A DNA stretch of 50,807 bases from Planctomycetota bacterium (GTDB lineage Bacteria > Planctomycetota > UBA1135 > GCA-002686595): NCBI GenBank assembly GCA_021730845.1, contig JAKFYL010000008.1, positions 1 to 50,807 of the forward strand, written 5' to 3'. The notes below the pieces were generated by a model, which was not told where the DNA came from, ran no database searches, and worked only from the letters and a program-made list of their open reading frames with translations. Of this stretch, positions 1 to 50,807 are shown piece by piece. A program made the translations under genes and the position numbers. Every line of letters begins with the position of its first letter. Position 1 is the stretch's first letter.

Positions 1-58
1 ATCGCGCGGCGCTTGCCCCGCGGCTCTCGGCCCGGCCGCGCACGTTGTCGCGCCCGCA

Positions 59-214
59 ATGGACGCGTGCCGGGCGATAAATGCCCCCGTTGCGCGTGGA
101 ACTGCGTTAGGATTGGCTGCGGTGAGCCGGCGGACAGCGCCCTACCTGGGTGCGGCTTTTGAAGCCGCTGGCGATCACTTGACCTGTATCAACTGGTAAT
201 CGAGAAACTGCGCG
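59..214. other. Upstream leader region, no gene recognised
   Basis: The first 214 bases precede the dioxygenase gene and show no convincing gene. A 46-codon frame (59-199, plus) exists but its translation looks random. No clear -35/-10 pair or operator was found, although the promoter for the dioxygenase should lie here. Confidence 0.3.
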
Positions 215-955
215 ATGGAAAACGACGACGTGTTCAGCCCGGTGCTCGGGCGCAGGCAGATTTTGCGCGGCGCGGGTGCCCTTGGCGTGCTCGGGCTGGG
301 CCTAGGCCAATGGAGGTCCGCACTCGCATTGCCGAGTCGACTTTCGCGCGTCGGGCAAGATGTGGACGGCGTCGATTTCTCGGAATTCGTCTGTGATCCG
401 CGCTTCCAGGGCATGTGCATTCTCACGCCCTCCCTGACCGAAGGGCCGTACTACTTGAACCTCAATCTGGTGCGACAGGACATCACGGAGGGCAAGCCCG
501 GCATCAAGACCAAGCTGCGCATCTTCGTCGTCAAGGCTTCCGATTGTTCGCCCATCCCGAACGCCGCCGTCGACATCTGGCACAACGAAGCCCTGGGACA
601 GTACTCCGGTTTCGCGAACCAAGGCACGCTGGGACAGACCTTTTTGCGTGGGGTGCAGTTCACCGATGCCAACGGCCTGGCCACGTTCGATTCCATCTAT
701 CCCGGTTGGTACCAAGGCCGCACGACCCACATCCACCTCAAGGTAAAGCCCGTCGGCGGGGCTGTGCTCACTTCGCAGATGTACTTCGTGCAGTCGATTT
801 CCGATCGGGTCTACAACCGGCCGCCGTACTCGACCCACGGACCGAGCCCAACCAAGAACAACATGGACCCGCTCTTCATCACCGAAACAGTCATGAACCT
901 GATTCAAGTCGCAGACGCGACGCTGCACTTCGAGCTCGTCATCGGAGTCGCCTGA
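215..955 (+). CDS. Tat-exported intradiol ring-cleavage dioxygenase-like protein
   Basis: A 246-residue protein related to the beta subunit family of protocatechuate 3,4-dioxygenase, which cleaves catechol-type rings with a non-haem Fe(III). The N-terminus is a twin-arginine signal: GRRQILRG at residues 12-19, followed by a Gly/Leu-rich hydrophobic stretch to about residue 35, so the folded enzyme is probably exported. The core shows LTEGPYY, whose Tyr is a candidate iron ligand, and YPGWYQGRTTHIHLKV, which supplies the second Tyr and the His-x-His iron ligands of the family. All four expected ligands appear present. It stands alone, with no aromatic-degradation operon around it, so the substrate is unknown. 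Secreted members are common in soil bacteria and are not proven to act on protocatechuate. A strong hairpin follows the gene. Confidence 0.85.
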   Translation: MENDDVFSPVLGRRQILRGAGALGVLGLGLGQWRSALALPSRLSRVGQDVDGVDFSEFVCDPRFQGMCILTPSLTEGPYYLNLNLVRQDITEGKPGIKTKLRIFVVKASDCSPIPNAAVDIWHNEALGQYSGFANQGTLGQTFLRGVQFTDANGLATFDSIYPGWYQGRTTHIHLKVKPVGGAVLTSQMYFVQSISDRVYNRPPYSTHGPSPTKNNMDPLFITETVMNLIQVADATLHFELVIGVA

Positions 956-978
956 ACGCCTACACGCCACCTGGACAG

Positions 979-1014
979 GCCTGCTCCTTGGTGTTGCTCA
1001 CCTAAGGAGCAGGC
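979..1014 (+). terminator. Strong hairpin after the dioxygenase gene
   Basis: A perfect 11-bp inverted repeat (GCCTGCTCCTT at 979-989, AAGGAGCAGGC at 1004-1014) with a 14-nt loop begins 24 nt after the stop codon. A pyrimidine-rich stretch follows but not a clean T-run, so it may terminate transcription or protect the 3' end. It separates two co-directional, functionally unrelated genes. Confidence 0.6.
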
Positions 1015-1057
1015 TGCTATCTCTCTCCTCCCTCCCATCACAACTCATTTCCGTTCC

Positions 1058-2500
1058 ATGAAAATCTTCACTCCTCTCCGCCTGATTTCGTTGTGCGCTC
1101 TCGCCGCGACTCCGGCCTTTTCTCAGGCTACTTTCACCGTCCTGGGCGGCAACGGCACACGCCCCTGGTCCATGTCGCCCGATGGCCAGTGGATCACCGG
1201 TTGGGATTTCAACGGCCAGTTCCGTTGGAGTTCGGGCACGGGTTTTGACAGCTTCACCGGCGCGGCCAACGGCTTCCCCGACATCGCCATCGGCGGCCTG
1301 CCCGTGGCCGCGACGCTGATCAACGGCGGCAACGAAGAAGCCGGCTACTGGACGCCCACTGGGGTTACCTATTTCGGCGGCATCGGCGGCCAAAGCGGCA
1401 CTTCGATCAGCTCTTGCTACGGTTGCAGCGACGACGGCAGCGCCGTCGTGGGCCTGGCCTGGGTCAACGCGGGTCAAGCGCACGCATTCCGCTGGACCTC
1501 TGGAACAGGCATGGTCGATTTGGGCTCCACGATCTCCAATCGCTCGAGCCGCGCCAATGGCGTGTCGGGCAATGGCCTGGTGGTAGTGGGCTGGGACGAG
1601 ATGTCCAGCGGCCCGCGGCAAGCCTCGATCTGGCCCAACGCGACTCCCGGTCCGGTGCTCCTTGCACCCGGAGTTCCCGGAGAAGCCTGGGCAGCCACTC
1701 CCACCGGCTCGGTTGTCACCGGCATCAATGCGGACACCTGTTTCCGCTGGACGCAAGCCGGTGGACTGGTCAGCTTGGGCAAGCTTCCTGACAGCGTGCC
1801 GGCTGACGACGCGACGGGCATGTCCATCAGCGCCGATGGCAACACCATCGTGGGCATCGACGGCAACTCCTTCTTCGGCACGCCTTTCCGGCCCTTCATT
1901 TGGCGACCGGGCGCCGGCATGGTGAATCTCAAGGATTTGCTGCTGGCCTTGGGCGCGTCCAACGTAGCTCCCTACGCATTGTCCCAAGCGGTTGAAGTCT
2001 CGGACGACGGCCGGACGATTTGCGGCATCTCGGGCGCGCTGCCCTTTGGTCCCTTCGAGGGTTGGGTGGCCAAGCTGCCGGAAGTGGCGCAGAGCTACTG
2101 CACGGCCCAGATCAACTCGCTGGGCTGCCTGCCTTCGGTTGGATTCACTGGCACGCCGAGTGCGTCCAGCGGCGCTGGCTTCCACGTCACGGCATCCAAC
2201 ATCCTCGCCGGAGTCAACGGCCTGATGTTCTACAGCACGATCGGCGCGAACAATGCGCCGTTCCTAGGCGGAATCCTGTGCGCGCAGCCGCCGCTGCAAC
2301 GTCTGCCGATCCAGAATTCGGGCGGCGTAGCCGGCTGCAGCGGATCGTTCGATTCCGATTTCAACGCCTGGGTACCGACCAGCGGCGATGCCGCCTTGGT
2401 CGGCGGCGCGACGGTCTGGGCCCAATACTGGAGCCGGGATGCCGCCAGCGCCAGCACGACCAACCTGACGGACGCGTTGCGCTTCACGCTGTGGCCGTGA
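1058..2500 (+). CDS. Secreted HAF-repeat beta-propeller-type protein
   Basis: A 480-residue exported protein with a clear signal peptide: Met-Lys, a hydrophobic core, then ATPAFSQA around residues 18-25. The body, about residues 30-345, carries repeated motifs of the type G(x)S-DG--IVG followed by AF-W(T/P)-G-GM--LG, which is the HAF repeat pattern of extracellular proteins likely to fold as a propeller. The last ~130 residues form a different Cys-containing module beginning near YCTAQINSLGC. I associate that module with secreted proteins of Saltatorellus-like planctomycetes, where it may be a surface or anchoring domain. No catalytic motif is visible and the function is unknown. The gene is bounded upstream by a hairpin and downstream by a hairpin plus a T-run, so it is probably monocistronic. 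Confidence 0.75.
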   Translation: MKIFTPLRLISLCALAATPAFSQATFTVLGGNGTRPWSMSPDGQWITGWDFNGQFRWSSGTGFDSFTGAANGFPDIAIGGLPVAATLINGGNEEAGYWTPTGVTYFGGIGGQSGTSISSCYGCSDDGSAVVGLAWVNAGQAHAFRWTSGTGMVDLGSTISNRSSRANGVSGNGLVVVGWDEMSSGPRQASIWPNATPGPVLLAPGVPGEAWAATPTGSVVTGINADTCFRWTQAGGLVSLGKLPDSVPADDATGMSISADGNTIVGIDGNSFFGTPFRPFIWRPGAGMVNLKDLLLALGASNVAPYALSQAVEVSDDGRTICGISGALPFGPFEGWVAKLPEVAQSYCTAQINSLGCLPSVGFTGTPSASSGAGFHVTASNILAGVNGLMFYSTIGANNAPFLGGILCAQPPLQRLPIQNSGGVAGCSGSFDSDFNAWVPTSGDAALVGGATVWAQYWSRDAASASTTNLTDALRFTLWP

Positions 2501-2517
2501 TCGGCCTAGCGCAGCTA

Positions 2518-2554
2518 GGGATCCGGTGACGGACCCATAGCGGCCTTTTTTTTT
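2518..2554 (+). terminator. Likely rho-independent terminator of the HAF-repeat gene
   Basis: GGG(A)TCCG at 2518-2525 pairs with CGGACCC at 2530-2536 through a GTGA loop, with one bulged A. A nine-T run lies at 2546-2554, nine nt after the stem. The spacer is longer than ideal, but the T-run orientation fits the plus-strand gene. Confidence 0.55.
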
Positions 2555-2555
2555 C

Positions 2556-2589
2556 GCGGCCGGCCTCGTTGAAGCGGGAGGCTGGCCGC
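2556..2589 (-). terminator. GC-rich hairpin at the 3' end of the ygiQ-like gene
   Basis: GCGGCCGGCCTC (2556-2567) pairs with GAGGCTGGCCGC (2578-2589), a 12-bp stem with one G-U and a 10-nt loop. It lies 35 nt beyond the stop of the minus-strand gene ending at 2625. Read from that strand it is followed by A residues, not U, so intrinsic termination is uncertain. Confidence 0.35.
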
Positions 2590-2624
2590 GCGGCTTTGTG
2601 GTCTGCTCCCGCAAGGACCGCGCC

Positions 2625-4508
2625 CTAGCCGCAGGGATCTAGGTCCATGGCTTCGTCGCCATCGTCCACTTCGGCGAGCTCGGCCGAGCCTAGCGCCTTG
2701 GACGAGGACGAATTCCTCGCGAGCGCAGGCTTGGCGCGCGGCCCCGCGGCGGGAACTTGGCGCACGAATCGCTCCAGCAAATCCTCACGGCCTGCAGCGC
2801 GCAGTGCTTCGAGCACCAGCTCCCGGTTCTCGGGCGCCTTCCAGCGCACCAGCGCCTTTTGCTGCTTGCGCTCCTTGGCGCTGCGCGGAACGTACAGCTC
2901 TTGGCCGGTCTGCGGATCCTTGCCCGCCACGTATTGCACGCAGGCGCGCGTCATCGGAAGCGGAATGAACTCCTGCACTTGCTCGGGCGAGTAGTTGCGC
3001 GCCAGCAGGGTCTCGAACAGCTCGATGGCTTGCTTCAGGCCCGTTCCGGGATGCCCGACGATGAAGTAGTTGACCAAGTGCTGGTCTTTGCCCATGGCCG
3101 CGCAATCGCGCTTGTACGCCTCTTCGTAGGCCTCATACACCTCGAATCCGGGCTTGTTCATCACGGCGAGCACTTCACGCGAAGCATGCTCGGGCGCGAG
3201 CTTCATGCGCCCGCTGGTGTGGTGGCGCAAGAGATCCTCGTGCAGCGGCAGGAGCTGGCCCCTGGTGGCCGCCTTTTGGCTAAAGAGCATGTCGTAGCGC
3301 ACGCCCGACGACACGAACGCGTGCTTGACCTTGGGCGTCTGGCGCACGAGTGCGAGCAAGCGGCGATAGCCTTCGCTCTGCGAGTCGATGCGCAGCGCCG
3401 GACACACGTCGGGGGACAGGCAATCGCGATTCAGACAGGGTTTCCCGGCTTCGAGCAACTTGCAGCCCAGCCCCCACATGTTGGCCGTCGGCCCGCCTAC
3501 GTCCGTGATCGTGCCGCGGAAATCATGGTGCGCCGCGATCGCGCGCGCCTCGCGCAGGACCGATTCGGCGCTGCGCGATTGGATCGTGCGTCCCTGGTGA
3601 AAGGTGATCGAACAAAACGTGCAGTCGGCCATGCATCCGCGGTGCGTGTTCACACCAAAGCGCACCGGCTCCAAGGCCGCCACTCCGCCGGCGGCGTCGT
3701 GGTCGGGGTGCCAATCGCGCTCGTACGGCAACTCGTACCAACTGTCGACCTCGGCCTGGCTGGCCGGCTCCAGCGGTGGCCACTGCACGACGAAGCGATC
3801 GCCGTGGGCCTGGGCGATCGGGCGCGATTTGGGTTCGTTCTCCTCGCGCACCAGATTGAAGAGTTCGATCAAGAGCTGCGGGTCCTTGGTTAGCTCTTCG
3901 TAGGACGGAGCGCGCCGCGCGCGGCCGGGCAGCTGTGCAGCGCGAACCAGTTCCAAGGTATTCCCAAGCCCCGACAAAGGCGCTCCGTTTTGCAAGCGCT
4001 TCGTGATCGCTAGAGCGCTGCGCTCGCCCATGCCCCACACGAGCAAGTCGGCCTTGCAGTCGACCAGGATGGAACGCCGAATCTTGTCGTCCCAGTAGTC
4101 GTAGTAGGCCAGCCGCCGCGGCCCAGCCTCCAAGCCGCCGACCACGATCGGCACCCCGGGGAAGTGATGTCGCGCCAGCGCCGTGTACGCGATCGTTGCG
4201 CGGTTGGGGCGGCTGGGGCTGCCGGGCGGTCGGTACACGTCCTGGCGGCGCTTCTTCTTGGCGGCCGTGTAGTTGGTGACCATTGAGTCGATGGTGCCCG
4301 CGGAAATGCCTACCCACAGTTTGGGCGCCGGCAGGCGCGTCCAGCCCGAGCCATCCGGCTGTGCGTCCGGCATGTCCAGCATGCCTACGCGTAGCCCCTG
4401 GGCTTCCAGCAAGCGCCCGATCGCGCTGGCACCAAAGGAAGGATGGTCGACGTAGGCATCCCCCGTCACGAGCAACACGTCGAGCTCGCTCCATCCACGC
4501 AGCGCCAT
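2625..4508 (-). CDS. YgiQ-family (UPF0313) radical SAM protein
   Basis: A 627-residue member of the YgiQ/UPF0313 radical SAM family, close to the usual family length. The [4Fe-4S]-binding motif CMADCTFC is at residues 292-299 and would generate the 5'-deoxyadenosyl radical from SAM. Family landmarks include an N-terminal B12-binding-like region (VTGDAYVDHPSFGASAIGRL), VVGGLEAGPRR, and APEHAS near the centre. The open frame runs further upstream to 4925, but that part overlaps the next gene and reads as an antisense shadow. The ATG at 4508, starting MALRGWSELDVLLV, matches the normal family start and leaves a 56-nt gap to the peptidase gene. The biochemical reaction of YgiQ proteins is, to my knowledge, not established. 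Confidence 0.9.
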   Translation of the reverse strand: MALRGWSELDVLLVTGDAYVDHPSFGASAIGRLLEAQGLRVGMLDMPDAQPDGSGWTRLPAPKLWVGISAGTIDSMVTNYTAAKKKRRQDVYRPPGSPSRPNRATIAYTALARHHFPGVPIVVGGLEAGPRRLAYYDYWDDKIRRSILVDCKADLLVWGMGERSALAITKRLQNGAPLSGLGNTLELVRAAQLPGRARRAPSYEELTKDPQLLIELFNLVREENEPKSRPIAQAHGDRFVVQWPPLEPASQAEVDSWYELPYERDWHPDHDAAGGVAALEPVRFGVNTHRGCMADCTFCSITFHQGRTIQSRSAESVLREARAIAAHHDFRGTITDVGGPTANMWGLGCKLLEAGKPCLNRDCLSPDVCPALRIDSQSEGYRRLLALVRQTPKVKHAFVSSGVRYDMLFSQKAATRGQLLPLHEDLLRHHTSGRMKLAPEHASREVLAVMNKPGFEVYEAYEEAYKRDCAAMGKDQHLVNYFIVGHPGTGLKQAIELFETLLARNYSPEQVQEFIPLPMTRACVQYVAGKDPQTGQELYVPRSAKERKQQKALVRWKAPENRELVLEALRAAGREDLLERFVRQVPAAGPRAKPALARNSSSSKALGSAELAEVDDGDEAMDLDPCG

Positions 4509-4564
4509 GTGCGCGCGCGTGCGCGGCAAGAAACGTTTGCTGCGCTCTTCGCTGCGCGCGGCGC

Positions 4565-6691
4565 CTACTTGGTCCATTGCTGGATCCAGGCCAGCACCGT
4601 GTCGTGCCAGAGTTTGCTGTTTTGGGGTTTCAGGACCCAGTGATTCTCGTCGGGGAAATGCAGGAACTTCGACGGGATGCCGCGCCGCTGCAAGGCGGTG
4701 AAGGTGCTCATGCCTTGGGTGTCGACCACGCGGAAATCCTTGGCCCCGTGGATCACCAGCATGGGTGTCTTCCATTTGCTGACGTGATCGATGGGATTGT
4801 GCGTGCCGTAGCTGGAGCTCGGCTCCCAAGGCGGCCCGTGGTGCTCCCACTCGGGGAACCACAGTTCCTCGGTGTCGTAGTAGGCCATGCGTTCGTCCAG
4901 ATTGCCGTCGTGATTGACCAGGCAACGGAAGCGATCGGTTTGGCCTGCGATCCAGTTGATCATGTAGCCGCCGTAGGAAGCGCCCAAGGCCGCGACGCGC
5001 GAGCCATCGAGGAACGGATAGGTCGCCAGGGCGTGATCGAGCCCTTTCATCAGGTCCTCATAGGGCGCCCCGCCCCAATCGCCGCGGATCGCGTCGGTGA
5101 ACGCTTGGCCGTAACCGGTCGAGCCGTGGAAGTCGATCATGATCGCCGCGAATCCTGCGCCGGCATAGGCCTGGGGATTCCAGCGATAGTGGAAATGGTC
5201 GCCAAAGCTGCCTTGGGGACCGCCGTGGATCAGGAAGGCCACCGGGTAGCGCTTGGTGTGGTCGAATTGCGCCGGGCGCACCAAGAATCCGTGGACCTTG
5301 TCGCCGTGGGCCCCGGTGAAGGAAAACTGCTCGTATTCACCCATGCGCGCGTTTTTCACTCGCTCGCGGTTGATTTGGGTCAAGGCGCGCGGCGTGTCAC
5401 TGCCGTCGGCCAGCACGAGCAGCTCCGCGGGCGCGTGCAACGTGTCGTGCAAAAACGCGATGCCGCCTTGGACGGGAGTCGGAGCCGCGCAGCTGCCGCG
5501 AGCTACCAGTCGGTCGACTGTTCCGGTGCCGAGTTGCAGCGCGAACAGGCTGTGGTGGCCCAAATCGTCGGCGGTCGTCAGCAAGCGCCGAGAATCCAGG
5601 CTCCAGGTCAAGCCGCCCGGCGAACGATCCCAGTCCGGCGCGAGCGCACGTTTGGCGCCTGTGGCGCGCTCGAGCAGCATGACCTGCTGGCGGTCGGCCT
5701 CGTAACCCGCTCGCGGCATGGCCAGCCAAGCCAGCCACTTTCCGTCAGGCGAGAAGGCCGGCGAGTTGTCGAAGGCCGGGTTGTCCGCGGTCAAGCAACG
5801 CGGCGCTACGGTCGGTGCCTCGGTCGAAACACCCCACAGGTCCACGTTGGTGGACCAGGCGGAGTCCTTTTGGAAAAGTTTGGCCGCAAACACGAGTTCC
5901 TTGCCGTCGGGAGCCAGGCTCACCTCTTCCATGCCGCCGAAGGGTTTGGTGGGGCAATCGGCCTCCATGCCGCGCATCAAGTCGCGCGCCCCGTTTTCCT
6001 TGGACCATACGAACAGGTGGCTGCGCTTGTGGTCCTCCCAGGTGTCCCAATGCCGGAAGAGCAGATTCTCATACAGCCGCGCTTGCACCGGACTGGCTGC
6101 GAGCTGCCGGTCCAGTTCCGCGGTTTCTTCGAGCGTTGCTAGCCCTGGATACACATCCAAGGCGAGCACCAATTGTTGCCCCTTGGGGAAGGGCAAGAAA
6201 CCTCCCACATCGACAGGCAACTTCGTGAGCTGCTCGGGCGAGCTGCCGTCGAGCGCCGCGCGCCACACCTGAGACGAGCCCGAGCGCGTCGAAAGGAACA
6301 GGATGTGCTTGCCGTCCGCTGAAAAACGCGGGCTCGAGTCGTTTTCGGGTGCCTTGGTGACTTGACGCAGGGCCCCGCTTTGCACGTCCACCGTCCAAAC
6401 GTCGGTGCGCCCGCCGTTTTTTTGCATGTCCGTGGTGCGCAGCGTGAAAACCAGTGTTTGGCCGTCCGCAGATGCTTGTGGCTCGGACAGTCGCTGCATG
6501 GCAAGCATGTCCAGAATCCCGAAGTTGTGCGGGTCCACGGAAGCCAGGCCCGCGTCCATGGGCGCGCCGGCTTGGGATCTAGCGCCGAGCTCTGCACCAG
6601 TGGATGCCTGATCCTTTGCGCCCGATTGGCACGCAGCCAAGGCGCACAGGAAAAGGAAGCTGGTAGCGGGGAGTGGATTCGTGCGCAACAT
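4565..6691 (-). CDS. S9-family (prolyl oligopeptidase-type) serine peptidase lipoprotein
   Basis: A 708-residue secreted peptidase. The N-terminus is a lipoprotein signal with the lipobox ending at Cys21 (CALAAC), so the enzyme should be membrane-anchored outside the cytoplasm. Residues ~40-430 form a WD40/TolB-like propeller with repeats such as SADGKHILFLSTRSG and SPDGKWLAWLAM. The C-terminal ~260 residues are the alpha/beta-hydrolase domain, with the nucleophile Ser572 in GASYGGYM, Asp652 in HGAKDFRV and His684 in DENHWV, a complete triad. The ATG at 6691 is preferred over a TTG two codons earlier. It probably trims peptides in the periplasm. It is co-directional with the ygiQ-like gene and divergent from the next radical SAM gene across a 57-bp gap. 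Confidence 0.93.
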   Translation of the reverse strand: MLRTNPLPATSFLFLCALAACQSGAKDQASTGAELGARSQAGAPMDAGLASVDPHNFGILDMLAMQRLSEPQASADGQTLVFTLRTTDMQKNGGRTDVWTVDVQSGALRQVTKAPENDSSPRFSADGKHILFLSTRSGSSQVWRAALDGSSPEQLTKLPVDVGGFLPFPKGQQLVLALDVYPGLATLEETAELDRQLAASPVQARLYENLLFRHWDTWEDHKRSHLFVWSKENGARDLMRGMEADCPTKPFGGMEEVSLAPDGKELVFAAKLFQKDSAWSTNVDLWGVSTEAPTVAPRCLTADNPAFDNSPAFSPDGKWLAWLAMPRAGYEADRQQVMLLERATGAKRALAPDWDRSPGGLTWSLDSRRLLTTADDLGHHSLFALQLGTGTVDRLVARGSCAAPTPVQGGIAFLHDTLHAPAELLVLADGSDTPRALTQINRERVKNARMGEYEQFSFTGAHGDKVHGFLVRPAQFDHTKRYPVAFLIHGGPQGSFGDHFHYRWNPQAYAGAGFAAIMIDFHGSTGYGQAFTDAIRGDWGGAPYEDLMKGLDHALATYPFLDGSRVAALGASYGGYMINWIAGQTDRFRCLVNHDGNLDERMAYYDTEELWFPEWEHHGPPWEPSSSYGTHNPIDHVSKWKTPMLVIHGAKDFRVVDTQGMSTFTALQRRGIPSKFLHFPDENHWVLKPQNSKLWHDTVLAWIQQWTK

Positions 6692-6748
6692 GATCAAGGG
6701 ACGTGAAAGGCGCTAGCGGCCAAAGGGGAGAGAGGGAATGGGGGCCCC

Positions 6749-7840
6749 ATGATAGCCCGTGAGGAAGCCCAAAGGGGTGCACCCTTGGTGCAGCTGCTAC
6801 CTTGGCCGGCCATGCGCCGCGTGGCCAACCCGCCCAATCCGTGGTCTTCGCGCGAGGTCGAGTGGCTCGAGCCGCCCCCGATCGTGCAGCTAGAGGTCTA
6901 CGAGGAGCAAGCGCGCTCGATCTTGGCCCAAAACGACTCGCCGGACGTGCCGTTCCGCTTTTCGGTCAACCCCTACCGCGGTTGTCAGCACGCCTGTGCG
7001 TATTGCTATGCGCGCGCGACCCACTCCTACCTGGGTCTTGGCGCCGGTACCGATTTCGATTCCAAGATCGTGGTCAAGCGCAACGCGCCGGAGCTTCTGG
7101 CGCAGGAACTGCGGCGCAAGCGCCAACCCATCGACTGGATCGCCTTCTCCGGCGTGACGGATTGCTACCAGCCTCTGGAAGCGTCGTACCAACTGACGCG
7201 GCGCTGTTTGGAGGTGTGCCTGGAGCGCAACCAGTCGATCGGCATCGTCACCAAGAGCGCCCTCGTGCGGCGCGATGCAGCCTTGCTCGGACAGCTCGCC
7301 AGGCGCGCCAGCGTGCGCGTGTTCGTCTCGATTCCATTTTGGGATTCGGACATGTGTCGCGCCATCGAGCCGTGGGCGCCGACGCCCAAGACGCGCATCC
7401 AGACGCTGCAGGCCTTGGCGGAGGCGGGCGTCGAAACGGGCGTGGCCTTCGCGCCCATGATCCCCGGGCTGAACGACAGCCAAATCAACGACGTCTTGCG
7501 CGCCGCGCGCGCGGCCGGGGCCCAGTTCGCTTTCATGATCCCGCTGCGCCTTTCGCCCCAAGTGCGCGAGGTGTTCGAAGAACGCCTGCGGGAAGCCTAT
7601 CCAGGGCGTGCGAACAAAGTGCTGTCCGCACTGGCCCAGATTCGCGGCGGCCAGTCGAACCAAACGAACTTCGGCGAGCGCATGCGCGGCAGCGGGCCGC
7701 GCTGGCAAGCCGTTCAAGATCTATTCGCGCTCGAATGCCGGCGCTTGGGGCTCAACTCCGCGGTCGAATCCAAGCAGCAGCCAGTCGAGCCCCTGGCTCC
7801 CGCGCCTCGCCAGGGCGAGCAGCAACATGTGCTGTTCTAG
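6749..7840 (+). CDS. PA0069-family radical SAM protein (SPL-like)
   Basis: A 363-residue radical SAM protein with the motif RGCQHACAYCYAR, cluster cysteines 79, 83 and 86. The PYRGC(x)HAC(x)YCYAR context and the following FDSKIVVK belong to the PA0069/Rv2578c group, distantly related to spore photoproduct lyase. GVTDCYQPLE and TKSALV are further family signatures. The substrate is unknown. The purine-rich GGAGAGAGGGAA upstream supports the ATG at 6749. A second ATG at 6812 (MRRVANPPNP) would give a start more like the family's usual N-terminus. The gene is divergent from the S9 peptidase, so the two may share a promoter region. Confidence 0.88.
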   Translation: MIAREEAQRGAPLVQLLPWPAMRRVANPPNPWSSREVEWLEPPPIVQLEVYEEQARSILAQNDSPDVPFRFSVNPYRGCQHACAYCYARATHSYLGLGAGTDFDSKIVVKRNAPELLAQELRRKRQPIDWIAFSGVTDCYQPLEASYQLTRRCLEVCLERNQSIGIVTKSALVRRDAALLGQLARRASVRVFVSIPFWDSDMCRAIEPWAPTPKTRIQTLQALAEAGVETGVAFAPMIPGLNDSQINDVLRAARAAGAQFAFMIPLRLSPQVREVFEERLREAYPGRANKVLSALAQIRGGQSNQTNFGERMRGSGPRWQAVQDLFALECRRLGLNSAVESKQQPVEPLAPAPRQGEQQHVLF

Positions 7841-8131
7841 CAGTCCGTGCAGCAAGAGCCCTCGATTTGCGCTAGGAATCGCGAATTCCGGACTGAATGT
7901 TCGCAATCGGCCCAGGTTTCACCTAGGATGCCGGCTTCCTAGTTGAGTCCTGGCGATGCCAGTGGCTCCGGCGCTACGACAGGATTCCCCCCACGGATGG
8001 TGGGGATTGGCGCCCACGATTCGATCGAGCCCCGCTTCTGTTGTCTGGGTCCAGATCCCTTCCGTCGAGCCTTGCCCCATGGGCGGCTGGACGAACCCTA
8101 GAGCAACCCTATCAACAAGCTTTCGCGTTCT

Positions 8132-9706
8132 ATTTCTTCTCCCGACTCCTTCGAACTTCTTGCCCTCGGCCCCGAACTCCAGCGCAGCATCCAGGCTGCC
8201 GGATACACCAGCCCGCGGCCCATCCAAGCCCAAGCCATTCCAGCGATCCTGGCCGGCAAGGACGTACTCGGCCTGGCGCAAACCGGCACCGGCAAGACGG
8301 CGGCCTTCGTGCTGCCGATCTTGCAGCGACTCTCGACCGGCCCACGCGGCGCCGTGCGCGCGCTGGTGCTGGCGCCCACGCGCGAACTGGCCAGCCAAAT
8401 CCACAACGAGATCGGCACCTTGGCGCGCTTTTCCGGCGCGCGATCGACCACGATCTTCGGCGGAGTTTCGGCGCAAGCCCAAATCCGCGCTCTGCGCGAT
8501 CGTCCCGACATCGTAGTCGCTTGCCCCGGGCGACTGCTGGATCTGTGGCAGTCCAAGGACGTGCGCCTGGACAAAGTCGAAGTGCTCGTACTCGACGAAG
8601 CCGACCACATGTTCGACATGGGCTTCTTGCCGACGGTGAAGCGCATCTTGGCGGCATTGCCCAAGCGCCGACAGAACTTGATGTTCTCGGCCACCATGCC
8701 CGACGAGATCCGAGGACTGGCGAGCCACGTACTCGACCACCCGCACGTGATCGAATTGGCGCATTCTCAGCCCCTGGAAACCATCGAACACGCGCTGTAC
8801 ACGGTCGATGAGACGCGCAAGACGGACCTGCTGTGCCACGTCCTTGGAGAAAGCGATTTCTCCAGCGCTATCGTGTTCCTGCGCACCAAGCACCGCGCCA
8901 AGCGCCTGGCGCAGCGCCTGGACGACCTGGGTTATTCCGCCGTGGCCTTGCAGGGCAACATGAGCCAATCGCAGCGCGAGCGAGCCATGGGCGGATTCCG
9001 GTCCGGACGCTTCAACGTCCTGGTGGCTACGGACATCGCCGCGCGCGGCATCGATGTCGAAGGCGTTTCCCACGTCATCAACTACGACCTGCCCGGAACT
9101 CCCGAGGCGTACACCCACCGCATCGGCCGCACGGGCCGCAGCGAGCGGCTGGGCAAGGCGCGCACCTTCGTCACCGGCGCGGACCACGACGGCATTCGCG
9201 CCATCGAACGCAAACTCGGTGCACCGATCCCGCGGCTGACGGCGGCCGGACTGGACTCGCGGCCGCCCAGCCCTCGACGGCGCCCCGCGCAGCGAGGCCC
9301 AGAGCCGCGCGGCCCCGCGCAGCGTGACCCCGGGCGCGCCCACACGGCGCGCGCTCGACAAGCCGGCGGCCCGGTGCACAGCCACGTCTCGCGCCAACCG
9401 CGCGCTCACGCGGCGGACGAGAACTTCGGAGAAGGCGTGCTCGAACACCGCCCAGCACGCGCGGAATCACCTGTCCAGCACACGCGATCCGAACCCGCGC
9501 CGCGCCGCGTCCACGCGGAACCCTCGCACCATCGCGCACAGCAGCGCCCGGAACGCGGCGCGCCGCAATCCACGCGGCGCGAACACGGCACGGGCGGGGC
9601 GCATGCCAGGCCCCACGCAGCGCCGGCGCGAGGCCAGCGTTCTGCTGGCGGGCACGCGCGCACGGACAAGGGCGCGCGCAAGTCCTCCCGGCGCTCGCGC
9701 CGCTAA
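8132..9706 (+). CDS. DEAD-box RNA helicase, RhlE-like, no canonical start codon
   Basis: An ATP-dependent RNA helicase with all core motifs in one frame: Q motif (F...GYTSPRPIQ), Walker A AQTGTGKT (residues 49-56 if counted from 8132), DEAD (155-158), SAT in FSATMP, ARGID and HRIGRTGR. The last ~155 residues are a disordered tail rich in Arg, Pro, His and Ala, typical of RNA-binding extensions. The start is the oddity. The open frame begins after TAG at 8099-8101, and the first in-frame ATG/GTG/TTG is GTG at 8309, which would remove the Q motif and Walker A. Only ATC (8111) or ATT (8132) lie before the homologous region, so one of them is the likely start unless there is a sequence error. The stop overlaps that of the convergent ABC-F gene. 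Confidence 0.85.
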   Translation: MSSPDSFELLALGPELQRSIQAAGYTSPRPIQAQAIPAILAGKDVLGLAQTGTGKTAAFVLPILQRLSTGPRGAVRALVLAPTRELASQIHNEIGTLARFSGARSTTIFGGVSAQAQIRALRDRPDIVVACPGRLLDLWQSKDVRLDKVEVLVLDEADHMFDMGFLPTVKRILAALPKRRQNLMFSATMPDEIRGLASHVLDHPHVIELAHSQPLETIEHALYTVDETRKTDLLCHVLGESDFSSAIVFLRTKHRAKRLAQRLDDLGYSAVALQGNMSQSQRERAMGGFRSGRFNVLVATDIAARGIDVEGVSHVINYDLPGTPEAYTHRIGRTGRSERLGKARTFVTGADHDGIRAIERKLGAPIPRLTAAGLDSRPPSPRRRPAQRGPEPRGPAQRDPGRAHTARARQAGGPVHSHVSRQPRAHAADENFGEGVLEHRPARAESPVQHTRSEPAPRRVHAEPSHHRAQQRPERGAPQSTRREHGTGGAHARPHAAPARGQRSAGGHARTDKGARKSSRRSRR

Positions 9707-11349
9707 TTCGTTCGACGGACACCGGGCGCTTCGTGACCGGTGTGTTCGGCCCATTGTGTGTAGCTGCCGTGGAACACCAGGGGGCGGGCAGCGACTCCCT
9801 CCCCGCCGCCGGAAAGATCGAGCACTCGATTCGCCAATCCGCGCAAGAACGTGCGGTCATGGGACACGAACAACATCGTGCCCTCGAAGCGCTCGAGCGT
9901 GGCGATCAACATGCGCTTGGTAGCCAGGTCCAGGTGGTTGGTCGGTTCGTCGAGCACCAAGAAGTTGGGCGCATCGAACAGCATTTGAGCCAACACCAGA
10001 CGCGAGCGCTCGCCGCCCGACAAGACCCGAATGGGTTTGTCGATTTCGTCGCCTGGAAAGTCGAAGGCCCCCAGCAAGCTGCGCTTGGCGGGCGTGGTGG
10101 CGCTGGGATAGGCGGAGTCGATTTGCTGCCACACGGTGAGCGACTCGTCCAAGATCTCCAGCGCCGATTGCGCGAAGTACCCAAGCTTCAAGCTGGCCCC
10201 CAAGCGCACCTGCCCGGCATCGGGGCTGATCACGCCAGCGACCAGCTTGAGCAGCGTGGTCTTCCCGGCTCCATTGACCCCCATCACGCACCAGCGCTCC
10301 CCGCGCTTGATCTCGAAATCCAGGTCCGCGTGGATCGTGCGCGCGCCGTAGCGCTTGCTCACGCCCGACAAGGTGGCCACGTCGTTGCCTGAACGCGGCG
10401 GCTGGCGAAACTCGAATGGCACGAGCTCGCGCTGCTTGGGCGGCTCGAGCTTTTCGATCTTGTCCAGCTTCTTGATGCGCGATTGAACCTGCGCCGCCTT
10501 GGCCACGTGGCGCTCGAAGCGCTCGATGAAGCGCTCCTCCTTCTTGAGCATCGCTTGCTGACGCACGAACGCGGCCGCGTTCTGGGCTGCGCGCACTTCC
10601 TTGGCACGTTCGTAATCGGCGTAGTTGCCGGTGTTGCTCTGCAATGCCCCCGCATCGATGTCGACGATGCGCGAAACGATGCGATCGAGGAAATCGCGGT
10701 CGTGCGAAGTCATCAGGATGGCCGCGGGGCTGGCTTTCAAGTACTCCTCGAGCCACAGAATCGACTCGATGTCGAGGTGGTTGGTCGGTTCGTCGAGAAG
10801 CAAGACCTGCGGCGCGCTGATCAGCACCTGCGCGATGGCCACGCGCATGCGCCAGCCGCCGGACAGGGCCGACATTGGCCCTTGGATTTGGGCTTCGTCG
10901 AAACCTAGACCATTGAGCACCACCAGCGCACGCGAGTTCAATTCGTAGCCGCCCAGCTGCTGGTATTCGCCTTGGACTTGTCCGAAGCGCTCGAGCAGGG
11001 CGTCCAATTGGTCTGCTTGGCTGGGGTCCGCCAAGGCCGCTTCCAATCGGCTGAGCTCCACGTGCAACTTGCCTAGGTGCCCTGCACCCGCGATCGCCTC
11101 CTCGAGCACGTGGCGAGCGCTGGCTTCGCCGGCGTGCTGCCGGAAATATCCCACGCTCCATTGCTTGGGAACGGACACTTCCCCATCGTCGGGGCGCTCT
11201 TCCCCGACGAGCAGACGAAAGATGGTCGACTTGCCCGCGCCGTTGGGACCGACCAGGCCGACTTTCTCGCCAGGGTTGAGCTGGAACGAAGCTTCGGCGA
11301 GCACGACCTGCCGGCCGTAGAACTTGGAAACGCTTTGGAGCGCAATCAT
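9703..11349 (-). CDS. ABC-F family ATPase
   Basis: A 548-residue soluble protein with two ABC ATPase domains and no membrane segments, as in ABC-F proteins that act on ribosomes (EttA, Uup, YbiT and relatives). Domain 1 has GPNGAGKS (residues ~35-42), the signature LSGGWRMRV and LLLDEPTNHLD. Domain 2 has GVNGAGKTT, LSGGERSRL and LVLDEPTNHLD. Between them is the charged, helical ABC-F linker (KAAQVQSRIKKLDKIEKLE). Both catalytic glutamates are present. The ATG at 11349 starts directly at the first strand, as usual. Which ABC-F subgroup it belongs to cannot be settled by eye. Its last codon is interleaved with the helicase stop (CTAA at 9703-9706), so the two genes converge with a 4-bp overlap. 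Confidence 0.93.
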   Translation of the reverse strand: MIALQSVSKFYGRQVVLAEASFQLNPGEKVGLVGPNGAGKSTIFRLLVGEERPDDGEVSVPKQWSVGYFRQHAGEASARHVLEEAIAGAGHLGKLHVELSRLEAALADPSQADQLDALLERFGQVQGEYQQLGGYELNSRALVVLNGLGFDEAQIQGPMSALSGGWRMRVAIAQVLISAPQVLLLDEPTNHLDIESILWLEEYLKASPAAILMTSHDRDFLDRIVSRIVDIDAGALQSNTGNYADYERAKEVRAAQNAAAFVRQQAMLKKEERFIERFERHVAKAAQVQSRIKKLDKIEKLEPPKQRELVPFEFRQPPRSGNDVATLSGVSKRYGARTIHADLDFEIKRGERWCVMGVNGAGKTTLLKLVAGVISPDAGQVRLGASLKLGYFAQSALEILDESLTVWQQIDSAYPSATTPAKRSLLGAFDFPGDEIDKPIRVLSGGERSRLVLAQMLFDAPNFLVLDEPTNHLDLATKRMLIATLERFEGTMLFVSHDRTFLRGLANRVLDLSGGGEGVAARPLVFHGSYTQWAEHTGHEAPGVRRTN

Positions 11350-11467
11350 GCTCGCCCAAGATTCGAAGAAGCGCCGCTTGGATGCAAGCAGCGGCTAGCG
11401 GAGCACGTCTTTAGGCAATGGACGAGAGCACCGGCACGGGCTGGACTAGGCGCCGCGAGGCGGCGCG

Positions 11468-11989
11468 CTATTCGTTGCCAGGGCCGATGGTAAAACCGCC
11501 GCGGCCGGCAAAGTCGGCGAAACGACTCATGACCTTGCGCCGGTGTCCCGTCAAGCCATCGGCGAAGACGGACGCGCGCGAAGGAATGGGCGAGGGGCCT
11601 TGTCCGGAGTTCGCGGCTGGTGCGGTCCCTAGCGCACGGGGTGTGCTGGAGGCAGCCGGTACAACGGGCGTCGCCGTTGCCACGGCCACCGCGGACCCGG
11701 TCGTCGCGCCCGCGCTGCCGTCGGGAATGTGCCCGAGCGCGCGCAGCACGGCATCGGCGAGCTGGCGCGCATCGCCGCGCTCCACGTGTTGCGACTCGAC
11801 GGAGAAGTAATCGCGGCTCAGGTTCAGCGCCTTGGACATGACGCTGGGCATGGTGCGGCGGCGAGCAGCCTGGGCGGTCTTCGTGCCCGCCGGCGTCCAG
11901 CCGTACAAACAGGCCAGCTCCAGGGCGGATTCCCACAGGTCTCCGTTCATCTGGAGCTCCACTCCGTCGTCTCGCGTCAGCCGGTACAT
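11468..11989 (-). CDS. Hypothetical protein with low-complexity linker
   Basis: A 173-residue protein that I do not recognise. Residues 1 to ~95 look like a folded domain (MYRLTRDDGVELQMNG, then a helical stretch around DLWESALELACLYGW). They are followed by ~55 residues of Ala/Thr/Pro/Ser low complexity and a short conserved-looking C-terminus (GHRRKVMSRFADFAGRGGF). No signal peptide or membrane helix is visible. The ATG at 11989 has AGGA nine nt upstream. A TTG at 12031 would add 14 residues and is less likely. It lies just beyond the ABC-F gene start on the same strand, 118 nt away. Function unknown. Confidence 0.55.
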   Translation of the reverse strand: MYRLTRDDGVELQMNGDLWESALELACLYGWTPAGTKTAQAARRRTMPSVMSKALNLSRDYFSVESQHVERGDARQLADAVLRALGHIPDGSAGATTGSAVAVATATPVVPAASSTPRALGTAPAANSGQGPSPIPSRASVFADGLTGHRRKVMSRFADFAGRGGFTIGPGNE

Positions 11990-12067
11990 CGATTGCCATC
12001 CTAGCGACCGGCCGGGCCCAGCCGGCTCCAAATCGCAGGAAACGGCCGCAAAGGGGACTTGGGGGCC

Positions 12068-12541
12068 TTACTTGTGGGTGATGAACTTGCCGATCCAGGT
12101 GATCTTTTCCTGCGCCTTTGGGGGCAGTTGGCGAGCGCCAAGCTGGACCGGTGAGTCCAGCCCACCGGGCCAGAGATATCCGATCAGCGCAACGACGCGC
12201 GGATTGAACAAGGCAAGCAGCAGATCGTTGGCAGTCACGTCCCCCATCAGCTCGGGGGGCAGTCCCAATTGCACGTAATCGGGCGGCCAAAGCGTGTCGG
12301 GAACGAGCACAAGCCGTTGCTCGGGGCGCGTGAGCTTGGCCTCGAGCGCCGCCAGGTTCGCCAAGAACATCGCATCTTGACCGGGATCGACGGTGCCGTA
12401 CTGGTCGAATCCAACCCAGTCAATCGACTGCGGCAAGACCAAGCGCTCCACGGAGTGACGCTCAGATTTCAAGGTGTAGATTACCCTGTGAATGGGGCGC
12501 TGCTTCGGTACGAGAAGGCTCTGTCGTTGATAGGGGTTGAG
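12068..12541 (-). pseudogene. C-terminal remnant of a TIM-barrel-like (glycosidase-type?) gene
   Basis: A 157-codon open frame without an ATG or GTG at a plausible position. A TTG at 12472 is the only near-start, and the frame is open back to a TGA at 12542-12544. The translation has alternating strand/helix character that recalls the last strands of a TIM barrel: IDWVGFDQYG, then RLVLVPDTLWP, then VVALIGYLWPGG. The first and last of these resemble late beta strands of glycoside hydrolases. The protein would lack the first half of such a barrel. I therefore read it as a 5'-truncated remnant rather than a complete gene. The family assignment is tentative. An intact short hypothetical protein starting at TTG 12472 (134 aa) is the alternative. 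Confidence 0.45.
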
Positions 12542-12963
12542 TCAGCCGAATTGAGGAATCGGAGCGTGAAATTATCGATCCTCCCGTAGCCCATTGCAAC
12601 GCAATCGACGCGTTGATCCAGGCACTAGCAGGGCCAAGGACGCAGGCGCTCCGGCGCTATCCGCCTGGATGAAGTAGGCCCAGGACAATCCTGCAGTTGG
12701 TCAGGAGTGGGTAACGACACCTCGACATACCGACATCGCAGCATGAACCGGCTCGGAGCGGAGCGCCGGCTCGACCCTCGAGGCGAAGGACCTCCATGCG
12801 TTCGACCTCGCGGACGGGGAATCGCTACTTTCCGGCAAGCGGGTAGAATCTTTGGCAGGGGCGTGCGCCGATGCTCGCGCCTCCCCCGGCCCGAATGCTG
12901 CAATTCGGGAAGCCCCCGTCCCGACGCAGCAAGGACGGATCGCGCACCTTTCGATTCGCCGCC
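12542..12963. other. Gene-poor gap between the remnant and the SGNH-like gene
   Basis: About 420 bases with no convincing coding frame on either strand, no tRNA and no clear hairpin. The part near 12480-12600 is visibly less GC-rich than the flanks. It presumably holds the promoter of the SGNH-like gene and possibly debris of the truncated gene next to it. Confidence 0.4.
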
Positions 12964-14271
12964 ATGGTTTCTTCCCCCTCGCTCAAGCGCCGCTGGTCGA
13001 TCCGGCTTGCCGTGGTTGTCGCCGCGCTACTTGCGGCGCTGGTGGCGGCCGAACTGGGTGTGCGCGCCTGGCGGGCGGTCCAAGGCCGCGCGTATTCCCC
13101 ATCCGCCATGAAAGCGCAAGGCGAGAGCCTGCTGCAGCCGATGCTCGGCAACGCGGTCGCCGTGGGCGAGCATACCGAACTGCGCTTGGAGCGCGATGCA
13201 ACCATCTCGCACCCCTACTATGGCTGGGAGGAGGACGTGCACCAGTACCGCTGGATCGACTGGCAGCTTGGCGAAGCTCGCGTCCAACCTCTCGCGCGTT
13301 TTCGTGTCGCGCTGGTCGGAGGATCCGTGGCGGCAGGCTTTGGCACCTACTGCACCGAGACGTTTGAAACACGCGTCGCAGCCTCGCAACCCGCGCTTGG
13401 CAAGCCGGTTGCGCTGTCAAATCATGCGCACGGCGGCTTCAAGCAGCCGCAGCAGCTCAACGTCGTCACGTTCTTGCTCAGTCTGGGATATCGGCCCGAC
13501 CTCGTGATCAATCTCGATGGGTTCAACGAATTGGCCTTGGGCCTGCAGAACTGGGAGGCCGGCACCTGCGAGGTGTTCCCCGCGAAGTTCGCCTGGGCGC
13601 CGTTTGGAAGCTCGCGCGTCGGCGACCGTGAGTACCTAGCGTTCGCCGCTTCGATGTCCGGTTTGACAACTCGCGCCTCGGACCTTCTTTATGGCGTCGT
13701 GGCCGCGGGCGCGCACAGGAGCGCGCTAGTAGGCGAATTGACCTTGCAACGCTTGCGAAGCCTACGCGCAGCGTGGCAGAACGACTGGGACGGCATCCAC
13801 GCCTACCTTGCCGAAAGCGAAGGCAACGAAGCATGGCGTGGTCCCAAGCCGGCAACCAGCGAAGCGGAATCCCTGCGTCGCTGCGTCGAGAACTGGCGCG
13901 ACAGCTCCATCACTTTGGACGCGGCGTGCCGAGCCCACGGCATTGCCTATCTGCACGCGTTGCAGCCCACGATGCACGACCGCGGATCGAAACCCGTTCA
14001 CCCCGACGAAAAGGACCTGGACGAAGTGGGCGAAGTCTGGCGGCGCGCGGTCGAGCAGGGCTACCCCTTGCTGCGTCAGGAGGCTCGAGAGCTCCAGCGC
14101 CGCGGAGTTCGATTCCTGGACCTCACGGATTGCTTCCAGGACCGGTCTGACCCCCTGTACGAGGACGGACTGCATTTCGGCCAGCAAGGCCACGAGCTAC
14201 TGGCCGAACGTATGGCTCCGGTCGTGGCGGAAATCCTGTACGAGCGACTGTCCCCTTCCGAGGAGCGCTAA
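12964..14271 (+). CDS. Membrane-anchored SGNH/GDSL-hydrolase-like protein
   Basis: A 435-residue protein with an N-terminal signal anchor (basic LKRRWS, then ~20 hydrophobic residues at 13-34) and an SGNH-type domain outside the membrane. Block I appears as VALVGGSVAAGFG (nucleophile Ser in GGS), block III as INLDGFNEL with the conserved Asn, and block V as YEDGLHFGQQGHELLAERM with the Asp-x-x-His pair, so the catalytic set looks complete. The family includes esterases and O-acetyl-glycan deacetylases; the substrate cannot be inferred. The open frame extends upstream to 12871, but the ATG at 12964 gives a normal signal anchor and is preferred. The gene stands alone, followed by a tRNA on the other strand. 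Confidence 0.8.
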   Translation: MVSSPSLKRRWSIRLAVVVAALLAALVAAELGVRAWRAVQGRAYSPSAMKAQGESLLQPMLGNAVAVGEHTELRLERDATISHPYYGWEEDVHQYRWIDWQLGEARVQPLARFRVALVGGSVAAGFGTYCTETFETRVAASQPALGKPVALSNHAHGGFKQPQQLNVVTFLLSLGYRPDLVINLDGFNELALGLQNWEAGTCEVFPAKFAWAPFGSSRVGDREYLAFAASMSGLTTRASDLLYGVVAAGAHRSALVGELTLQRLRSLRAAWQNDWDGIHAYLAESEGNEAWRGPKPATSEAESLRRCVENWRDSSITLDAACRAHGIAYLHALQPTMHDRGSKPVHPDEKDLDEVGEVWRRAVEQGYPLLRQEARELQRRGVRFLDLTDCFQDRSDPLYEDGLHFGQQGHELLAERMAPVVAEILYERLSPSEER

Positions 14272-14339
14272 GATCCCACGCGCTGCGAGCCTTTGAGTGG
14301 CGGTCAGGTCGCCACAGCGGGTCGACCACCGGTTGGAAG

Positions 14340-14416
14340 TGGTAGCGCGGGCAGGATTTGAACCTGCGACCTCCGGGTTATGAGCCCGACGAGCTGCCAG
14401 ACTGCTCCACCGCGCG
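14340..14416 (-). tRNA. Initiator tRNA-fMet (CAU), CCA encoded
   Basis: A 77-nt cloverleaf with anticodon CAU inside a TCGGG/CCCGG stem. Initiator hallmarks are present: three consecutive G-C pairs at the base of the anticodon stem (GGG/CCC), an unpaired 1-72 position (C1 opposite U72, where E. coli has C1-A72), and a purine 11-pyrimidine 24 pair in the D stem. The D arm (GAGC/GCTC), T arm (GCAGG TTCAAAT CCTGC) and the rest of the acceptor stem pair fully. The CCA end is encoded (TGG at 14340-14342 on the plus strand). It lies on the same strand as aroDE-aroK, 137 nt beyond the aroK stop, and could be co-transcribed or have its own promoter. Confidence 0.96.
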
Positions 14417-14553
14417 ACACTTCGAACGCCAGGGATCCTAGCGACAGACGTGGCGCGGTTCAACCCCGGCTTGTCCACCCCCCACGGCAAGTGGTCGAGA
14501 ATGCGCCAGCAAGCCAGCGCCATTCCACTGAATCGAAGCTCCGGCCGTCCCGG

Positions 14554-15114
14554 TCACAGGCGGCCCCTGACCCAATGGCCCTGGCTGGCTTTGAGCACTT
14601 GTTTGGCCACTTCCGCCACATCCAGTTTGTCGGTGGCGATCCGCGCGGTTGCGCAATCTTGGTACAGCTTGAGGCGCGCGGCCCGCAGTTCGCCGATTTC
14701 GTCTAGGGCCGAGGTCCCTAGCAACGCCGGACGCGGCCACGGGTCCGCGCGCATGCGCGCAGCCAACACGTCTGGCTGGGCATCCAACCACACGCAATAG
14801 GAATCCTCGCGCAGCAATTTCCGTGCGGCCTTCGATTCCACCGCTCCCCCACCCGTCGCGATCACGCACGGTTCTTTCGTTTGCATGAGCCGCGCCAGTA
14901 CGCGCGCTTCGAGTTTTCGAAACTCAGCCAGGCCCATTCGCTCGATCACGTCCGCGGCCGTCTTCTCGCCCGCTTCGCGTGCGATTTCTTGGTCGCTGTC
15001 GAACCACGCCACGCGCGTACTTTGCGCCAGCGCCTTACCCACGCTGCTCTTGCCCGCGCAACGCGGGCCCACCAATGTCAAGATGTGATGCGTTTTCGGT
15101 CCGGGCGCGGACAT
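14554..15114 (-). CDS. aroK: Shikimate kinase
   Basis: Phosphorylates shikimate with ATP in the aromatic amino-acid pathway. The 186-residue product has a Walker A loop GPRCAGKSS (residues ~16-24), the shikimate-binding DSD (WFDSDQEI), FRKLEARVL with the conserved Arg, and the GGGAV glycine loop after VIATGG. Length is normal for the family. The long frame extends to 15171, but the ATG at 15114 is four nt after the stop of the aroD-aroE fusion and gives a standard N-terminus. The tight spacing implies coupled expression with that gene. With the fusion protein it covers three consecutive steps, from 3-dehydroquinate to shikimate 3-phosphate. Confidence 0.93.
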   Translation of the reverse strand: MSAPGPKTHHILTLVGPRCAGKSSVGKALAQSTRVAWFDSDQEIAREAGEKTAADVIERMGLAEFRKLEARVLARLMQTKEPCVIATGGGAVESKAARKLLREDSYCVWLDAQPDVLAARMRADPWPRPALLGTSALDEIGELRAARLKLYQDCATARIATDKLDVAEVAKQVLKASQGHWVRGRL

Positions 15115-15118
15115 ACTC

Positions 15119-16672
15119 TCAACGCTTCTGGGCCGTGAGGGCATTCTCGAAGGCCGCGCGCAGCACCGCATCGCTGGGGCTGGTGTTCGTGAACCATTGG
15201 AATTGGTGCGTGGCTTGGCGCACGAACCACTCCGCGCCCGGGACCGCGGTGCAGCCGAGCTTGGTGGCCGCCAGCAAGAGCTGCGTGCGCACCGGGCGGT
15301 AGACGCTGTCGATCACCAGCGTGCGGGGCAGGATCCACTCCGGCGGAATGACACATTCCATGGCGCCTTGGCTGGTCTCCATGTCCGATCCGACCGGCGT
15401 CGCTTGAACCAGAATCTCGTACGGGTGTTCGCGCAGCTTGGCCCACTCGATGGGCGTCGCGCGAAGTTCCTTGGCCAGGGCGCGCGCTGCTTCCATGCGG
15501 CGCGCGGCCACGCTGACCTCTGCGCCCAGTTCCGAAAGGGCCCAGGCGGCAGCGCGCGCTGCGCCGCCCGCTCCCAAAATTAGTGCTTTGGAGCCGGCGA
15601 GCAGCGGACCGCCGCCCAGGCCTACGCGTTGCTGCTTTTGCAAGTGGAACGGCCACACGCGCTCGAGCACTTCCTTGACAGCCAAGGCGTCGCTGTTGAA
15701 CGCGCGCCAACCCTTGCCGTCGCGCACCAGCGTGTTGGCCGCCCCGGACTTCTCGCAGAAGCTGTCGCGCGCCTTGGCGAGCTCGCTGGCCATTTGCTTG
15801 TGCGGCGCCGTGACCGCCAAACCGCGAAAGCACGCATCGTCCATGAGTTCCAGGCAGGCCTGGAAGTCCCCCGTCTGCAGCGCGACGAATACTGCGTCGA
15901 GTTGCGCGGTTTTGAGCGCCATGCCGTGCACGTGGGGCGAGAACGATCCCAGCACGCTCTTGCCAACCACGGCGAAGACCGCCGTCCCGGGGTGCACGCC
16001 GCTGGGCGGCAGCAGCCCGCGCAGATCGTTGACTCGCAGTTGCCCGGGCGCGGTAAGCGGCGCGCTGGGCTCCGAAAGCATCGTCGCCGGCGCGGCGTAA
16101 GTGAACGCCGAACCGAACATGGGGCAAAGGGCGCGCGTGAATTGCCCAGCCTCGCCGGCACAGAAAGCGATCATTCCGCCGCGTGCCCCGCGCAGGTAGC
16201 GCAGCAAGCGCAGGCCATCGGCGGCGTCGTGCGCCAGCGTGACCAGCTTGATCAAATCGCCTTCGCCCAAGACGGCGCGCACTTCTTCCTCGAAGGTCGC
16301 CAAGTCCTTGGGCGTGCCGGAAAAGTCGTGGCGCGAAACGATGCGGTGGCAGCGCGGGTTCTCCAGCTCGCCCAGCTCCAGCGCCAAGGACCAGTCCACG
16401 TCGACGAAGGCGCAGCCCGCGCGCGCGGCGGTTTGCAAGATGGCGCAATGTTCGTCCACGCTGCCGGCGAACGCGCCTTGGCTTTCCGTCCCGTGAACGC
16501 TGACGATGACGGGCTTCTTGGCGGCCTGCACGAAACTGCGCAGTCGCTCTTCCCCGGGATCGCCGATCAGGTCCAGTCGCAACTCGACGATGTCGGCCAG
16601 CGGCAATTGGCGCAGCGCGGCGCGCGCTAGTGCGTCGAAATCGGGCCCGAGGTGAGAAACGACGATCGCCAT
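15119..16672 (-). CDS. aroDE: Bifunctional 3-dehydroquinate dehydratase (type I) / shikimate dehydrogenase
   Basis: A 517-residue fusion covering steps 3 and 4 of the shikimate pathway. Residues 1 to ~215 are a type I dehydroquinase: VELRLDLI, catalytic His115 in SRHDFSGTP, Schiff-base Lys142 in LIKLVTLAHDAADG, and the substrate-binding GSAFTYA...APGQ end. Residues ~233-517 are an AroE shikimate dehydrogenase: GKSVLGSFSPHVHG (shikimate-binding loop), Lys292 in VTAPHKQ, ANTLV, Asp328 in NSDALAV (the Lys/Asp catalytic pair), and the NADP-binding loop GAGGAARA. The same domain order is known from plants and some bacteria, including planctomycetes and chlamydiae. The expected His-Asn after SP in AroE is His-Gly here, a mild deviation. 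ATG at 16672. Confidence 0.93.
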   Translation of the reverse strand: MAIVVSHLGPDFDALARAALRQLPLADIVELRLDLIGDPGEERLRSFVQAAKKPVIVSVHGTESQGAFAGSVDEHCAILQTAARAGCAFVDVDWSLALELGELENPRCHRIVSRHDFSGTPKDLATFEEEVRAVLGEGDLIKLVTLAHDAADGLRLLRYLRGARGGMIAFCAGEAGQFTRALCPMFGSAFTYAAPATMLSEPSAPLTAPGQLRVNDLRGLLPPSGVHPGTAVFAVVGKSVLGSFSPHVHGMALKTAQLDAVFVALQTGDFQACLELMDDACFRGLAVTAPHKQMASELAKARDSFCEKSGAANTLVRDGKGWRAFNSDALAVKEVLERVWPFHLQKQQRVGLGGGPLLAGSKALILGAGGAARAAAWALSELGAEVSVAARRMEAARALAKELRATPIEWAKLREHPYEILVQATPVGSDMETSQGAMECVIPPEWILPRTLVIDSVYRPVRTQLLLAATKLGCTAVPGAEWFVRQATHQFQWFTNTSPSDAVLRAAFENALTAQKR

Positions 16673-16738
16673 GGGCGGCTCAGCCTAGCCTAGAAGCCCG
16701 CTCGCCGGCGCTATGGACGGGCCCAGCGGCTTGGTTTT

Positions 16739-17053
16739 CTAGGCGTCGGAAGCGGCCAGGTGCAAGCGCTCGAGCAGTCTCTTGCGCGTCGTGGGGCTTC
16801 GAATCAGCTCTTCCTTGCGCGCCTTGGCCAGGCGCTTGATGCGGTGCTCGACCCTGGAGGCCAAACTGCGCGTGCCAACTCGGCAGCGAAACACGATTGC
16901 TTGCAGCGCCCGCCCACGCGTGAACTTGGCGCCTTGGCCGCGGGCGTGGGCCGAAAAGCGCCGCGCCACATCGGTCGAAATGCCGGTGTACAGCGTGCCG
17001 TCCCGCGTGCGGATCAGGTAGACGAACCAGGGACGTGCACGTGCGCGGGTCAA
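16739..17053 (-). CDS. GIY-YIG nuclease-domain protein (UPF0213/YhbQ-like)
   Basis: A 104-residue single-domain GIY-YIG protein. The motif appears as WFVYLIRTRDGTLYTGIS, with the VYL and YTG halves. The following STDVARRFSAHARGQGAKFTRGR contains the conserved Arg and His and the KFTRGR typical of the YhbQ/UPF0213 group. The catalytic Glu is probably the one in RVEHRIKRL. The start must be TTG at 17053: an in-frame TAG lies two codons upstream and there is no ATG or GTG before the domain. Small proteins of this family have been linked to DNA repair, but the role is not settled. Confidence 0.85.
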   Translation of the reverse strand: MTRARARPWFVYLIRTRDGTLYTGISTDVARRFSAHARGQGAKFTRGRALQAIVFRCRVGTRSLASRVEHRIKRLAKARKEELIRSPTTRKRLLERLHLAASDA

Positions 17054-17097
17054 GCGCTAGAGAGCCTATCCGCTGGCGGACCTGCCGCGTAGCACTC

Positions 17098-18069
17098 TCA
17101 GTCGCGGTTCACGGCGGCCTCTTCGCCGCCACCCATGATCCGGCGTTCGAGCACGGCACCGTTGCCCAAGTACGTTTGCTCGCGCGTCGTTTCGTCGACG
17201 ATCACCATGGCTCCTTTGGCGGCCATGACTTCGCTGGGAACCGTCATCAAGGAGCACTGCGAGGGGCTCAATCCCTCGCGCAGGTACTCGAATTCCATGT
17301 GCAAGATCGCGCCGCGCTGCACTTGCAGGTTGCCCTGCTCGACCATGCGCTCGCCCTGGAAGGTCACCAGGCGCGTAGCCTCGAAAACCACGCTGGAGGG
17401 ATTCTCCGGCTTGGAAAGCTCCAGTCCCACCAGAGTGAGATCCGCGTCGACGCGCAGCGCGAGCGTCCAGACTTCGGAACCTGCCGACATGGTCAGCCCA
17501 TAGACCGTTTCGCCGGCGACAGTCGTCGAGGGCACCGCGCTAGTCAGCGTGTAGGACTCCAGGTCCTTGCTTAGCCACTGGTCGCCGAGCATGAGGCCGC
17601 AGTTCAAGGCCCCCATGCGAATGGCAGGCTGCAACCCGTCTTGCAGCACGCCGTGCCAAAATTGGTTGTCCTTCTTGTCCGGTCCCACGCGCAGCGTGCG
17701 CTCGCCGTCGAACAGGGCGATCGCCGGGCGCTCGGAGGCCAGGACGCTAGCGATCGACTTGGGATCGGCCTTGGGCGCGAAGGCCAATAGATCCGCACCC
17801 GGTAAACTCCGGCGGGTCCATTTTTCGAACGTGCCGGACTGCTCGAAGGTGCCGCTGCAGGCGTGGAGCAGGTCGTTGTCATCGGCGCGGATCTGGCGCT
17901 CGAGGAAACGCACGGATCCTTGCCGCACCAGCGCTTCGCGCCGGGCTTGCACGACCAGGAACTGAGCGTATTGCTCACGCGCTTGTACCGAAACGGTGCC
18001 CGACTCCTGGGCGAGGGGGGGCGACACGAGGCTCAAGGACACAAAGCACACAGATTGCAGGAATTGCAT
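17098..18069 (-). CDS. Secreted protein of unknown function
   Basis: A 323-residue exported protein. A good signal peptide spans residues 1-20 (QFLQSVCFVSLSLVSPPLAQ) when the ATG at 18069 is used; the open frame extends upstream to 18135, but that would bury the signal. The mature part is rich in beta-strand-like segments (SYTLTSAVPSTTVAGETVYGL and similar) and has no recognised catalytic motif or transmembrane helix. It may be a lipoprotein-carrier-like or porin-associated beta protein, but nothing specific supports this. The neighbours, a GIY-YIG protein and a SpoVG operon on the same strand, give no clear clue. Confidence 0.6.
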   Translation of the reverse strand: MQFLQSVCFVSLSLVSPPLAQESGTVSVQAREQYAQFLVVQARREALVRQGSVRFLERQIRADDNDLLHACSGTFEQSGTFEKWTRRSLPGADLLAFAPKADPKSIASVLASERPAIALFDGERTLRVGPDKKDNQFWHGVLQDGLQPAIRMGALNCGLMLGDQWLSKDLESYTLTSAVPSTTVAGETVYGLTMSAGSEVWTLALRVDADLTLVGLELSKPENPSSVVFEATRLVTFQGERMVEQGNLQVQRGAILHMEFEYLREGLSPSQCSLMTVPSEVMAAKGAMVIVDETTREQTYLGNGAVLERRIMGGGEEAAVNRD

Positions 18070-18169
18070 AGCAAACCTGCATCGACGATCTTGCTTCCCG
18101 GCCTTGATTCCGGCCCGGAGAGTTACTGGGAACAAACGCGAAAAATCTTCGCCCCTGGGCCGTCCTGCG

Positions 18170-18613
18170 TCACTCCCAGGCTTCTTCCTGTGGCTGGTTT
18201 TGCCCCGGGGTTGCCTCGCTGCCTTGTACGGCCTGGTCCCGCTCGCGCCAGTACGCTTCCACCACCAAGCGCTGGATCAGGTCGCGCCCATGCTGGTGGA
18301 TGGGGTGCGCGATGTCGGTGTACAGCCGCTCGAGGGAGCGCGCATCCTCCGGCGGGCGATCCGCGGCGCGCCTAGCATCGAGGCGCCCGCCGCAGTCGTT
18401 GCAAAAGCGCGAACGCGCCTGATTCTTGTAGGCGCAGCGCGGGCAGCGCTCCATGGCTTTGCGACTGGGCATGGCCACGAACAAGCCCTTGGGACCGTCG
18501 ATCACCTTGAGGTCGCGCACCACCATGCAATCGTCGATGGTGATGTTGGCGAAAGCCAAGAGCTTGTCGCCGGGTTGGTCGACGAGCTTGATGTGCACTT
18601 CGGTAATGTTCAT
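18170..18613 (-). CDS. spoVG: SpoVG-family protein with inserted zinc ribbon
   Basis: A 147-residue SpoVG-type nucleic-acid-binding regulator. Residues 1-52 match SpoVG closely (MNITEVHIKL, FANITIDDCMVVRDLKVIDG, GLFVAMPSRK), and the downstream hallmark DIAHPI is at 100-105. Between them, at residues 57-74, sits an added zinc ribbon with cysteine pairs C57-P-R-C60 and C71-N-D-C74. Bacillus SpoVG has no such module and is under 100 residues. The tail ends in a Gln/Glu-rich stretch. The ATG at 18613 gives the family's standard start. The gene follows ispE by 71 nt, echoing the ispE-purR-yabJ-spoVG order of Bacillus. It is not evidence of sporulation. Confidence 0.9.
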   Translation of the reverse strand: MNITEVHIKLVDQPGDKLLAFANITIDDCMVVRDLKVIDGPKGLFVAMPSRKAMERCPRCAYKNQARSRFCNDCGGRLDARRAADRPPEDARSLERLYTDIAHPIHQHGRDLIQRLVVEAYWRERDQAVQGSEATPGQNQPQEEAWE

Positions 18614-18684
18614 GGGCGGGTTGGGAAGGCCGGCCTCTTGGGCTCGCTCCCAGGCAAGTGGCGCGTGCGCGTGTCGATCTCGCT

Positions 18685-19674
18685 TTAGATCCAGTGCCAG
18701 CGCACTCCGTGCCTGGCGGGGCGCGCCAAGCGCTGGGCACGCCAGTCCAGTCCGGCAGCTTTGGCAGCTCGTCCGACTTGCTCCAAGTCCGCGCGGGCCG
18801 CGTTGGGGTCCTGGTACAACCCGAAAAAGCTCGAACCGCTGCCCGATAGGCGCCAATGATGCAAGTTGCCCTGGTCCAGCAGCGCGCGCCAGCGTCCCAA
18901 CTCGGGAACGACCGCGAAGGCCGCGGTTTCCAGATCGTTGAACAGCGCCTGGCGCGCGGAATAGAGGGGTTGGTCGAGCAAACTGGCAGCGACCCTAGTT
19001 TCCGGGGCGTCCGTGCTCAAGCGTGTAGCCGCCATGGTTCGACGCGCAGCGTACACCGCTGCGGTGAGTGCTTGGACCGAAGGCACCACTACAGCGATCC
19101 ACCACTCGTGAGCGCTCGGCTCCAAGGCCTGCACCAACTCTCCGCGACCTGTGCAGCGCGCGAGGCCTGTTTCAGCGGCCTGGGCGAAGAAGACGCAATC
19201 CGATCCCAAACTCGCCAAGGCCTGTGCCGCGCGCTCGAGCGATTGGCCGCTGACGCGTGGACTCGCGCCCAGAGAATCCAGCAGCGCCTGGCAGCCAAGA
19301 AAACTGGCCGCCGCGTCCGAACTGCCCCCGCCCAGCCCCGCACCCGAGGGTAGGTGCTTGCGAAGGTGCATTTGGATTCCCAAGTCCTTGGGGCCCGGTC
19401 CAGCGCAATCCTCCTTGGCGCGCGCGGCCGCGCGCCAAGCCAAATTGCCGTCCCCGGCAGGCACTTCCCCGGCGTACGCGCCATCGACCGCAAACCCCAA
19501 ACCGGGAGCCGCGCGAAAACCAAGCCACAGTTCGTCGCACCAATCGATCGCGAGCATCGACGTGTCGAGCTCGTGGAATCCGTCCGGCCGCAGCCCCACG
19601 ACGCGCAGCTGCAAATTGACCTTGGCCGGTGCCAGGACGTGCAGACGCGCGCTAGGCAAAGGGATCTCGTGCAT
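18685..19674 (-). CDS. ispE: 4-diphosphocytidyl-2-C-methyl-D-erythritol kinase
   Basis: A GHMP-family kinase of the MEP (non-mevalonate) isoprenoid pathway, phosphorylating CDP-ME at the 2-hydroxyl. It is 329 residues, slightly longer than usual. APAKVNLQL with the conserved Lys18 is at residues 15-23, RPDGFHELDTSM is the next family block, and PSGAGLGGGSSDAA (109-122) is the ATP-binding glycine loop. SLGSDCVFF holds the catalytic-region Asp. The ATG at 19674 lies within the 3' end of panC (23-bp overlap), so translation is probably coupled. It is the fourth gene of the pssA-folK-panC-ispE-spoVG run. Confidence 0.93.
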   Translation of the reverse strand: MHEIPLPSARLHVLAPAKVNLQLRVVGLRPDGFHELDTSMLAIDWCDELWLGFRAAPGLGFAVDGAYAGEVPAGDGNLAWRAAARAKEDCAGPGPKDLGIQMHLRKHLPSGAGLGGGSSDAAASFLGCQALLDSLGASPRVSGQSLERAAQALASLGSDCVFFAQAAETGLARCTGRGELVQALEPSAHEWWIAVVVPSVQALTAAVYAARRTMAATRLSTDAPETRVAASLLDQPLYSARQALFNDLETAAFAVVPELGRWRALLDQGNLHHWRLSGSGSSFFGLYQDPNAARADLEQVGRAAKAAGLDWRAQRLARPARHGVRWHWI

Positions 19675-20575
19675 CTTTTGGCTTGCCGCCGGCGCCGTCC
19701 AGCCGCAGGTTGTCGATCAATCGCACGGCCCCCGAGCGTGCCGCAATCAAGGCCACGGCGCGTTGCAGCTTTCGGCGCGGCGCCTGGGCGCTCCAACGCT
19801 CTGGATCGCGCACCTGGGCGTACTCCACAGCCAGGTCCGAGCGCTCCAATACGCGCAGCATGCGCGCCGACAAGGCCGCCGGCTCGCGCTCCCCTTGGCG
19901 CCAGGCGCGGCGCGACGCAAGCAAGGCGGCGTAGATGGCGCGCGCTTCCTTTTTCTCCGCCGCACTGAGCAAAGCGTTGCGCGAGGAACGCGCCAGTCCG
20001 GAAGGCTCGCGATCCGTGTCGCACACAACGATTTCTGGAAAGCCCAGCTCGCGCGCCAAGTCGCTCACGACCAAAGTTTGCTGGAAGTCCTTGGCGCCAA
20101 AGTAGGCCTTGCTGGGCCTGGTCAGCTCGAACAGGCGCGCCACGATGGTGGCCACGCCGCGAAAGTGTCCGGGGCGATACTGGCCCTCGAGTCCCCGGGC
20201 TGCGCGGCTAGGTTCGCGCCATGGGATGCGGCGCACATCGCCGCGCGAGCCGGGAAAGAAGCCGGCCAAGGTGCCGGTAAAGGCCATGTCGCAACCGCTG
20301 TCTGCGAGCATGGCGGCGTCGGCTTCGAAGTTGCGCGGATAGCGCCGGTAGTCGCGCGGGTCGTTGAATTGCAGCGGATTGACGAACACCGACACGACCA
20401 CTTTGTCGCACTCCGCGCGCGCGCGCGACACCAGGGAAAGGTGGCCGCGGTGCAGCGCGCCCATGGTCGGTATCAGCGCCAGCGATTGCCCCTTGGCATG
20501 CGCGTTCGAGCACCAGCGGCTGGCGGCCGCCGGATTTCGGCACAGCTGGATGACACGCCTTTGACGAGCACTCAC
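19652..20575 (-). CDS. panC: Pantothenate synthetase (pantoate-beta-alanine ligase)
   Basis: Joins pantoate and beta-alanine using ATP, the last step to pantothenate and hence CoA. With the chosen start the protein is 307 residues, near family size. PTMGALHRGH (36-45) carries the nucleotidyl-transferase HxxH pair, FVNPLQF and GAKDFQQ the pantoate/ATP contacts, and RSSRNALLS the KMSKS-like loop. The open frame runs to 20722, but the extra residues overlap folK in another frame. GTG at 20575 overlaps the folK TGA as GTGA, a classic coupled start, and is chosen. The 3' end overlaps ispE by 23 bp. Confidence 0.92.
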   Translation of the reverse strand: MSARQRRVIQLCRNPAAASRWCSNAHAKGQSLALIPTMGALHRGHLSLVSRARAECDKVVVSVFVNPLQFNDPRDYRRYPRNFEADAAMLADSGCDMAFTGTLAGFFPGSRGDVRRIPWREPSRAARGLEGQYRPGHFRGVATIVARLFELTRPSKAYFGAKDFQQTLVVSDLARELGFPEIVVCDTDREPSGLARSSRNALLSAAEKKEARAIYAALLASRRAWRQGEREPAALSARMLRVLERSDLAVEYAQVRDPERWSAQAPRRKLQRAVALIAARSGAVRLIDNLRLDGAGGKPKDARDPFA

Positions 20576-21063
20576 GCTTCTACGGGGGGCTGGCTGGCTT
20601 GCAGTTCTCTCAGACGCTGGCGCACGGTCCGCCGGCACAGTGGAAGCTGCAACTCGGGCGCAATTTCCGCCAGCGGGCCCAGCACGAACGTGCGCTCTTC
20701 CATGCGCGGATGGGGTAGGCACAAACCGGGGCTCGCGAGCACCAGATCGCCGTACAAAAGCAGGTCCAAATCCAGCGTTCGCGGCCCGTTGCGCACTTCG
20801 AGCCCGCGTTGCCGTCCATGGCGGCGTTCGATGGCGTGCATCTGCTCGAGCAGCGCATGGGGCGACAATTCGGTTTCGAGGCTGGCGCAGGCGTTCAGGA
20901 AGCGACCTTGTCCAGGTGGTCCGCCGACTGGTTCGGTTTCTTGGAAACTGGAAACTTGCTGCACGCGCACCAATGGCAAGCTGTTCAACTCGACCAACGC
21001 GGCGTCGAGCAGAGCCGACGAGGCCCCCAGGTTGGATCCCAAGGCGATGTAGGCGCGAACCAT
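20572..21063 (-). CDS. folK: 6-hydroxymethyl-7,8-dihydropterin pyrophosphokinase (HPPK)
   Basis: Transfers pyrophosphate from ATP to the pterin in folate synthesis. At 163 residues it has the normal single-domain length. AYIALGSNLG begins the protein, as in all HPPKs. QETEPVGGPPGQGRFLNA contains the flexible loop and Asn, and NGPRTLDLDLLLYGD is the diagnostic block holding the Asp pair that binds magnesium. LPHPRMEERTFVLGPLAEIAP is the final family signature. The ATG at 21063 is eight nt from the pssA stop, and the TGA overlaps the panC GTG. Confidence 0.95.
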   Translation of the reverse strand: MVRAYIALGSNLGASSALLDAALVELNSLPLVRVQQVSSFQETEPVGGPPGQGRFLNACASLETELSPHALLEQMHAIERRHGRQRGLEVRNGPRTLDLDLLLYGDLVLASPGLCLPHPRMEERTFVLGPLAEIAPELQLPLCRRTVRQRLRELQASQPPVEA

Positions 21064-21070
21064 GGCAGGA

Positions 21071-21967
21071 CTACTTGCGACCCATGTGGATCAAGGGCGG
21101 CTTGGGCGGCTCATCCTCGTGCAGATGGACGCGCTTGGAGCGCAGCATGCGCCGCCCCACGCCCAGCAGCACGAAAGCGTTGAAAGCTAGAAAGAGGAAC
21201 GGGATCGGAGCCAGGAAGAACAGGAACGCCAGGAACACGGCCGTCACGAGCGCAACGAAACTGTTGCGCCCAAACAGCCACGAAACCACGTGCGTGTATT
21301 GAACCCTGCTGACCATCAACAGGCCCAAGATGGGCAGCAGTACGGCAATCCAAGGCAGCACCCAGCCGGGAATCGTGACGTCCTCGAATCGCGGCAGCCT
21401 CCGCAAGGCGCGGCCAAAGGGCGTGAGCGTGCCGTCGTCGAGTTCGAGCTCGGGCCGAATCAGCGCCAAGTACATCAATAGGGTGGAGATCACGGCCCCG
21501 GCCGCGGCCGGCGACGGCAGACCTTTGAAAAAACGGTGCGCCGAGGCCTCTTCGCTGGTTTCTAGGTTGAAACGCACCAACCTCAAGATGGCCATCAACG
21601 CGAAGGCCGCAGCGCACAGGAAGTGCAGCCGCGGATTGCCGGAATAATCGCGCAGCGGTGCCTCGTGCTCGATCAAGACCTTGGCCAACAGCGCAGGCGC
21701 GCAGCCGAACGTGAGCGCATCGGCGAAGGAATCGAGCTGGGCTCCGAAATCGCTCGTGCCGCCCGTCAGTCGGGCCACCTTGCCGTCAAACGCGTCGAAC
21801 AGCATGCCTAAGAAAATGAGCCAGCAGGCCGTTTCCATCTTGTGGTAGAACAGCGCCGGATCGGCCCCCGAAAGGGCCAGGGCATCGATCGCCTTGGAGA
21901 GCGCTAGCAGCCCACAAAAGGCGTTGCCCAACGTGAGCAGGTTGGGCAGCATCGCGACCGTGCGCAT
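21071..21967 (-). CDS. pssA: CDP-diacylglycerol-serine O-phosphatidyltransferase
   Basis: Makes phosphatidylserine, the precursor of phosphatidylethanolamine, in the inner membrane. The 298-residue protein carries the complete CDP-alcohol phosphatidyltransferase motif D-G-x2-A-R-x8-G-x3-D-x3-D in FDGKVARLTGGTSDFGAQLDSFAD. MLPNLLTLGNAFCG at the N-terminus is typical of PssA rather than PgsA. Several hydrophobic helices follow (LHFLCAAAFALMAIL; GAVISTLLMYLALI; LPWIAVLLPILGLLMV; FVALVTAVFLAFLFFL). The ATG at 21967 heads the five-gene operon and is divergent from eno across a ~250-bp region that should contain both promoters. Confidence 0.92.
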   Translation of the reverse strand: MRTVAMLPNLLTLGNAFCGLLALSKAIDALALSGADPALFYHKMETACWLIFLGMLFDAFDGKVARLTGGTSDFGAQLDSFADALTFGCAPALLAKVLIEHEAPLRDYSGNPRLHFLCAAAFALMAILRLVRFNLETSEEASAHRFFKGLPSPAAAGAVISTLLMYLALIRPELELDDGTLTPFGRALRRLPRFEDVTIPGWVLPWIAVLLPILGLLMVSRVQYTHVVSWLFGRNSFVALVTAVFLAFLFFLAPIPFLFLAFNAFVLLGVGRRMLRSKRVHLHEDEPPKPPLIHMGRK

Positions 21968-22132
21968 GGCTGGGGCGTTGGGGCTGGGGTAGCCCGCCGG
22001 GCTTCAAGCAGTTGCCCGCGGACAGGCGCAGAGGGTACCGCACGGGGCCCAATTCCCCTTGCCTCCCTTGGGACGGGTTCCCCTCCCCCGGTGCGCCCCC
22101 AAAGTAGCGAGCGGCAGGAGGGGCTTGCCTAG

Positions 22133-23479
<1,347 letters not shown>

Positions 23480-23514
23480 GCGACCTCGCAAGGACCTTGC
23501 CCCACCCTCGGCCC

Positions 23515-23916
23515 ATGCCCTGGCTCCAACCATCCGATTTGACCCGCACACGCGCACCACTGGGCGCCGAGCGCTCGTTGCGCGGCCTGCCGTTGACGCT
23601 TGGACCCGCGGCCTGTTCCGCGTCGGCAGCTGCTAGATCGGCAAGCTCCGGAAAGGCACGCGTGCTGCATTGGTTGCCCGTCGGCCTGGCCTTGGTGTTC
23701 TTGGCACAGATCGCCTTGCTCGGATTGTCGCCGGCTTTGGCCGAGTCACGACGTCTGGACGACGCCGAGGCACGCCTAGTCGACAACTTCGACAGCGAGT
23801 TGGAACTGGAAATCCAACTCGAGCGCACGGCGCGCGCACGCCAGGATCCGATCTTTCTCGAACGCGAACGCCGTTCGCGCCTCTCGGCCTGGGGAGTCTC
23901 GAGCCCGCGTCAGTGA
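23515..23916 (+). CDS. Small single-pass membrane protein, FtsB/DivIC-like
   Basis: A 133-residue protein with a ~50-residue Arg/Ala-rich cytoplasmic part, one membrane helix (residues ~50-76) and a ~55-residue outer part. The outer part begins with a charged helical stretch suited to a short coiled coil (77-106), then ARQDPIFLERERRSRL (107-122). That motif recalls the DPxyIExxAREkLg end of FtsB/DivIC septum-formation initiators. Location directly after eno, topology and this motif together suggest a divergent FtsB/DivIC. The coiled coil is shorter than usual and the resemblance is by eye, so the call is an inference. Its TGA overlaps the GTG start of the next gene (GTGA). Confidence 0.55.
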   Translation: MPWLQPSDLTRTRAPLGAERSLRGLPLTLGPAACSASAAARSASSGKARVLHWLPVGLALVFLAQIALLGLSPALAESRRLDDAEARLVDNFDSELELEIQLERTARARQDPIFLERERRSRLSAWGVSSPRQ

Positions 23917-26150
23917 ACGCGCCTGGCTGGCCTTTTTCGCGGCAGCCATGCGGCCTCGTTCGGCCGCAAGTCGGTTTGCGCGGCACCAAGCGAACAGTGT
24001 CCAAGGTCTGCTTGTGTTTGGTGCTCAGCGTTTGGCTCGGGACTGCGCCGGCTGCGCCCCAGACGACCAGCGGCATGCCGCAACCATCGGCCGGCGAAGG
24101 CCCGCTTTCCAACGACACTTCCTTAGCGACTGACTCCGCGGCCACGGCCGAGTTCGCGCGCGGCGACGAACGCAGCGCAAAGCTGGATCGCTCGATCACC
24201 GACACGGCGCAAATCGAGCGCGAGTGGGCCGAGGTCTTCGATGCTTGGCGCAGCGCCGTGCTCAGCGGTGGCACGGATTCGTCCGTTCCTGTGTTTTCCG
24301 GTGCGACGAACGCCGACGGCAACTCCCGGTGGATCGACCCGGAAGGAACAGCAAGTGCCGCCTCGCTGCGGCGCACCGAGGGCCTGGAAGTCGCTTTGCT
24401 GCGACGCTTGCACGGACTGCCCCCCCCCATTCGCAAGGCCTGGCGCGCGCGCTTTGAACTCGCGGGCCAAGACGCCTTGCGCCAAGCAGGACGAGATCCG
24501 GCTTTGCTCGCCTCGCTCGAACGCACGCTGCCGGCGACGCCGGCAGCTCTTAGCGCGGCTGCGAATCTGGCCGATCTGGCCCTCGAAGCCGGCCACCAGC
24601 ATTTCGCGCACACCTGGATCGAGCGCGCGCGCGTGCACGCCCAGTTGCTCGATCAGGACGCATCCACTTGGTCCCTGGCCCTTGATCAGCGCGCGCGCTG
24701 GCTAGAGGAACACAGCCCGGCGCCGGACCAAGGCGTGTGGCAAACCGCCCAGGGCCTGTCGCTGGAACGCGAAATCGGACTTGTCGATTTGAGCCAACTC
24801 GCGCGCGCCCAACGCCCCTTGGTGGGCCGCGGTCCGCAAAGCGGCGGCGCATGGCTTGCAGATGGAACGTTGGTGATTCAATCGACGCAGTTCGCCGGCA
24901 CGGGCGAGCGCGCGCGCGGAGATGACTGGATCAGCCGCATGGACCTTTCCTCGAACAAGATCACCTGGTCCAGTTCGCTGCGTGAGATCGCCCAAAGCCT
25001 GGAGCTGTCCCTGGCCTCCAATACCGTTCCACGCGAGCACCCGGGCTGGCCCCACCGCCCGTGCACGGACGGGCAGCGAGTGATCCTGGTTTGCAACACG
25101 CGTCCCGCGGCGCTGGTGTGTCTAGATTTTGGCGCCTCGAAGGATCCGAGCGACCCGCCGCGCTTGTCGTGGGCCTGGATCTCGCCCGGGGACGAACAAG
25201 CGGTGCAGCGCGCCGTTCCCGGTGAGCGTCCCGAGCCGATTGGCGCACAGTCGTGCGACGCCGGTGCGCGCTTCGAGCCAGGCCCGGTGTGGATCGACTC
25301 CGTCTTGCTGGTGCAAACACGCCAAGCCGAAGAATCGACGGGCGGCTCCAGACAGGCTGGCGTGCTACGCGCGGCCCTCGTGGGCATCGACGCAGCCACG
25401 GGATGGCCGCTGTTCAAGCGCACCTTGGCGCGCGGTTCCGAGGTTGCGCGCGAAGGCACGCGCTTTGCCGGAGTATCGGCCAGCCAATCCACCGGCCAAC
25501 CCTTGGCCGCGAACCGCGGCGCAACGCTCGCGGCCACCAACCTTGGCACCGCCGCCGTCTTCGATGCATGCGATGGACGCCAGGCCTATGCGCTGAAAAC
25601 CCGCCGCAAGGCGCGCGAAACGCGCGGATTCGCCGGCACGCTGGCCGCAGCCACGCTCGCCCAACATGCAGGCTTCCTGCACGCGCCCGCCGACAGTGAT
25701 CGCATGTATTTCCTGCGCGCGGACCAAGACCTGGGCAGCTTTTCCGCCCCCGACGGGCCGGCCAAACTGGATGGGCTGTTCTTGTCCGCGCCGCTTCCCA
25801 TCGAGCAGGCCGAGGCCCTGATGGGCGGCGACCTCGCCGGCGCGCTGCTGCTCTCGCGCGCCGGTCGCTCGCGCACTCTGGCGCAATGGGATCCGGCCAC
25901 CGGTGCGCGCCTGGAGGCCGTATATGCCGGTTTGGGCGAGAGCTTCACGGGCAGCGGACTCCTAAGCGCACAGCGCGCCTACTACACCACCGACCGCGGG
26001 TTGTGGCTGGTCGATCGCACGCGAGAATTGTTCTTGCTCGACTTCGAGGCCGTGCCCACCGATCTCCCCTTCGGCGGAGACATTGCCGCCAGGGATGATC
26101 GCGTGCTGGTCCTAGGTCCCCACGCGGTGTGGGTGTTTCGAGCGCGCTAG
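23913..26150 (+). CDS. Secreted PQQ-like propeller-type protein
   Basis: A 745-residue exported protein of unknown function. GTG at 23913 overlaps the upstream TGA as GTGA. A second GTG at 23997 would place the hydrophobic signal (VCLCLVLSVWLGTAPAAPQ) at the extreme N-terminus and is an equally good start. After a helical region (~100-320), the C-terminal ~450 residues contain strands and glycine turns such as LVCLDFGASKDPS, VGIDAATGWPLFKRTL and LAQWDPATGARLEAVYAGLG, which resemble PQQ-like/BamB-type propeller blades. No enzyme motif is seen. It resembles in style the much larger propeller protein at 44015-48832. It converges on the kinase gene with a 53-bp gap. Confidence 0.65.
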   Translation: MNAPGWPFSRQPCGLVRPQVGLRGTKRTVSKVCLCLVLSVWLGTAPAAPQTTSGMPQPSAGEGPLSNDTSLATDSAATAEFARGDERSAKLDRSITDTAQIEREWAEVFDAWRSAVLSGGTDSSVPVFSGATNADGNSRWIDPEGTASAASLRRTEGLEVALLRRLHGLPPPIRKAWRARFELAGQDALRQAGRDPALLASLERTLPATPAALSAAANLADLALEAGHQHFAHTWIERARVHAQLLDQDASTWSLALDQRARWLEEHSPAPDQGVWQTAQGLSLEREIGLVDLSQLARAQRPLVGRGPQSGGAWLADGTLVIQSTQFAGTGERARGDDWISRMDLSSNKITWSSSLREIAQSLELSLASNTVPREHPGWPHRPCTDGQRVILVCNTRPAALVCLDFGASKDPSDPPRLSWAWISPGDEQAVQRAVPGERPEPIGAQSCDAGARFEPGPVWIDSVLLVQTRQAEESTGGSRQAGVLRAALVGIDAATGWPLFKRTLARGSEVAREGTRFAGVSASQSTGQPLAANRGATLAATNLGTAAVFDACDGRQAYALKTRRKARETRGFAGTLAAATLAQHAGFLHAPADSDRMYFLRADQDLGSFSAPDGPAKLDGLFLSAPLPIEQAEALMGGDLAGALLLSRAGRSRTLAQWDPATGARLEAVYAGLGESFTGSGLLSAQRAYYTTDRGLWLVDRTRELFLLDFEAVPTDLPFGGDIAARDDRVLVLGPHAVWVFRAR

Positions 26151-26203
26151 ACGGGGACAGTTCCTTGTGCATGTTCGCACCAGGCCTGTTCCTCACGGCA
26201 GGG

Positions 26204-29017
26204 TTACTCCGCAACCAAGGCTCGCCAGCGCGGCAGCTCGTGCAAGGATTTGAGCCGTTCGTTGCCTAGCACTGCCGTCAAGTCCGCCCCGCGTCCCCTA
26301 GCAGCCTCCAGGAGATCGAAAATCGTAGCCACGGCTTGCTCGCGCTCGCTGGGCGGCAATGGAGGATGCTCGAGCAGGGCGCCGAGTTCCTTGGCCGCCA
26401 GGCATTGGATCATGCCGTCATCGCAATTCAGTAGACCAGCGGCCGCACGCGTTGCAGCGGCAGCTTGCGCAAGCCCCCAGTGCGCTCGTATGCGATTGAG
26501 CGCGTTCACGTGCACGCTGCGCTCGAGGGTGCGCTCGCCCGGGGATTGTGCGAGCAATTCGTGCACGAGCGCGTCGGCAGAGTCAAGGCGTTTCAGGGCC
26601 TGATCATATTGCTTGTCGTGCAAATCCATGGCGACCAAATTCGTCGCGGCCGCCATCCAGTGCGTGCGATATTCGGCGTTCTTGGGTTCGCTTTCGAGCA
26701 AGCGCGTGGAAATCTCGATCGAACGCTGCATGCACTTCCGAGCTCCGGCTTCGTCGTTTTGCTGCGCAAGGACGCCGCCCATGTTGATGAGCACTCCCGA
26801 CAGATTGAGGCGGTACTCGAGCATCCCCGGGAAATCCTCGATCAAGGATTCCCCGAGTTGTGCCGCGCGCTCGAGCAAGGATAGGCCCGCTGCGAAATCT
26901 CCGAGCTGCAAGTGCGCTCCACCCAAGTTGGAAAGCGCAATGATCCATTGCTGCCGTCGCCTTGGCGAATCTGGATCGCGCGCACACAAGCCCTGGCGAA
27001 TCTCCAGCGCGCGCTCCAGGTTCGCGACGCTGCCCGTCATGTCTTTCTTGGACGCGTCGAGCTCCGACAGTTCGGAATGGCACCATGCCGCGAGGTCTGC
27101 CCGATCGGCGTTTTCGAAATTCTGTCCTAGGTCGAGCTCGTCCAGGACAGCCTGCAAATCGCCGTGCGCCAGATCGCGCTCGCCTTTGCGCCGCAGCAGC
27201 TTGGCACGGTCGCTCTTGAGGCGTAGGCGCGCCATTTCGCTGGTCGATCCCTTCGATCCCTGAGTTCCTTGGGGGACCAACGCCAGACCCAGTTCGATGC
27301 ACTCCAGTGCAGCATCGCGTTGCTTGCGGCGCTCGTGAACGCCGGCCAAGATTCGGTAGGCGGACGAAAAATCGCCCGCGCGCGCCGAGCCCGATACCAC
27401 ACCCGCCGCCTGAAACGCCGCAATGGCCGATTCCAGGGCAGTTTGGGCTCCGTCGAGATCGCCCAAATCCTCACACAAGTCGCCCAAGCGTACTTGCGCC
27501 CGCGCGCGATCCAGCGCCACTTCCGGGCCCGAACCGGGTTCCAAGGCGGCGTCGCGATAAAACGCAATCGCCCCTTCCAGCACCTTGCGCCTGCCGGTTT
27601 CGGCCATCGGCACATCCGACAACTCATGCACTGCGACGCCAGTCACCAGTTCCAGCGCACCGATCGAGCGCTCGTAGTTGCGGTCCGCGCGCTCGAGCTG
27701 CGCCGCCAGGCGCTTTTTGGCCCACGACGACTGCAGGGCAAACAAGCTCGGCCCCAAGGTGACGATCAAGAGCGCCAGTCCGGCGGCGACGGCGGCGCCT
27801 TTGTGGCGCTGCGCCCAACTTCCAAGATGCGCCAGGGCTCCCGCGGGCCGCGCCAAGATGGGCCGACGCTCCAGAACCAATTCGAGATCGTGGGCGAATG
27901 CGGCCGCGCTGTGGTACCTCTTCGCCGGCCGGCGATCCATGGCCACCAGCACCACGCTTTGCGCGTCCTTGGGTAACCGCGTACTCAGGCTGCGCGGCGC
28001 CGCCGGCCGACCTTCGAGAATGCGCGCACGCGTGCGTTCGCTGCTCTCTGGGTCCAGGTGCGGCGACTTGAGCGTCAGCATCTGGTACAGCGTGGCTCCC
28101 AGGCCGTACACGTCCGTGCGCGCATCGATGGCCATGCGATCACCTTCGACTTGTTCGGGGGCCATGTAGGGCAAGGACCCGAGCATGGCGCCGCTATGCG
28201 TCATGGCTTCTGCGCCCACCAGGCTGGCCAAACCAAAATCCAGCAGCACCACGCGGCCCTCGCGCGTGAGCATGATGTTGGAGGGCTTGATGTCGCGATG
28301 CAGGACCCCGCGTTCGTGCGCATGCGCCAAGGCGCGCGCGATGTCCCGCGCCACGCGCAGGCAGACCTCGTGCCAGGCACCAGCAAAAAGCGGGTGCGCC
28401 TCATCCGCTGGATCCGCGCTCGAGGCAGCGACCGTCGTCTTGGGCGGTTCGCCTTCGGCCGCGCCGCCATCGGCGAGCGCGCGCTGGAAATCCGAACCGG
28501 AAAGCTCGCTGGGATCGCGCCCGGCCACGGCGCGCAACACACGCTCGAGAGACACACCTGGCACGTAGTCCATGGCCAGATACGGGATGCGCTGCTCTTC
28601 CCCGGAGACGTGCACCGCAATGATGCCTGGATGCGACAGTCGGGCGACGGCCTGCGCCTCGCGCGCAAATCGCGCACGCGCGCCTGGCCGATCGAGAAAT
28701 CCCGGGCGCATGAGCTTGAGCGCCACTTGACGGCCCATGGAGCGCTGCTTGGCGCGATACACCACGCCCATGCCGCCTTCGCCCAGCAGTGCCACGAAGT
28801 CGAAGTCGCCCAAACTGGGCGGCAATTCACGGGTCTGTGCGCCCGATGGTGAAGCCAGGAGCCCCATGCCGCGCAGTGCCGCCACGCGCGCACGCAAGTC
28901 GCTGGCCTGCTGTGGATGCAATTCCGCGAGTTGCGTCAGCACGGCCTCTTCCTCGGCCCCGGACTGCTCCAGGCGCTCCAAGAACTCGACCACCAAATCT
29001 TCCAGCGAGGGCGCCAT
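26204..29017 (-). CDS. Transmembrane serine/threonine protein kinase with TPR extracellular part
   Basis: A 937-residue PknB-type kinase. Residues 1-70 form a helical N-terminal extension. The kinase domain (~72-385) has the glycine loop LGEGGMGVVYRA (79-90), ATP-binding Lys101 (VALKLM), HRDIKPSN (240-247), DFG (260-262) and APEQ, so it should be active. It carries a ~50-residue disordered insertion (about 163-215) between the hinge region and the catalytic loop. One membrane helix lies near 407-428. The remaining ~500 residues are TPR-like repeats predicted to face the periplasm. Such kinase-TPR proteins are expanded in planctomycetes. It is the last gene after two large surface-type proteins (20-nt gap to the nearer one), which may be partners or substrates. 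Confidence 0.92.
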   Translation of the reverse strand: MAPSLEDLVVEFLERLEQSGAEEEAVLTQLAELHPQQASDLRARVAALRGMGLLASPSGAQTRELPPSLGDFDFVALLGEGGMGVVYRAKQRSMGRQVALKLMRPGFLDRPGARARFAREAQAVARLSHPGIIAVHVSGEEQRIPYLAMDYVPGVSLERVLRAVAGRDPSELSGSDFQRALADGGAAEGEPPKTTVAASSADPADEAHPLFAGAWHEVCLRVARDIARALAHAHERGVLHRDIKPSNIMLTREGRVVLLDFGLASLVGAEAMTHSGAMLGSLPYMAPEQVEGDRMAIDARTDVYGLGATLYQMLTLKSPHLDPESSERTRARILEGRPAAPRSLSTRLPKDAQSVVLVAMDRRPAKRYHSAAAFAHDLELVLERRPILARPAGALAHLGSWAQRHKGAAVAAGLALLIVTLGPSLFALQSSWAKKRLAAQLERADRNYERSIGALELVTGVAVHELSDVPMAETGRRKVLEGAIAFYRDAALEPGSGPEVALDRARAQVRLGDLCEDLGDLDGAQTALESAIAAFQAAGVVSGSARAGDFSSAYRILAGVHERRKQRDAALECIELGLALVPQGTQGSKGSTSEMARLRLKSDRAKLLRRKGERDLAHGDLQAVLDELDLGQNFENADRADLAAWCHSELSELDASKKDMTGSVANLERALEIRQGLCARDPDSPRRRQQWIIALSNLGGAHLQLGDFAAGLSLLERAAQLGESLIEDFPGMLEYRLNLSGVLINMGGVLAQQNDEAGARKCMQRSIEISTRLLESEPKNAEYRTHWMAAATNLVAMDLHDKQYDQALKRLDSADALVHELLAQSPGERTLERSVHVNALNRIRAHWGLAQAAAATRAAAGLLNCDDGMIQCLAAKELGALLEHPPLPPSEREQAVATIFDLLEAARGRGADLTAVLGNERLKSLHELPRWRALVAE

Positions 29018-29037
29018 GGAGGTCCCATCCTAACCCA

Positions 29038-31686
29038 CTACTGCATCAAGGCTTTTTCGTAGGCCGCAGGATCCGGCGCGACCTGGAAGGTCTTGCCGTC
29101 ATCGCTGGCACCAAGCTCGAGCACTTGGGTCCGTTCGCCGGCTTCCAGTCTTTGGGACCTGGAGCCGCCCTGTTGTGCCACGACCAAATGAAATTCGACG
29201 GCATGCGGGCCGAATTCTTGGACTTCCACGAACACTTCGCGCGCGGCGCCGAATGTGTTTTGTTCGTCTCCAAAGGATGGGGACCACCAACCAGCCTGCT
29301 GGTCGCCTTTGAAAAGTTGCAGGGTCACTAAGCTTGTTTCCTGGCCCTCCCTCAGCGGCTGGAGCCGCACCTGCAAGGACATTGCATCAGGCGGGAGTTG
29401 TGTGTCGCGCTTTAGCTCCAAGCGTATGCGCGGGCAGGACTGCAAGCGCACTTCGAGTTCGCCAGTCACTCCGTGGCGTCGCTCGACCCGAAAGCCCGGA
29501 ACGTTGACCTCCAAGTCGAGCGGTCCAGAAGGGCCCCACGCCACGGCCGCGCCCGCCACGAGGATGACGGCTGCACCAAACGCGCTCGCTGGCCCAGATT
29601 GCTTGGAGCCCAGCACGCGTACCCAGCCGCCTTCGGCGGGTTTGCCATCGGGCAGGAGCACGCTGACTTTCACCATACCAATCTTGGAGGCAACTTCGAT
29701 CGCTTGGATCCGCGGATCGCGGGTCACAAGCTCGTCAACGGCGCGCAATCCAGCCACCTCGAAAATGGGCTGATCGAAGCCGTGAAGATTGAGCCTGAAG
29801 TTGAATACGCCGGGGACCAGACCACTGGTGAGAAACTCTCCGTTCTCGCTCAGGGGTGGTCGCCAGAGCCGCCGGGCAGCTTCCGAATGAAACTCCGGCA
29901 TGAAAATCTTGGCGCTGACTCCACTGGGGACTACAACCGAACCAGCCAGTTCTGCTCCGCGCCGCAGAACGATTTCCAGGTCCCGCGTTCCAGGCACGAA
30001 AGCCACTGGGCTGGAGGGCAAGTACTGCGCCGCCTCCGCGCGCAGCTGTGTGCCTTTGGCCGTAGGTTGGTCTTCAAACAAAAACGTTCCATTGGTTTCG
30101 CTCCAGCGCTCCTTTTCTTGACCAGTTCGCGAGTGAAGTCCGGCGCCTGGCGTCGCTGGGTCGCTAGTGGGCTCGAGCAGGAGAACCCTTGCCGCGTAGA
30201 TGGGGTTTCCAGAACCATCGACGACACGCCCGGAAACGAGCACGGCCGGTGGCAACACTGCGATATCGCCAAGATCCGTAACCCCGGGCGCCACGAAGGT
30301 CGGCAAGGTGTGCAGCGCTGCACGCGGTGCGTTCGTCTTGGAATCGCAGCGCAGATGTAGCACCAGCGGGCCCTGGAATCGCGCTAGCTCGGGCGCCGGC
30401 ACTCTTGCCTGACCCAGCAAGTCAGTTGTGCAACTGCCAGACCAGCCGCGCAATCCGTCCAAGGCCTGATGGCCGGCCGGACGCACGGCATGTTCGAGCC
30501 ACTTGTTGGCCAGCGGATTGCCTTGGTCATCTACGGCGCGAAACGTCAGAGCATGTGCCGCGGTTTCAACCTCGAGTTGCACCTTTGCGATTTCGCCTGC
30601 AACGGTCGGGCCGCGGAAGACCTTGCTCGCGGGTGCCGCCGACGACCGACAGTCGAAGTGGGCCTCGAGTTCGAGGCCCAAACCGACCGGAGTGAAGAGC
30701 GCCCGATCTTTTTTGGGGCTCACCGAATGGCGATGCCCGGAATGCACCCTGGCTCCAGGCGCCTGCGCACGATGTACGTCGAGTTCGACTGGCATGGTCG
30801 ATGCGGGATCGCGCCCCACGCCGGAGAAGACCAGTTCGACTTCGACGCTTCCATGACCTGGAACGACTAGGTCCAGGGGCCCCGTAGGCCACTGGGCCAC
30901 TTCGAACTCTCTTTCGATGGGTTCTCGAAACGTCCCGTCGACCGCTACTTTGCACAGTCCACTCTCGAGCCTGGGCGGGTTGTCCCCACTGGAACCAACA
31001 TGCAGAAACGAGGCCAGACCGTCGGCCCCGGGTCGTTGCTGTAGGCGGTGACCGGTGGGCAGGGCCAATTCCACGTCCAGCTTGGAAACAGGCGCCCCTT
31101 GCTCGTCGACCAGCTTGACGATCAGCGACCGATCGAGCCGCAATTCGAGCGTGAACGGTGGAACGTCGCCTTCGCGCACGATTCGCGAGGCCCACAGCGG
31201 CCCCTTAAAGGCGCAGATCCCCGACGACACCGGCAGTGCAGGAATCCAAAGCTCGCCATCGGCGTTCGTGCGGCCACGCGTACCAACCGACTGGACGCGG
31301 TCGGTATAGTCCAAACTGCGATTGTCGACAGTGACGTGCAGCGCCTGGACCTGCTTCTTTGTGGCATACGCCACTTCGACATCCGCGGCTGGCGCGCCGT
31401 CCTCCAGCACGCGCACGATCCACACTTTCTCGCCCGAAGTAGCCGGCGGTTCGACAGGCGCTGCCGCGCGCGCGCCATCCGGGCTTGCTACCGAAACTGA
31501 AATCGCGTCGGAAACGGGTGGCAGATCTTCTGGCGACGAAACGACCGGAGTATCGGTGCCCACTGCCTGACCAGCGCTCGCTCCGGGCGCGCCGAGCTCC
31601 TCGCGGCCCGCTGGGAGCAATGTCCAGATTCCCACCGCAACCGCTGCGACTGCCAGAAGCAAGGCGTAGTTCCGTTTTTGATGCAT
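29038..31686 (-). CDS. Large membrane-anchored carboxypeptidase-regulatory-like protein (paralogue A)
   Basis: An 882-residue protein with an N-terminal signal anchor (KRNYALLLAVAAVAVGIWTLL) followed by a Pro/Ala/Ser linker, then a chain of beta-sandwich-like segments. VSGRVVDGSGNPIYAARVLL near the centre is a carboxypeptidase regulatory-like/CNA-B-type strand pattern, and VWIVRVLEDGAPAADVEVAY and VKLVDEQGAPVSKLDVEL are similar. No catalytic motif is visible. It is probably a surface or periplasmic adhesive or scaffold protein. It shares architecture and anchor style with the 839-aa protein upstream and is followed after 20 nt by the Ser/Thr kinase. Base composition looks a little less GC-rich than the operons around it. 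Confidence 0.75.
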   Translation of the reverse strand: MHQKRNYALLLAVAAVAVGIWTLLPAGREELGAPGASAGQAVGTDTPVVSSPEDLPPVSDAISVSVASPDGARAAAPVEPPATSGEKVWIVRVLEDGAPAADVEVAYATKKQVQALHVTVDNRSLDYTDRVQSVGTRGRTNADGELWIPALPVSSGICAFKGPLWASRIVREGDVPPFTLELRLDRSLIVKLVDEQGAPVSKLDVELALPTGHRLQQRPGADGLASFLHVGSSGDNPPRLESGLCKVAVDGTFREPIEREFEVAQWPTGPLDLVVPGHGSVEVELVFSGVGRDPASTMPVELDVHRAQAPGARVHSGHRHSVSPKKDRALFTPVGLGLELEAHFDCRSSAAPASKVFRGPTVAGEIAKVQLEVETAAHALTFRAVDDQGNPLANKWLEHAVRPAGHQALDGLRGWSGSCTTDLLGQARVPAPELARFQGPLVLHLRCDSKTNAPRAALHTLPTFVAPGVTDLGDIAVLPPAVLVSGRVVDGSGNPIYAARVLLLEPTSDPATPGAGLHSRTGQEKERWSETNGTFLFEDQPTAKGTQLRAEAAQYLPSSPVAFVPGTRDLEIVLRRGAELAGSVVVPSGVSAKIFMPEFHSEAARRLWRPPLSENGEFLTSGLVPGVFNFRLNLHGFDQPIFEVAGLRAVDELVTRDPRIQAIEVASKIGMVKVSVLLPDGKPAEGGWVRVLGSKQSGPASAFGAAVILVAGAAVAWGPSGPLDLEVNVPGFRVERRHGVTGELEVRLQSCPRIRLELKRDTQLPPDAMSLQVRLQPLREGQETSLVTLQLFKGDQQAGWWSPSFGDEQNTFGAAREVFVEVQEFGPHAVEFHLVVAQQGGSRSQRLEAGERTQVLELGASDDGKTFQVAPDPAAYEKALMQ

Positions 31687-31834
31687 GGTTGCGGCTCGCT
31701 GCTGGGATGGGCTGCGCGATCGATGGCGTTCAGGCCAGAGTCTCTAGTACCTCGGGGCCCGCCATAGCCTAGCGCGATCGAGACAAGGGCTCTGTCGCGC
31801 GCCGCCTGAAGTGCGCCTTTGGACTGAGAATTGG

Positions 31835-34354
31835 TCATGGCCTGGGCAGCGCGATCTTGCACTGCGCCGGGGCGTCCTTGGAAACCACGACGCTTTGGGG
31901 CTCGCTCAAGCTGACCCACGAGTTCTCGATGTACTGTCCAGCTTGGAGCAGGTAGGTACCGGGAAATACCAGCGGAAAGGAAACGAGGTCGGCATCGATT
32001 TTCCGGCTTTGGGCGGCCTTCTGCGCTGAATCCGTGGGACTCAAGTTCAAGTACACCTTCTTGTCCGAAGTAAGCCAGAGGGATCTGCCGGCGACCTCGA
32101 CTGCCAGTTCTTGCCAATGGGGAATGACCAAAGTCTGCTCGAGATCCGCAAAGCCGCTTGGAATCGAAAGTTGGAACGGGCGTCCCCCGGCGTTCACCTC
32201 GGCTTCCAAGGCGATCGTTGGCGCTGGAGCCATGACTAGAACGCCAGGCGATTCCAGCTTGAGGAATCCGATCGTGCCGGCACCCCCTGGGCGAGCCACG
32301 TGGCCGTGAACCTTTGGCGCCAAACGACCGGATTCGTCGACCACGCGCACGCGCAGCGACCTGCCTTTATCCAAGACGAATACGACCGCTTGTTCTCCTG
32401 ATACAGGCTGATGGTCGACGAACAACGGCGCAAATCCCTTCGCGGAAATTCGCAACTGAACCGCTGCGCCCAGCCCCTCGGCGCGAAACTCACCTCGTTC
32501 ATCGCAGGGCACCCCGCGCAGAGACTTGGCACCGAGAGCTCCAATGTCTACATCGGCCGATGGGATCGGCGCGCCATCAGTTCCCATCACGGTGCCCAGG
32601 AGTACGTTCTTGTAGTCACTGAGGTCCAGTTCCACCACGCGATGTTCTTTGGGGCGCAGGGGCTGGATTGGAATCTCCTGGAGCACGACTCCGCCCCCTC
32701 CAACGGCAAACAGGCGCAACGCAACACCGTGGCGCATGGGAGAAATGGAGATACGGCCGTCGCCAGAACGAGAGAATGTCGCCCAACCGGGGCCAATATC
32801 CGCGTTGGTGCTGGAACTATCGCTGGCTCCGGTTGACGAGGCGGTCCAGCTCGGACGCCCTTTGGACAGGAACAGCGGCTCATCAGCCTCCAAGCGCACT
32901 CCAAACCAACTGGGATCTGGTCCTTGGAGCTTGAACTCGAGCACGGCGCTGGCAGTGAGCACCACTACGGCCATGTGGTCACCTTGTGGGACGGGAAACA
33001 CCCGGTCCTCAAAGCCGCTTGCGGAGGCCAACAACTCCACCGCGTCAAGAGGCACCCCGAACTCGACTTCGCCGTTCCCGTCGACGCGATGATCTTTCGG
33101 TCCTACGAGAAAATTGTGAGCATCATCAGCCGGCGGAGCCGCACGCAGGGCCGAAACCTTGGCCTCGGAAATCGGTTTGGACGTGGAATCTTGGACCCGA
33201 ACGCGAACCAAGCGCACGGGCGAGCACTCCAATACCCCCACATCGAAGGAGCGGATTCCCGGTGGAAACTCAAAGGGCAGTTCATTGTCCAAGCCACCGG
33301 CTTGATCTTGAACTTGAACGGTCAAGCGTTTCGGCGCTTCAACCTGGCAAGTCACCTCGAATTTCCCATCTTCGCCAGTGCCGGTCGAGGCACACATGTC
33401 CGGAGTGTCACGGCCTCCCCACACTTGGACGACAACCGCGACGCCTGCAGCAGGCTCCCGGGTGGGCACGCGCACTACGGTGCCAGTGATAGTGGGCGAT
33501 GTTTCCAGATCAAGCTTCAAGTCCGCCCGAGGAACTTCCGTTTCCAGCTCGCGGTATAGCATGGCACCCTGGCGCGACTCCGGGGCTGCAATGTCCGAAC
33601 TCGGGTCGATGCGCCGGTGGTAATGTCCACTCCAATCGATCTTCACCTGGGATCCAGGGGCCAGACCAACAAACTGAAACTGCCCGCTGTCGCCAGTGAA
33701 TACCCTCGGCGACTGGAAGGACGCACCAAAACACTTCCACAGCTCGCGAACCGCGGCCGGGACGTCCGGCTGCTGCCAACTTCCTTCGGGTGGATGGACA
33801 AGCAGCAGAATGGGATCTTTGGGCGCGGCCCCATCCACGGTTACAAAGCCCTCGACCGTCGCCCCTAGATCGAACGCAACCGTCTGACGCGCTAAGCCCA
33901 GGTCGACGCTCCAGTGCTGCGGCAGGCGCGAAGGATGCCATGCAAACAGCGTCGCATTGCCTGTGGAACTCGAGACACTTGCCAGGCCATCCGCTCCCGT
34001 GACTCCAGATGCGACCAGCGCATCTGCAAGCATCAAAGCCCACTTCGCGCCATCCATCGGAACATCAGCCGCGCTGCGGATCTCGATCGTCGCGCTGCCG
34101 AAGGTCGCGACCGGCGTGGAAGCCTGCTCCACACGAGTGGCTGATGATCCTTCAGGCAGGGGCAATGCGTCATCGGAAGGCACCGCCGCTCGCGGTGGTC
34201 GATCCTTCGCTGGCGCGGATTCGAGCGCGGCTTCAGCGGGACCAGCACTGGCGCCGGCCGAATCGGGCTGCGTCCCCGAATCAATCGCAAACCAAACCGC
34301 GACACCCGCCGCCGCTAGCGTCAAAAACCCAATCGCGAGATGTTGGATTCGCAT
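31835..34354 (-). CDS. Large membrane-anchored carboxypeptidase-regulatory-like protein (paralogue B)
   Basis: An 839-residue relative of the 882-aa protein downstream: a signal anchor (LAIGFLTLAAAGVAVWFAI), an acidic/Ala-rich linker, then successive Ig-like/carboxypeptidase-regulatory-like segments such as ITGTVVRVPTREPAAGVAVV, VRVRVQDSTSKPISEAKV and LLGTVMGTDGAPIPSADVDI. No enzyme residues are recognised. ATG at 34354. It is the first gene of the B-A-kinase series; 148 nt separate it from the next gene, enough for an additional promoter. It faces away from the methyltransferase gene, with a 151-bp divergent gap. Likely role: cell-surface structure or signal reception for the kinase, by inference only. 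Confidence 0.72.
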   Translation of the reverse strand: MRIQHLAIGFLTLAAAGVAVWFAIDSGTQPDSAGASAGPAEAALESAPAKDRPPRAAVPSDDALPLPEGSSATRVEQASTPVATFGSATIEIRSAADVPMDGAKWALMLADALVASGVTGADGLASVSSSTGNATLFAWHPSRLPQHWSVDLGLARQTVAFDLGATVEGFVTVDGAAPKDPILLLVHPPEGSWQQPDVPAAVRELWKCFGASFQSPRVFTGDSGQFQFVGLAPGSQVKIDWSGHYHRRIDPSSDIAAPESRQGAMLYRELETEVPRADLKLDLETSPTITGTVVRVPTREPAAGVAVVVQVWGGRDTPDMCASTGTGEDGKFEVTCQVEAPKRLTVQVQDQAGGLDNELPFEFPPGIRSFDVGVLECSPVRLVRVRVQDSTSKPISEAKVSALRAAPPADDAHNFLVGPKDHRVDGNGEVEFGVPLDAVELLASASGFEDRVFPVPQGDHMAVVVLTASAVLEFKLQGPDPSWFGVRLEADEPLFLSKGRPSWTASSTGASDSSSTNADIGPGWATFSRSGDGRISISPMRHGVALRLFAVGGGGVVLQEIPIQPLRPKEHRVVELDLSDYKNVLLGTVMGTDGAPIPSADVDIGALGAKSLRGVPCDERGEFRAEGLGAAVQLRISAKGFAPLFVDHQPVSGEQAVVFVLDKGRSLRVRVVDESGRLAPKVHGHVARPGGAGTIGFLKLESPGVLVMAPAPTIALEAEVNAGGRPFQLSIPSGFADLEQTLVIPHWQELAVEVAGRSLWLTSDKKVYLNLSPTDSAQKAAQSRKIDADLVSFPLVFPGTYLLQAGQYIENSWVSLSEPQSVVVSKDAPAQCKIALPRP

Positions 34355-34505
34355 GCCTGTAGTAGCCTAACAACTTGCCCATGTGGCCGCGAGGCGCGCG
34401 CGGTTCGTTGGCCACGAAACCACACGCGCGCTGCTAGAGTTTTCGAGCTTCGAATTGCTGGGCCGGATGCGCTCCGACGATTGGTAGCATGAGGCCGCGA
34501 CAACG

Positions 34506-35447
34506 ATGAAGGCCCAAGTGACAGGCACCATTCACCTTGCAGACAACCTGGAGGTGCTGCGCAAGCTGCCCTCTGAGTCGGTGGATCTGATTTACATCGA
34601 TCCGCCGTTCAACACTGGAAGGGTCCAGAAGCGCACGCAGATCAAGACCGTGCGCTCGAAGAACGGGGATCGGATTGGTTTCGGCGGCCACCGGTACGAG
34701 AGCATCGTGATCGGGACCAAGCGCTTTGGCGACGCGTTCGATGACTACCTCCGATTTCTGGAGCCCAGACTCGTCGAAGCCCAGCGCGTGCTCGCACCCC
34801 ATGGGAGCCTGTACTTTCATGTGGATTACCGCGAGGTGCACTACTGCAAGATTCTCCTCGATTGCATTTTCGGCAGAGATTCGTTTCTCAATGAGATCAT
34901 CTGGGCCTACGACTACGGCGGCCGGCCGAAAACGAAGTGGCCGCCCAAGCACGACAACATCTTGCTGTATGCCAAGGATCCGTCGAACTACGTCTTCAAT
35001 TACGAAGACATCGAGCGCATTCCCTACATGACGCCGGGACTGGTGAGCCCGGCAAAGGCGGCGCGCGGCAAGCTGCCGACCGATACCTGGTGGCACACGA
35101 TCGTCCCCACCAACAGTTTCGAAAAGACCGGCTATCCGACCCAAAAGCCGCTGGGCATCCTGCGGCGCATCGTCCAAGCATCCTCGCGGCCTGGTTCGCT
35201 GGTCCTGGACTTCTTCGCCGGCAGCGGCACGACTGGAATTGCGGCGCTCGAGTCCGGGAGGAAGTTCCTTCTCGTCGACAACAGCGTGACGGCCCTCCAA
35301 GTGATGGCGCGTCGACTTAAAGACATACGAGGCATTGAGTGGGTTGACTTCGATCCAGCGCCTCGGCAGCATCGTCCGCGGAAACCTGCCCAACCCACCG
35401 CCAAGTCAGCCGGGAACACAAAGCGCAAACCCTCCTTGCCAAAGTAG
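34506..35447 (+). CDS. Site-specific DNA methyltransferase, beta class (orphan)
   Basis: A 313-residue SAM-dependent amino-methyltransferase acting on DNA. The catalytic motif IV DPPF (IYIDPPFNTG) is near the N-terminus and the SAM-binding motif I DFFAGSGTTG near the C-terminus, the beta-class order, giving N6-adenine or N4-cytosine methylation. ASSRPGSLVLDFF and TGYPTQKPL (motif X region) agree. The Lys/Pro-rich tail (RKPAQPTAKSAGNTKRKPS) may help DNA binding. No restriction endonuclease or specificity subunit is adjacent, so it is an orphan methylase, perhaps regulatory or a relic of a restriction system. It lies between unrelated operons in a less GC-rich patch, which is compatible with horizontal transfer. 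Confidence 0.9.
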   Translation: MKAQVTGTIHLADNLEVLRKLPSESVDLIYIDPPFNTGRVQKRTQIKTVRSKNGDRIGFGGHRYESIVIGTKRFGDAFDDYLRFLEPRLVEAQRVLAPHGSLYFHVDYREVHYCKILLDCIFGRDSFLNEIIWAYDYGGRPKTKWPPKHDNILLYAKDPSNYVFNYEDIERIPYMTPGLVSPAKAARGKLPTDTWWHTIVPTNSFEKTGYPTQKPLGILRRIVQASSRPGSLVLDFFAGSGTTGIAALESGRKFLLVDNSVTALQVMARRLKDIRGIEWVDFDPAPRQHRPRKPAQPTAKSAGNTKRKPSLPK

Positions 35448-35504
35448 CTGAGACAGTTTCCATCCCCGAGTTTAGTGTAGAGGGCTGAAGGAAGCTGCCC
35501 AGTG

Positions 35505-35624
35505 ATGAATGAAATTGCCCCCGGAGCGGGAGCTTGGCTTCTTGGTGTGGCTGTAGCAATACTCATTAACGCCGAGTCGGCCGCTGTCCTCGGCCCTGGC
35601 GCTGCGCCGTTCTGTGATCCTTAG
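35505..35624 (+). CDS. Candidate 39-residue hydrophobic mini-protein
   Basis: In the gap between the methyltransferase and the PurD-like gene there is a 39-codon frame starting ATG at 35505, preceded by the purine-rich GAAGGAAG about 10-12 nt upstream. It encodes a hydrophobic segment (AWLLGVAVAILINAESAAVLG) and ends in FCDP. The composition resembles a one-pass membrane miniprotein more than random antisense sequence. Nothing similar is recognised and chance is a real alternative for so short a frame. Confidence 0.25.
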   Translation: MNEIAPGAGAWLLGVAVAILINAESAAVLGPGAAPFCDP

Positions 35625-35733
35625 CATGGCAAGGCAACTCGTCCTGCGCCGGGCCGCCCAATAGCAATTCGTGGAGCGAAGTAGCTAGACCAGGAGCGCA
35701 CCATGAAAACCCAGCCAACCATAGATGGGCCCG

Positions 35734-37026
35734 TCAGATCTCGCGCAAATAACCCCAGGAGTGCAGGCGGTCGGAGTCTTCTTGCCAGCGGTCGCCGATG
35801 TCGGTGCGGTAGTACATGTTGGGGATCATGATGTTCTTGATGCGTCCGTAAGCTTGCTGCTGAGCGGCGCGCATGGTCGCGCCTAGGCCCACGACGACCA
35901 GGATCACGCCCGAGGTGCCGGCCACGACCCATTGGCCTTCGACGAGCTTCACGTCTTCGATGTGCACTTCTTCCGGAGTGCGTTTCTTGAACAAGATCGC
36001 GGTGCCGCGCGAGAGCGAATCGAACGTGCCGGGATCGTCGAACGGGTACGGCGGCACGATCACGCGCACGCCGATTTGGAAGCCGCTGCGCACGCGCAGC
36101 TTGGGGTCCTGGCCGTCCGCCAAGTCGAACAGGAACTCCCCGATGGGCGTGAGCATGCCCTCCTGTTGAATCATGATCGTCGGGTAGCCGAAGCGCGCGG
36201 TGAACTCGAGCGGATAGATGCCGTTGGCGTTGACGATGCAGTTGAGGTCGATGTAGCCCGAGTACTTTTCGCGCGCGAGGATCTCCTCCATCTTCTTCAG
36301 GCTCTGGTTGAACAACCGGTTGGGCTCGCTCCAGAACATGGAGGTGCCCATCTCCCCCGTCGAGGGTCCGATGTTGCCCGGAAACAGGCGCTTGTGCTCG
36401 AAGTTGACGTTGACCGGCGTGACGAACTGCTTGCCGTTGAAGAATGCCCCCACCGCGACCTCCACGCCGGTGACGCGCTTTTGCAATTGGAACACCGGAA
36501 TCTGGTCCGCCAGGGTGTTGCGGTAGGCCTCCAGCAAGTCGACCACGTCCTGGCCGTCTTCCTCCTCGCCCACGAACAGGCGCCGCTTGACGTTCTGGGC
36601 CGCGCCCGAGGGCTTGATCACGTAGCGATCGGGGTTCTTCTTCACATAGGCAATGGCCGAGTCGAAGCTGGTGAACTCCTTGTAAGGCAGGATGGCCACG
36701 CCCGCGGCCTTGAGCTGTTCCTGCACGAAGGAGCGGTCGTCCTCCAGCCGGTCCGTGAAGGTGCTGCCCCCCACCACGCGCTTGCCCCTGGCGCGCAGCT
36801 CCTGGGCCAGCGTGCCCTGACCCAAGGTGTCGTCGAACACGATCACCTCGGCCCAGTCGACGTGCGCCTTCCAGTCCAGGGCCTTGTCGACGAAGCCGTC
36901 GGCGATGTCGCGCTCGTCGACGTCGCCAATGGAGTACAGGACCTGGTGGCCCTCCTTCTTGACCTGCCAGGCGATGTCGCCGATCAGGCCGGAGTCAGAG
37001 ACGAACAAGAAGCGCCGAGATTCCAT
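35734..37026 (-). CDS. Divergent PurD-like ATP-grasp ligase
   Basis: A 430-residue ATP-grasp protein that resembles phosphoribosylamine-glycine ligase (PurD). GNIGPSTGEMGT corresponds to the PurD GPNTGGMG loop, NGIYPLEFTARFGYPTIM to LEFNVRFGDPE, and the C-terminal IPNMYYRTDIGDRW to the GMYYRTDIG end. The N-terminal GxGGREHA loop of PurD is absent; the protein starts FLFVSDSGLIGDIAW instead, and the glycine-binding Asn and Asp positions are changed. It may be the GAR synthetase of this lineage or a paralogue with another carboxylate-amine substrate. No other purine gene is near. ATG at 37026, divergent from moxR across ~290 bp. Confidence 0.65.
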   Translation of the reverse strand: MESRRFLFVSDSGLIGDIAWQVKKEGHQVLYSIGDVDERDIADGFVDKALDWKAHVDWAEVIVFDDTLGQGTLAQELRARGKRVVGGSTFTDRLEDDRSFVQEQLKAAGVAILPYKEFTSFDSAIAYVKKNPDRYVIKPSGAAQNVKRRLFVGEEEDGQDVVDLLEAYRNTLADQIPVFQLQKRVTGVEVAVGAFFNGKQFVTPVNVNFEHKRLFPGNIGPSTGEMGTSMFWSEPNRLFNQSLKKMEEILAREKYSGYIDLNCIVNANGIYPLEFTARFGYPTIMIQQEGMLTPIGEFLFDLADGQDPKLRVRSGFQIGVRVIVPPYPFDDPGTFDSLSRGTAILFKKRTPEEVHIEDVKLVEGQWVVAGTSGVILVVVGLGATMRAAQQQAYGRIKNIMIPNMYYRTDIGDRWQEDSDRLHSWGYLREI

Positions 37027-37200
37027 GCGGGCGGTGAAAGTCCTGTAGCAAGGCCTTGGGGTAGGGCCTAGGGATGTTAGGTTGGCGTACTGGCAGGTCC
37101 AGCGGCAGGGGGTCTCTCTCGGGTCTTTTCTTCACCGCTCGTGTCTCGCCAGCGAGCCTGACGGCAGCGCTCGCCTTTCGCCAACCTCGCACCACGGCTT

Positions 37201-37218
37201 CCCCGGGGCATCCCGGGG
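37201..37218. repeat. Perfect GC hairpin between the purD-like and moxR genes
   Basis: CCCCGGG (37201-37207) and CCCGGGG (37212-37218) form a 7-bp inverted repeat with a 4-nt loop, 100 nt before the moxR start and in the divergent intergenic region. It could be a regulator site or transcript hairpin; chance is possible in this GC-rich context. No clear promoter elements were found nearby. Confidence 0.3.
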
Positions 37219-37318
37219 GCACCCCGGAACGCATCTGGGGCGCCAAGGCCGCGTCACCAGGGCCGAATCTCGGCTCAGGGTCCATCAGTCCAACCGCCAT
37301 CCAGACGACCAATATCCC

Positions 37319-38341
<1,023 letters not shown>

Positions 38342-38369
38342 CGGGTCCAGGCCCGCCTGAAGGGGAACG

Positions 38370-39308
38370 GTGGACTCGCAAACGACCAAGTCGAGTGAGA
38401 AACCCAAGGGCTCCAATCCCTTGGATCCGGCCGTGCTCGATCGCTTGGACGGTCTGGCGCTGGTGGCGCGCACGGTCGTCGAAGGACTGCTCTCGGGACA
38501 CCATCGATCGCCGCTGCGCGGCAGTTCGGCCGAGTTCGCCCAGCACCGCCAATACGTGGTTGGGGACGAGCTGCGGCGCCTGGACTGGAAGGTCTTCGCC
38601 AAGACCGATCGTTTGGTGGTCAAGGAATACTTCGAAGAGACCACCTTGGACTGCCATGTGCTGGTGGATGCCAGTGAGTCCATGGGCTTTGGCTCCGTGG
38701 GTTGGAGCAAGCTCGATTACGCGCGCTGGTGCTCGGCCGCGCTCGCGCACCTGGTCGTGGCGCAACGCGACACGGTTGGATTGGTGGTGTTCGACGAAAA
38801 GGAGCGCGCCAAGGTGCCGCCTGGAAACGGCGCCGAGCAACTCGCCGCTGTGCTCAGCCAACTCGAGCTCGCACGCCCCGAGGGTGCGACCGGGGTGGGC
38901 GGAGTCTTGGGCTGGATCGCCGGTCGACTCAAGCGCCGCGGCTTGGTCGTGATCTTCTCGGATTTCTTCGACGAGCTGGACCAGATCGGCACGGGCCTGG
39001 AGCAATTGCGCCACGCGGGCCATGAACCGATCCTGATTCAAGTCGTCGATCCGCTCGAGAAGAGCCTCGACATCGATCACTTGGTGCGTTTCGACGGCCT
39101 GGAAGGCACGGGCCAAAAGCGACTGGATCCGCGCGCGATTCGCGCTGCCTACCAAGAAGAATTCGCGCGTCACGCGCGCGAGCTCGAAGCGCGCGCGCGC
39201 GGACTGGGCCTGGACTTCGTGCAGGTCGACACCTCGCGCCCGGTCGACGTGGTACTCACGACCTACCTCACCGGGCGCAACGCCAAGGCGCGATTGGGAG
39301 GCCGCTGA
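38370..39308 (+). CDS. DUF58 (VWA-related) protein
   Basis: A 312-residue protein of the DUF58 family that almost always accompanies MoxR. FAQHRQYVVGDELRRLDWKVFAKTDRLVVKEY is split by the family block GDELRRLDW, and HVLVDASESMGFG holds the DxSxS metal-ion (MIDAS) motif. GLVVIFSDFFDE provides the later conserved Asp. No membrane helix is apparent, so it is likely a cytoplasmic or peripheral partner of MoxR. GTG at 38370 has AAGGGG a few nt upstream. Its TGA overlaps the next ATG by one base. Confidence 0.92.
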   Translation: MDSQTTKSSEKPKGSNPLDPAVLDRLDGLALVARTVVEGLLSGHHRSPLRGSSAEFAQHRQYVVGDELRRLDWKVFAKTDRLVVKEYFEETTLDCHVLVDASESMGFGSVGWSKLDYARWCSAALAHLVVAQRDTVGLVVFDEKERAKVPPGNGAEQLAAVLSQLELARPEGATGVGGVLGWIAGRLKRRGLVVIFSDFFDELDQIGTGLEQLRHAGHEPILIQVVDPLEKSLDIDHLVRFDGLEGTGQKRLDPRAIRAAYQEEFARHARELEARARGLGLDFVQVDTSRPVDVVLTTYLTGRNAKARLGGR

Positions 39309-41611
39309 TGCTTGCCACCTGGCAACCCCCGCTGGCCTTCATCGATGGCTTCCTGCACCCGGGGCTGGCCGTAGGTGCTGCGCTCGCGCTGGTTCCGCTG
39401 GCCATTCACTTGCTCAACCGCCAGCGCCACAAGCCCATGTCTTGGGCGGCCATGCGCTTTGTCGAGGCCGCTTGGAAGAAGACGCGGCGCCGCGCCCGCT
39501 TGGAGGAGTGGCTGCTGCTTTGCTTGCGCATGGCCGCCATCGCGCTGCTGGCCTTTGCCTTGGCACGCCCGTTCTTGGGTGCGCGCTCGCCGCTGTCCAT
39601 GTTGACCGAGCGTCGCCGCGACGTGATCGCGATCCTGGATGTGTCAGCCTCCACGGGGTATCGCGTGCAGACGCGTTCGGTCTTCGAAGCCATCACGGAA
39701 CGCACACGCGAACTGCTTGCCGGCCTGGATGCCAGCCGCGGCGACCGCGCGCGCGTGCTTACGGCCGGGGCCGTGCCGCAGTTGATCGCATGGCGCTCGC
39801 CCGCGGAAGCCTTGGCGGCCGTGGCGGCCCTGGAATCTCCGACCGACGAACGCGGCGACTTGGTGGCGGCTCTGGGTGAGGCCGCGCGGTTGATCGAGGC
39901 CGACGGCGACCAAGCAAACATCGGAGAGCAAGAGCTGTGGCTCTTGTGCGACCTGCAACGCAACGCCTTCCTGGACGATTTCGGCCGCGAGGATGCGCCG
40001 GCCGGGACCGACCTGGCTGCCCAGGTGGCGCGCTTGATCGCACTGGGCACCAAGATCCAGGTGCTGGATATGGGTCGAAAGGAGGATGGCCGCACGAATT
40101 TGGGAGTGACCGCGATCCGCGTGCAGGGCACCAATCTGGCCGCGGGCGCGTCGCAGCCCATCGAAGTCGAAGTGCGCAACGGAGCCACCAGCGGGCGCGC
40201 CCTGGCGCGCGTGGCTTTGGACGTGAACGGCGAGCGCCGACCGGCCCAGACTCTGGAAGTCCCCGCCGGCAGCTCGGCGCGCGCCCAGTTCGAAGTCGTG
40301 TTCCCAGCGAGCGGCGAGCACCTCGTTGAGGCGCGCCTGGAACCCGACCCGCTGGCTTTCGACGACATGCGCGCGGCCGTGGTGAGCGTGCCCGCACCGG
40401 TGCGCGTGTTGATCGTGAACGGCGAAGCGTCGGCGGACGTGGAGCGCGACGAAGTGGCGTTCTTGGTCGCGGCCCTGACACCACCGCGCGGCGACGAAAT
40501 CGGCGGCCAAGGAGCTCCCTTCGACGTGCGCACGGTCGAACCCTTCCAACTCTGGGATGGTTCGCTCGATCTCGCGAATTTCGACGTGCTGTTCTTGGCC
40601 AACGTCGGAGCGCTGTCCGCGGAAGTTACATCTCAGATCGAAACCCAGGTGGCGCACGGCGCAGCCCTGGTGCTCTCGATGGGCAAAGTCACGGAAGCTG
40701 CGCGCCAGGTCTTGAACGCGCGTTTGGTGCAGGGCGATGGTTCCGGGCTCTTGCCCGCTGCCTTGGGAGCGCGCGTATCGGTCGCGGATCGGCGCGCGAA
40801 TTGGTGGCGCGCGCGCTCGTTCGATCACGCCCATCCGGTGCTGGAGTTTTTCGCGGACGAGCGCTGGAAAGCCCTGCTGACCGAAGTGCCGGTTTACGAT
40901 TTTCTGTCCATGCGCGTGGACGACCAGCCGGCGCCTGGCCAAGGCTCCGGCGCGCGAGCGTTGATCCGTTTGGACGACGAAGCACACAGCCCGCTTTTGG
41001 TCGAGCGCACGTTCGATCGCGGCAAGGTGCTCGTATGGTTGACCTCGATCGACGCCGAGTGGGCGCGGGTGGTCGAGTCGCCGAGCACGTTCGTACCCCT
41101 GGTGCACGAACTCGTGCGCTACGCCGGCACGCCTAGCCCGCCGCAGCGCAACGTGGCGGTGGGTTCTCGTCCCATGCTGCGCTTGCCACCGGGTGCCTTC
41201 CCGGGCGCGGCTAGCGCCGTTCTTCCCGACGGCACCAAGCGTCCGCTAGCCGGCGAGGCCACGGGCGACGGAGCGCAGGATGGTTCGCGCGGCTGGATTC
41301 TGCCGCCTCTGGAATGGACCGATCGCGCCGGCGTGGTGCGCGTCGAAACCGCCGGCGCGGGAACTTGGACGGTTGCGGTTCAGGCCGAGGCCGGCGAGGG
41401 CGATCTCGAGCGGATCAGCGCGGCGGAATTGCGCCAGATCCACCCCGCGCTCGCGCCGGCCGGTGAAGTCACTAGCCAAGCTGGCGTGCAGGATCCCGCC
41501 GGCGGCCGCGGCGAACTGTGGCGGATCTTGGCGGGACTGTGCCTAGCGGTGCTGGCCGCGGAAACCCTGTGGGCTGCTTGGATCGGCGCGCGCCGCGGCA
41601 GGAGTGTGTGA
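39308..41611 (+). CDS. BatA-like membrane protein with VWA and GATase1-like domain
   Basis: A 767-residue protein. Two N-terminal membrane segments (AVGAALALVPLAIHLLN and LLLCLRMAAIALLAFALARPFLG) form the BatA N-terminal module, with MSWAAMRFVEAA between them. A VWA domain follows with an intact DxSxS (LDVSASTG). The middle (~350-470) has a Rossmann-like RVLIVNGEA...VLFLANVGAL segment similar to the glutamine-amidotransferase-like domain seen in planctomycetal VWA proteins, without an obvious Cys nucleophile. A C-terminal membrane helix (ILAGLCLAVLAAETLWAAWIG) anchors it again. It should be a membrane partner of the MoxR ATPase. The start overlaps the upstream stop by one nt, and its own stop overlaps the next start by one nt. 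Confidence 0.88.
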   Translation: MLATWQPPLAFIDGFLHPGLAVGAALALVPLAIHLLNRQRHKPMSWAAMRFVEAAWKKTRRRARLEEWLLLCLRMAAIALLAFALARPFLGARSPLSMLTERRRDVIAILDVSASTGYRVQTRSVFEAITERTRELLAGLDASRGDRARVLTAGAVPQLIAWRSPAEALAAVAALESPTDERGDLVAALGEAARLIEADGDQANIGEQELWLLCDLQRNAFLDDFGREDAPAGTDLAAQVARLIALGTKIQVLDMGRKEDGRTNLGVTAIRVQGTNLAAGASQPIEVEVRNGATSGRALARVALDVNGERRPAQTLEVPAGSSARAQFEVVFPASGEHLVEARLEPDPLAFDDMRAAVVSVPAPVRVLIVNGEASADVERDEVAFLVAALTPPRGDEIGGQGAPFDVRTVEPFQLWDGSLDLANFDVLFLANVGALSAEVTSQIETQVAHGAALVLSMGKVTEAARQVLNARLVQGDGSGLLPAALGARVSVADRRANWWRARSFDHAHPVLEFFADERWKALLTEVPVYDFLSMRVDDQPAPGQGSGARALIRLDDEAHSPLLVERTFDRGKVLVWLTSIDAEWARVVESPSTFVPLVHELVRYAGTPSPPQRNVAVGSRPMLRLPPGAFPGAASAVLPDGTKRPLAGEATGDGAQDGSRGWILPPLEWTDRAGVVRVETAGAGTWTVAVQAEAGEGDLERISAAELRQIHPALAPAGEVTSQAGVQDPAGGRGELWRILAGLCLAVLAAETLWAAWIGARRGRSV

Positions 41612-44007
41612 TGCAGGCTCCTGATACCTCGCTCGGACGCTCTTTCGACTTGGCGCAGGCGCCGCCCGCGTGGGTGTTCGTGCTCATCATCGCCCCGGTC
41701 TTGATCGGGCTGTGCTACCTGGGCTATCGCAAGGAATCTCTCAGCACGCCCACGCGCTGGTTGCTAGCAGGGCTGCGCTGCGCGGCGCTGCTCGTGTTGT
41801 GCCTGGTTTGCTTGCGCCCGGTCCTTGTCGAGCGCCAAGACCATGTGCAAGCGCCCGAGGTCCTGGTCTTGATCGACGATTCCGCCAGCATGCGCCGCAA
41901 AGACGCCTACGCGGACGACCCGGCACGCTCCGCGCCGCTGGCGGAATTGGCGCGCCTTGCCGGCGCTCCGCGCTTGGAGGATGCGCAGCGCATCGACTTG
42001 GTGCGAGCGGCGCTCCAGAACAGTTGGTTGCCGCTGCTGGAAGAGCGCGGCTACCTAGCCAACGTGCTGGCCTTCGCCGGCGACCTGAGCCCGGTCGGCA
42101 GCGAGTGGAAGCTTTCAGCCAGCGGCGCGACCACCCAAATCGGAACGGCGCTGGAACGCGCGCTGCAGCGCAGCTTGGGCAAGCACGTGACCGACATCGT
42201 GCTCATCTCCGACGGCCGGCAAACGTCCGGTCCCTTGGCGAGTGCCGCGGCCCGCGCCGCCACCAGCGCCGGGATTCCCGTGCACACGGTGGTCGTCGGC
42301 GACACGCGCGAGGAAAAGAACGCCTGGCTCGAATTGGTGGAAGCTCCCGAGAGTGCCCTCGAAGGCGACGAAATCGCGCTCACCATCCGCGCCATGGGCC
42401 GGGGGCTCAAGCCGCAGGAGACCGCCAGCATCGTGCTCGAGGAACTGCAGGGATCCGAAGACCTTGGTCCGGACTCGGGTGAACCCAGCGCCCAGACACT
42501 CGATGTGCAGGAGCGTACGCTGGTGGATGGCGGCGAGCGCATCACCATGGTCGCCCGCGCCGGCGCCGGCGACGCGCGCACGCGCGAGCGCCGTTTCCGC
42601 ATCAAAATCCCGCCGCTCGGCGGCGAGACGCTGCAAGACGACAACCAAATCGAAGTCGCCGTGCGCGTGGTGCCCGAGAAAGTGCGCGTGCTGTATGTCG
42701 AAGGCTATCCGCGCTGGGAGTATCGCTTCCTCAAGGAGGTGCTCAAGCGCGCAGACGAAAACATCCGCGTGCAGTGCTTCTTGCTGTCCGCCACCAGCGA
42801 CTTTCCACAGGAATCCACGCGCGAGGTTCCGGCACTGGCCCGTGTGCCGACTTCGCGCGAAGAATTGCTTCGGGATTACGACGTGATCATCCTGGGCGAC
42901 GTCAGTCCCTGGCAGATCTCGCCCGATCCGGCCCAGGCCCAAGAGTTTCTGGAATCCTTGGTGCAGTTCGTGGAGAGCGGCGGCGGTCTGGCCCTCTTGG
43001 CCGGCGAGTACGACAACCCACGCGCGTATCTTTCGACGCCGCTTGAGCCCGTGTTTCCCGTGGTCTTGGATGCCGGCGAGCTGGCCACAGGCGCCGTCGA
43101 TACCACGCGCGAGTACCGCCCGCTATTGGACGATCCGTCCAATCCGCACGAGATCGTGCGACTGCTGAGCGATCCGGCCGAGAACCGCCGGCTGTGGGAA
43201 GTAGACGGCGGGCTGTTTCCCATGTATTGGTTCCAAGGAATCGCGCGCGCCAAGCCCGCCAGCCAGGTGCTGCTCCGCCATCCCAGCGAAACCAGCAAAA
43301 GCGGCCCCTATCCCCTCTTGGTCGCCGGCTACTACCCCGCGGGGCGCACCCTGTTCCTGGCGTTCGACGAGACCTGGCGCTGGCGCTTCCACTACGGCGA
43401 TTTGTTCCACGAACGCTTTTGGCGCAACGCCGTTCGGTGGTTGGCCCTGGGTCGCATCAAGAGCGGCGACCGGCGCTTCAAGCTCGAAGTTGGGCGCTCG
43501 GAGATTTCGATCGGCGAAAGCCAGGTCGTCGAAGTGCGCCTGCTCGATGTGGACTTTCGGCCCAGCACGGAGTCCAGCGCTCAGGTGCAGGTGAGCGGCG
43601 CGGACAACAAGCAGCGCAGCATCGATTTGGCCCAGTCCCCAGGGCGACCGGGGGTCTACCGCGGCACCTTCACTCCCAGCTCCACAGGCTCGGTGCGCTT
43701 GTGGATCGAGAATGCAGCCGAGCGCGTCGCCACGGCGGAATTCGCCGTAGTCCTGCCCTCGCTCGAGCAGGCCGAGCCGGCGCCCGACCGGGCCTTGATG
43801 GCCGAGGTGGCCCTGCTGGGTTCCGGTCGCGCCGTCGAACTGGCCCGCCTGGCGGACCTAAACCAAGAGTTCCCTGCCGGCCAGGAACGCCGGGAACCGA
43901 TTTTCTCCCGCTTGGACGACATATGGGACACTTGGTACACGCTCTTGTTGGCGTTGCTGCTCTTGTCTGCCGAGTGGATCGTGCGCAAGCGGCTGGAATT
44001 GGTCTAA
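41611..44007 (+). CDS. Membrane VWA protein with glutamine-amidotransferase-like domain
   Basis: A 798-residue protein with two N-terminal helices (AWVFVLIIAPVLIGLCYLGY and LRCAALLVLCLVCLRPVLV), then a VWA domain with an intact MIDAS (LIDDSASM) and LISDGRQTSG. A GATase1-like region (VRVLYVEGYPRWEYRF...VIILGDVSPWQ...GGGLALLAGEYDNP) follows, and a terminal helix (TWYTLLLALLLLSAEWIV) ends it. AGGAG lies six nt before the ATG at 41611. Architecture matches the preceding BatA-like protein, suggesting a pair that assembles in the membrane. The amidotransferase-like domain seems to lack its catalytic Cys-His and may serve binding. Function unknown. Confidence 0.88.
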   Translation: MQAPDTSLGRSFDLAQAPPAWVFVLIIAPVLIGLCYLGYRKESLSTPTRWLLAGLRCAALLVLCLVCLRPVLVERQDHVQAPEVLVLIDDSASMRRKDAYADDPARSAPLAELARLAGAPRLEDAQRIDLVRAALQNSWLPLLEERGYLANVLAFAGDLSPVGSEWKLSASGATTQIGTALERALQRSLGKHVTDIVLISDGRQTSGPLASAAARAATSAGIPVHTVVVGDTREEKNAWLELVEAPESALEGDEIALTIRAMGRGLKPQETASIVLEELQGSEDLGPDSGEPSAQTLDVQERTLVDGGERITMVARAGAGDARTRERRFRIKIPPLGGETLQDDNQIEVAVRVVPEKVRVLYVEGYPRWEYRFLKEVLKRADENIRVQCFLLSATSDFPQESTREVPALARVPTSREELLRDYDVIILGDVSPWQISPDPAQAQEFLESLVQFVESGGGLALLAGEYDNPRAYLSTPLEPVFPVVLDAGELATGAVDTTREYRPLLDDPSNPHEIVRLLSDPAENRRLWEVDGGLFPMYWFQGIARAKPASQVLLRHPSETSKSGPYPLLVAGYYPAGRTLFLAFDETWRWRFHYGDLFHERFWRNAVRWLALGRIKSGDRRFKLEVGRSEISIGESQVVEVRLLDVDFRPSTESSAQVQVSGADNKQRSIDLAQSPGRPGVYRGTFTPSSTGSVRLWIENAAERVATAEFAVVLPSLEQAEPAPDRALMAEVALLGSGRAVELARLADLNQEFPAGQERREPIFSRLDDIWDTWYTLLLALLLLSAEWIVRKRLELV

Positions 44008-44014
44008 AGGCTGT

Positions 44015-47000
44015 ATGGACTCCAGCGCCAAGCGTGCGAGCCGAAAACCCGTGAATGTAGCGGCGTCTTGCTTGCTGACCTTGGCCTTGTCCGGGACCGG
44101 CGGCTTGGCCCGCGCCCAGGCGGGCTCCCTGCCGCAGGGGTTCTCGATTCCCAAGACACGCGACGCGTCCGAGTTGTACCAGCGCGCGCGCACGCACCTG
44201 GCAGCCGAGCGCTTCGACGAAGCCATCGTGCTGCTGCAAGACTTGCTCACCCGCTACGGCGCGCAGGTACTCGACCCACTCGAATTCGAAGCTCAAGGCG
44301 CAGCAGCGGCGCCGGACGAGGAAACGGCGGACAGCGGCAATGCGGCCGGTGCCCGTCAACGTTTGCGTCCGCTCGGGCGCAGGGCGATGGCCGCGTCGCC
44401 CCAATTCCAGCGCTCGACCAAGATCGGCGTGGCCGCGGCCATCGCGCATGAGTTCGAACGCTTGCCGGCCAAGGCGCAGATCCTGTATCGCGAGCGCTTT
44501 GGGCGCGCGGCCCAGGAGGCGTTCGAACAAGCACTTGCCAATCTCGATCGTCGGCTCCTGGTCGAGGTCGCCGTGAACTACCCGTTGACCCAAGCCGCGC
44601 TCTCCGCGCGCATCGCGCTATGCGACCTGGAGTGGGAAAGCGGGCAGCTGCAGGCAGCTCGATCGGCACTGGGTGATTTCACGCCCGAGCAACTGGCAGC
44701 CGCAGGTGCCAGTGAATCCCACGTGCAGGCCTTCGAGCAACGGCGGCAGGCGCTGAAGCCGTTGCTGGAGCCGCAGCTTTCCCCATCGCTCGCCGCAAGC
44801 GAGTCGGGCGTAGTCCCGAACGCTGGGCTAGGCGGCGACGCAAAGGCGCTCGCCCAGGGCGAGCATACCTGGAGCCTGCGCATCGACGACGGCGGCGACT
44901 CCAGCCCGTTCAACGTCGCGCGCGGGGGCGATACGCACAACTTGCTGCCGGTCGTGCACAAGGACACGGTGTACGTATGCAATTCGATGAACGTTCGCGC
45001 CATCGATTTGGGCACGGGCCGAGAATTGTGGAAATCCGCCGAGGCCCCCGGCTGGGACCTCGTCGATCGCGGCCAGGTAACGGCGCCCAATCAGCGCACG
45101 GGCATCCAACGTCCTTTGAGACGCCTGGAGTTCTTCGAAGCCATCGACCGCCGCAATGCCTTGATCGCGCCGGCCACCGACGGGCGCGTGGTGGTGGCTC
45201 CCTTGCAGGTGCCGCTCACCCAAGTCGGCAGCCAGAACTTCCAAAGCCTGCGCATCACGTACGTCATTCCGGATCGGCGCTTGTTCGCTTTCGACGCGCG
45301 CACGGGCGCGCCGCTGTGGAATCACCTGCCGCCGCTGCTAGCCGACTCCGAGAACTTGCCCTTGGAACGCGTGGCGCGCGTCGCCGCACCGCCGGTGCTG
45401 GCGGGCTCGCGGTTGCTCGTACCGCTGTATCGCATTCAGGGGCGTGTGGACTATCACGTCGCGTGTTTTGACCTAGCCAGCGGAGAACGCCTGTGGTCGA
45501 CGCCAGTGGTGTCGGGGCAACTGCCGCTGAACATGTTCAATCAGCACTCGCGCGAGTTCTGCTCGGCGCCGTTGGTCGTGGAAGGCCAGCGCGTGCTCGC
45601 GCAAACCCAGCTCGGGGTGCTCGCAGCGCTGGACCTCTTCAGCGGAGACATCCTGTGGGAATTGCCCATCGATCCCATCCCGATTCCGCGCATGGGTCAC
45701 GACTGGGTGGCGCCCGAAAGGGAGCAACACTGGCGCAACGCGACTCCGATCGTGCAAGGCTCGGTGGCTGTATTTGCGCCGCTTGACTGCTACGACATGA
45801 TCGGGGTGGAGCTGGAAACCGGCAAACCGCTGTGGATCGCTCCGCGCGCCATGTTCTTGCCCGAGGGCAAGCGATTCCTGGAAACTCCGCTGCGCTTGTT
45901 TGGTGCCAGCGCGGAGCGCTTGTACGTCGCCGGTCCTGCGATAGCCGCGGCGCGCGCTGCGAACGGACTGCGAGAAGTGCCGCGCGCGGACCCGCTGCGC
46001 GGAATGAGCGAAGAACTGGCCCCGGAGGGCTTCTTCGACCCCAGCTACTTGGCTTGGCCGAGCTTGCTCGCCCGCCACGTGGTGGTTCCCGGCCCCGAAG
46101 CGCTGCTCGTGCTCGATGCGCAGGACCTCAAACGCTCCGTAGCCGGCCTGGGCGGAACTTGGCCCTCCGGATCGGGTGCGGGCAACATGCTCGTGGCGCC
46201 GGACTGGAGTTTGGTGCTGTCCAACAAGTACCTCTGGGCAAACGTCGACTGGCAGGCGCGCATGGAGCGGCTCCAGGCGCAGGTTCGCGAGCACCCTTTG
46301 GACCCGTCGCGGCGCTTGGCTCTGGCTGGGATGTACTTGCAGCGCGCCGACCTGAAACTGCGGCTTGGCATCCTGCGCGAAGCCGTCGACTTGGCGCAGC
46401 AAGCCCAGCAAACGCTGGTGTCGCCCGCGGGCTGGGAACGTGAGCCGGCGCCAGATGCGCTTGTGGCCGGCGAAGTGCGCGCCCTGAGCTATCGCGCCGC
46501 CATGCTGCTCGCGCGCGCCCACTGCGAACTTGCGGACACGGCGCTCGGACTGGAGCACGCCGAGCGTGCCCTGCACCTGGCGCACGATGCACTCGAAAAG
46601 GCCAGCGCCGTGGTGCTCGCGTTGGAAATCGGACGGCTGCGCGGCGGCTGCAGGGAGCTCACTGCGCTGATCGCCTTGCTGCGCGAACTCCCCACCGACC
46701 TCTCGCTGGCAGCCATTGCGCGGCAGTCCACCGGCGAGGGAACCAGGCCTTTGGACAGCTCGCTGGAACTCACGACGCTGGCCGAGTGGACGCGCGACTT
46801 GGCTTTCGATTGCGCCAAGTCGAACCAAGATGTGGCGCTGGAGTTCGAGTTGCTCGATCAGGCCTTGGAATCCAGCCCGGACCAGGCGCTAGGGGCCGCG
46901 CTGGGCGTGTACTTGGGTGCAAGCTCGTCGCCGGACCCCGCCGACCTGCCAGCGCGCCCCGGGCGGCGTTTGGCGGCCGATCACTTGGCGGAGCTATTGG

Positions 47001-48832
47001 CGCGCGACGAGCGCGCGCGCGATTTGTTCGTGCCTTTCCAAGCGCGTGCCCAAGCGGCCCTCGAGCAGGCACTGGCCGCCGGTGACCCCGCGTTGCTGGA
47101 GCGCCTGTCTTCGCGCTATCCGCACACGGATGCGGACCTACGCGCACAATCCCTGCGCCTGGAACGCGCTTTGGAAAGCGGCTCGCTCGCGGAAGTCGCC
47201 CAGCTTGTGCAGCGCGTGCTTCCAACCGACTTGCGTTGGAAGCAAGTATCCGCACTGGCAGGCTCCAGCCATTGGCTAGCCCTGGACGCCCTGGAACGCA
47301 GCGCGCGCCGCTCGTCCAACACGGCCCTAGCCGATCGCTTGCGCGCGCGCATGTCCCGCCGGCACTCCGAAACCAAGGAGTTTCCCAGCGACGGCAGCCT
47401 GCCCGGCCCGTGGACGCTCACAGGGCCCAACGTGGTGCTCGGACCGAGCCTCGAAACCAGTGCCATGCTCGACAACACCGAACGGCTCTTGTGGGTGGTC
47501 GACGAGGATCCCGATCCCAGCGCGCCGATCGAAGACTCCGCTGCGTCCGAGATCCATGACCCAGGGCACCGAAAATCTTTGGCCACGTCGATTTGGATCA
47601 GCAGCACGAACCAGGGCAACTCGGCGGTCTTGACCGCCACCGGCCCGGACGGTCCCAAAGCAGGTGAACCGCCGAGATGGCGCGAAAACTTGGGTTCGTT
47701 CGCCGAGGTTTGGGGAGCCTTTCGCCACGCCGACAGCTTGATCCTTTTTGGACCCACCCAGGTAGCTGCCGTCAACCTGTTTGACGGAAGGCGGCTGTGG
47801 GCGCGCGCCGCCGGCCGCTACGGGCACTATTCGAAAGCGCACTATCAGTCCGGCGTCTTGATCCTGCGTACTCAAAGCGAAAGCGGTCAGGACGAGATGC
47901 TTGCATTGGACGCCGTAGCCGGCATCGAATTGTGGCGCCGCAACGTGCATGCACGCACTGATTCGCATCTCTTGGTAGGGCCGGAGCATGCGCTGCTGCT
48001 GGCCAACGATGGCAGCCGCTGCACGATCGAAGCCATCGATCTGTTTTGCGGACGGCTGAGCAGCACGATCGAGCTGGAGCGCAGCTTGTCCGAAGCCGAT
48101 CTGGCCGGCGCTTGGATCGCCGAAACCACTGCGTATTTGCCGCGCTTTCCGCGCGCCAGCACCGCGAAGGACCGCGAGCAGGCCGTGCTGACGGCCCTGG
48201 ACCTCGACAGCGGAGAGTCGAGCTTCGAAGTTCCTGGCGACCCGCGCCGGGAACTCGATTTGGTTTTCGTTTGCCCGCAGGGCTTGTTCCTGTTGTTCCA
48301 GCCCGCCGGTGGTCCCGATACACCGCGCGATGGAGCGTCGCCCCATGGCCTATTCATGGAAGTCAACTCCAGAAGCGGTCGCACTCGCAATTTGAATCAA
48401 ATCAGCGTGGCACCACTCGACGTGGCGTTCGGCCCTTCGATGCGCAGCGTCTTTTTCGCGCGCGAGCCTTTCCTGTTCTTGCGCAGCGAGCCCGCGGCCG
48501 GAGAAGACGTCATGTTGCGCATGATTCACCTGCCCTTTGGCGAGCGCTGGCGCACGCGCCTGGAAACACCGTCTGAGGCCGACCCCTCGCCCATGATCGA
48601 TGCATGGGTCGCCAGCGCACAGACCGTTGCGCTGTGCCGGAGGCCCCTGCCGGGCGAAAGCCAAGGCGACGCGCTCGAACTCGCGCTGCTCGATCGCGGC
48701 ACGGGGCGGCTGCTCTACCGCCGGCAACTGGTCGAATTCCAAAGTCCCAAAGATGCACTCAGGCTGCAGGCCATGGGACGATTGCTGGTGGTTACGGATG
48801 GCCGCGAGTCCCTAGTTCTACGTTCCCCTTGA
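44015..48832 (+). CDS. Giant exported TPR / double PQQ-propeller protein
   Basis: A 1605-residue exported protein. The signal peptide is residues 1-35 (SCLLTLALSGTGG, then LARAQA). Residues ~48-250 contain TPR-like helices (ELYQRARTHLAAERFDEAIVLL). Residues ~280-740 look like a first PQQ/BamB-type propeller: IDLGTGRELWKSAEAPG, FDARTGAPLWNHLPP and ALDLFSGDILWELP are classic blade repeats. A long helical section (~750-1090) follows with TPR-like periodicity, then a second propeller from ~1110 to the end (VNLFDGRRLWARAAG, LDAVAGIELWRRNV). No catalytic motif is seen. It begins seven nt after the VWA gene, so it is probably the extracytoplasmic component of the MoxR/VWA cluster. The double propeller around a helical core is unusual. 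Confidence 0.8.
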   Translation: MDSSAKRASRKPVNVAASCLLTLALSGTGGLARAQAGSLPQGFSIPKTRDASELYQRARTHLAAERFDEAIVLLQDLLTRYGAQVLDPLEFEAQGAAAAPDEETADSGNAAGARQRLRPLGRRAMAASPQFQRSTKIGVAAAIAHEFERLPAKAQILYRERFGRAAQEAFEQALANLDRRLLVEVAVNYPLTQAALSARIALCDLEWESGQLQAARSALGDFTPEQLAAAGASESHVQAFEQRRQALKPLLEPQLSPSLAASESGVVPNAGLGGDAKALAQGEHTWSLRIDDGGDSSPFNVARGGDTHNLLPVVHKDTVYVCNSMNVRAIDLGTGRELWKSAEAPGWDLVDRGQVTAPNQRTGIQRPLRRLEFFEAIDRRNALIAPATDGRVVVAPLQVPLTQVGSQNFQSLRITYVIPDRRLFAFDARTGAPLWNHLPPLLADSENLPLERVARVAAPPVLAGSRLLVPLYRIQGRVDYHVACFDLASGERLWSTPVVSGQLPLNMFNQHSREFCSAPLVVEGQRVLAQTQLGVLAALDLFSGDILWELPIDPIPIPRMGHDWVAPEREQHWRNATPIVQGSVAVFAPLDCYDMIGVELETGKPLWIAPRAMFLPEGKRFLETPLRLFGASAERLYVAGPAIAAARAANGLREVPRADPLRGMSEELAPEGFFDPSYLAWPSLLARHVVVPGPEALLVLDAQDLKRSVAGLGGTWPSGSGAGNMLVAPDWSLVLSNKYLWANVDWQARMERLQAQVREHPLDPSRRLALAGMYLQRADLKLRLGILREAVDLAQQAQQTLVSPAGWEREPAPDALVAGEVRALSYRAAMLLARAHCELADTALGLEHAERALHLAHDALEKASAVVLALEIGRLRGGCRELTALIALLRELPTDLSLAAIARQSTGEGTRPLDSSLELTTLAEWTRDLAFDCAKSNQDVALEFELLDQALESSPDQALGAALGVYLGASSSPDPADLPARPGRRLAADHLAELLARDERARDLFVPFQARAQAALEQALAAGDPALLERLSSRYPHTDADLRAQSLRLERALESGSLAEVAQLVQRVLPTDLRWKQVSALAGSSHWLALDALERSARRSSNTALADRLRARMSRRHSETKEFPSDGSLPGPWTLTGPNVVLGPSLETSAMLDNTERLLWVVDEDPDPSAPIEDSAASEIHDPGHRKSLATSIWISSTNQGNSAVLTATGPDGPKAGEPPRWRENLGSFAEVWGAFRHADSLILFGPTQVAAVNLFDGRRLWARAAGRYGHYSKAHYQSGVLILRTQSESGQDEMLALDAVAGIELWRRNVHARTDSHLLVGPEHALLLANDGSRCTIEAIDLFCGRLSSTIELERSLSEADLAGAWIAETTAYLPRFPRASTAKDREQAVLTALDLDSGESSFEVPGDPRRELDLVFVCPQGLFLLFQPAGGPDTPRDGASPHGLFMEVNSRSGRTRNLNQISVAPLDVAFGPSMRSVFFAREPFLFLRSEPAAGEDVMLRMIHLPFGERWRTRLETPSEADPSPMIDAWVASAQTVALCRRPLPGESQGDALELALLDRGTGRLLYRRQLVEFQSPKDALRLQAMGRLLVVTDGRESLVLRSP

Positions 48833-48846
48833 AGAAGCGAGACACC

Positions 48847-50142
48847 ATGCCCTGGAACATCTGGACGCTAGCCGCAGGCAGCAGGATCTTGGAGTGCCGG
48901 CGCTTGGCGCTTTGCGGCATGCTTGCCGCCGGGGTTTCGTCGCTAGCCCTGGGATTGGCGCGCGCGGCCCCCAAGCCCCCCCAGGGCACGGGGCCGGCAG
49001 CGCCGGCGTCCGGGTCGCTTCCGCCCGGGCGCGCTGCGCAGTCGGAAACACTTGCGGGGAACTCGAAAGCGACCAAGACGCGTGCCAGCGGCGACGATCT
49101 GCTGGTCGAGGTCACACCCGAGCACGCACTCGCCGTCGAACACGGTTTGGCTTGGCTCGCGAAGAACCAGTCCGAGGACGGCAGTTGGACGGCCAAAGTC
49201 GGCTACAAGCTCAACAACGACTACAACCACTTGCATGCCAACCGCGGGCACGTGGGTGTCACGGCGCTCGCCGGCATGGCCTTCTTGGCCGGCGGCCACT
49301 TGCCGGGACGCGGAGAATACGGCGCGGTCGTCGAGCGCGCGCTCGGCTATGTGCTCTCGGCAGTGCAACAAGATGGCTACATCACCGCCAACGACACGCG
49401 CATGTACAGCCATGCCTTCTCCGCGTTGTTCTTGGCCGAGATCTACGGCATGACCCATCGGGCGGACATCAAGCAGAGTCTGCAGCTCGCCATGGACTTC
49501 ATCGTCCAGTCGCAGAACGAGGAAGGCGGTTGGCGCTACGTGCCTTACGCGCGCGAATCGGACATGTCGATCGTCGTGTGCCAGGTGTTGGCATTGCGCG
49601 CGGCGCGCAACATCGGCATCCGAGTGCCCAAGACCACCATCGATCGCGCCGCACGCTACGTCGTCGATTCCGCGGTCAGCGAGGACTCGCTGGTGCGCCA
49701 TTATCCGGGTGCGTTCCGCTTCGAGTCGGAGATCGGCTCGTTCCACTACCAAAAGCAGGACGGATCCCGTTCCTCGTTCGCGGTCACGGCCGCGGGAGTT
49801 ACTGCGCTGTATGGTGCAGGCGTGTACTCCGATGAAGCCATCGAAGACGGCATCCGCTATCTGCGTGGACGCTTGTCCGAGTTCCAGCGCATGTACGGCC
49901 GTCGCAGCGGAGGCCACTACTTCTTTTGGTACGGTCATTACTACGGCGTGCAGGCCATGTACACCGCTGGTGGCGAAGGCTGGGTGGACTACTTCGGCAC
50001 CGTGCGCGACGAGATCTTGAGCATGCAAAACGAAGACGGATCGTTCCCCAATGCCGTCGGACCGGGCCCGGCCTTCGGCACCGCCATGGGCGTCTTGATC
50101 CTGGAAATCCCCTATCGTTTCCTGCCCATCTTCCAGCGCTGA
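48847..50142 (+). CDS. Exported squalene-cyclase/prenyltransferase-repeat protein
   Basis: A 431-residue exported protein. A signal peptide (RRLALCGMLAAGVSSLALGLARA) precedes a Pro/Ser/Ala linker and then an (alpha/alpha) barrel with QW-type repeats: KNQSEDGSWTA, SQNEEGGWRYVP and MQNEDGSFPN. SGGHYFFWYGHYYGVQAMYTAGGE is a conserved block I know from planctomycetal members. The DxDD acid of true squalene cyclases and a zinc site of prenyltransferases are not seen, so it may be a binding or glycan-related barrel rather than a terpene enzyme. It starts 14 nt after the propeller gene. A TTG at 48829 would overlap that stop, but the ATG at 48847 is more likely. Confidence 0.82.
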   Translation: MPWNIWTLAAGSRILECRRLALCGMLAAGVSSLALGLARAAPKPPQGTGPAAPASGSLPPGRAAQSETLAGNSKATKTRASGDDLLVEVTPEHALAVEHGLAWLAKNQSEDGSWTAKVGYKLNNDYNHLHANRGHVGVTALAGMAFLAGGHLPGRGEYGAVVERALGYVLSAVQQDGYITANDTRMYSHAFSALFLAEIYGMTHRADIKQSLQLAMDFIVQSQNEEGGWRYVPYARESDMSIVVCQVLALRAARNIGIRVPKTTIDRAARYVVDSAVSEDSLVRHYPGAFRFESEIGSFHYQKQDGSRSSFAVTAAGVTALYGAGVYSDEAIEDGIRYLRGRLSEFQRMYGRRSGGHYFFWYGHYYGVQAMYTAGGEGWVDYFGTVRDEILSMQNEDGSFPNAVGPGPAFGTAMGVLILEIPYRFLPIFQR

Positions 50143-50163
50143 CGGGCGACCAAACACCTAAAG

Positions 50164-50807
50164 ATGGCAAGCGCATCCAAACCCAAACCGGGGGCCGCTA
50201 CCCAAAGCGCCAAGCGCGGCGTCGACTGGAAGCTGCCCCACACGCCCAGGCTCGCGGCGTTGCTGGAGCGCGTGCGCTCGCGATTGGTGCGTCTGTGCTT
50301 GATGCAGGGCCTGGGCGTGCTCTTGGCCGGGGCCAGTGCCTGGCTGCTGTGGAGCTACGTAGCCGATCGCAATCTGCGCGTGCCTTGGTTCGTGCGCGCC
50401 GTTCACCTCGTGGTGTTTGCCCTCGTTTGCGGCTGGATTCTGTGGCGCCATGTGCTGCGCCCCTTGTGGAACATCCCGGGTCGGCGCGGGCTGTCGATCT
50501 TGCTCGAGCGCACGGATCCTGCCAGCCACCAACTCTTGGTCAGCGCAGTCGAATTCCAGCGCCCGGGTGCCGAGGGACTGGGCGATCCAGGCTTGGTGCG
50601 GCGGGTGCTCGAGCGCGCGGAATTGGCTGCTGTACAAGCCTCGCCGGCAGGCGTGTTCGATGCACGGCTGCCGCGCCAGCGGCTGGTGCTCGGGCTGTGC
50701 TTGGCACTCCTCTCCCTTGGTCTTTGGGCCGCCTATCCGGGCCAAGCGCGTATTTTTTGGGCGCGCTTTTTCCTGCAATCGGCGCGCTGGCCCAAGGACA
50801 CGCACCT
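50164..50807 (+). CDS. Multi-pass membrane protein, DUF4175-like, cut by window end
   Basis: The frame opens with ATG at 50164 and remains open to the last base (214 codons), so the gene continues beyond the window. The N-terminal ~40 residues are basic, followed by two membrane helices (LMQGLGVLLAGASAWLLWSY; FVRAVHLVVFALVCGWILW), a cytoplasmic helix-rich loop with LLERTDPASHQLLVSAVEF, and a third helix (LVLGLCLALLSLGLWAAYPG). That order recalls DUF4175/TIGR02302-type proteins found next to BatA/VWA clusters. It begins 21 nt after the squalene-cyclase-repeat gene. Because no stop codon is present, a closed-frame search would miss it. Confidence 0.7.
   Translation, partial: MASASKPKPGAATQSAKRGVDWKLPHTPRLAALLERVRSRLVRLCLMQGLGVLLAGASAWLLWSYVADRNLRVPWFVRAVHLVVFALVCGWILWRHVLRPLWNIPGRRGLSILLERTDPASHQLLVSAVEFQRPGAEGLGDPGLVRRVLERAELAAVQASPAGVFDARLPRQRLVLGLCLALLSLGLWAAYPGQARIFWARFFLQSARWPKDTH

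What the first reader, a model, noticed from the sequence alone, without database searches (positions are those of the whole stretch)
44015..48832. 1605-residue exported protein with two PQQ-like propellers around a helical core
Blade repeats of the D-x-x-[TS]-G-x-x-L/E-W type appear in two separate blocks (about residues 280-740 and 1110-1605) with TPR-like helices before and between them. BamB-like propellers are normally one per protein and under 500 residues. The double arrangement suggests a scaffold bridging two partners.
Basis: partly seen in the sequence, partly recalled or inferred. Interest (0 to 1): 0.6.

Follow-up and report, generated by a model that had tools for sequence, protein, structure and literature searches.

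The report
Exported double TPR–propeller protein, Bat-like operon
A 1605-residue secreted protein really is laid out as helices–propeller–helices–propeller; it sits in a conserved MoxR/Bat-type operon, and many relatives get by with only its first half, so the second propeller looks like an optional extra rather than an essential bridge.

Summary
The ORF and its layout are real: signal peptide, TPR-like helices, PQQ/BamB-type propeller (about 280-745), second TPR-like block (755-1115), second, more diverged PQQ/BamB-type propeller (about 1205-1605). The blade motif occurs 7 times against 0.02 in shuffles. The protein is not a one-off: 56 of 60 relatives have a match, nearly always between a membrane VWA gene and a squalene-cyclase-like gene, downstream of MoxR, DUF58 and BatA. 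Across the phylum the same slot holds either this roughly 1500-aa double form or a roughly 730-aa single form (helices plus first propeller only). C-terminal modules share one ancient origin; single forms are not one clade (p-AU 1e-4), which points to repeated loss of the C-terminal module. Conserved polar residues lie in propeller 1 and persist in single forms. Best reading: the exported TPR-propeller docking subunit of a Bat-like MoxR-VWA envelope system, with module 1 doing the conserved work. It is not BamB, and nothing indicates a PQQ enzyme. "Scaffold bridging two partners" is possible but not needed.

The parts
44015..44119 (+). Sec-type signal peptide (residues 1-35; no lipobox, A-R-A|Q cleavage site)
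   Evidence: sequence read directly; family alignment keeps a hydrophobic stretch followed by A.AQ
44120..44860 (+). N-terminal TPR-like helical domain (residues 36-282)
   Evidence: profile A4 matches TPR proteins
44861..46249 (+). propeller 1, PQQ/BamB type (residues about 283-745), the conserved part; family-specific residues R421, Q502, F508, E514, R569, W573, P589, D591
   Evidence: PF13360/PF01011; PDB profile hits; blade scan; residues conserved in single and double forms
46277..47389 (+). second TPR-like helical domain (residues 755-1125); its C-terminal part resembles the N-terminal helical domain
   Evidence: hhalign 97.9%, E 4.7e-13
47039..47194 (+). helical motif A.A...L..A....D...L......YP.S.A...A (residues about 1009-1060), also found in the first helical domain at about 160-215
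47627..48829 (+). propeller 2, diverged PQQ/BamB type (residues about 1205-1605)
   Evidence: PDB profile hits to BamB E 4.8e-18; PF13360 in 44 of 51 relatives; 7 blade anchors
37319..38341 (+). MoxR AAA+ ATPase, first gene of the operon
   Evidence: PF07726 E 4.3e-62
38370..39308 (+). DUF58 protein with VWA fold (DxSxS)
   Evidence: PF01882 E 2.1e-46
39308..41611 (+). [quoted passage not shown]
   Evidence: PF07584 E 3e-18, TIGR02226 E 3.2e-22; hydropathy
41608..44007 (+). second membrane VWA protein with GATase1-like region (start codon uncertain)
   Evidence: PF00092 E 1.4e-4 and PF07090 E 9e-4, both below the curated cut-offs; syntenic homologues
48847..50142 (+). exported squalene-cyclase-like (alpha/alpha toroid) protein
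   Evidence: PF13243 E 1.2e-7; 49-71% identical syntenic homologues
50164..50805 (+). start of a multi-TM protein (DUF4175-like by recall only; Pfam gave no match), cut by the window end

Best explanation
The protein is the exported (periplasmic) docking subunit of a Bat-like MoxR-VWA envelope system, probably of Planctomycetota. It is made of two modules, each TPR-like helices followed by a PQQ/BamB-type propeller. Shown: the architecture at profile level, the conserved operon, single-module forms in the same slot, and one common origin of the C-terminal modules sampled. Inferred: MoxR (cytosolic ATPase) acts with DUF58 and the membrane VWA proteins; the TPR-propeller protein is secreted and binds the periplasmic VWA domains and/or the squalene-cyclase-like protein; the conserved polar residues of propeller 1 make the essential contact; module 2 adds a faster-changing, lineage-dependent second surface and has been lost several times. 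It fills the place that exported TPR proteins fill in classical Bat operons.
For: Operon order: VWA found in 50 and the squalene-cyclase-like gene in 50 of 51 relatives' loci, the gaps being contig ends. Domains of neighbours. BatA topology of two plus one TM helices and DxSxS matches BB0173, whose VWA domain faces the periplasm (PMC5700661). TPR proteins are regular Bat partners and proposed complex builders (PMC5700661, PMC3557215). Single-module forms in the same slot, with MoxR/DUF58/BatA/VWA/cyclase-like genes kept. C halves form one side of a branch, support 100, and score better with C-derived than N-derived profiles. Singles as one clade rejected, p-AU 1.2e-4. Residues R421, Q502, F508, E514, R569, W573, P589, D591 conserved in singles and doubles.
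Against: No structure: AlphaFold without alignment failed. No interaction data. Bat function itself is unknown; deleting all bat genes in Leptospira biflexa gave no phenotype (PMC3557215). Some lineages carry the double form without the operon nearby (L105-L107) or with altered gene order (L109). Propeller 2 is no closer to propeller 1 than ordinary PQQ proteins of the same genome are, so whole-module duplication is not proven.
Confidence: 0.55

Rival explanations
1. A BamB-type factor of outer-membrane protein assembly: the propellers bind BamA POTRA domains or nascent barrels and the TPR part stands in for BamD.
For: Both propellers match BamB chains best in the PDB; weak matches to BamB and BamD models; the genome has two BamA-like genes.
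Against: Scores 45.8 bits against a BamB cut-off of 285; no lipoprotein signal; 1605 aa instead of about 390; in a MoxR/VWA operon, not with bam genes.
Confidence: 0.12
2. A quinoprotein or other enzyme/ligand sensor: propeller 1 binds a small ligand at its conserved polar residues.
For: Propeller 1 carries conserved polar residues beyond the blade signature, in singles and doubles; fold relatives include PQQ dehydrogenases; MoxR was named from a methanol dehydrogenase operon (recalled).
Against: 22 bits against a cut-off of 480 for PQQ dehydrogenases; no Cys-Cys pair; only short stretches align.
Confidence: 0.15
3. A component of the MoxR-vWA-beta-propeller conflict (defence-like) systems of Kaur et al. 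2020.
For: That class combines MoxR, vWA and a TPR plus propeller protein and occurs in planctomycetes (PMC7159879); the MoxR also matches bpMoxR at 45.9 bits.
Against: No propeller on either VWA protein; P-loop is GVPGLAKT, not GxxxTAKS; stable, phylum-wide, syntenic gene rather than a variable accessory; no PADLOC match.
Confidence: 0.05
4. The double form arose by fusion of the conserved TPR-propeller gene to another TPR-propeller gene, not by internal duplication; the two propellers then serve two unrelated partners.
For: The propeller-1 profile scores ordinary PQQ proteins (13-51 bits) as well as or better than the C halves (5-25 bits).
Against: The helical blocks resemble each other at profile level (E 4.7e-13) far better than the one unrelated TPR protein tried (a single sequence, so a weak control), and the module order is the same. 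This rival concerns origin; it is compatible with the best explanation.
Confidence: 0.4

Closest known systems
Bat (Bacteroides aerotolerance) / MoxR-DUF58-BatA-VWA-TPR operons of Bacteroides, Leptospira, Borrelia
   Same: MoxR ATPase, DUF58, BatA-type membrane VWA with MIDAS, an exported TPR-bearing protein
   Different: the TPR protein carries one or two PQQ/BamB-type propellers; a squalene-cyclase-like gene and a multi-TM protein follow; no BatD or SH3 found
BamB (YfgL), PF13360 / TIGR03300
   Same: propeller fold family and blade signature
   Different: two propellers plus TPR domains, no lipobox, 1605 aa, far below the family cut-off, different operon
MoxR-vWA subsystem 4, beta-propeller ternary systems (Kaur et al. 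2020, PMC7159879)
   Same: MoxR, vWA and a TPR plus propeller protein together
   Different: no propeller on the VWA protein, ordinary MoxR P-loop, no variable N-terminal effector region, conserved rather than accessory
Large 'BamB' paralogues of Tuwongella immobilis (28 paralogues, 43-193 kDa; PMC8567305)
   Same: planctomycete proteins named BamB, some of this size
   Different: known from annotation and proteomics; domain layout and operon not described in the passages read

Membership tests
BamB | whole-protein score above the TIGR03300 cut-off (285 bits) | tested here: not met
   45.8 bits
BamB | lipoprotein signal (lipobox Cys) | tested here: not met
   signal peptide ends A-R-A|Q, no lipobox; judged by eye
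BamB | one 8-bladed propeller of about 370-400 aa | tested here: not met
   two propeller blocks and two helical blocks in 1605 aa
BamB | binds BamA | not testable with these tools
   no interaction data
PQQ-dependent dehydrogenase | score above TIGR03075 cut-off (480 bits) | tested here: not met
   22 bits
PQQ-dependent dehydrogenase | vicinal Cys-Cys disulfide ring in the active site | tested here: not met
   no CC in the protein
PQQ-dependent dehydrogenase | calcium and quinone ligands | tested here: inconclusive
   only one or two blades align to ADH chains
Bat / MoxR-VWA operon | MoxR-DUF58-BatA in order | tested here: met
   synteny in relatives
Bat / MoxR-VWA operon | second VWA protein and exported TPR protein | tested here: met
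   the VWA hit is below Pfam's curated cut-off but has DxSxS
Bat / MoxR-VWA operon | BatD and/or SH3 (BatE) components | tested here: inconclusive
   no such Pfam match among the genes scanned; the operon runs off the window end
Bat / MoxR-VWA operon | forms a periplasmic complex | not testable with these tools
   proposed for Bat in PMC3557215, unproven there too
MoxR-vWA-beta-propeller ternary system | vWA protein with C-terminal propeller | tested here: not met
   none on either VWA protein
MoxR-vWA-beta-propeller ternary system | MoxR P-loop GxxxTAKS (often) | tested here: not met
   GVPGLAKT in the window's MoxR (sequence)
TPR domain | TPR repeat signature | tested here: met
   at profile level; single-sequence Pfam matches only in a minority of members and weak in the window protein

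The most novel reading that the evidence does not exclude
A phylum-wide planctomycete envelope machine, unlike any studied Bat system, in which a secreted TPR-propeller protein with a conserved binding site on propeller 1 couples MoxR/VWA proteins to a squalene-cyclase-like toroid protein, with a second propeller module gained once and lost repeatedly as an adaptable recognition arm.
Probability: 0.3. Interest if true: 0.6.

Novelty: new variant of a known kind. Interest (0 to 1): 0.4.

Why it matters
MoxR-VWA (Bat) operons are widespread and their job is unresolved. Here nature offers two versions of one subunit in one operon slot, a single- and a double-module form, which makes the role of each half testable by truncation or exchange in cultivated planctomycetes. 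It also shows that 'BamB' labels on large planctomycete proteins can be misleading.

Tried and rejected
PDB search with the single sequence: nothing. The genome-contig scan found only one distant PQQ protein. Whole-module internal duplication was my first reading; kept as likely for the helical part but downgraded for the propellers after the control with ordinary PQQ proteins. In that call a shuffled sequence also reached the single-sequence score of helical block 1 against block 2 (93 against 87), so only the profile comparison counts. L090 looked like a single form inside a double clade, but that genome also has a 1517-aa match and L090 lacks the operon, so it was left out as a paralogue. 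Defence system: no PADLOC match. Literature searches found no description of this operon.

Full report
Observation. The frame 44015-48832 codes for 1605 aa with a Sec-type signal peptide. Pfam finds PQQ_2 (BamB-type) repeats mainly in residues 273-501 and more weakly in the C-terminal part. The strict blade motif occurs seven times; 2000 shuffles gave a mean of 0.02 and a maximum of 1. A blade profile taken from propeller 1 of the family finds seven anchors in the C-terminal block, all above the best score in the two helical blocks, and a profile made from those finds the strong anchors of propeller 1 again. With the first and last strands this fits 7-8 blades each, which I infer and did not show.

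Profiles. I aligned 50-52 relatives per block. Propeller 1 matches BamB and PQQ dehydrogenase chains in the PDB (best E 2.2e-11); propeller 2 matches BamB (4.8e-18); both helical blocks match TPR proteins. The single sequence alone matches nothing in the PDB.

Conservation. Of 61 genomes searched (the window's own included) 57 have a match; most lie in frames of about 1350-1650 aa and are about 27-41% identical where they match. The genome of the window has one copy. Neighbouring genes are kept: a VWA homologue was found in 50 and the cyclase-like homologue in 50 of 51 relatives' loci, the exceptions being contig ends; DUF58, BatA and the multi-TM gene are found in most loci whose contig reaches far enough. 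The operon is MoxR, DUF58, BatA, VWA, this protein, squalene-cyclase-like protein, multi-TM protein. The last I called DUF4175 from memory; Pfam gave no match for the piece in the window.

Single and double forms. A phylum-level search with the propeller-1 profile found matches in 182 of 246 genomes. Of 145 best matches read from that list, 100 lie in frames of at least 1250 aa and 34 in frames of 600-900 aa (frames in GC-rich DNA overrun the true start). Forty loci read in full (20 chosen for short frames, 20 for long ones) show that the shorter proteins are helices plus propeller 1 only; 18 of those 20 have the cyclase-like gene next to them and, in many, VWA, BatA, DUF58 and MoxR as well. 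So two versions of one subunit occupy one slot.

Origin. All C halves fall on one side of a branch with full support, and each scores better with C-derived than with N-derived profiles, so the C module was probably acquired once, early. The single forms do not form one clade (p-AU 1.2e-4), because the double form L108 sits among singles. Together this favours repeated loss of the C module. The trees are quick ones with long branches, so this is a moderate, not a firm, conclusion. Whether the C module arose by internal duplication or by fusion is open: the helical blocks resemble each other (E 4.7e-13; unrelated single-sequence TPR control E 0.034 and 0.0024), but propeller 2 is no nearer to propeller 1 than ordinary PQQ proteins are.

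Function. Residues R421, Q502, F508, E514, R569, W573, P589 and D591 of propeller 1 are kept in members of the order, distant doubles and singles; propeller 2 keeps little but glycines. This points to a conserved binding site on module 1. In Bat operons MoxR, DUF58, BatA-type VWA and TPR proteins occur together; a BatA-type protein of Borrelia has its VWA domain in the periplasm (PMC5700661), and a Bat complex in the periplasm has been proposed, though deletion in Leptospira showed no phenotype (PMC3557215). I therefore take the protein to be the exported docking subunit of a Bat-like envelope system. It fails the tests for BamB and PQQ dehydrogenase and for the propeller-type conflict systems of Kaur et al..

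Novelty. No paper found describes this operon or the single/double subunit; the library is partial. Large BamB-named proteins in planctomycetes are known from annotation (PMC8567305).

Noticed in passing
L109 (G114), 210-10162: Gene order is changed: the 1792-aa double form lies just upstream of MoxR-DUF58-BatA on the same strand instead of after the VWA gene.
   Followed up: partly
L105, L106, L107 (family f30): Double form present, but none of the operon neighbours within about 4-5 kb on either side.
   Followed up: partly
L012 / L055 (genome G019, contig C1): the genome search reports one in-frame TGA inside the homologue's match; the main frame is about 1543 aa.
   Followed up: no
34506-35447 (+): A stand-alone N6/N4 DNA methylase (PF01555); no restriction gene was noticed beside it.
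   Followed up: no
26204-34354 (-): Two adjacent long proteins with CarboxypepD_reg domains (882 and 839 aa), followed by a Ser/Thr kinase with C-terminal TPRs.
   Followed up: no
35734-37026 (-): GARS-type ATP-grasp protein divergent from the MoxR operon.
   Followed up: no
own genome, contigs C398 and C95: Two BamA-like genes, both below the TIGR03303 cut-off.
   Followed up: no
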